Positions 1 through 34,191 of a DNA stretch of 34,191 bases are shown one piece after another. The stretch comes from Candidatus Wallbacteria bacterium (lineage in GTDB: Bacteria > Muiribacteriota > JAQTZZ01). Position 1 is the first letter of the stretch. Every line of letters begins with the position of its first letter. The position numbers were made by a program, and so were the translations under genes. Below the pieces are notes generated by a model that was not told where the DNA came from, did no database searches, and saw only the letters and a list, made by a program, of their open reading frames with translations. Location: positions 1 through 34,191 of the forward strand of contig JAQTZZ010000043.1 in the NCBI GenBank assembly GCA_028687545.1, read 5' to 3'.

Positions 1-55
1 GAATCTCAATTATCTGATTGATCTTTTCAAAATTTTCTGTCAGGCAAAGCACCAT
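1..55 (-). CDS. 5' end of an unidentified gene, cut by the window edge
   Basis: Reading leftward on the minus strand, an ATG at 55-53 is preceded by a GGAGG Shine-Dalgarno (minus strand, 65-61) with 5 nt spacing. The frame stays open to the window edge and gives 18 residues starting MVLCLTENFEK. The ideal ribosome binding site is the main support. Too little is visible to name a family. It is probably followed upstream, on the same strand, by the SnoaL-like gene at 263-733, so the two could be co-transcribed, but the 207 bp between them makes that uncertain. Confidence 0.5.
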   Translation of the reverse strand, partial: MVLCLTENFEKINQIIEI

Positions 56-262
56 CTTAACCTCCGGTTGGATAAAATATAGCAAACTTCATACCAGAGC
101 TTTTAAAACAACCCAAGAGGTTGGTAAGTTGGTAGGTTGGAGAGTCCGGAATGATTGGATTTCCAGTTAAAGGATGAAATTCTGACAGGTTTTTAATCAG
201 TGAAGATTTCCTGCTGCTTTTTTGAACAGATTTGATTAGGGTTTAATCAAATTACCTGAATT
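56..262. other. intergenic stretch with octamer tandem repeat
   Basis: No convincing gene lies here. It is AT-rich and contains three tandem 8-bp units at 121-144 (TTGGTAAG, TTGGTAGG, TTGGAGAG). Related units recur at 15783-15814. The left end holds the Shine-Dalgarno of the partial minus-strand gene. Confidence 0.5.
121..144. repeat. 8-bp tandem repeat, three units
   Basis: Three consecutive octamers TTGGTAAG, TTGGTAGG and TTGGAGAG occur in an AT-rich gap. The same unit type (consensus TTGGTATG or TTGGTAGG) occurs four times at 15783-15814, so it is a recurring short repeat of this genome rather than a single accident. Function is unknown. Confidence 0.5.
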
Positions 263-733
263 TTACCGCTCAAATGATTTTTCCTGAGCTTTTTTCAGCA
301 GTTCCGGATTACCTAGACTCATTGTCACAGTAAGCTTCAGCGAGTCCACTTTCCAGCCTGTAAAGGTGGATTTGGAGAGTTGATGCTCATAAAACCCCAT
401 TATAGTCCAGGTGTCCTTCCCGGCCGGGTCAGGCAGATAATGGGTGGCACAGACTGAAGACAGGCATTCGGCTGAAGTGTATCTGAGCGTTACCTGATGG
501 TTGGTGATCAGATGCTGGGTGGCTGCAAATCCGGGTAGAATCTTCTTCCAGGCTTCGATCAATTCGGTATTTTTTACCCTGGCCGGAGTTCCTCCATTGA
601 GTGAAGTGTAATCAACATACACTTCGTCGGCAAAGAGTTTTTCCAGTTTTTCGAAGTCCCTGCGGTCTGCGTAAATCCCTATTGCATTCACGATATCAAT
701 GATGGTCGATCGTTCATCGATTACAAGATTCAT
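263..733 (-). CDS. SnoaL-like / NTF2-fold protein
   Basis: A 156-residue protein of the SnoaL-like (NTF2-fold) superfamily. The opening helix (DERSTIIDIVNAIGIYADRRD), followed by LEKLFADEVYVDYTS and a beta-rich second half with TWTIMGFYEHQL and TGWKVDSLKLTVTMSLGNPEL, matches the usual order of the family. Length is typical for a single-domain cone-shaped barrel. Members act as isomerases, dehydratases or ligand-binding proteins, so no reaction can be assigned. There is no signal peptide, so it should be cytoplasmic. The start is supported by an AGGAGG site on the minus strand just before the ATG. It is transcribed divergently from the defence-like operon and shares the 198-bp regulatory gap containing the dyad at 804-830. 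Confidence 0.8.
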   Translation of the reverse strand: MNLVIDERSTIIDIVNAIGIYADRRDFEKLEKLFADEVYVDYTSLNGGTPARVKNTELIEAWKKILPGFAATQHLITNHQVTLRYTSAECLSSVCATHYLPDPAGKDTWTIMGFYEHQLSKSTFTGWKVDSLKLTVTMSLGNPELLKKAQEKSFER

Positions 734-803
734 GATTCCTCCTGATGGGAAATTTTAATCGAATATCCTCGCGAAGTAAATAAATTAGAAACAGAACTAA
801 TGT

Positions 804-830
804 GAACTTATCACAAAGTGTGACAAGTTC
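804..830. promoter_or_regulatory. near-perfect 27-bp dyad, candidate operator
   Basis: Two 12-bp arms, GAACTTATCACA (804-815) and TGTGACAAGTTC (819-830), are reverse complements except for one position (810 against 824) and flank AAG. A second nested pair surrounds and overlaps it: AACAGAACT (790-798) and AGTTCTGTT (827-835). The element lies between divergent starts at 733 (minus) and 932 (plus), as expected for a repressor or activator site. No T-run follows, so it does not look like a terminator. The bound protein is unknown; no regulator gene is adjacent. Confidence 0.55.
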
Positions 831-931
831 TGTTAGCTGATTAGGATTAGTTCCAACTTTAGTAAATTCGATTTTCCGGATGAATTAAGGTAAAATCAAA
901 CACAACAATAAAAATTACTATTGAGGTTCAC

Positions 932-3900
932 TTGCCCCGTATTTTCGACAACATTGAACATGGTCTTCTAGAAGCTCTGCGCACTACAATCACTGTCTCG
1001 GAAAGGGCTGATTTTTGCGTGGGGTATTTTAACCTGCGCGGCTGGAAACAGATCGATTCGTTCGTCGAACAGTGGCAAGGAGGCGAAGGTCATTGCTGCC
1101 GACTGCTGGTCGGGATGCAGCAACTTCCTGAAGATGACCTGAAAGCCTCTTTGAGTTTATTCGAAAAGGCTGAGACCTTAGACAGGCAGACTATTGCACG
1201 ACTGAAAAAGAAAATAGCGCAAGATTTCAAGGAGCAGTTGTGTTATGGCGCGCCATCTGCTACTGATGAAATAGGACTTCGACGGCTTGCCGCACAGATC
1301 AGAAACAACAAGGTAGTCATCAAACTCTTTCTCAGGCATCAGTTGCATGCCAAGCTTTACCTGCTGTTCAGACCTGACCCAGTCAATCCGAAAATCGGGT
1401 ACCTGGGCAGCAGCAATCTGACATTTGCCGGTTTGGCTAATCAGGGAGAGCTTAACGTTGAGCTCACGGATTGCGATACTTGCGAGAAACTGGCACTTTG
1501 GTTTGAAGACCGCTGGAACGACAATCAATGCATAGACATTTCAAAAGAATTGCTGGAGATCATAGAAGAGAGCTGGGCCAGGAGTGTGACAGTTCCTCCT
1601 TATCATATTTACTTAAAAATTGCCTATCATCTTTCTTACGAAGCCCGAGAGGGCTTGCAGGAATTCAAGATTCCTGCTGAATTCGATTACCTGCTCTTCG
1701 ATTTCCAGAAAGCAGCAGTCAAGATAGCTGCGCATCACATCAATAAGCGAGGCGGAGTCCTAATCGGCGATGTGGTCGGTCTGGGAAAAACCTTGATGGC
1801 TGCCGCTGTGGCCAAGATCATTGAAAATGACTTTGATCTTGAAACTCTCATCATCTGTCCTAAGAACCTTGTCGGAATGTGGGAACATTACAGGGAAAAA
1901 TATAAACTGAAAGGCAAGGTTCTGTCGATCAGCCAATTCTCGGACAATTTGGAACTGCCCCGTTTATACAGGCTGATCTTGATTGATGAATCACACAATC
2001 TTAGAAACAAAGGTGGGAAGAGATATAAAGCAATTCAAGACTACATTCACAGGAATGATTGCAGATGCATTCTTCTTTCCGCTACACCCTACAACAAAAC
2101 TTATCTTGACCTTTCCAACCAATTACGGCTTTTCATTGAAGAAGATACAAACCTGGGCATACGCCCCGAAAAGCTGCTTCGCTCAATAGGCGAACCGGAA
2201 TTCAAGAAAAGACATCAGTGCCCCATCCACTCCATTTCGGCTTTTGAAAAAAGCGAATTTCCTGACGATTGGCGTGACTTAATGAGGCTCTATTTGGTGA
2301 GAAGGACAAGGAGTTTCATTCAAGATAATTATGCAGAAACAGATCCTGAATCAAAGCGCAAGTATCTTACTTTCTCGGATGGGACTCGATCTTACTTTCC
2401 CGAACGAATTCCTAAGACAGTCCGGTTCAAGAATGATGAAAATTCCAAAAGTGATCTATATGCTCGCCTATACTCCCAGGATGTTGTTGATACGATTAAT
2501 TCTCTAACACTGCCCAGATATGGATTGGGGAATTATATTATTCCGGGTTTTAATACCACCCACACGACATCGGAAGATGAGACTATCAAGGATCTGTCTC
2601 GTGCAGGTAAACGCTTGATGGGGTTTTGCAGAACCAATCTTTTTAAAAGACTGGAGAGCAGCGGGTATTCCTTCTTATTGTCCTTGGAACGCCATATTCT
2701 AAGAAATTACGTATATTTGCATGCTCTTGAAAACCACCTAGTGCTACCACTTGGCACACAAGATATCTGGACCCTGGACAGTAGAAATGAAGATGAAGAC
2801 AACGAATTAGGTGATGGGAACGCTGAATTTTTCGAAACAGAAATGAAAAAAAAGAAATCCTCGGACAACAATTTTTCGGTAGATGAAGATGTGTTAAAAG
2901 AAAGAGCTCAGGAAATTTATGAAACATACAGGATAGACCAACCCAAGCGTTTTAAATGGCTGAGGTCGGAACTATTTGACAAAGCATTAATCAAGGATCT
3001 GAAATCTGATTCCAAGAAATTGCTCCTGATCCTTCAAAACAGTGGTAAGTGGGATTCCCGTAAAGATAATAAACTGAAGACTCTTTTCGAGTTGCTTGAA
3101 GTCAAACACGCTTCTCAAAAAATTCTCGTTTTCACACAGTTTGCAGATACAGTCCGCTATCTGGAAAAGGAATTGAAAAATCAGGGGATTACTTGCATTT
3201 CTGGAGTTACCGGAGATTGCGATGATCCCACTTCTTTTGCAATCAAGTTCAGTCCTGTAAGTAATGAAAAAAGAGGAAAGATCAAACCTGAAGATGAACT
3301 AAGAGTTTTGATTGCTACTGACGTTCTTTCGGAAGGTCAGAACTTGCAGGACTGTTCGATAGTCGTTAATTATGACTTGCCCTGGGCTATCATCCGACTT
3401 ATTCAGCGGGTTGGCCGTGTGGATCGTATCGGACAAAAAGCGGAAAGCATTTCTTGCTACTCTTTCCTACCTGCTGATGGTGTGGAGAAAATTATCAAAC
3501 TTCGTTCGAGAGTAAAGAAAAGATTGCAGGAAAACGCTGAAGTGGTAGGCACAGACGAATCGTTTTTTGAAGATGAAGGTAACGAGCAAATCATAATGGA
3601 TCTATATAGCGAGAAATCAGGGATTTTGGACGAAGGCGAAGACAATGAAGTGGATCTAGGGTCCTATGCTTATCAAATCTGGAAAAACGCGATTGACAAA
3701 GATCCTAAAATCGAAAAGACAGTCCGTGACCTTCCACAGATTATATACTCCTCCAAACCTTTCCAAACTTCTGCAAAGGAACCGGAAGGTATTTTAGCGT
3801 ATTTTAAAACAGAAAATGATAATGACACTTTGGTTTGGATGGATCGGCAGGGTACAAGCGTGACTGAATCTCAACTTGCGATACTAAAAGCAGCTGAGTG

Positions 3901-4327
3901 CTTGCCTGACACTCCAGCACTTGAGCGGATGCCTGAACATCACGATCTGGTAAAATCTGCAGTGAAGCTGGTGATTGAAGAAGAGAAAACCCAGGGCGGC
4001 CAATTGGGTAGGGCATCTGGGGCGAAATTTAAAGTGTACGAGCGATTAAAGCATTACGGAGAAGAAACTCAAGGAACTCTTTTCGAACCTCCTAATCTTG
4101 ACAAAGTCTTGAAAGAAATTTTTCGTTTCCCTTTCAGACAAATAGCAACCGACATTCTTAACAGACAAATCCGCAGTGGTCTTAGCGACCAGGAACTGGT
4201 TAAACTTGTGTATTCTCTAAGAGAAGAAGACCGATTGTGCATTGTTGAGGAAGATCAGGAACCTAAAGAACCCAAGATCATCTGCTCCATGGGTCTGATG
4301 GATGAAAAACAGGAGAACGACCGATGA
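932..4327 (+). CDS. PLD-nuclease / SNF2 (RapA-like) helicase, defence-associated
   Basis: 1131 residues; predicted DNA translocase fused to a phospholipase-D-type nuclease. The N-terminal ~200 residues hold one HxK motif (HAK, 139-141) followed by IGYLGSSNLTFAG, the PLD signature; a single motif implies the active site forms by dimerisation. The SNF2 motor follows: Walker A GDVVGLGKT (279-287), Walker B IDESH (351-355), LLSATP (381-386), then motifs V and VI in ATDVLSEGQNLQ and QRVGRVDRIGQ (about 793-835). The layout is closest to RapA/HepA-type helicases. The chosen start is TTG with GAGG 5 nt upstream; no better ATG exists near the beginning of homology. The stop overlaps the methyltransferase ATG (ATGA), implying translational coupling. 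PLD, SNF2 helicase and adenine methyltransferase are also the parts of DISARM, but there as separate genes. Specific role in restriction is inferred. Confidence 0.9.
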   Translation: MPRIFDNIEHGLLEALRTTITVSERADFCVGYFNLRGWKQIDSFVEQWQGGEGHCCRLLVGMQQLPEDDLKASLSLFEKAETLDRQTIARLKKKIAQDFKEQLCYGAPSATDEIGLRRLAAQIRNNKVVIKLFLRHQLHAKLYLLFRPDPVNPKIGYLGSSNLTFAGLANQGELNVELTDCDTCEKLALWFEDRWNDNQCIDISKELLEIIEESWARSVTVPPYHIYLKIAYHLSYEAREGLQEFKIPAEFDYLLFDFQKAAVKIAAHHINKRGGVLIGDVVGLGKTLMAAAVAKIIENDFDLETLIICPKNLVGMWEHYREKYKLKGKVLSISQFSDNLELPRLYRLILIDESHNLRNKGGKRYKAIQDYIHRNDCRCILLSATPYNKTYLDLSNQLRLFIEEDTNLGIRPEKLLRSIGEPEFKKRHQCPIHSISAFEKSEFPDDWRDLMRLYLVRRTRSFIQDNYAETDPESKRKYLTFSDGTRSYFPERIPKTVRFKNDENSKSDLYARLYSQDVVDTINSLTLPRYGLGNYIIPGFNTTHTTSEDETIKDLSRAGKRLMGFCRTNLFKRLESSGYSFLLSLERHILRNYVYLHALENHLVLPLGTQDIWTLDSRNEDEDNELGDGNAEFFETEMKKKKSSDNNFSVDEDVLKERAQEIYETYRIDQPKRFKWLRSELFDKALIKDLKSDSKKLLLILQNSGKWDSRKDNKLKTLFELLEVKHASQKILVFTQFADTVRYLEKELKNQGITCISGVTGDCDDPTSFAIKFSPVSNEKRGKIKPEDELRVLIATDVLSEGQNLQDCSIVVNYDLPWAIIRLIQRVGRVDRIGQKAESISCYSFLPADGVEKIIKLRSRVKKRLQENAEVVGTDESFFEDEGNEQIIMDLYSEKSGILDEGEDNEVDLGSYAYQIWKNAIDKDPKIEKTVRDLPQIIYSSKPFQTSAKEPEGILAYFKTENDNDTLVWMDRQGTSVTESQLAILKAAECLPDTPALERMPEHHDLVKSAVKLVIEEEKTQGGQLGRASGAKFKVYERLKHYGEETQGTLFEPPNLDKVLKEIFRFPFRQIATDILNRQIRSGLSDQELVKLVYSLREEDRLCIVEEDQEPKEPKIICSMGLMDEKQENDR

Positions 4328-7300
4328 AACTGAACCTTGAAAAAGCCCGCAAACATTTAAATGAATTCGATTTCAAAGGTCTTTTCATCGAAGAACTGGG
4401 ATGGTCAAATCCTTCATCAGCTGCGACAACAAAACTACAATTGGAACAGGATTTCTCTGTCAGACAGATAGCTCAATTAACCGGAGTAGTTGTTTTCGAA
4501 ATCAGTTCGGTAAAAGGCGGTATTCCAGACGCCAAGACAAGATTGAATATTCATAAAGAGATTTCGGCGAAGTATCATGAAAATCTGATAATATTCATGG
4601 ATTCTGATCAGACTCAGAGCATGTGGTACTGGGTGAAACGGCAGGACAGTAAAAAATTTCCGATGGACCACATCTTTGTCAAAGGGCAGCCTGGAGATCT
4701 GTTTCTAAGTAAGCTCGGCTCTTTGGTGTTCGAACTCGTTGATTTCGATGAGAAAACAGGGGATGTGTCTCTGCTGGAAGTTCTAAGCAGATTAAAACAA
4801 GCGCTTGAGATCGAGCGAGTCACCAAGAAATTTTACAATGAATTCCATTTGCAGCATCTGGAATTCGTGGATCTGATCGAAGGCATTCCTGACGAGCGTT
4901 TGAGGCACTGGTATGCTTCTGTGCTTCTTAACCGTCTGATGTTTATTTATTTTCTGCAGAACAAGTATTTTCTCGATAATGGGGACAAAGATTATCTCCA
5001 GAACAAACTCGCTGATTCTAAGAAACGCGGCAAAGACCAGTATCATAAGCGATTCCTGAATGCCTTGTTCTTTGAAGGGTTTGCCAAGCCCAAAGATAAA
5101 CGCTCCGCTGAAGCTCTGAAATTACTTGGCGAAATCAAGTATCTTAACGGAGGGTTGTTCCTGCCACATCAGATTGAACAGGAATTTAAAGACAAGATCT
5201 TCATACCAGACCAGGCCTTTGAAAACCTTTATGCACTCTTCACTCGGTATTCCTGGAACCTCAATGATATTCCAGGTGGGAAAGATGATGAGATTAATCC
5301 GGACGTGTTGGGGTACATCTTCGAGAAATATATCAACCAGAAAGCATTTGGAGCTTACTACACTAGGCCGGAAATCACTGAATACCTGTGTGAACGCACC
5401 ATCCATCGCCTTCTCCTTGATCGAGTTAATGCTATGGGAAAGAATTTCACAAATATCGGTGACTTATTGCTCCGTTTGGATGCTGACCTATGCTGGCGGC
5501 TGACACAGGACACGCTGCCTAAATTGCGTATATTAGATCCGGCTTGTGGTTCAGCCGCATTCCTGGTGGCGGCGATGAAGACCCTGCTGAATATCTATTC
5601 TGCTGTGATCGGAAGAATCAAATTTCTCAATGATCATAGGTTGAATGCATGGCTTTCGGAAATCGAGAGAAGACATCCGAACATTGGATATTATATCAAG
5701 AAGACTATTATTACTGAAAATTTGTTTGGAGTGGACATCATGGAAGAAGCTGTGGAAATTGCCAAGATCCGTTTATTTTTGGCCTTAGTTTCCTCGGCTG
5801 AGAAGACAGAACAGCTTGAGCCATTGCCAAACATCGATTTCAATATTCTTACCGGTAATTCACTGATTGGCTTAATGCGGGTGGATGAAAATGAATTCGA
5901 CAAAGTACAACAACTGGAAATGTTCGGAAAATCATACAAGCAGGTGTTGGAAGAGAAAAACCGTAGAATCAGGAATTATCGCAATGTTACATGTTATTCT
6001 GACAATCTGAGCAGCATGCGTGACACTATTGATCACCAGAAACATGGAGCCATCAATACACTCAATTTAATATTGCTCAGTGAATTCATCAACAAGCTCA
6101 AAATCAAGTTTGATCAGGCTACATGGGATCTAAAAAAAAATAAAGAAGGCAAATCAGTTAAACGGGCATTGAAAGTAAAAGATATCGAAGATTTGAAGCC
6201 TTTCCACTGGGGTTTCGAGTTTGATGAAATCATGCATAAGCAAGGCGGCTTTGATGTGATTATTACTAATCCTCCGTGGGAGATTTTCAAGTCAAATGCC
6301 AAGGAGTTTTTCGAGCAACATTCAGAATTGGTAACCAAGAAAAAAATGGACATCAAGGAATTCGAAAAAGAACAGGCTGAGTTGCTCAAAGACTTAGACA
6401 TCCGTAAAGCTTGGCTGGAATATCTCAACGGATATCCGCATGTCAGCTTCTTTTTCCACACCTCTGAACAGTATAAAAATCAGATCAGTATAGTGAACGG
6501 GAAAAAGATTGGGAGCGATATTAACCTATATAAGATTTTCGTAGAACAATGTTTCAATCTTCTACGCGAAGGTGGGCAGTGTGGAATGCTAACCCCGGCT
6601 AGCCTCTACAATGATTTGGGTTGCAAACAGTTGCGTGAAATGTTATTTACACAATGTAAACTCAGATCAATGATTGGCCTATCTAATGAAAAATTTATTT
6701 TCGATAGCGTACATCATGCACAAAAATTTTGCATTTTAGTTTTTTCAAAAGGTGGAGTAACTGAAATAATTGAAAGCGCCTTCCGTATAAACCCAAGAGA
6801 AGCTATCACTCCTCAAGAACTGTTCATGTTTTTAAACTCTATTGAAAATCGCATGTACATACCTGTGAATACAATCCGAAAGTTATGTCCAGACAGCTTA
6901 TCCGTCATGGAGTTTAAAAATGATACTGATTTAATAATTGCTGAAAAGATGCTGAAATTCCCCTTGCTAGGTGAAGAAATTCCTGGGAAGTGGAATGTAA
7001 AATTTTCAAGTGAATTCCATATGACAAATGACAGCTATCTTTTTAAAACTGAGCCCGGTAAGGGTCGGTTACCGCTTTATGAAGGAAAAATGATCTGGCA
7101 GTTTGAACATAGATACGCTGAACCTCGATATTGGGTAATAGAAAATGAAGGTCGGAAAGAAATATTAGGAAAAGAAAGTGATAAAGGGCAGAGTTCGGAT
7201 TATCAGAAAATTAGAATTGGAATTAGAGCGGTAGCTTCGAATACGAATGAGCGTACTCTTGTCAGCACTATCATCCCCCCAAAAGTTTTTTGTGGAAATT

Positions 7301-7755
7301 CAGTATCAATCGAAGGTAATGTTTGTGTATCTCCAATTAACAAACTAGTAATTTGTGGGATTTTAAATAGCGTTGTTATAGATTTTTTATTAAGAATGAA
7401 AGTTTCTCAAAATGTGAATTTGTTCTATATTTATCAATTGCCTATCCCACGCTTGACCGAAAAAGATACCGTGCTTAAGCAGATTGTAGAAAGAGTCTCA
7501 CACTTGATTTGTACCACTTCTGAATTCGACGATCTTGCCAAGGAAGTTGGCCTCAAGAGCCACAACAATGGTGTAACCGATCCAGTGGAACGAGCCAAGC
7601 TGCGAGCTGAACTGGATGGCCTGATTGCTCATCTATATGGCTTGACGGAAGAGGAATTTGCTTATATTCTTACTACTTTTCCAATAGTGCCTGATCCGGT
7701 GAAGCTGGCTGCGAGGAATGCTTACAGGGATGTTGAAAGGGGATTGATAAAATGA
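4324..7755 (+). CDS. Eco57I-type N6-adenine DNA methyltransferase
   Basis: 1143 residues; predicted to transfer a methyl group from S-adenosylmethionine to the N6 of adenine in DNA. Visible motifs: YYTRPEITEYL (345 onward, motif X region), DPACGSAAFL (405 onward, SAM-binding motif I), and NPPW (649-652, catalytic motif IV). The first ~150 residues (EFDFKGLFIEELGW, VVVFEISSVKGGIPDAKTR, ENLIIFMD) match the conserved N-terminal domain of large defence-associated methyltransferases. Whether that domain has nuclease activity cannot be told by eye. The C-terminal third contains VNLFYIYQLPIPRL, typical of the target-recognition end of Eco57I/PglX-like enzymes. The ATG overlaps the helicase stop by 4 bp and the stop overlaps the ATPase start by 4 bp. 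In a defence system it would mark self DNA. Confidence 0.92.
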   Translation: MKLNLEKARKHLNEFDFKGLFIEELGWSNPSSAATTKLQLEQDFSVRQIAQLTGVVVFEISSVKGGIPDAKTRLNIHKEISAKYHENLIIFMDSDQTQSMWYWVKRQDSKKFPMDHIFVKGQPGDLFLSKLGSLVFELVDFDEKTGDVSLLEVLSRLKQALEIERVTKKFYNEFHLQHLEFVDLIEGIPDERLRHWYASVLLNRLMFIYFLQNKYFLDNGDKDYLQNKLADSKKRGKDQYHKRFLNALFFEGFAKPKDKRSAEALKLLGEIKYLNGGLFLPHQIEQEFKDKIFIPDQAFENLYALFTRYSWNLNDIPGGKDDEINPDVLGYIFEKYINQKAFGAYYTRPEITEYLCERTIHRLLLDRVNAMGKNFTNIGDLLLRLDADLCWRLTQDTLPKLRILDPACGSAAFLVAAMKTLLNIYSAVIGRIKFLNDHRLNAWLSEIERRHPNIGYYIKKTIITENLFGVDIMEEAVEIAKIRLFLALVSSAEKTEQLEPLPNIDFNILTGNSLIGLMRVDENEFDKVQQLEMFGKSYKQVLEEKNRRIRNYRNVTCYSDNLSSMRDTIDHQKHGAINTLNLILLSEFINKLKIKFDQATWDLKKNKEGKSVKRALKVKDIEDLKPFHWGFEFDEIMHKQGGFDVIITNPPWEIFKSNAKEFFEQHSELVTKKKMDIKEFEKEQAELLKDLDIRKAWLEYLNGYPHVSFFFHTSEQYKNQISIVNGKKIGSDINLYKIFVEQCFNLLREGGQCGMLTPASLYNDLGCKQLREMLFTQCKLRSMIGLSNEKFIFDSVHHAQKFCILVFSKGGVTEIIESAFRINPREAITPQELFMFLNSIENRMYIPVNTIRKLCPDSLSVMEFKNDTDLIIAEKMLKFPLLGEEIPGKWNVKFSSEFHMTNDSYLFKTEPGKGRLPLYEGKMIWQFEHRYAEPRYWVIENEGRKEILGKESDKGQSSDYQKIRIGIRAVASNTNERTLVSTIIPPKVFCGNSVSIEGNVCVSPINKLVICGILNSVVIDFLLRMKVSQNVNLFYIYQLPIPRLTEKDTVLKQIVERVSHLICTTSEFDDLAKEVGLKSHNNGVTDPVERAKLRAELDGLIAHLYGLTEEEFAYILTTFPIVPDPVKLAARNAYRDVERGLIK

Positions 7756-8906
7756 AGTGCGCACCTTTTTTACAACGAGTACAGATTAGGAATTTCAAAG
7801 CGATTATTAACAGCAAATCAATAGCATTATCCCCATTGACAGTGTTCATCGGAAACAATGGCTCAGGGAAAAGCAGTTTTATCGAAAGCTTAGAAACTTA
7901 TCGAAGCATTGTGGCAGAAGGTTTGGACTCTGCTATTTCACGATGGTACGGTTTTGAGCATGTCTGGAATAAGCAATCAAAACACAAAGAAAAAACAGAC
8001 GGTTTGCATGAAGGACCGCTGAAATTTCAATGGTCCGGTAAGATAGCAGGAAAAAATGCTAAAACAGAAATGGTTATTGATACGAAACCGGGTTTTAATG
8101 GCCAGTTTATTTTAAAAGAATCAGCGGACTGGGCAAATCTTTTTTCCTTGAATAGAGAAAATGATGGTAGATTTACTTTGAAAACATCGTTTGGTAACAA
8201 TAATGGTAAGGTAGATCTTGGACAAAGTGCTTTATCGGGTGATATCCGAAATTTTGTGCTGAGTTGGCAATTTCTCAATTTTACCCCAGATTTGATGGGA
8301 ATACCCACACAAAAGAAAATGACAGTGGAAGGCAGGCTTCTACTCAACCGAGATGGTTCTAATATTGCCCAATATCTTGCTTACATCAGGGAAAAAAATG
8401 TAGTTGTATTTAATGGCATTGTTGAGACCATGCGGTTTGTTCTTGATTACTCACAGGACTTTCAGCCGGTGGAGACTTCGGAAATTCAGAGAGCGATGTA
8501 TATCCGTATGAAAGAAAAAGAGTATGACATTCCAGGCTGGATGCTTTCGACCGGAACAATCAGGATACTTGCATTACTCGCTGTTTTGCGCAATCCTGAA
8601 CCCTCTCCAGTGATTTTCATCGAAGAGATCGAAAACGGACTTGATCCGCGAACCATGCATCTCGTATATGATGAAATCCGTGCAGCAACTAAATCAGGAA
8701 AAACTCAGATTGTTACCACTACACACTCACCGTATTTTTTAGATTTGTTACCATTGCAGACAATAATTTTGACAGAAAGGAAAAATGGGGAGAGCCCTAA
8801 TTTTTGGAGACCAGCGGAAGAAAAAGAAATCTTGGATTGGACTAAGGATTTTTCTCCTGGTGAATTGTATTCTCACGGACGGTTCAATAAGGGAGCGTTG
8901 AAGTGA
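7752..8906 (+). CDS. AAA ATPase (AAA_15/AAA_21, OLD/SMC-like)
   Basis: 384 residues. Walker A GNNGSGKSS (34-42) follows an opening typical of the family (RVQIRNFKAI). Walker B VIFIEEIENGLDP has its glutamates at 291-292, and a switch histidine lies in TTTHSP (H325). A short ABC-like head with this order is the hallmark of the AAA_15/AAA_21 families found in OLD nucleases, Gabija GajA and PARIS AriA. Unlike OLD proteins, it has no C-terminal TOPRIM domain; the next gene, overlapping by 4 bp (GTGA), may supply it in trans. The ATG overlaps the methyltransferase stop (ATGA). It probably senses or loads onto nucleic acid and controls its partner (inference). Cytoplasmic. Confidence 0.9.
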   Translation: MKCAPFLQRVQIRNFKAIINSKSIALSPLTVFIGNNGSGKSSFIESLETYRSIVAEGLDSAISRWYGFEHVWNKQSKHKEKTDGLHEGPLKFQWSGKIAGKNAKTEMVIDTKPGFNGQFILKESADWANLFSLNRENDGRFTLKTSFGNNNGKVDLGQSALSGDIRNFVLSWQFLNFTPDLMGIPTQKKMTVEGRLLLNRDGSNIAQYLAYIREKNVVVFNGIVETMRFVLDYSQDFQPVETSEIQRAMYIRMKEKEYDIPGWMLSTGTIRILALLAVLRNPEPSPVIFIEEIENGLDPRTMHLVYDEIRAATKSGKTQIVTTTHSPYFLDLLPLQTIILTERKNGESPNFWRPAEEKEILDWTKDFSPGELYSHGRFNKGALK

Positions 8907-9514
8907 AGGCTGGTTTCATTGTCGAATGCGGCCCGGAAGGCGCTGAAATCAAGGTCATTCCTCATTTGGCGCGAATGATCTTTCCCAAAGCTGAAATTAT
9001 CGAGCCGATACCTGGTGACAAAAAGCCTATTCTCAAGAAGGATTGCGGGAAATGGGTAACATTGCTTCTCGGACAGGGGTGCGATAAAGTTTTTATTATC
9101 TGGGATTTACTCCCCGATTGGGAAGAGTATGAAGGCAAAGGATGCAGACATGATGATCGCAAGCAGATTTTTGACTCGTTAGAAAAAGTAGGCATTAAAT
9201 TTGATGATCCGAGAATTTGCTTGATCTGTATCGAAAAGATGCTTGAAGCCTGGCTTCTTGCTGATGAGCGTGTCTTATCGAAGTTTCTGTCCACCGACGA
9301 ACATCCCGTTTCAGTTCCAAGAGTCAAGAAACCTGAACGGGAAAAAGATCCGAAAGCTAGATTGGATAGCGTATTTTCCCAATTTGGAATTGCAGTTAAA
9401 GGGTACACAGACGTTGAACATGCGATAAAGATAGCGCGCTCACTTGAAAATCTTAAACGATTGGAGAAACTGAAAACATTCAAAAGATTTCGAGATAAAC
9501 TTATTGGAGGATAG
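8903..9514 (+). CDS. DUF4276 family protein, TOPRIM-like
   Basis: 203 residues starting at a GTG that overlaps the ATPase stop (GTGA). The order FIVECGPEGAEIKVI (E9, E12), VFIIWDLLPDW (D68), a conserved basic/acidic helix, then ICLICIEKMLEAWLLADERVL (E111, E115, D121) matches the DUF4276 family, which is predicted to adopt a TOPRIM-like metal-binding fold. The C-terminus is lysine and arginine rich (KRLEKLKTFKRFRDK), which suits nucleic-acid contact. Pairing directly after an AAA_15/21 ATPase parallels the ATPase-TOPRIM pairs of OLD, Gabija and PARIS, so a nuclease role is a reasonable inference. Catalysis is not proven; the first motif reads ECGPEG rather than the commoner EGxTE form I recall. 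Confidence 0.75.
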   Translation: MKAGFIVECGPEGAEIKVIPHLARMIFPKAEIIEPIPGDKKPILKKDCGKWVTLLLGQGCDKVFIIWDLLPDWEEYEGKGCRHDDRKQIFDSLEKVGIKFDDPRICLICIEKMLEAWLLADERVLSKFLSTDEHPVSVPRVKKPEREKDPKARLDSVFSQFGIAVKGYTDVEHAIKIARSLENLKRLEKLKTFKRFRDKLIGG

Positions 9515-9601
9515 GAAAATTGGCCAGGACGTTTATGTTAGACGACTTAAGCTTGCCTAATCCTGTTATTTTTTCACTCTATAAAAAAAGGTGGAAAGAA
9601 A

Positions 9602-10633
9602 ATGGATAAAGAAAAAAATAATTATGAATCATTAAAAAGTGATCTTTTGTTTTCTTATAATGAGCAAAAGGTATTATTAAACAACCAATATAAGGAATAC
9701 AAAATTTTGTTATGGTGTTTGTTTGGGAGTTTTGTAACTATTATTGTTGTGATTGCTGGCGTTTTAGGATACTCAACAAATTCTCAAATTGATAGTATGA
9801 ATGAAAAAGTTAGTAGTTCTCTAAAAGCAGAGGAAGATAAAGCTCAAAACAAATTAAAAATTGCTATCGATTCAGTTGAGAGTGAATTGGAAAATACTCT
9901 CTCTAATGAAGTGAAACTTATTCGGGGTGAAATAGCAGCTAAAATCGAGGATGAGTTTAAAAAGGAAAATATAGAAATCGCAATTAAAAAAAAATTCAGT
10001 GAACTCACAGATCAATATATTTCGGAACTGGCTAAAAATGCTATCAAACCAATTGAAGATTCGCTTGAAATAGCAATAGATGAGGCTCATAGACAATTAA
10101 AAAAACTAAACAATTTTTACTATATAACGAACTTAGCAGATGAGGCTAAATGTGATAGTCGTGAAGCATTTTACTCATTAAAAAAAAATAGAAATGAAAG
10201 TAAAGGTAATAAAGATAATGACATTTTTATTGAAACAATTTATCTATCTGTCCTTAACTCATTTTTACCACTAATAACTGCAACACCAAATCGTGATTTT
10301 ACTTTCGATAACAAAGGTGAATCTGTAAATTTCAGTTCTCTAACATTGACGGATGAAATTGAACTCTTGTTTTCTGAACGTACCACGCTAGATTTAACCA
10401 ATATAATGAAAACACTCATATTTCAAAAAATGGAGAATTCGAAAAATAAAGATGATTTTTTATCTTTGTTTTTACGAGAAATAAATAATTCAAATCGGAT
10501 TAATCCAATTTTTGCTTCATGTTGGATTCTAAGTAAATTATACATATCAGATAATAGTAACATCACATTCAAGAATGTTGTTGATGATGAATTTTGGTTA
10601 GATTTCTTAAATAAAAGAGTAAACAGCAAATAA
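9602..10633 (+). CDS. AT-rich membrane-anchored coiled-coil protein of unknown family
   Basis: 343 residues, no family recognised. A hydrophilic N-terminus (1-35) precedes one strong transmembrane helix (about 37-60, ILLWCLFGSFVTIIVVIAGVLGY). Next comes a heptad-like charged helix (about 65-150) rich in K, E, A and I, and a mostly helical C-terminal domain. The ATG has an AGGTGG site upstream. Base composition is strikingly AT-rich, with A8-A9 runs inside the coding region (for example near 9987 and 10182), unlike the genes at 10740 onward and clearly lower in GC than the four preceding defence genes. It lies 87 bp after the DUF4276 gene on the same strand, so it may be a fifth component, for example a membrane effector or sensor, or an independent recent arrival. 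Confidence 0.7.
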   Translation: MDKEKNNYESLKSDLLFSYNEQKVLLNNQYKEYKILLWCLFGSFVTIIVVIAGVLGYSTNSQIDSMNEKVSSSLKAEEDKAQNKLKIAIDSVESELENTLSNEVKLIRGEIAAKIEDEFKKENIEIAIKKKFSELTDQYISELAKNAIKPIEDSLEIAIDEAHRQLKKLNNFYYITNLADEAKCDSREAFYSLKKNRNESKGNKDNDIFIETIYLSVLNSFLPLITATPNRDFTFDNKGESVNFSSLTLTDEIELLFSERTTLDLTNIMKTLIFQKMENSKNKDDFLSLFLREINNSNRINPIFASCWILSKLYISDNSNITFKNVVDDEFWLDFLNKRVNSK

Positions 10634-10739
10634 TTCCTAATCGGTTACTGTGTTTAACGGGAGACTATCTATGAATATGTTACTTCGATTTAGATGATAG
10701 TGGCGTTAAAATTTAAGGAAAAATACCTATGAGGAAATC

Positions 10740-11576
10740 ATGAAAGTGATTCTCGCCAAATCCGCAGGGTTCTGCATGGGTGTGAAGCGTGCCGTGCAGA
10801 TCGCGCTGGAGACTGCTGAGTCAGGGGAGCCAGTCTCAACCTGCGGGCCTCTGATCCACAATGATCAGGTCGTAGCCGATCTCGCCGGAAAAGGAGTGAT
10901 TGCAGCTGCGGACTGCGATTCCGTAAGGACCGGCACTGTGATCCTGCGGGCTCACGGCATGCCGAAAGATGAGATTGAGAAGCTCAGGGGCAAAGGCCTC
11001 AGGATCATCGATGCTACCTGTCCGCATGTGGTATCAAGCCAGAAAATCATCGCTTCTTACGCGAAGCAGGGCTATTTCATAGTGATAGTGGGTGACCGCT
11101 CCCACCCCGAGATCCAGAGTCTGGCGAGTTTTGCGCCAGGCCATCACACCCTGATCGGATCCAGCCGGGAAATCGACGATCTGCCGGAACTTGAGCAGGC
11201 GATCGTGATCTGCCAGACCACTTTCAATAAAGCTGAATACAGGGAAATATCGCAGATCCTCAAAAACAGGATCGAGGAATGCCTGGTTTTCGATTCAATC
11301 TGCAGCGCTACTTCCGACCGCCAGGCCGAAGTGCAGGAACTCTCGGAAAGAGTTGACGCAGTGGTGGTGGTAGGCGGACGGAACAGCGCAAACACCAGGC
11401 GGCTGTTCGAGATTGCCGCCAGAAGCTGCAAGATTGTCTGCCATGTGGAAACAGCGGCTGAGCTTCAACCCGCCAAATTTACGGGCTGCCAGGTGGTTGG
11501 AGTCACGGCAGGTGCCAGCACTCCGGACTGGATTACCGATGAAGTGATAAGGAAGCTGGAAAGCTTTAATTTGTAA
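10740..11576 (+). CDS. ispH: 4-hydroxy-3-methylbut-2-enyl diphosphate reductase
   Basis: 278 residues, normal length for IspH (LytB). It catalyses the last step of the MEP pathway, reducing HMBPP to isopentenyl and dimethylallyl diphosphate with a [4Fe-4S] cluster. The three cluster cysteines are present: C12 in AGFCMGVKRA, C94 in DATCPHV and C188 in DSICSATSDRQ. The substrate-binding segments GDRSHPE and AGASTPDWI are also intact. The start has GAGGAAA about 4 nt upstream. Cytoplasmic and probably essential. GC content jumps here relative to the upstream AT-rich gene, marking the right edge of the accessory island. The phosphopantetheinyl transferase gene follows on the same strand within 33 bp, so they may share a transcript. 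Confidence 0.97.
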   Translation: MKVILAKSAGFCMGVKRAVQIALETAESGEPVSTCGPLIHNDQVVADLAGKGVIAAADCDSVRTGTVILRAHGMPKDEIEKLRGKGLRIIDATCPHVVSSQKIIASYAKQGYFIVIVGDRSHPEIQSLASFAPGHHTLIGSSREIDDLPELEQAIVICQTTFNKAEYREISQILKNRIEECLVFDSICSATSDRQAEVQELSERVDAVVVVGGRNSANTRRLFEIAARSCKIVCHVETAAELQPAKFTGCQVVGVTAGASTPDWITDEVIRKLESFNL

Positions 11577-11577
11577 G

Positions 11578-11597
11578 GGCGCTGCATGCAGCGCCCA
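11578..11597. repeat. perfect 20-bp GC-rich palindrome
   Basis: The arm GGGCGCTGCA (11578-11587) is followed directly by its exact reverse complement TGCAGCGCCC (11588-11597). It sits immediately after the ispH stop and contains an ATG (11586) that is probably not a true start. There is no T-run, so it is not a classical terminator. It resembles the GGGC...GCCC hairpin at 27054-27074 and may be a REP-like dispersed palindrome. Confidence 0.6.
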
Positions 11598-11609
11598 AGG
11601 ATATGCGCC

Positions 11610-12206
11610 ATGATAAAACGACCTGAAACCGGAACCCTTTATCCAGTTCTGGCCACAGTAAAGTACCCTCCGGGATTTTCTGGCAAAAAGGGAACTTTTT
11701 TAAGTGAATCGGCCAGACAGGCCCTTTCTGAAAGCCTGCGACTTTCAGGTTTGTCCCTCAGCAGGTATGAAAAGAATCAGAACGGAGCTCCGGTCCCTGA
11801 AGACGGAGTATACTGGTCTATCTCACACAAATTGGAAATGGTGGCAGCGGTCTGCGCCACAATCCCGGTCGGCATAGACCTGGAAAAGATCATGCCCAGG
11901 TCAGACGGGTTGTTCAATTATCTCGCCACTGAGAAAGAATGGGGTCTGTTCAGGGAGCGGAACTGGGAGAATTTTTTTAAGCTTTACACAGCCAAGGAAG
12001 CTTTGGTAAAGATGAGCGGTGAAGGAGTGAAGGACTTGAAAAAATGCATACTTCAGAAAGTCGGTCTCCAGGGGCTCGAACTGAAATATCAGGGAAATGA
12101 TGTCAGTGTGATGCATTTTCATTGCGGAGAATATCTGGCAGCACTGGCAGCTGCCTCCAGAACAGTGGAATGGAAAATCAAATTTGAATCGGATGGGATT
12201 AAATAA
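11610..12206 (+). CDS. 4'-phosphopantetheinyl transferase superfamily protein
   Basis: 198 residues from the preferred start. It transfers the phosphopantetheine arm of coenzyme A to a serine of a carrier protein. Diagnostic motifs are VGIDLEKI (the two metal-binding acidic residues D and E) and FFKLYTAKEALVKMSGEG (the W/F-x3-K-E-A motif with catalytic K-E). Length and the SISHK segment fit the Sfp/AcpT-like group rather than AcpS. The ATG at 11610 is preferred: AAGG lies 9 nt upstream. The alternative in-frame ATG at 11586 falls inside the 20-bp palindrome and would add 8 residues. The carrier protein is not in the window; with no separate acpS visible, it could serve the fatty-acid carrier or a secondary-metabolite carrier. 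Confidence 0.88.
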   Translation: MIKRPETGTLYPVLATVKYPPGFSGKKGTFLSESARQALSESLRLSGLSLSRYEKNQNGAPVPEDGVYWSISHKLEMVAAVCATIPVGIDLEKIMPRSDGLFNYLATEKEWGLFRERNWENFFKLYTAKEALVKMSGEGVKDLKKCILQKVGLQGLELKYQGNDVSVMHFHCGEYLAALAAASRTVEWKIKFESDGIK

Positions 12207-12285
12207 TCCATTCTTGTCCGGCATCAAAAGTGTATGGTAATATATTATAAAGAGTCAGTCTGAGAGTTTAAAAATATGCAGGTGA

Positions 12286-13062
12286 ATGATGCAGGAACTT
12301 AGCAGGATAACCATCAAGAAAGAGAAAAATGATGTGATCTTCTTCCAGGGAGATCCGGCGGACAATGCTTATATCGTGAAAAAAGGGCAGATCGAGATCT
12401 TTATTTACGACAAGAACGGCAATCCGGCAGTCCTGGACGTGATCACAGAGGGAGAAATCTTTGGCGATATGGCGCTGATCCTCAACTCACCGCGCACCGC
12501 CGGAGCCAGGGCAGTGATGGCGAGCGAGCTTTATGTGATGACCAGGGCCAACTTATACGAAATCATCGAAAAAAAACCTGAATTCGCAGTCAAACTGATC
12601 ATGATTTTCAGGGAGCGGTTGAAAAACGTCAACAATAAGCTGGTGGCTATCAAGCTTAAAAAAATGAAAGTTCCTTCGATTCAGGATTACACGGAACAGC
12701 AGAAGAGCTCACAGAAGTTGTTCAAAAAAGGTACGATAATATTCCGCGAGCTGGATGCCGGCAGATTCGGCTATATAATCCAGAAGGGACGGGTGAAACT
12801 CGTGAAGCTCAATCCTTTTCTCAAGGAAGAAACCACTCTGGCATTACTGGGGCCTGGAGAGATTTTCGGTGAACTTTCACTGCTTTCCGGGCAGAAGCGG
12901 ATCGCCACAGCAGTCTCAGATGCTGAAGATACACAGCTTCTGATGTTCGACGAGGAGAATTTTGAAAGCCTGCTGACCCATGATCTTCAGTTCTGCCTGA
13001 AAATCATGAAAATATCCTGCATGCGCATCAAGGAAATGGACGAAAAATTCGGCAAGGAATAG
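12286..13062 (+). CDS. protein with two cyclic-nucleotide-binding domains
   Basis: 258 residues made of two consecutive cNMP-binding beta-barrels (about 1-115 and 135-255). The first phosphate-binding cassette reads FGDMALILNSPRTAGARAV and keeps the R-T-A signature; the second, FGELSLLSGQKRIATAV, has R-I-A. There is no helix-turn-helix, kinase or transporter domain, so it is not a CRP-type transcription factor and probably works by protein contact. The ATG at 12286 (or the adjacent one at 12289) follows AGGTGA. The gene ends 8 bp before tldD, so it belongs to the tldD-tldE operon and may regulate or scaffold those proteins (inference). A likely source of the ligand is the class III cyclase at 20590-21867. 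Confidence 0.9.
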   Translation: MMQELSRITIKKEKNDVIFFQGDPADNAYIVKKGQIEIFIYDKNGNPAVLDVITEGEIFGDMALILNSPRTAGARAVMASELYVMTRANLYEIIEKKPEFAVKLIMIFRERLKNVNNKLVAIKLKKMKVPSIQDYTEQQKSSQKLFKKGTIIFRELDAGRFGYIIQKGRVKLVKLNPFLKEETTLALLGPGEIFGELSLLSGQKRIATAVSDAEDTQLLMFDEENFESLLTHDLQFCLKIMKISCMRIKEMDEKFGKE

Positions 13063-13070
13063 GAGTAAAC

Positions 13071-14438
13071 GTGCTCAGAAAGTTGAAATCCATCCTGCAG
13101 CTGACAACTGCAGATTATGCAGATATCAGATACGAAGTCAGAACGGATACGAGCATTGCATATAATTGTCGTGAACTCACCGGCATTGGCAGCAATTCCT
13201 GCGACGGCTTCGTGATCAGGGTCCTGAATCAAGGTGGATTTGCCACCATCGCTTTTACCAAGCCCTCAGATGCACTAAAAGCATTGAAACAGGCAGAGGT
13301 TAATGCCCTGCTCGCTTCGAAGCACAAGGAAAAACCGGTTCGAATTGGAAACCCTCAGATTAACAAGGGGCAGTTTCTGCCTGTATTGTCGATAGACCCG
13401 CGAACCGTAAGCCTGGAAGAGAAGCAGGCCTTGACTTTAAAGTACAATGAAATAGCCCTCAAGCATCCCAAGATTGTCAATACAGTGGTCAGTTACGATG
13501 AAGTGGTCCGCGAGAAGTATTTTATCAGCAGCGAGGGAGCTGAAATAAGGGAAGATCTGGTTACGACAAGGATCGGCGGAATGATCACAGCCAAGGACGG
13601 TAACCTTCTGCAGAACGTGCGCGTCAATACCGGCGGGAGCACAGGATTCGAAATTCTGCTTGGCGCTGAAGCAGCCTTTGAAAAGAAAAGGGAAATTGCG
13701 GTAGCGCTGTTGTCCGCAAAACCCCTGAAAAGCGGCACTTATAATGTGATCCTGAATCCGAGCATGTCGGGCGTATTCACCCATGAGGCTTTCGGACATT
13801 TTTCAGAGGCAGACTGCATTGAGGGTTCTCCTTCCATGAGGGCAAAGATGAAACTTGGTTCCCTCCTCGGGTCCGAGATTCTCAATATCAAGGATAACCC
13901 GACACTGCGTGGTGCGCTCGGATATTACCGCTGGGACGATGAAGGGGTGGAAGCGAGGCCTGCGCAGCTTTTAAAAAAAGGTGTGCTGGTTGGAAGACTG
14001 CATTCGCGCCGTACTGCCGAGGAGTTCGGGGAACCTGTCAGCGGGCATTGCGTTGCTGAGGATTACAGATTCGCGCCGATCATCCGGATGGGCACGATTT
14101 TCATAGAACCCGGGAAAGACGACCTGGAATCAATGCTTTCACAGCTTGGAGACGGATTGTACATACTTGATGCCAAGGGTGGGCAGACCAACGGCGAAAA
14201 CTTCACTTTTGGCGCTCAATACGGATATCTGATCAAAAACGGAAAGATCGGAGAAATGATCAGAGACATCAACATTACAGGTAATCTCTATCAGACGATG
14301 AAGAACATCAGCGCTGTCGGGTCGGATTTCGAGCTTACCAAGAGCGGCGGGTGCGGCAAAGGCCAGACCAACATCCGTTCCTGTTACGGAGGTCCCCACA
14401 TCATCATCAGAAACGTGGTGGTGGGGGGTGCAGCATGA
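13071..14438 (+). CDS. tldD: TldD-type metalloprotease subunit, copy 1
   Basis: 455 residues, usual TldD length. TldD carries the zinc site of the TldD/TldE heterodimeric protease, which degrades or matures unfolded and modified peptides in the cytoplasm (for example microcin B17 leader removal and CcdA turnover in E. coli). The metal-binding HExxxH motif is intact in THEAFGHFSEADC (H238, E239, H243). The C-terminal cysteine-containing GGCGKGQTNIRSCYGGPHI is the usual strongly conserved end. The GTG start follows AGGAGT by 4 nt. The stop overlaps the tldE ATG (ATGA). A second copy of identical length is at 16705-18072; by eye about 70 percent of residues are the same. Confidence 0.93.
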   Translation: MLRKLKSILQLTTADYADIRYEVRTDTSIAYNCRELTGIGSNSCDGFVIRVLNQGGFATIAFTKPSDALKALKQAEVNALLASKHKEKPVRIGNPQINKGQFLPVLSIDPRTVSLEEKQALTLKYNEIALKHPKIVNTVVSYDEVVREKYFISSEGAEIREDLVTTRIGGMITAKDGNLLQNVRVNTGGSTGFEILLGAEAAFEKKREIAVALLSAKPLKSGTYNVILNPSMSGVFTHEAFGHFSEADCIEGSPSMRAKMKLGSLLGSEILNIKDNPTLRGALGYYRWDDEGVEARPAQLLKKGVLVGRLHSRRTAEEFGEPVSGHCVAEDYRFAPIIRMGTIFIEPGKDDLESMLSQLGDGLYILDAKGGQTNGENFTFGAQYGYLIKNGKIGEMIRDINITGNLYQTMKNISAVGSDFELTKSGGCGKGQTNIRSCYGGPHIIIRNVVVGGAA

Positions 14439-15736
14439 AAAAATTATTGGAGATCGCCCTTAAAACCGCCGACAGTGCCGAGATTTACAAACTGGATACA
14501 ATCAATCACTCGGTTTCCTTTGAGAACTCCAGACTGATGGAAATGGAAAGCTCATTCCAGTCAGGTGTCAGCCTCAGGCTTTTGAAAAACGGCAGGCAGG
14601 GATTCGCTTTCACGAAAAATTTGCGAGACCGCCTGTGTCTGGTGAAAAATGCACTGGTTTCCCTGAGCGGCGCAGTGGAAGCTCCGTTTGAACTGCCCCG
14701 CACAGCCAAGCTTCCCCGGTTATCGACATTTGACAAGAGCATTTCGATGGTCACCACTGCGGAACTGGCTGCCGAGTGTGACAGGGTCTCGAAACTCCTG
14801 GACAGCAAAACCAAAGCCCAGGCTAATGTGGCTGGAATACTGATAACCACCAGGCTCAGCATTCTGAACAGCTCTGGGACCGATCTGAAACAGAAGCATT
14901 CAACCTATGTACTGGTGCCTGCAGTACTTTTCCCAGGCACATGCACCTCGATCAGCAGGATATCAGCGAAGAAAACATTTAAACCGGCTGACGGCAGCCT
15001 GCTCGATTTCATCACAGGGACCTACAATTCCGCCAGGGAGGAAGTTGTGCCTGCCAGCGGGAAAATGAAGGTCATGTTCATGCCTGAAGTGATGTATGCC
15101 CTTTTCTGGAGGATCAAGGCAGGAGTGAGCGGAGAGAGCCTGTATCGCAAAACCACCCCTCTGGCCGGAAAGATCGGGCAAAAAATATTTTCAGACAGGA
15201 TCACGATTTATAATGATCCGCTGGATGATTCTGAACCAGGGGCCAGATCCTTTGATGACGAAGGCACTGCCTGCCGGAAATACCCCATTGTGGAAAAGGG
15301 AGTATTCAGGAACTTCTATTTCGATCTTCTGCACGCGGGTAAAATGAAGGTCCCCCCTACAGGGAACGGCTTCAGGTCAGCCATGTGGGGTGGAGACAGA
15401 GTGACTATGAAACCCGGATCAGCCCTGACTCATCCCAGATTCAAGACAGGTTCCAAATCGTTTTCCGAAATGGTCGAATCAATGGATGAAGGCATAATCG
15501 TTGCCCACGCTTTGGGAGCTCACAGCGGTAATATCCCGAACGGAGACCTTTCCATCGGACTGTCTCCGGGTCTGTATGTCAAGGACGGGAAGATCAGGGG
15601 GCATGTCAAGGACGCCATGGTCACAGGCAATATTTACGAGATGTTCAACAATGTGCTGGAGATCGAGAATGAACTTCATGACGGAGATCCTGCCATCCTC
15701 TTTGACCAGGTCAGTGTGGCGACCAGGAAAAAGTAG
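14435..15736 (+). CDS. tldE: TldE/PmbA-type protease subunit, copy 1
   Basis: 433 residues. This is the partner of TldD that lacks the HExxxH motif and helps form the substrate chamber. Family features are the N-terminal half with GVSLRLLKNGRQGFAFTKNL and the C-terminal half with EGIIVAHALGAHSGNIPNGDLS and GHVKDAMVTGNIYEMFNNV. The start at 14435 is chosen because it overlaps the tldD stop by 4 bp and begins MKKLLEIALK, aligning with copy 2; the frame is open upstream to 14351 but that part only shadows the tldD coding sequence. It carries a 3-residue insertion (MWG in FRSAMWGGDRVTM) relative to copy 2. Confidence 0.92.
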   Translation: MKKLLEIALKTADSAEIYKLDTINHSVSFENSRLMEMESSFQSGVSLRLLKNGRQGFAFTKNLRDRLCLVKNALVSLSGAVEAPFELPRTAKLPRLSTFDKSISMVTTAELAAECDRVSKLLDSKTKAQANVAGILITTRLSILNSSGTDLKQKHSTYVLVPAVLFPGTCTSISRISAKKTFKPADGSLLDFITGTYNSAREEVVPASGKMKVMFMPEVMYALFWRIKAGVSGESLYRKTTPLAGKIGQKIFSDRITIYNDPLDDSEPGARSFDDEGTACRKYPIVEKGVFRNFYFDLLHAGKMKVPPTGNGFRSAMWGGDRVTMKPGSALTHPRFKTGSKSFSEMVESMDEGIIVAHALGAHSGNIPNGDLSIGLSPGLYVKDGKIRGHVKDAMVTGNIYEMFNNVLEIENELHDGDPAILFDQVSVATRKK

Positions 15737-15782
15737 TGGATTGTAAACGTGTTTCAGATAATCGCCTGTTCCCGTCAAAATG

Positions 15783-15814
15783 TTGGTATGTTAGTAGGTT
15801 GGTATGTTTGTATG
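15783..15814. repeat. 8-bp tandem repeat, four units
   Basis: Four consecutive octamers TTGGTATG, TTAGTAGG, TTGGTATG and TTTGTATG lie in the 92-bp gap between tldE copy 1 and the signal-peptide start of the DUF4846 gene. Related octamers occur at 121-144. Eight is not a multiple of three, so copy-number change would shift any reading frame that crosses it. Confidence 0.55.
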
Positions 15815-15828
15815 AGTGGGTATACTGT

Positions 15829-16680
15829 ATGAAATGCTGTTTTCGGTTTAGTAGTATCTTCTTGCTGTTTTTTTTCTTGGCTTTCTGCCTGCAGGCTGAA
15901 AATTATCCCTGGCTTCCTAAATATGACCGGAATCAGTCGATCGGGAAGCGATTTTCAGTGCCTTTTCCATATCAGAGAGTAAAAATGAAGACCGGGAGTT
16001 TCGGGGACTGGATCCGCAATCTTCCCCTGAAACCGGAGAACGCTCGGATCAGGCTGTACACAGGCAAGCTGCTTGACAAGCAGGATCTCCATGCAGCAGT
16101 GCTTGATCTCGACCTTCCTGCAGGAAATTATCTGAGGGGACCTTCGATCGCTCCGCGCCTGCTGTCTGAGTATCTTTTTTCCATCGGCAGGTACTGGGAG
16201 ATAGAATTTTATTATACTGAGGACCGCAGGATCGATTTCAACCTCTGGCGCACAGGGGCGAGGCCTGTGCTGTATGGGGATCACCTGCGCTGGAATGATA
16301 CTGAAAAAGAAGATTCGAGTTACGACAATTTCCGAAGATATCTGGACTACTGCCTCAGATCCCTCAGTGACGGTTCGCTTGAATTTCGCTTTGCAAAAAG
16401 TCCGAAATTAAGAGATCTGCAGATTGGCGATATTTTTCTCTCGGGCGGATATTCCGGGCATGCTGTGATGGTGGTGGACATGGCAAAAAACACCAGTACA
16501 GGAGAAAAAATATTTCTGCTGGCACAGGGTTTCACTCCCACCCAGGAATTCCATATCCTGAAAAATACGAGGGACCACATACTCGACCCCTGGTACTCGT
16601 TGAAAGATGGCGAAAAACTGCTCACTCCTGAATGCGTGTTCGAGGCAGGGGATCTGATGAGAGTAGTAGAAAAGAACTGA
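15829..16680 (+). CDS. secreted DUF4846 protein
   Basis: 283 residues from the preferred ATG, which begins a clear Sec signal peptide (MKCC, a hydrophobic run rich in F and L, cleavage after CLQA). The mature part matches DUF4846: GSFGDWIRNLPLKP, YTGKLLDKQDLHAAVLDLDL, LLSEYLF, then GDIFLSGGYSGHAVMVVDMA and LLAQGFTPTQEFHILKN. The last two segments, with GHA and a glutamine nearby, are reminiscent of papain-like NlpC/P60 folds, but enzymatic function is not established. The frame is open back to a GTG at 15736 that overlaps the tldE stop, but using it would bury the signal peptide and translate the octamer repeat. The gene sits between two tldDE pairs, so a link to their substrate is possible. 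Confidence 0.85.
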   Translation: MKCCFRFSSIFLLFFFLAFCLQAENYPWLPKYDRNQSIGKRFSVPFPYQRVKMKTGSFGDWIRNLPLKPENARIRLYTGKLLDKQDLHAAVLDLDLPAGNYLRGPSIAPRLLSEYLFSIGRYWEIEFYYTEDRRIDFNLWRTGARPVLYGDHLRWNDTEKEDSSYDNFRRYLDYCLRSLSDGSLEFRFAKSPKLRDLQIGDIFLSGGYSGHAVMVVDMAKNTSTGEKIFLLAQGFTPTQEFHILKNTRDHILDPWYSLKDGEKLLTPECVFEAGDLMRVVEKN

Positions 16681-16704
16681 TTGATTATTAACTAGGAGCA
16701 GCTC

Positions 16705-18072
16705 GTGTTTGACAAGTTGAAATCCATCCTCAGGCTCACCAATGCCGATTACGCGGATATCAGATACGAAATCAGGACAGACACCACCATATCTTTCAAT
16801 TGCCGGGAACTCACCGGCATAGGCAGCAGCTCCTGCGATGGTTTTGTGATCAGAGTTCTGAAAAACGGCGGATTCTCCTCTATCTCTTTCACGAAACCAG
16901 CTGATGCTGGAAAAGCCTTGAGACAGGCCGAAGAAAATGCCATGCTTGCTTCCGAACTCACTGCGAAACCTGTCAGACTGAACAATGTTCAGGCAATCCG
17001 GGGCATGTTTCTGCCTGAAATGTCCGAAGATCCGCGTTCCGTAAGCCTGGAAGAAAAGCAGGAACTGACCCGCAGATACAATGAAATCGCCCTCAATCAT
17101 CCCAAAGTAGTAAATACGGCGGCCAGTTACGCTGAAGTTGAGCGCGAAAAATACTTCGCCAGCACCGAAGGCGCAGAGGTCAGGGAAGACCTGATCACGA
17201 CCAGGATCGGAATCATGATCATGGCCAGGGACGGCAATCTTCTGCAGAACGTGCGTTACGCTACCGGTGGAAGCAGCGGATTTTCCTGTCTGAGGGGTGC
17301 TGAGGAAATCTTTGAGAAGAAGCGGGAGATAGCGGTTTCTCTGCTTTCAGCGGGTCCCGCGAAAAGCGGCACATATGATGTGATCCTGAATCCAAGCATG
17401 GCCGGTCTGTTCACGCACGAAGCTTTCGGGCATTTCTCTGAGGCGGACTGCATCGAGGGTTCTCCGACGATGCGTGAGAAGATGAAACTGGGCGCAGCGC
17501 TGGGATCAGATGTTTTGAACATCAAGGACGACCCCACCATGCGGGATGCTCTTGGATTTTACCATTGCGATGACGAGGGAGTGGAAGCCCGTCCGGTGCA
17601 GCTTCTGAAAAAAGGAGTGCTTGTCGGCAGGCTCCATTCGCGGCGCACTGCAGCGGATTTCGGGGAACCGGTCAGCGGTCACTGCGTGGCAGAAGATTAC
17701 AGATACGCGCCGATCATCCGCATGGGTACGATTTTCATTGAACCCGGTGCAGACAGTTTCGACACACTTCTCTCCAAACTGGGCGACGGATTGTATATAC
17801 AAGACGGCAGGGGAGGAGAGACCAGCGGCGAGAATTTCACTTTCGGCGCACAGTGCGCCTATGTTGTAGCCGGGGGCAAACTAAAGGGAATGATCAGGGA
17901 TATCAATATCTCAGGCAACCTGTATCAGACCATGAAGAACATTGTCGCAGTCGGCAATGATTTCGAACTGATCAGGTATGGCGGATGCGGCAAGATCCAG
18001 ACCAATATCCGCTCCTGCTTTGGTGGTCCGCATCTCATCATCAAAAACGTGATTGTGGGAGGTGCGGCATGA
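16705..18072 (+). CDS. tldD: TldD-type metalloprotease subunit, copy 2
   Basis: 455 residues, co-linear with copy 1 without gaps as far as I can align by eye. The zinc motif HEAFGH is intact at the same residue positions (238-243). The most divergent stretch is about residues 80-110 (SELTAKPVRLNNVQAIRGMF here versus SKHKEKPVRIGNPQINKGQF in copy 1), while the catalytic core and C-terminus are nearly identical. The GTG start has AGGAG about 10 nt upstream. The stop overlaps the second tldE start by 4 bp. Because both copies keep the catalytic residues, both are probably active; divergence suggests different substrates or partners rather than recent dosage amplification. Confidence 0.93.
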   Translation: MFDKLKSILRLTNADYADIRYEIRTDTTISFNCRELTGIGSSSCDGFVIRVLKNGGFSSISFTKPADAGKALRQAEENAMLASELTAKPVRLNNVQAIRGMFLPEMSEDPRSVSLEEKQELTRRYNEIALNHPKVVNTAASYAEVEREKYFASTEGAEVREDLITTRIGIMIMARDGNLLQNVRYATGGSSGFSCLRGAEEIFEKKREIAVSLLSAGPAKSGTYDVILNPSMAGLFTHEAFGHFSEADCIEGSPTMREKMKLGAALGSDVLNIKDDPTMRDALGFYHCDDEGVEARPVQLLKKGVLVGRLHSRRTAADFGEPVSGHCVAEDYRYAPIIRMGTIFIEPGADSFDTLLSKLGDGLYIQDGRGGETSGENFTFGAQCAYVVAGGKLKGMIRDINISGNLYQTMKNIVAVGNDFELIRYGGCGKIQTNIRSCFGGPHLIIKNVIVGGAA

Positions 18073-19361
18073 GAAAACTCCTGGAAACAGCACTCAAGGC
18101 AGCCGACGGCGTAGAAATTTACAGCCAGGACACTGTCAGACACGAAGTCTCGTTTGAGGATGCCAGGCTCACGGTCCTGGAGAGCACTCTCCAGGCCGGA
18201 GTCAGTCTCAGGCTCTTTAAAAATGGCAGGCAGGGTTTCGCTTATACCAAGAATCTCCGCGACCGCCGGAAGCTGATCGACAATGCCCTGATTTCCCTGA
18301 ATGGAGCTGTCGAGGCTCCATTTTCACTTCCAGGTTCAGCCAGACTTCCTCGTTTGTCCACATATGACAAAGCCATGGAAAAAACGACTCCCAGAGATCT
18401 TGCAGGGGAATGCCTGAGGATCTCGAAAATCCTGTCAGGCAAAACAAAAGTACAGGTTAACGTGAGCGGGGTTATGAAATTCACAAGGCTCAGCATCCTG
18501 AACAGTTCCGGAGCAGATTTGCTGCAGAAGCATTCGTCGTGCGTTCTGATGCCTTCGATACTGTTTCCAGGTACCTATGCTTCAGTCAACAGGGAATTCG
18601 TGAAAAAAACTTACGAGCCTGCTGACGATGAACTCCTCGATTTCATTGCCCGGATCTACAATGCCGCCAGGCAGGAAGTTGTGCCGGCCAGCGGGAAAAT
18701 GAAGGTAATGTTCATGCCGGAAGTGATGTATGTGTTTCTCCGGAGGATCAGATCAGGGACAAGCGGGGAGAGCCTTTATCGTAAAATCACACCTCTGGCA
18801 GATAAACTGGGGCTGAAGATTTTTTCCGATAAGATATCAATTTTCAATGATCCGCTCAACGATGCAGATCCAGGCGCCAGATCGTTCGACGATGAAGGTA
18901 CTCCCTGCCGCAGGTACCCGATTGTGGAAAAAGGAGTTTTCAGGAGTTTCTTTTTCGATCTCCTGCATGCCGGAAAGATGAAAGTAGCGCCAACAGGGAA
19001 TGGATTCAGGCAAGCTGCAGACAGAGTGACAGTGAGACCCGGATCGATCCTGATTCACCCTTTGATCGAAACCGGGGCGAAATCATTCGATGAAATGCTG
19101 AAAACGATGGATGAAGGTCTGATTGTAATGGGTGCCCTGGGTGCACACAGCGGCAACATCCCGAATGGGGATTTTTCGATTGGACTTTCACCAGGATTCT
19201 ATGTAAAGAACGGAAAAATTGTCGGACATGTCAAAGATGCCATGGTTACAGGCAATATTTACGAGATGTTCAATAATGTGCTGGAGGTCGAGAATGAACT
19301 GCATGACCGGAATCCTGCCATCCTCTTCGACCAGGTCAATGTGGAGACCGGAATAAAATAG
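18069..19361 (+). CDS. tldE: TldE/PmbA-type protease subunit, copy 2
   Basis: 430 residues, beginning MRKLLETALKAADG at an ATG overlapping the tldD copy 2 stop (ATGA). It has the same domain order as copy 1: GVSLRLFKNGRQGFAYTKNL in the first half, and EGLIVMGALGAHSGNIPNGDFS and GHVKDAMVTGNIYEMFNNVLE near the end. It has no HExxxH, as expected for this subunit. It differs from copy 1 by a 3-residue deletion in the loop FRQAADRVTV. It ends 26 bp before the convergent NamZ-family gene, with no obvious hairpin terminator in between. Confidence 0.92.
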   Translation: MRKLLETALKAADGVEIYSQDTVRHEVSFEDARLTVLESTLQAGVSLRLFKNGRQGFAYTKNLRDRRKLIDNALISLNGAVEAPFSLPGSARLPRLSTYDKAMEKTTPRDLAGECLRISKILSGKTKVQVNVSGVMKFTRLSILNSSGADLLQKHSSCVLMPSILFPGTYASVNREFVKKTYEPADDELLDFIARIYNAARQEVVPASGKMKVMFMPEVMYVFLRRIRSGTSGESLYRKITPLADKLGLKIFSDKISIFNDPLNDADPGARSFDDEGTPCRRYPIVEKGVFRSFFFDLLHAGKMKVAPTGNGFRQAADRVTVRPGSILIHPLIETGAKSFDEMLKTMDEGLIVMGALGAHSGNIPNGDFSIGLSPGFYVKNGKIVGHVKDAMVTGNIYEMFNNVLEVENELHDRNPAILFDQVNVETGIK

Positions 19362-19387
19362 AGAATTTCAGGTCATGTAGAAAAAGT

Positions 19388-20593
19388 TCAGTGGTATAAA
19401 AGCACGCTTTCCCGCTCTTCCGCCCAGGAAATTTCATCAGGTCCGGTCAGACTTTCGAGGTCTGAGGGTCCGGCTCCAGGATCGTCCACCCATTTGCGCA
19501 GCAGAACGGATCCATTGATCAGGTCGATGGCCAGGCGGTCCTGCTCGTATTCATATTTAAAGTCGCGCCAGAGGTCATAGTCCGGCTGCAGGGAGCGCAG
19601 GGCTTTGAAAGCAAGCGCCATCAGGCGCCAGGGCTTGAAATTATCGTGGTCATAAGCACGCTCCACATGGATCTGCACTCCGGCGCAGAGCTTGCCGGCA
19701 TGCTTCTGAAATGTCGGTTCGAACCGGCATTCACGCAACAGACAGCCTCTCAGCCATTGGGGGGCCAGGGCAGCCATTTTCGTCATGATGGCCTTTGGAT
19801 CAAGGTCAGGCGCGCCGAACAGTTCCAGCGGTCTTGTGGTGCCGCGTCCCTCTGACAGGCAGGTGCCTTCCACCATCACTGTTCCGGCATAGCAGCGGGC
19901 CATGGAGAGATTGGAGGCATTCGGGCTGGGATTAACCCAGTCGCGCTCTCCAAGCGGCCAGCCATAGCCTGGTCCTGAGGCTGGATTCCAGCCTTGCATT
20001 TCAATCACTTTATAATCCAGATCCAGGTGCAGCGTTTTTACGAACCAGATTGCCATTTCTCCCATGGTCAGCCCGTGGCGCATGGGGAGCGGACCTGCAC
20101 CTACGAAGCTTTCAAAGTCTTTCCGCAGTCTGAGGCCTTCGATCGGCCGGCCGGCCGGATTTGGCCTGTCCAGTACCCAGACCGCTTTTTGTTTATTTGC
20201 CGCCGCTTCAAGCACATAGCGCAGGGTGGTCACAAAGGTGTAGATACGGCAGCCCAGATCCTGCAAGTCCACAAGCAGAATGTCGAAAGTGTCCATCATC
20301 GCGGGAGTGGGGCGGCGTACTTCTCCGTACAGGCTGAATACGGGTATGCCAAGCGCAGGATCGATGAAATCCGGAGATTCGATCATGTTGTCCTGCTTGT
20401 CCCCCCGAAGTCCATGCTGGGGGCCGAAGGCGGCAGTGAGTTTGAGTCCTTTGACGGCAGCCAGGGCGTCCAGAGAATGCACAAGGTCCCGGGTTACTGA
20501 TGCCGGGTGGGCTAACAGGGCGACCTGTTTTCCTGAGAGCTGCTTTTGCAGGTTCTGATCCGCAATCAAGCGGTCGATACCGAAGTTGATCAT
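19388..20593 (-). CDS. DUF1343 / NamZ-family exo-N-acetylmuramidase-like protein
   Basis: 401 residues of the DUF1343 family, whose characterised member NamZ removes N-acetylmuramic acid from the non-reducing end of peptidoglycan fragments. Signature segments: AAFGPQHGLRGDKQDNMIES, PVFSLYGEVRRPTP, ILLVDLQDLGCRIYTFVTT, VLDRPNPAGRPIEGL and MRHGLTMGEMA. This belongs to the PQHG/DNMIES subgroup. No signal peptide is visible in this copy, which would place it in the cytoplasm, where it could recycle imported muropeptides (inference). The start at 20593 is preferred: its ATG overlaps the stop of the upstream cyclase gene by 4 bp. An upstream in-frame ATG at 20614 would add 7 residues. Confidence 0.9.
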   Translation of the reverse strand: MINFGIDRLIADQNLQKQLSGKQVALLAHPASVTRDLVHSLDALAAVKGLKLTAAFGPQHGLRGDKQDNMIESPDFIDPALGIPVFSLYGEVRRPTPAMMDTFDILLVDLQDLGCRIYTFVTTLRYVLEAAANKQKAVWVLDRPNPAGRPIEGLRLRKDFESFVGAGPLPMRHGLTMGEMAIWFVKTLHLDLDYKVIEMQGWNPASGPGYGWPLGERDWVNPSPNASNLSMARCYAGTVMVEGTCLSEGRGTTRPLELFGAPDLDPKAIMTKMAALAPQWLRGCLLRECRFEPTFQKHAGKLCAGVQIHVERAYDHDNFKPWRLMALAFKALRSLQPDYDLWRDFKYEYEQDRLAIDLINGSVLLRKWVDDPGAGPSDLESLTGPDEISWAEERESVLLYH

Positions 20594-21867
20594 TCCACAA
20601 CTCTGGTGCCGCAAGAGTTGTCGTAAAAGGTCCGCTGATTGAAAAGCGGCAGACAGCCGATCCCAACCAGCAGCACTGAAGCAAGAAAAAATGCACTCCT
20701 TTTGGCTGAGAGGGCAAATGGAAGATTTCCTCCATTTTCGGTGATCACTGCATTGTGCGAGATCACCTGGCCGTAACTCGCTCCGCGCCTGGACCAGAGG
20801 ACTGCGAAATACAGCCAGAAGAGGAGGAGAGGGTATTTAAGGTTGTAATAAATCAGGCCTTCTGAAATTCCCCTGCTTCTGACCATATAGCTCTTGCCGC
20901 CGATGTGCTCGCTGTGCCAGCGGTCGCTCTGATCTGTATATTTGCTGTTTTGATAATATGTATCTGAGTCGATCCTGGCAGAACCGAAGATAAACCCGCC
21001 GATCACCCAGAAACCGAGATTGAGCACCAGATACAAAACCAGCAGGATCACAGCGTCCACAAGAAAAGACTTGATTCTGCCTGCAGTGCCTGCATCCCGG
21101 TGTTCATCATTTTTCTTTGTCTCCAGAACGGTTTTCTGCCCGAGCTGCCTGGTGATTTCATCCTTGATCTGAGTAATATTTTCACCCAGGTTTTTTTCCT
21201 TGAGGAAAGAATTGACTGCTTCGGTCCAGTCGTTGATATTGGTCTTGACGCTTTTCTCCTCACCTCCTACCACACGTTCCACAAGCTGGAGCAGCTTGGC
21301 CGGGATGGCGGTGAGCTTCTGCTTTTCCAGGGGGATCTTATAAACAGTCACCGGGTCAGGGATGCCTTTGAGCTGTTTTGGTCCTATTTTTTCAGCTATG
21401 ATTTCATTTCTGTTCATCAGGAGAAAGGTGGATTCCGAGATTCCGATACTGCCGCCTGGAAAGCAGGGCAGGCCTTCCATCCTGGCAGTGACATTGACTG
21501 CAGTGCCGAAAATGTCTTTCTCCTGCAGAGTGACATCGCCGGTATTGATCACTACCCTCAGTTTCATTTTCTTGAAATCTTCCTGCTGGCGCTCGTTATA
21601 CTCGCGCAGGAGAAGTTGGATCACTATGGAACAGACGACAGCGTCTGTGGCACTCTGAAAAGTGCAGAGCAGGGCGTCACCGATCGATTTAATGATCACT
21701 CCGTTGTAAAATTCGATCACAGGCATCATCAATTGATTATGCCTTCTGAGAAGGCTCATGATTTCTTCCCTGGAAGATTGGGAGCTGGTGTTGGTGTAAC
21801 CCTGAATGTCAGTCAGGAGAATCGAGAGATTCTGAGATTTGGAACTGGCTTTTTTTAATCCGACCAT
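20590..21867 (-). CDS. class III adenylate/guanylate cyclase fused to RDD membrane domain
   Basis: 425 residues. The first ~175 form a class III cyclase domain: metal-binding D20 (ILLTDIQGYT) and D64 (IKSIGDALL), K60 just before it at the usual purine-recognition position, and transition-state N125 and R129 in FGTAVNVTARME. All expected residues are there, so cAMP or cGMP synthesis is likely. A charged linker (about 210-260) leads to a C-terminal domain with three or so membrane helices beginning AGTAGRIKSFLVDAVILLVLY, typical of RDD proteins, which are putative small-molecule or ion transporters. An AAAGG site precedes the ATG. It is coupled to the NamZ-family gene by a 4-bp overlap, suggesting a joint response to cell-wall fragments (inference). 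Confidence 0.88.
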   Translation of the reverse strand: MVGLKKASSKSQNLSILLTDIQGYTNTSSQSSREEIMSLLRRHNQLMMPVIEFYNGVIIKSIGDALLCTFQSATDAVVCSIVIQLLLREYNERQQEDFKKMKLRVVINTGDVTLQEKDIFGTAVNVTARMEGLPCFPGGSIGISESTFLLMNRNEIIAEKIGPKQLKGIPDPVTVYKIPLEKQKLTAIPAKLLQLVERVVGGEEKSVKTNINDWTEAVNSFLKEKNLGENITQIKDEITRQLGQKTVLETKKNDEHRDAGTAGRIKSFLVDAVILLVLYLVLNLGFWVIGGFIFGSARIDSDTYYQNSKYTDQSDRWHSEHIGGKSYMVRSRGISEGLIYYNLKYPLLLFWLYFAVLWSRRGASYGQVISHNAVITENGGNLPFALSAKRSAFFLASVLLVGIGCLPLFNQRTFYDNSCGTRVVE

Positions 21868-21883
21868 ATAAAACCTTTGGTAA

Positions 21884-21912
21884 AGTATATCGAAATCTAG
21901 AGAAAATGTAAA
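21884..21912 (-). promoter_or_regulatory. sigma-70-like promoter of the cyclase-NamZ operon
   Basis: On the minus strand TTTACA (21912-21907) and TATACT (21889-21884) are separated by 17 bp. Transcription would begin near 21877, about 10 nt before the ATG at 21867. The boxes differ from consensus by one base each. Confidence 0.65.
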
Positions 21913-21919
21913 TAAAATT

Positions 21920-21951
21920 TTGACGCTCCATCTCAGCCGGTATAATATAAT
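21920..21951 (+). promoter_or_regulatory. candidate promoter of the HEAT-like gene
   Basis: TATAAT occurs twice, overlapping, at 21941-21946 and 21946-21951. TTGACG at 21920-21925 gives spacers of 15 or 20 bp, neither ideal. Expected transcription starts (about 21953-21958) fall at the ATG at 21957, so the mRNA may have almost no leader. Confidence 0.4.
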
Positions 21952-21956
21952 TGATC

Positions 21957-23507
21957 ATGAGAATATTCTTTTTACTGAGCATATTTACATTCTTTTCTCT
22001 GTCTGCTGATCCGCTTGCAATTCCTGGCAATGCCGGGATTGATGTTCTCAGCCGGATCAAGGGAGACTATCTGCTGTTTTTTGCCGGCTTGATCCTGCTT
22101 GGGATTCTCGTCTACGCAATCAGAAGAGCGAAACGCCTCTGGCAGTTCGGCTCAAAGCTTTCCGACAGCGTGGAGAGACTGGAACTTGAAATGAGGGAAC
22201 TTTATACGATCGCCAGAAAAGACAAGGACCAGCGGATCAGGATCGCCGCTGCATCCCAGATCCCAGATCAGAAACTGTTGTTCAATTTATGCATGAAAGA
22301 ATCCGACCCCCAGGTCAGCCTTACCGCTGCCAGGAAACTGACTGACCTCAGGCTCCTGGAAGAGCTTGGCAGAACCTGTCCGCTGCCTGAAGTCCGGTCC
22401 CTGGCCGTCGAATATCTGGGAGAATCGAAAAAATACACGGACTGGCTGTTTGCGGAACTTGTAGCCAGCGAAAAAGACCAGTCAGTGCGCAGGTCGATCG
22501 TGAAGAACATTTCTGATCAGCAACTGCTGCTGCAGCTCTTTGGATCCGAAACAGATACTGAAATGAAAATCGCGGCTGTTTCCGCGCTGTCTGACCAGAA
22601 AATCCTCGCTGAAATCATCCGCACTGAAAAGAACTGGGCAATCCGGCAGGAAGCAGTAAAAAACTGCTCAGATGAAAAACTGCTTTCTTTGCTTGCAGAT
22701 TCGGATGAGTTTTACCAGATAAGGCTGGCTGCGACGAAAAAGCTGGCAAATTTCGAGAGCCTGTCTGACTACATCCAGAAAACCGAAAATCAGTCTTTTC
22801 TCTGTGACATTGCAAAGAATGAAACAGATGAAAAAATTGCTATGGAAGCCCTTTCCAGGGTGACACTGCAGGGTGAACTGACTGAAATCGCAGTCAGCGC
22901 TTCCAGCTGGAATCTGAGAAAGCACTCAATGTTGAAACTGACTTCAACCACCAGATTGCTTGACGCGATCGCCTCCATGTCCGAAAAAAAAGACCTGCCA
23001 TCCCTGAAAGAGATACTCAATGACATTGTTTCCCACGAAGAGGACTGGAAAATCTGCAAAGCGGCAGCAGGATTTTTAGACAGCCAGGAGCTGCTGGAGA
23101 AAACCGAGCAGGACTTCCGTCAGAGCGAAGTTTATTCCATCTGGAACATACTCAAGGAAAGCCTTTATGCCAGGAGACTGATGATAGAGCTGAAAAAAAT
23201 GGGATTCATCAGTGCAGCCAGAACAGAGGATGGCATTGAATGCAGGAGTCAGGAAGGTTCACTCCTGGTGATGGTTTCCAGTCAATATGTTTATTATTGC
23301 ATCTATACTTTCAGGGAAGGGGAACAGATGGTGCTCGTACTTACTCAGGATGATGGAGTGGGTAAAGTGGCCGGAGAGTATGAAGTCTACAGCGCACTTC
23401 GGAGACTGAATAACCATTTCCCGGATCGGATAGAGAGAATCAAGGCAGAGGCTGAGGCAAAGATTGCAGCAGAGGCGAACCCGAAGGAAGAGGCAGCAAA
23501 GAGCTGA
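21957..23507 (+). CDS. membrane-anchored HEAT-like repeat protein
   Basis: 516 residues. It opens with a signal-peptide-like stretch (MRIFFLLSIFTFFSLSA) and a second hydrophobic helix (about 37-58), so it is probably anchored in the inner membrane. From about residue 80 to 370 there are helical repeats of roughly 25-30 residues with recurring patterns such as RIRIAAASQIPDQKLL, VSLTAARKLTDLRLL and IRQEAVKNCSDEKLL, typical of HEAT-like solenoids used for protein binding. The C-terminal ~100 residues form a separate beta-rich region (ECRSQEGSLLVMVSSQYVYY), and the tail is alanine and lysine rich. The ATG at 21957 is chosen over a TTG two codons earlier; no Shine-Dalgarno is visible. The dinB gene follows after 15 bp. 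No specific function can be named. Confidence 0.8.
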   Translation: MRIFFLLSIFTFFSLSADPLAIPGNAGIDVLSRIKGDYLLFFAGLILLGILVYAIRRAKRLWQFGSKLSDSVERLELEMRELYTIARKDKDQRIRIAAASQIPDQKLLFNLCMKESDPQVSLTAARKLTDLRLLEELGRTCPLPEVRSLAVEYLGESKKYTDWLFAELVASEKDQSVRRSIVKNISDQQLLLQLFGSETDTEMKIAAVSALSDQKILAEIIRTEKNWAIRQEAVKNCSDEKLLSLLADSDEFYQIRLAATKKLANFESLSDYIQKTENQSFLCDIAKNETDEKIAMEALSRVTLQGELTEIAVSASSWNLRKHSMLKLTSTTRLLDAIASMSEKKDLPSLKEILNDIVSHEEDWKICKAAAGFLDSQELLEKTEQDFRQSEVYSIWNILKESLYARRLMIELKKMGFISAARTEDGIECRSQEGSLLVMVSSQYVYYCIYTFREGEQMVLVLTQDDGVGKVAGEYEVYSALRRLNNHFPDRIERIKAEAEAKIAAEANPKEEAAKS

Positions 23508-23522
23508 GGTCCCGGTAAAAAA

Positions 23523-24596
23523 GTGAGTATCCGCAAGATTATCCATATTGACATGGACGCTTTTTTTGCTGCAGTCGAGCAGCGAGATAATCCGGCACTG
23601 AAAGGCAAACCTGTAATTGTGGGCGGCCCTCCTAACAGCCGAGGAGTAGTAGCCGCCTGCTCCTATGAAGCCAGAAAATTCGGAATTCACTCTGCCATGC
23701 CTTCGAGCAAGGCTTATCGCTTATGCCCCCAGGCTGTCTTTGTGAAAGGGAGATTTCCTGCCTACAGGGAGGTTTCTGAGCAGATCCGTGAAATTTTTCT
23801 GGATTATACGGATCTGGTGGAACCACTTTCGCTGGATGAAGCATTTCTGGATGTGACAGAGAATAAGAAAGGGATGCGTTCTGCAAGCAGAATCGCGGCT
23901 GAGATCAGAAAAAGGATCTTCGAAAAGACCCGGCTCACTGCTTCGGCGGGTGTTTCCTACAATAAATTTCTGGCCAAGGTGGCAACTGACTTCAAAAAGC
24001 CGGACGGGATGACTGTGATCACTCCGGAACTGGCTTGTGCCTTTATTGAAAGCCTTCCAATCGGCAAATTTTACGGAATCGGCAAAGTGACGGAAAAGAA
24101 AATGCTTGAACTTGGAATAAATTGCGGGGCAGAGTTAAAAAAACTGTCCAAAGTTGAATTGGTAGGGTTGTTCGGCAAGACGGGTGAATTCTATTACAAC
24201 ATCGTGCGCGGCAATGATGACCGGCCGGTGACCCCTGAACATGAGAGTCATTCTCTTGGCACTGAAACCACCTTTCAGAAGGACATCGACGACAGGAACG
24301 AGATGCTGGAAGTGCTTGAAAAACTCGCTGCCAGGGTAGACAAGGAACTCAGGGAAGAAGGCCTGGCAGGCCGCACAGTCACCCTCAAGGTGAAATATTC
24401 TGATTTTGTCCAGATCACGCGCAGTGTAACCCTCCAGAGGCCGGTAGAGGATGTAGAGGACATCATGGAACAGGTCAGGCTTCTGCTTGAAAAGACGGAT
24501 GCCGGAGAGAGGAAAGTCAGGCTGCTCGGTGTCACAGTATCAGGATTCTCTTCTGAAGTTCAGATTTTTTATGAACAGCTCTGCTTCAAATTTTAA
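23523..24596 (+). CDS. dinB: DNA polymerase IV (Y-family)
   Basis: 357 residues, standard DinB length. It is an error-prone translesion polymerase acting at stalled forks. The palm carboxylates are D10 (HIDMDAFFAAVEQ) and D105-E106 (LSLDEAFLDVT), and F15 takes the steric-gate position that excludes ribonucleotides. The helix-hairpin-helix segment (IGKFYGIGKVTEKKMLELGI) and the little-finger domain (GRTVTLKVKYSDFVQITRS) follow in normal order. The C-terminus QIFYEQLCFKF may be a clamp-binding end, but no clean consensus is seen. The GTG start follows GAGGT at a longer-than-usual distance (about 12 nt), so translation may depend on the upstream HEAT-like gene. No LexA-type operator is visible. 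Confidence 0.96.
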   Translation: MSIRKIIHIDMDAFFAAVEQRDNPALKGKPVIVGGPPNSRGVVAACSYEARKFGIHSAMPSSKAYRLCPQAVFVKGRFPAYREVSEQIREIFLDYTDLVEPLSLDEAFLDVTENKKGMRSASRIAAEIRKRIFEKTRLTASAGVSYNKFLAKVATDFKKPDGMTVITPELACAFIESLPIGKFYGIGKVTEKKMLELGINCGAELKKLSKVELVGLFGKTGEFYYNIVRGNDDRPVTPEHESHSLGTETTFQKDIDDRNEMLEVLEKLAARVDKELREEGLAGRTVTLKVKYSDFVQITRSVTLQRPVEDVEDIMEQVRLLLEKTDAGERKVRLLGVTVSGFSSEVQIFYEQLCFKF

Positions 24597-24657
24597 GCGC
24601 TTCTCCTAAAGTGCCATAAAAAAAACAGAGACCATCCGGATTTGAGCGAGATTTAGA

Positions 24658-24686
24658 TTGACTTGCCTGGATATTTTCTCTATAAT
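24658..24686 (+). promoter_or_regulatory. sigma-70 promoter of the secreted PLD gene
   Basis: TTGACT (24658-24663) and a perfect TATAAT (24681-24686) are separated by 17 bp. Transcription would begin near 24693, leaving about 26 nt of leader that includes the AAAGGAAA ribosome binding region before the ATG at 24719. This is the clearest promoter in the window. Confidence 0.75.
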
Positions 24687-24718
24687 GAAATAGGGCTAGA
24701 GTAGAGAAAGGAAATAGA

Positions 24719-26257
24719 ATGAAGTATGGAATCAGACCTTTCTTAATTTTTGTTTTATTCTCGAATCTGGTCTGCGCTTCCACATTCGAATGCTATTTCA
24801 ACTGGCCACTCTCAGGCACCACTGATTTAGATCGAGCCATCATCGGATTCATCGATGGAGCAAACACTTCCCTCGACATCAGCATTTATCAGCTTGACCA
24901 TCCAGGCATCACCACTTCCATTGTCAATGCAGCCAAACGCTTAGGCAAAGGTAAGGTACGCGTAGTGACTGAATCCACTTATTACAATAACGATAAATAT
25001 ACTTCGTACAAGACGCTTGAAGTAGCGGGAATTACCATTGTGGCGGATGATGCCGGAGGCTCAGACCGTGGATTATGCCACCACAAATTTATCATCCGCG
25101 ACAGTAAGGCAGTACTCTGTGGAGCCACTAATTTCACAACCAACTGCATCAACAAGAACAACAACAATGTCCTGATCATGAACACGGCATCAGTGGTTCC
25201 AATTTTCCAGCAGGAATTCAACCAGATGTTTCAGGATAAGAAATTCTCCACCAGGAAGACCGCCTCAAGTCTCAATCATGTGCTTTCTGTCAACGGCAAG
25301 CGTCTGGAAGTGTATTTCTCCCCCTGTGACATCCCCCGGGACAAACTGCTGCGGGAAATCGCCAATGCCAAGACCTCGATCGTTTTCTGCATCTTCACTT
25401 TTACAGACGAAGGCATTGCCCAGGCTCTGATTGAGAAGAAAAAAGCCGGTCTGGATGTGCGCGGGGTTTATGACAAACTTCAGGCCAGCACAACTTATTG
25501 TACTTATAAAACCCTTTCCGATGCCGGAGTTCCAGTAAAACAGGATGCACACAAGGGTTTGCTGCACGACAAATTCATGGTGATCGACGGTGAAGGGAAA
25601 AACCCTGTACTGCTCACCGGCTCGTTCAACTGGACTGATACTGCCAATTCTGCCAATGATGACAACCTGGTGATCCTGGAGAATAAGACTGTGGCAGATG
25701 CATATTACCAGCAGTTTAAAATGAATTTTGAGGCAGGCAGCAGAATGGACGGGAGAACTATGGCTGAACCGAAGCTTATGATCAGCAAGGTAGGAATAGC
25801 AGCAGGATGTGTGAACTGGGTGGAAATTTATTGCCATGATGACGGCAACCACGGTTTGGGAGCGGACATCGGTGGTTTCAGACTTGAAGGAGAGAGCGTG
25901 GTGGCCGTGCTGCCGGACGGATTTTCCATCAGGAGCAGTGAATTCCTGGTTTTTTCCACTGAAAATTTCATGAAAACAGTGAATCGCTCGGTTTTGAAAC
26001 TGAGAGTTTCCGATGATTCCATGGCTGCAATGAAGAACAATCTGGTTTTGAAGGATTGTCAGGGCATTCCAGTGGACAGTGAATTGATCCGCCGTGATAT
26101 CCTGCTGCACGATTATGTGTTGAGCAGGGACGCCTTGTTTATGGACACAGACAGCCCGAACGACTGGATCGTAACTGTCACAGCCGAACCAGGAGTTAAA
26201 GTGCGGGCTGTTTCCGATGTTTCCAGGGCTGTGAGCAGGATGACTGGTCCGGATTAA
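24719..26257 (+). CDS. secreted phospholipase-D-family protein with lamin-tail-like domain
   Basis: 512 residues. A Sec signal peptide (cleavage near VCAS) is followed by two PLD catalytic motifs: H121-K123-D128 in HHKFIIRD with GATNFT downstream, and H283-K285-D290 in HDKFMVID with GSFNWT downstream. Two motifs in one chain give a complete active site, as in PLD-family nucleases and phospholipases such as Nuc. From about 345 to 440 lies a beta-rich segment (WVEIYCHDD, GGFRLEGESVVAVLPDG, SSEFLVFSTEN) that resembles a lamin-tail domain (LTD), a module often seen on secreted nucleases. The substrate (DNA or lipid) cannot be decided. AAGGAAA precedes the ATG and a strong promoter lies at 24658-24686. 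The flavoprotein gene follows after 15 bp. Confidence 0.88.
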   Translation: MKYGIRPFLIFVLFSNLVCASTFECYFNWPLSGTTDLDRAIIGFIDGANTSLDISIYQLDHPGITTSIVNAAKRLGKGKVRVVTESTYYNNDKYTSYKTLEVAGITIVADDAGGSDRGLCHHKFIIRDSKAVLCGATNFTTNCINKNNNNVLIMNTASVVPIFQQEFNQMFQDKKFSTRKTASSLNHVLSVNGKRLEVYFSPCDIPRDKLLREIANAKTSIVFCIFTFTDEGIAQALIEKKKAGLDVRGVYDKLQASTTYCTYKTLSDAGVPVKQDAHKGLLHDKFMVIDGEGKNPVLLTGSFNWTDTANSANDDNLVILENKTVADAYYQQFKMNFEAGSRMDGRTMAEPKLMISKVGIAAGCVNWVEIYCHDDGNHGLGADIGGFRLEGESVVAVLPDGFSIRSSEFLVFSTENFMKTVNRSVLKLRVSDDSMAAMKNNLVLKDCQGIPVDSELIRRDILLHDYVLSRDALFMDTDSPNDWIVTVTAEPGVKVRAVSDVSRAVSRMTGPD

Positions 26258-26272
26258 GGAAGATCTTTCTCC

Positions 26273-27025
26273 ATGAAAATAATCGATTTTTATTACTTTT
26301 CCGGCACTGGAAATACTTTTTTAATCGTACGGAGAATGGCAGAGGTTTTTAAAAAAAGCGGTGTTGAGACCCGTCTGGCCAGGATCGAATCTGCAAACCG
26401 GCGGGATCTGGACACAACCCATGCCCTGGGAATCGCTTTCCCTGTTGCCGGATGGTACACATATCCTTTCGTGCAGAAATTCATCGAAAGTTTGCCTGCT
26501 GTTTCAGGGACTCCTGTTTTTCTTGCAGCCACAATGGCCGGATCGTGCCTCGGCCTGATGGGTGGATTGCGAAAACTGCTTGAAGATAAGGGTTACAAGC
26601 CTGCAGGAGCCAAAGTCTTTGTGATGCCAAGCAATCTGCTGATCATTGAAAAAGATGAAGTTGCCCGAAAAAAGGTGGCAAAGGGTCTGCGCAGGGCTGA
26701 ACGCTTTGCCAGGCAGATCCTGATTGGGAAAGCCAAATGGAAACGGATCCCGTTCCTGTCGGATTTTTCCCTTGTGCTCGGGAGGAAGATCTGGAAGCTC
26801 AACTGGCAGATGCTGGGAGTTGACACATCACTTTGCAGCCGCTGCCGGCTCTGCTTAAAACTCTGTCCTGTTTCCAACATCCGGATGGGCGAGTATCCTG
26901 AACATCAGGGAAGATGCGAATACTGCATGCGCTGCATCTCTTTCTGCCCGAACCAGGCGATCACTTTCTGGAAGAAGCATGTCAAAACTTATAAAGCTGT
27001 GAAAGCTGAAGCCTTACTGGATTGA
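26273..27025 (+). CDS. EFR1-type flavodoxin-fold ferredoxin
   Basis: 250 residues. The N-terminal half is a flavodoxin-like domain beginning IIDFYYFSGTGNTFLIVRRMAE, where SGTGNT is the FMN phosphate loop. The C-terminus carries two [4Fe-4S] motifs, CSRCRLCLKLCP and CEYCMRCISFCP. This fusion is known as the EFR1 family and is common in anaerobes, where it is expected to pass electrons between flavin and clusters. The physiological partner is unknown. No signal peptide or membrane helix is seen. AAGGAAG lies about 10 nt before the ATG. A CGGC protein, also cysteine-rich, follows on the same strand, which supports a redox context but does not prove a shared pathway. Confidence 0.9.
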   Translation: MKIIDFYYFSGTGNTFLIVRRMAEVFKKSGVETRLARIESANRRDLDTTHALGIAFPVAGWYTYPFVQKFIESLPAVSGTPVFLAATMAGSCLGLMGGLRKLLEDKGYKPAGAKVFVMPSNLLIIEKDEVARKKVAKGLRRAERFARQILIGKAKWKRIPFLSDFSLVLGRKIWKLNWQMLGVDTSLCSRCRLCLKLCPVSNIRMGEYPEHQGRCEYCMRCISFCPNQAITFWKKHVKTYKAVKAEALLD

Positions 27026-27039
27026 GTAGTCGGGTGACA

Positions 27040-27074
27040 GTTGCCGACTGTAGGGGCAACGCTTGCCGTTGCCC
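27040..27074. repeat. GC-rich hairpin upstream of the CGGC gene
   Basis: GGGCAACG (27054-27061) and CGTTGCCC (27067-27074) are exact reverse complements around a 5-nt loop. GTTGCC at 27040-27045 can compete for GGCAAC at 27055-27060. There is no T-run. The layout (TAGGGGC...GCCC) resembles the palindrome at 11578-11597, so this is probably a dispersed repeat rather than a terminator of the EFR1 gene. Confidence 0.5.
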
Positions 27075-27095
27075 AATCTTCTCGAAGGAGCAGTA

Positions 27096-27428
27096 ATGAA
27101 AAAAGCAGGCATCATCCGCTGTCAGCAGACAGAAGACATGTGCCCAGGCACTACTGATTTCAAGAATGCGGCGCAGGGCAGCGGGGCATTTGAAAAAACT
27201 GGTCCTGTTGAAATAACAGGCTTTACAAGCTGCGGTGGCTGCCCTGGTAAAAGAGCTGTAACCAGAGTGAAATTCATGGTGGAATGGGGTGCAGAAGTGA
27301 TTGTCTTCGCTTCCTGCATATCCAAAGGAACACCGATCAACTTTCCCTGCCCGCATTTCCAGGTGATGAAAGCAGCAATCATCAGCGAAATCGGGCCTGA
27401 GATTGAGATCATTGATTTCACCCATTAA
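27096..27428 (+). CDS. CGGC-domain protein
   Basis: 110 residues. The family is defined by a short CGGC motif, seen here in TSCGGCPGKRAV, with further cysteines near the N-terminus (IIRCQQTEDMC), in FASCISKG and in FPCPHF. These are proposed metal-binding residues; no reaction is established for the family. The start at 27096 is chosen because AAGGAG (27085-27090) sits 5 nt upstream and the product begins MKKAGIIRC as other members do. The earlier in-frame TTG at 27063 lies inside the hairpin and is rejected. It lies downstream of the EFR1-type iron-sulfur flavoprotein gene. Confidence 0.85.
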   Translation: MKKAGIIRCQQTEDMCPGTTDFKNAAQGSGAFEKTGPVEITGFTSCGGCPGKRAVTRVKFMVEWGAEVIVFASCISKGTPINFPCPHFQVMKAAIISEIGPEIEIIDFTH

Positions 27429-27487
27429 TGCTTTCCTGTCGAATCTGAGTTATAATTATTAAATCAGGGGATTTTGAAAGGCCATAC

Positions 27488-27697
27488 ATGAACATGGAAC
27501 TTCCGCGCATCAACAAAACTGTGATCGCGGTCACCTCACTTGGCGATTCAGAGGAAGAAAAGCGCTACTGGCTGTCTAAAACTGCTTCAGAGCGCCTGAA
27601 CGCCATCGAACATAACCGGAGAATGGTTTATGGCATCCATAGAACTTCATCCAGACTTCAAAGACTTCTTGAGACTTCTGAACTCGCACAGATTTAG
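27488..27697 (+). CDS. small conserved protein (W..kT..ER..aiE..R type)
   Basis: 69 residues. The pattern EEKRYWLSKTASERLNAIEHNRRMVYG followed by RLQRLLE matches, from memory, a small family common in bacterial genomes and often placed next to nucleotidyltransferase-like or other toxin-antitoxin-type genes; I am not aware of an established function. No partner is visible: the following 293 bp have no gene. The length looks complete because the RLQR segment is normally the end. AAAGG precedes the ATG by about 7 nt, and TATAAT lies at 27451-27456. An alternative ATG is two codons downstream. Confidence 0.65.
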   Translation: MNMELPRINKTVIAVTSLGDSEEEKRYWLSKTASERLNAIEHNRRMVYGIHRTSSRLQRLLETSELAQI

Positions 27698-27990
27698 AGG
27701 ACATTGAACATATCTCCTGACTTGCCAGGGGCTTCACACACAGGAAAATTAAAGGCATTCATATGCAGTCAAAGGAGGGATTTCTTCCACCCTTTGAGAT
27801 CCCTCCAATCAGAGGGACTCCGCCCTCTGTCATATGATTGACAAGGGCTGGATTTGCCAATAATATTTTGATAGCAGGCAGTTAAAATTTACAAAGTCAG
27901 ATATCGAACAAAACTAATCAGGATCCTGCAAAAGAGCTGGAATGACTTCTGCTCTACAGTGTTGCTGTTTGGAAATCATTTTCAGGCAAG
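27698..27990. other. intergenic region with two tandem hairpins, no gene
   Basis: No convincing reading frame. The region contains GGAGGGAT (27774-27781) pairing with ATCCCTCC (27799-27806), then CAGAGGG (27810-27816) pairing with CCCTCTG (27823-27829). The two hairpins are mutually incompatible with a third pairing between CCCTC (27801-27805) and GAGGG (27812-27816). The rest, 27830-27990, is plain sequence leading to the ankyrin membrane protein. Confidence 0.5.
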
Positions 27991-29280
27991 ATGCAGATGA
28001 AGGGAGCCATTTTGGACCCAATTACTTTAGCATTGATTGTTACGTACTTCGTTATCCCGGTTAGTGTACCTTTGTTGCTGCTTTTGCTTACTTCACCTAT
28101 CTGGTGGCCCTGGACCGAAAAAAAGGCGCTAAGATTCATCAAGTTATTTGCCATGCCCTGGATTCCTATATTCTTCATTAATTTCTTGGGGATGTTTTTA
28201 ATTATCTACATTGCTCATACACGCTTGTATTTTGCCCAACCTCGTGGTGGCCACTGGGGTTTTGCACCGGACAGGACAGAATGGAAGCCACCTTATTCAG
28301 AAGATCATCCGTTTAATTCTCGGGAGTATGAAAAGAAGAAAAAAGAAGCAGAAGAGAAAAACCGTCCACTGAAAAAAATATTCTTCGCACAGACCACTTG
28401 GGAAGTTCAAGCATTGCTCGATCAAGGCGTTGATGTAAATGCTGAGGACGAAAACGGAATCACCCCACTGATGTTCGCAGTTCACAGGCGGGACTTGACA
28501 ATTACAAAATATCTAATTGGAAAAGGCGCTGACGTGGAGCATTTAGATGGTGTAGATCACTATCCGATTTTTCTGGAACTGTTTTACGGGAATTCAAATA
28601 TTGTTATCAATTACCATGTGAAAGAGATTAAAAGCATGCCAAGCATGGAATTGTTAGAATTACTTGTACGTTCAGGTGCCGACATCGACCGCTTTTTTAA
28701 AACAGAATGCCAACACTGCAGTATTAACTGTGATGTGCTGAAAATGTGCAAGTTAATGCATGCCAAAGACAGTGACAAAATTAACCTGATAGGTGACGGG
28801 CATGAAAACAGATCAATACAAAAATGGACGATTTATACGTTTTTCATCGTATGTCCGATCCTGGTTTTTCTGAATTTTGCCAGAGCGGTCTGGCTTGATG
28901 TCAAGGGCGACTTGTATAAAAAGCAGTTATACTTCTCCTTTTTTATGCTGATTATTCTTGCGTTTATCAGCCCGTTTTTTGATTATCTGGATTATGCTGT
29001 GTTGATCAATGGCTTCAGAAATTTCCGCTTTGAATTAACGACTTTTTTGGCTTTCCTTTTGCCCAATCTGCTCATGATGTTCATTCTCTGGGCCAATTGC
29101 AGAAAAATCACAGCACTGCGGATGAGAAATATCCTGCCTGATTTTCATGATATTGCAGTAAAAATAGCGCTTCTGATCCTGTATGGTTTTTCTGCCATTG
29201 CCTTTCAGAGTTACATGGTGCTGCAAATCATTCTAAGAATAAATTCTTTTGGAGATTGGGCTTTTAGAAACTGGAAATAA
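27991..29280 (+). CDS. membrane protein with central ankyrin repeats
   Basis: 429 residues. Two hydrophobic helices near the N-terminus (about 12-36 and 52-76) and about four near the C-terminus (from about 276 to 415) flank a soluble middle section. That section has a charged helix (KKKKEAEEKN) and about three ankyrin repeats (about 125-235), for example VQALLDQGVDVNAEDENGITPLMFA and LIGKGADVEHLDG. Such repeats bind proteins. No transporter family is recognised in the membrane parts. The start is uncertain: ATG at 27991 or 27997, neither with a strong ribosome binding site. It has no close co-directional neighbour, so it is likely a single-gene unit. Confidence 0.75.
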   Translation: MQMKGAILDPITLALIVTYFVIPVSVPLLLLLLTSPIWWPWTEKKALRFIKLFAMPWIPIFFINFLGMFLIIYIAHTRLYFAQPRGGHWGFAPDRTEWKPPYSEDHPFNSREYEKKKKEAEEKNRPLKKIFFAQTTWEVQALLDQGVDVNAEDENGITPLMFAVHRRDLTITKYLIGKGADVEHLDGVDHYPIFLELFYGNSNIVINYHVKEIKSMPSMELLELLVRSGADIDRFFKTECQHCSINCDVLKMCKLMHAKDSDKINLIGDGHENRSIQKWTIYTFFIVCPILVFLNFARAVWLDVKGDLYKKQLYFSFFMLIILAFISPFFDYLDYAVLINGFRNFRFELTTFLAFLLPNLLMMFILWANCRKITALRMRNILPDFHDIAVKIALLILYGFSAIAFQSYMVLQIILRINSFGDWAFRNWK

Positions 29281-29401
29281 GGGGGTGCAATGAAAAAGCT
29301 GAGCTGCCCGGCTGCGGGAGGCCGGGAGATCGGGGAAGATGGGGACGGTAGGAATGCGGCGGGATGGATTGCAGGGAGCTTGTTTGAGTTATAGAAGATT
29401 T
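29281..29401. other. G-rich intergenic stretch with G-quadruplex motif
   Basis: Four G-runs (29316-29318, 29324-29326, 29332-29335, 29341-29344) are separated by three 5-nt loops, fitting the G3-N1-7 rule for an intramolecular quadruplex on the plus strand. A short GC stem (CCCGGC 29307-29312 with GCCGGG 29321-29326) overlaps it. It lies between convergent genes. No gene is seen. Confidence 0.45.
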
Positions 29402-29644
29402 TCAGGAACTAAGAAGGGCTGGGATCAATCCAGCCTCGATCGTATCTGCGGATAGATCGGCACCGCAGCCCCATTCGATATAGTAAATGCCGTTTACAAT
29501 CCGCAGGAATTCTGCGGTTTCCTGCAGAGGCTGGAAGACATCGTACTTCAGGTAAGGGGAAACGTCGAAAATGCCTTCGCGACCCTCTTCAGTTGTTACC
29601 AGGATCTTATGATCTTTAAGAGGCTGGATTTCCTTGATCCGCAT
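29402..29644 (-). CDS. DUF2442 protein
   Basis: 80 residues of the DUF2442 family, recognised by the pattern RIKEIQPLKDHKILVTTEEG, FDVSPYLKYDVFQPLQ, FLRIVNGIYYIEWGCGADLSADTIE. Its ATG shares one base with the stop of the DUF4160 gene (TAATG), so translation is coupled. DUF4160-DUF2442 pairs are widespread, mobile, and often suspected to be toxin-antitoxin-like, but I know of no firm demonstration. The chain is complete. No DNA-binding helix-turn-helix is evident at its N-terminus. Confidence 0.9.
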   Translation of the reverse strand: MRIKEIQPLKDHKILVTTEEGREGIFDVSPYLKYDVFQPLQETAEFLRIVNGIYYIEWGCGADLSADTIEAGLIPALLSS

Positions 29645-29913
29645 TATTCCAGTCCTTTGATCGAAAATGGTTTCTGCCCGTCAACCACTAAATTCCAGTC
29701 AGCCATCAAGTCGTCCCTGTGGATCTCAATCCAGGCGATGATCAGCTTATGTTTTCCAGGCGGCAGTGAACCGGACAGCACTTGGCCGTCAGGAATTGAA
29801 TACACTGCTACTGAACCCTGGTATTCAGCATGAAAATGCGGCGAATGGTGTTTTTCGATGTCCCGAAAGAACATCCTGATGATAATACCGAAAAACATTG
29901 AAATTGCTGGCAT
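29644..29913 (-). CDS. DUF4160 protein
   Basis: 89 residues of the DUF4160 family. The hallmark is HHSPHFHAEYQGSVAVYSI, with the H-x-x-P-H-F-H-A segment; the usual preceding motif (here FFGIIIRMFFRD) is also present. It overlaps DUF2442 by one base and has an ideal GGAGG site 6 nt before its ATG on the minus strand. The two genes form a self-contained two-gene unit flanked by the G-rich region and a strong terminator for the neighbouring gene. Biochemical role unknown. Confidence 0.9.
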   Translation of the reverse strand: MPAISMFFGIIIRMFFRDIEKHHSPHFHAEYQGSVAVYSIPDGQVLSGSLPPGKHKLIIAWIEIHRDDLMADWNLVVDGQKPFSIKGLE

Positions 29914-29984
29914 TGCTGTCCTCCAAATAGAATTCTACCCAATTTTCCGGATTGATTCAAGTACTGAGCCGTATCTGATAATGA

Positions 29985-30011
29985 AAAAAGGCCGGGTATG
30001 CCGGCCTTTTT
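29985..30011 (-). terminator. intrinsic terminator of the 762-residue secreted protein gene
   Basis: AAAAAGGCCGG (29985-29995) and CCGGCCTTTTT (30001-30011) form an 11-bp perfect stem with a 5-nt loop. On the minus strand the stem ends in a U-run, just after the stop codon at 30031. The symmetric A and T tracts would let it work in both directions. Confidence 0.85.
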
Positions 30012-30030
30012 GACATGCGAGGGTTGAAGT

Positions 30031-32319
30031 TCAGCGAGGCAGCACGTCTGAGTTGTAAGTCACCTGGTAGATGATTTCGTTGATATTGTGATAAATAGCC
30101 GCGTATTCGCTGGAACCGATGTTGTTCTCGAATCTCTGGATGTCTGCACCGCCGAACATTACAGTTGTGTAAAGGTTGGACGGGCTGGAAGCCTTTTTCG
30201 TCAGTTCGATCAGATAGCGGGGCAGGACTTCAGAGAAGAATCCTTTCTGCTCGTAAATCCTGCGCAGTATGTCCAGGGACTGGAACATGTCAGTCTGGCT
30301 CATTTCCTGGAAGGAACCGACAATCGAAGAAGCCATGTTCCAGTAATACTGGCCGCCCCAGTTTTCATTGGCGAGCCTGGCTGCGTCTTTTTTGGGTTGT
30401 GGCCATTTGCTGTCTATATATACCCAGTCCTGAAAGTTACTTCCCCCGTTGTTCTGATTATTCTGCGGAGCATGGTACTCAAACTCCCGGATGATCGGGA
30501 GCATGGCTGCCCAGAGATCACTCTCAGGCAGCTTGGCATTGTGAATATCCTGGAAAGCGTTGTTCTTGAGCGCGATCTTGACCTGGGAGTTGAAATTGTC
30601 TGTGTATTTGTAATCATTGAATGCATTGAATCCTATGGCTGCAGCCAGATCAGGCCCGAAGTTCTGGTTGAGCATCTGGATGAAGTCCCTCAGCTCTCCT
30701 TCGCGGCAGCGCTTGTCAAAATGATTGATTGTCAGCACCACGTCAAAGAGAGAGGTGGGTTTCCAGTCCGGCTGTGCGCCCTGGAAGCTGAAGGCTGTGT
30801 AAGAAGTGTTCTCCTTCCAGAAACCGAAGAGCAGTGAAAAGCCGGTGTTCCTGGTATAGATCGGGTAAAGATAGTGATTGGCAGTGTTGTCCTGATTGAT
30901 CACTCTGACCTTGTTGAAAACATAGGAAGTGGATGAGGTGGCATTGATCAGGTTGATGCCGAGCTTGACGCTCGAATTTTTTGATTCTGAGTAGTTGCTG
31001 CCCATGAAAGGGCGGTCCACGCGGCGCTGTGAGGCTTGCAGATCTTTATCAGCCTGGAAGATGGCTTCCGCAGGTTCCATGTCGCCGAATACGATTTCAT
31101 CCAGGTGATTGTTGGCCAGAAATTCCTTGCCTACCTGGACTGACTTGAATTTAAGCGTGCTCTTGAGCAGGGATTCATAAGCATTGACTGCGTCCGCATC
31201 ACGCAGGTCGAAGATATAGTCGCAGGTAAGCTGCTCGCCCTTGATGTAGGAAGCTGAGAAGGCGAAGAAATTCGTATCCAGGATCCTGGCGATGATGGCG
31301 TCGATATTGATCTTTCCGACCACAGGGTCATAGCCGAAGAAGTTGATGCCGAAGCTCGCTGAAACACCGCCTGCGACACCCTGGGAACGGATGCCGCTGA
31401 CCTTCATCCGCACATGATTTTCGTCCATTTTATAGATGTTGATCCTGAATTCGCCTGTGAGCAAAACTCCTCCTGAGGCCCCAGTGGAGAAGACACCCTG
31501 GCTCCAGCCGGCTGAGAGACCGGCATTGATACCCATCCTGGCTGGAATGGAGACAAAATCTCCGGTTTCCATGGCTCTGACTTTTTCCGCGTTGACAGGA
31601 AGTGAAATCGGTGTTTTAGGGAGTGCTTTAAGTGCAGTCACTTTATCTTTGAAATGGCGGACAAAGATGATCTCGCGTTCCGCACAGATGTTGAAATAGA
31701 GCGGAAGACTGCCTCCGACAGCGTCTTTCAGCAGTGTCATGGCATTGATGTTGATCTTGGGGATCCAGCGGTCGACTCTGGTGTGCATGGCTTTGGCATA
31801 ATTGGAATCCAGATTGTATTTATAGGCTGCCGAGATATTGATGCCTTCAAGAATATCCGCGTTGTACAAGTCATAGCCTGTGCTGATATCGTAATTCATG
31901 ATGGCTTCATAAGCCTGTTCCTTGAGCGCTCCTATCTTTTCATCCACCTTCTCGAAAAAATCACGGGTTTCGACACGGACCGGCTCATGAGCGATTCTTT
32001 CTTTGGAGGGGTAGAGCACATTGTCCCTGTCATTCACGGCAAACGGAGCGAAGAAGTCTGTGGCCCGTTCCAGGAGCAGCGGATCAGCAGGTGAAGTGGA
32101 TGCGATCTGGGCGAAATTTCCGCCAAGATCAATCATCATTTCTTCGTAACTGAGCTCTGCGGTTCCTGCTGCTACGCCTTTCAGGTCTGTGAAGACACGG
32201 TTGAATCTCGGATCCTGCGCCGATAGTTTTCCCATAGTTGTCAGGATCAGGTTGAGATCAGCCGCTTGAAGCGAGAAGGCAGTCAGCAGGATGAGAGCTG
32301 AAAACAGTTTGCAGACCAT
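30031..32319 (-). CDS. large secreted protein of unknown family
   Basis: 762 residues with a classical Sec signal peptide (MVCKLFSALILLTAFSLQA, cleavage after the final A). No known family is recognised. The middle section (about 255-370) alternates short hydrophobic and glycine-serine-rich strands (INAGLSAGWSQGVFSTGASGG, VAGGVSASFGINFFGYDP), suggesting beta structure, and the rest is mixed with many aromatic residues. No catalytic motif, repeat or membrane anchor is evident, so it is probably periplasmic or outer-surface. It is expressed alone: its own promoter lies at 32347-32374, a GGGGGGAA ribosome site precedes the ATG, and a strong terminator follows. Very likely a real gene, since signal peptide, ribosome site, promoter and terminator all agree. 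Confidence 0.85.
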   Translation of the reverse strand: MVCKLFSALILLTAFSLQAADLNLILTTMGKLSAQDPRFNRVFTDLKGVAAGTAELSYEEMMIDLGGNFAQIASTSPADPLLLERATDFFAPFAVNDRDNVLYPSKERIAHEPVRVETRDFFEKVDEKIGALKEQAYEAIMNYDISTGYDLYNADILEGINISAAYKYNLDSNYAKAMHTRVDRWIPKININAMTLLKDAVGGSLPLYFNICAEREIIFVRHFKDKVTALKALPKTPISLPVNAEKVRAMETGDFVSIPARMGINAGLSAGWSQGVFSTGASGGVLLTGEFRINIYKMDENHVRMKVSGIRSQGVAGGVSASFGINFFGYDPVVGKINIDAIIARILDTNFFAFSASYIKGEQLTCDYIFDLRDADAVNAYESLLKSTLKFKSVQVGKEFLANNHLDEIVFGDMEPAEAIFQADKDLQASQRRVDRPFMGSNYSESKNSSVKLGINLINATSSTSYVFNKVRVINQDNTANHYLYPIYTRNTGFSLLFGFWKENTSYTAFSFQGAQPDWKPTSLFDVVLTINHFDKRCREGELRDFIQMLNQNFGPDLAAAIGFNAFNDYKYTDNFNSQVKIALKNNAFQDIHNAKLPESDLWAAMLPIIREFEYHAPQNNQNNGGSNFQDWVYIDSKWPQPKKDAARLANENWGGQYYWNMASSIVGSFQEMSQTDMFQSLDILRRIYEQKGFFSEVLPRYLIELTKKASSPSNLYTTVMFGGADIQRFENNIGSSEYAAIYHNINEIIYQVTYNSDVLPR

Positions 32320-32346
32320 GTTCCCCCCGGTTTTGTGATTTTTTTA

Positions 32347-32374
32347 ATTATATCCGGGAATGGAGTTTTTTCAA
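32347..32374 (-). promoter_or_regulatory. sigma-70 promoter of the secreted 762-residue protein
   Basis: On the minus strand TTGAAA (32374-32369) and a perfect TATAAT (32352-32347) are 16 bp apart. Transcription would start near 32340, about 20 nt before the ATG at 32319, leaving room for the GGGGGGAA ribosome site. Confidence 0.7.
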
Positions 32375-32458
32375 CGAGAATCTTAGCATTATTTGGGAAT
32401 ATTTCAGCAGAAAACGATTTCGATTGATCCCTTTCTGGAGGAATTCCAGGGCAGGTGA

Positions 32459-32464
32459 TATAAT
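32459..32464 (+). promoter_or_regulatory. possible -10 box of the secreted ankyrin gene
   Basis: A perfect TATAAT ends 6 nt before the ATG at 32471, so transcription would start at or next to the start codon (leaderless). No good -35 box is seen at the right spacing, which keeps confidence low. Confidence 0.35.
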
Positions 32465-32470
32465 CCGGGA

Positions 32471-34045
32471 ATGCCTAAATTCATCCTGATGATTATGTTT
32501 GTCTGTTCTGTTTACTGTCTTCCAGCCACTGAAGAGATAAACGCTACCGTGGAATCCGGGATCTTCGCAGCCATCGATTCACACGACAGGCAGCTTTTGA
32601 AGAAAGAAATTATTTCAGGGGCAGACCTTTCACAGACAGACAAAGACGGCAATAATCCCCTGATCTGCGCAGTGAGCGGCGGGGACCTGACCATTGTGAA
32701 AATGCTTGTGACAGCAGGTGCAGATGTGAATTGCATTGAACCCACCTTTAAATATTCTCCTCTCCTTTTACTGACCGGGGTAAACGCAAACGCTGAGATT
32801 GCGAAATTCCTGATCGAACATGGCGCTGACGTCAATGCCGAGGACGTGACAGGCAGGAGCGTGATACAGCATGCCCTGGAAGACAGCAACCGTGAACTGG
32901 TTGCCCTGCTGCTGCAGAAAGGAGTGAAGTTCAAAGAATCATACCTGAGTCTGATCAAGGACAAGCTCATGGCAGAGACCGTGTTTTCAAAAATTCCGGA
33001 TCTGGACAGCAGACAGGCAGGGCTGATCCTTTCCTCAGCCAGATCAAAAGATCTGGTGGATCTGATGATCCTGCGCGGAGTGGATGTCAATCTGAGGGGT
33101 GCCGGCGGCAGGACTGCGCTGATGAACACCGATGATTACGAAACTGCCAGGCTGCTGATCGAGCGGGGGGCGATTGTCAATCTCACGGATGAAGCCGGGA
33201 TCACGCCCCTGATGAATTCCAGGAACACCTTAGTTTCTGAACTGCTCTGCACCTGTGGCGCCAATGTGAACGACAGGGATTGCAACGGCAGGACAGCCCT
33301 GCATCATATCCTGGGCAGTGAAGGTGATCCGGATAGCGGGACTTACCCCGGCAAAGTGATTTATGATCTTGTCAGGACTCTGGTTTTCTATGGCGCTGAC
33401 GTGAATCTGAAAGATAGGGAAGGCCTGACGCCGCTGATGCTGGTTAAAGACATAGAGACTGCAGATTTTCTGCTTGATCATGGTGCCGGTCTTGAGGCCA
33501 GGGATCTGCTTGGCAATACAGCACTCTGGTTTGCTGCAGCTTCCGGATCGTCCGAACTGCTGCAGCTCTATCTGAAAGCCGGAGCCAATGTGCTATCCAG
33601 AAACAATGAAGGCAGGACAGCGCTGATGAATTCCAAGTCGGATCTGGCGGAAATACTGATCAAGGCAGGGGCTGACGTAAACGCTGCCGACATGGAGGGA
33701 TTGACTGCATTGATGATAGCTGCCGGAGAGGATGATTCGGAGATGGTCGGGCTTCTGCTCCGGTACAACGGGGCAGTGACACCGCACGACAAGGACGGCA
33801 ACACAGCCCTTCATCACGCTGTGATGGCTGAACTCTGGGAAAACAACAGAGTGGTGGAACTGCTGCTCAAAGCAGGTGCAGACTTATCGCTCACAAACTC
33901 GGCCGGCCGAAACGCGCTTGATTTAGCTAAGGCTCGGCTTCAGGCTGTACGCATGGAAGCTCAATCTTCCCCTTCCTTTGAGGGGAATGTTTCACTTTAT
34001 GAGCAGATGATAGAGATGATCAAGGAGAAGAGCGGACAGAATTAG
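32471..34045 (+). CDS. secreted ankyrin-repeat protein
   Basis: 524 residues. A Sec signal peptide (MPKFILMIMFVCSVYCLPA) is followed by ankyrin repeats along almost the whole mature chain, roughly a dozen, with typical units such as GADVNCIEPTFKYSPLLLL, GADVNAEDVTGRSVIQHAL and GADVNLKDREGLTPLML. Some units are shortened to about 22 residues (GRTALMNTDDYETARLLIERG), an unusual compact form that recurs at least four times. Ankyrin solenoids bind proteins; secreted versions may act in the periplasm or on other cells. No catalytic domain is attached. No Shine-Dalgarno precedes the ATG; see the -10 box at 32459. It is convergent with the partial gene at 34051. Confidence 0.9.
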   Translation: MPKFILMIMFVCSVYCLPATEEINATVESGIFAAIDSHDRQLLKKEIISGADLSQTDKDGNNPLICAVSGGDLTIVKMLVTAGADVNCIEPTFKYSPLLLLTGVNANAEIAKFLIEHGADVNAEDVTGRSVIQHALEDSNRELVALLLQKGVKFKESYLSLIKDKLMAETVFSKIPDLDSRQAGLILSSARSKDLVDLMILRGVDVNLRGAGGRTALMNTDDYETARLLIERGAIVNLTDEAGITPLMNSRNTLVSELLCTCGANVNDRDCNGRTALHHILGSEGDPDSGTYPGKVIYDLVRTLVFYGADVNLKDREGLTPLMLVKDIETADFLLDHGAGLEARDLLGNTALWFAAASGSSELLQLYLKAGANVLSRNNEGRTALMNSKSDLAEILIKAGADVNAADMEGLTALMIAAGEDDSEMVGLLLRYNGAVTPHDKDGNTALHHAVMAELWENNRVVELLLKAGADLSLTNSAGRNALDLAKARLQAVRMEAQSSPSFEGNVSLYEQMIEMIKEKSGQN

Positions 34046-34050
34046 AGCTT

Positions 34051-34191
34051 TTAATTTTTCTCCACATGAAATCTCGCCTGTGCAGTATGTCCTTCCTGAT
34101 CCATGACCAGGAGAAAGTTCCAGCCTGGCTGGAAAGCCAGGGGAAGCCTGTGCCGGCCTGAAGTTTCACCGAGATAGATCTTGTTCAGATA
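34051..34191 (-). CDS. 3' end of a gene, possibly penicillin-binding protein 1C-like
   Basis: On the minus strand a frame is open from the window edge to a TAA at 34053-34051, giving 46 C-terminal residues (starting YLNKIYLGETSGRH, ending QARFHVEKN). The pattern of a short N-K/G turn, then L-P-L, then G-W-N-F-L-L-V-M-D-Q-E-G-H and a final beta strand resembles the C-terminal domain of PBP1C and related immunoglobulin-like ends. This is a weak assignment from a short fragment. It ends 5 bp after the ankyrin gene on the opposite strand, with no clear terminator between them. Confidence 0.5.
   Translation of the reverse strand, partial: YLNKIYLGETSGRHRLPLAFQPGWNFLLVMDQEGHTAQARFHVEKN

Follow-up and report, generated by a model that had tools for sequence, protein, structure and literature searches.

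Two copies of a two-part peptidase lying side by side raise the question of where the second copy came from and what it is kept for. We addressed it in a 34,191-nucleotide stretch of DNA from a Candidatus Wallbacteria bacterium (hereafter the window), for which a preliminary description, made from the letters alone, had reported two tandem tldD-tldE pairs with a DUF4846 gene between them.

Organisation of the tld locus

This arrangement was borne out. The order tldD1-tldE1-DUF4846-tldD2-tldE2 runs head to tail across positions 13071-19361, and all five genes are intact, lie on the forward strand and have Pfam matches over cut-off (Table 1). Both tldD genes carry AGGAG a few bases 5' of their GTG start, and each is coupled to its tldE through ATGA. 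The stop of a gene for a protein with two cyclic-nucleotide-binding (cNMP) domains lies 8 bases 5' of tldD1, the widest intra-operon gap is about 93 bases, and the five genes together with the cNMP gene form one apparent operon. At its far end, only 26 bases separate tldE2 from a convergent NamZ gene, so that a second DUF4846 gene cannot fit there.

Table 1 Features of the tld locus (window positions) and copies of an interspersed repeat (positions in the named loci)
Feature	Position	Strand	Basis and remarks
cNMP protein, two cyclic-nucleotide-binding domains	12286..13062	+	Pfam cNMP_binding, 2 stretches; no other Pfam domain
tldD1, catalytic subunit, HEAFGH at residue 238, CGK at 428	13071..14438	+	Pfam, motif positions; GTG start
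tldE1, partner subunit without HExxxH	14435..15736	+	Pfam, motif scan; ATGA overlap with tldD1
DUF4846 gene	frame 15736..16680, likely ATG start 15829	+	Pfam DUF4846, E 1.5e-69; invariant GD, near-invariant Arg
tldD2, 75.4% identical to tldD1, active site intact	16705..18072	+	Pfam, alignment, motifs; GTG start
tldE2, 70.7% identical to tldE1	18069..19361	+	Pfam, alignment; ATGA overlap with tldD2
NamZ-type exo-beta-N-acetylmuramidase, convergent	19388..20614	-	Pfam NamZ_N/NamZ_C
Class III cyclase domain and RDD membrane domain	20590..21867	-	Pfam; tblastn orthologue (58%) in family relative
Interspersed repeat copies	L015 about 3922-4101; L157 2883-3065 and 14636-14798; L126 10177-10304

Elsewhere, the window carries a defence-like block (932-9514) of an HKD+SNF2 helicase, a type IIG-like restriction-methyltransferase and an AAA_21 + DUF4276 pair that matches PADLOC HEC-01A/HEC-01B. 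Directly after this pair, at 9602-10633, is a 343-aa protein with no Pfam match and a weak PADLOC match to GajB (1.5e-4). Two ankyrin-repeat proteins are encoded at 27991-29280 and 32471-34045, the second consisting almost entirely of ankyrin repeats.

Both pairs retain the active site and are under constraint

TldD1 and TldD2 each have 455 residues and align without a single gap (87% positives), while TldE1 and TldE2 align over 430 residues with one gap; the difference of roughly 30 percent given in the preliminary description holds for TldE (29%) and not for TldD (25%). Its statement that HExxxH is intact in both TldD copies was confirmed, HEAFGH standing at residue 238 in each, and TldD2 has HEAFGH, CGK and IIRM at positions matching those of TldD1. 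A motif scan found no HExxxH in TldE1 or TldE2. All four proteins score over the Pfam cut-off for PmbA_TldD domains, the central one of which Pfam did not report for either TldE.

TldD1 matched the solved structures of E. coli TldD at 2.8e-33. The part of PMC5810440 considered here names the E. coli residues His262, Glu263, His267, Glu270, Asp272, Arg362, Cys454 and Lys456, which serve metal binding, catalysis and clamp tethering, and every one of these named residues is identical in TldD1. The third-ligand Cys near the C-terminus is thereby present, and lies in the CGK found at 428 in both copies.

We then compared substitution rates by the Nei-Gojobori method (NG86), obtaining dN/dS values of 0.166/1.569 for the TldD copies and 0.182/1.487 for the TldE copies, where dS is near saturation and the resulting ratio of about 0.1 is rough. 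Both copies are constrained and kept under purifying selection. Identity to the closest family relative is near-equal within each pair of copies (60 and 61% for TldD, 50 and 49% for TldE), and neither copy has therefore run away. With the metal ligands retained, these ratios agree with the earlier view that both pairs look active, as predicted enzymes.

Site by site, 159 columns are conserved across 90% or more of a set of 47 further TldDs of the clade; TldD1 alone departs at 3 and TldD2 alone at 6 of them, and both depart at 2, one being the start residue. Other clade members depart at a median of 4 of these columns (range 0-23). For these counts 30 named loci were set aside as distant, partial or duplicate, giving 47 TldD and 44 TldE rows. 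The departures particular to each copy could reflect changed function in either TldD.

Several pairs are common in the genome and phylum

The duplication had been considered remarkable on the premise that most bacteria have a single pair. In this genome, PF19289 has 10 matches, corresponding to five pairs: two on the contig of the window and one each on contigs C73, C10 and C61. Matches to PF19289 occur in 47 of the 56 genomes searched (this one included); by hand count, 22 of 39 genomes of the same phylum have at least 4 TldD/E matches and 6 have at least 6, a few proteins yielding two PF19289 matches each. Since several pairs are common in the phylum, the single-pair premise does not apply here, and for this phylum the duplication is not remarkable on that ground.

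The window proteins share with E. coli TldD/TldE (PmbA; MEROPS M103) the same Pfam domains, HExxxH and Cys in TldD, and a TldE without HExxxH; they differ in length (about 430-455 aa, against 450-481 in E. coli) and in that their genes are adjacent, overlapping and duplicated in tandem. Scores for the NCBIfam equivalogs of E. coli or archaeal TldD stayed below the cut-offs (251 of the required 635 bits, and 113 of 513), which places the proteins in a separate subfamily rather than among the equivalogs. Their clade comprises TldDs of Stahlbacteria, Cloacimonadota, Nitrospirota, Dehalococcoidia and relatives, with about 50-67% identity, the same tldD-tldE order and a single pair. Unlike the window, and leaving the family relative aside, the clade loci that were retrieved show no tandem copy belonging to this clade, and no cNMP homologue or DUF4846 beside the pair. 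Among 53 clustered loci, no family beyond TldD/E recurs in more than 5, and context therefore gives no function.

The second pair probably arose by lineage-specific tandem duplication

Phylogenies of the two subunits were built from matches over 340 residues only (79 TldD and 61 TldE, besides those of the window); L015 was dropped as a double of L127, L063-L068, L033, L051 and L052 were left out of the TldD tree as distant or partial, and L060 was left out of the TldE tree. The window copies are sisters in the TldD tree (66 rows; SH-aLRT 100), where the family relative joins them with 92, and again in the TldE tree (62 rows; SH-aLRT 99), where the relative falls with them in an unresolved group. 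Both trees contain very long branches, one of which (L098) sits in that unresolved TldE group.

The family relative (G001, loci L015/L127), by inference a Candidatus Wallbacteria MAG, has the order cNMP-tldD-tldE-DUF4846 with a single pair and a convergent cyclase. Its cNMP homologue (66%, partial) lies directly upstream of tldD, and its DUF4846 and cyclase are 41% and 58% (tblastn) identical to those of the window. No NamZ match was found at these loci, including between DUF4846 and the cyclase. The window thus has the same order as its relative, with tldD2-tldE2 and NamZ inserted before the cyclase. This synteny with a single-pair relative, together with the sister grouping in separate trees, points to tandem copying of tldDE after the split from that genus; pair 1 would keep the ancestral place, and DUF4846 would have been in the operon before the duplication. 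The dating rests on one relative of the family and holds against that genus only, and gene conversion could have lowered the apparent age of the duplication.

In a survey of 381 genomes (listing read by eye), 44 had a TldD1 match with an E value of 1e-80 or lower, and the present genome alone has two TldDs at least 50% identical to TldD1; two others have two TldD1 matches, the second at about 40% and on a separate contig.

Horizontal acquisition of the second pair, which the preliminary description had named as one finding that would overturn its reading, might be suspected from the scatter of this TldD subfamily across many phyla and from some Stahlbacteria/WOR-3 TldDs whose identity, at 65-67%, exceeds the 60% of the family relative. 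Against this, both subunits group as sisters with near-full support, the GC3 of both tld copies resembles that of neighbouring genes, and a horizontal origin would survive only if the donor of copy 2 were a very close relative absent from the sample. We rejected it on the sister grouping in the two trees and regard it as extremely unlikely; lineage-specific tandem duplication is the origin to which the sequences point.

The intervening DUF4846 protein

The DUF4846 frame matches PF16138 at 234.6 bits (cut-off 37). Starting from the likely ATG, the protein has a hydrophobic, signal-peptide-like N-terminus (by eye) and is likely exported. An NlpC/P60-like fold has been proposed for DUF4846 on the basis of a GD motif, in the part of PMC10318531 considered here. 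Consistent with this, GD (expected strand 1) is present in 12 of 12 aligned DUF4846 rows and a downstream Arg (expected strand 5) in 11, the remaining row having a gap; strands and fold alike are putative. In contrast to NlpC/P60-like peptidases, the family has no conserved catalytic Cys: none was found at the aligned place, by our own reading of the alignment, in the 12 rows. Ser occupies the presumed nucleophile place in 7 of the 12 and His is present in 7. The syntenic homologue of the family relative keeps the His but has Phe in place of Ser, which makes catalysis doubtful. An AlphaFold model from two sequences had a mean pLDDT of 36, and the best match in a PDB profile search had an E value of 0.059. 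Overall, the protein resembles an exported NlpC/P60-like domain that lacks a conserved catalytic cysteine.

A DUF4846 gene is present in 7 of 56 genomes; in two of these (this genome and the relative) it adjoins TldD/E of the present clade, and three further copies lie on other contigs of this genome. The earlier suggestion that it may share in the same function gains from its presence in the tld operon of another genus; it is an older member of the tld operon, not a general TldD/E partner.

A short GTTGGTATG-like repeat lies between tldE1 and DUF4846 (15780-15815) and is found again in the pair on contig C73, separating its two Tld genes (L121 8076-8164). Separately, an interspersed, non-coding-looking repeat, up to 89% identical, is common to the two genera and in the relative lies beside DUF4846 (Table 1).

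What the two pairs may do

Gene content, order, homology, tree, synteny and selection were observed as described above. From them, we propose an ancestral operon of cyclic-nucleotide-binding protein, tldD, tldE and DUF4846, whose tldD-tldE unit would have been copied in tandem and inserted after DUF4846, after the split from the nearest sampled genus, with both copies then retained by purifying selection. Each pair would form a TldD/E-type heterodimeric metallopeptidase, in which TldD would hold the metal via HExxxH and Cys and TldE would complete a closed chamber where unfolded peptides are cut. Its likeliest use would be breaking down or trimming peptides in the cytoplasm, copy 2 adding dosage or a shifted substrate range, and DUF4846 would act outside the cytoplasm in a linked but separate step. 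Peptidase activity, heterodimer formation, substrate and division of labour are predictions from sequence; as a whole, an operon with a duplicated tldD-tldE unit, two kept heterodimeric peptidases and an extracytoplasmic DUF4846 appears likely. We infer that the two pairs are general peptidases of the TldD/E type, with a role in dosage or a shifted specificity, because no RiPP context is visible and because the single pair of other phyla has no widely recurring neighbour.

Other readings of the same genes differ in what they ask of the locus. Subunits might be exchanged, TldD1 pairing with TldE2 and TldD2 with TldE1, to give up to four heterodimers with a combinatorial substrate range: at 75 and 71% identity between the copies, and with nearly symmetric divergence, the interfaces may still fit, and all four subunit genes share one apparent operon. 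We consider such mixing possible but somewhat doubtful. That the pairs are instead proteases devoted to maturing two ribosomal, modified peptides, a reading that takes up the earlier suggestion of modified peptides as substrates, draws on TldD/E enzymes that mature microcin B17, ammosamide and biphenomycin-type peptides (according to the parts of PMC10885120, PMC12424672 and PMC12707348 considered here) and on one PqqD and 26 SPASM matches in the genome. All of these matches lie on contigs other than the tld contig, YcaO, MNIO and LanC families have zero matches in the genome, the operon leaves no precursor-sized gap and the genes around it serve housekeeping, signalling or defence. The PqqD locus and three SPASM regions (L154-L157), the latter appearing by eye to be large radical SAM proteins, had no TldD/E match and were rejected as RiPP context. 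The suggestion is left without local support, and we judge it improbable.

The cNMP gene, retained 5' of tldD in the family relative as well, invites a further scheme, in which the cNMP protein regulates the TldD/E chamber, the neighbouring cyclase feeds it, the two heterodimers act in parallel or mixed, and DUF4846 is an exported partner. Pfam found no DNA-binding domain in the cNMP protein, and a role as regulatory subunit, resting on two related genomes, is possible. With 24 matches in this genome and 17 in the relative, class III cyclases are so frequent that a cyclase neighbour is weak evidence of signalling; for the same reason we discounted a second cyclase beside an unrelated TldD/E pair in another genome (G004, L137). 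An open-library search found no paper with both 'cyclic nucleotide-binding' and 'TldD'. There is little likelihood that this cyclic-nucleotide-controlled system is correct in full.

Two observations from other contigs of this genome stand apart from these readings. At L154 4206-6840 (contig C12), the PqqD protein adjoins a decarboxylase-like protein (by eye), which has an N-terminal YxxP-type stretch resembling a recognition leader. At L157 5418-14614 (contig C2) are three similar radical SAM proteins in tandem, each about 880-1110 aa long.

Implications

Taken together, this analysis describes what is mostly an ordinary gene-family expansion, a known two-part enzyme duplicated within a conserved operon. 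It offers an uncomplicated natural example of a duplicated heterodimeric peptidase that is still under constraint and, by prediction, apparently active, in which cross-pairing and substrate shift are directly testable. It also links a TldD/E operon, in two genera, with DUF4846 and with a protein that has two cyclic-nucleotide-binding domains.
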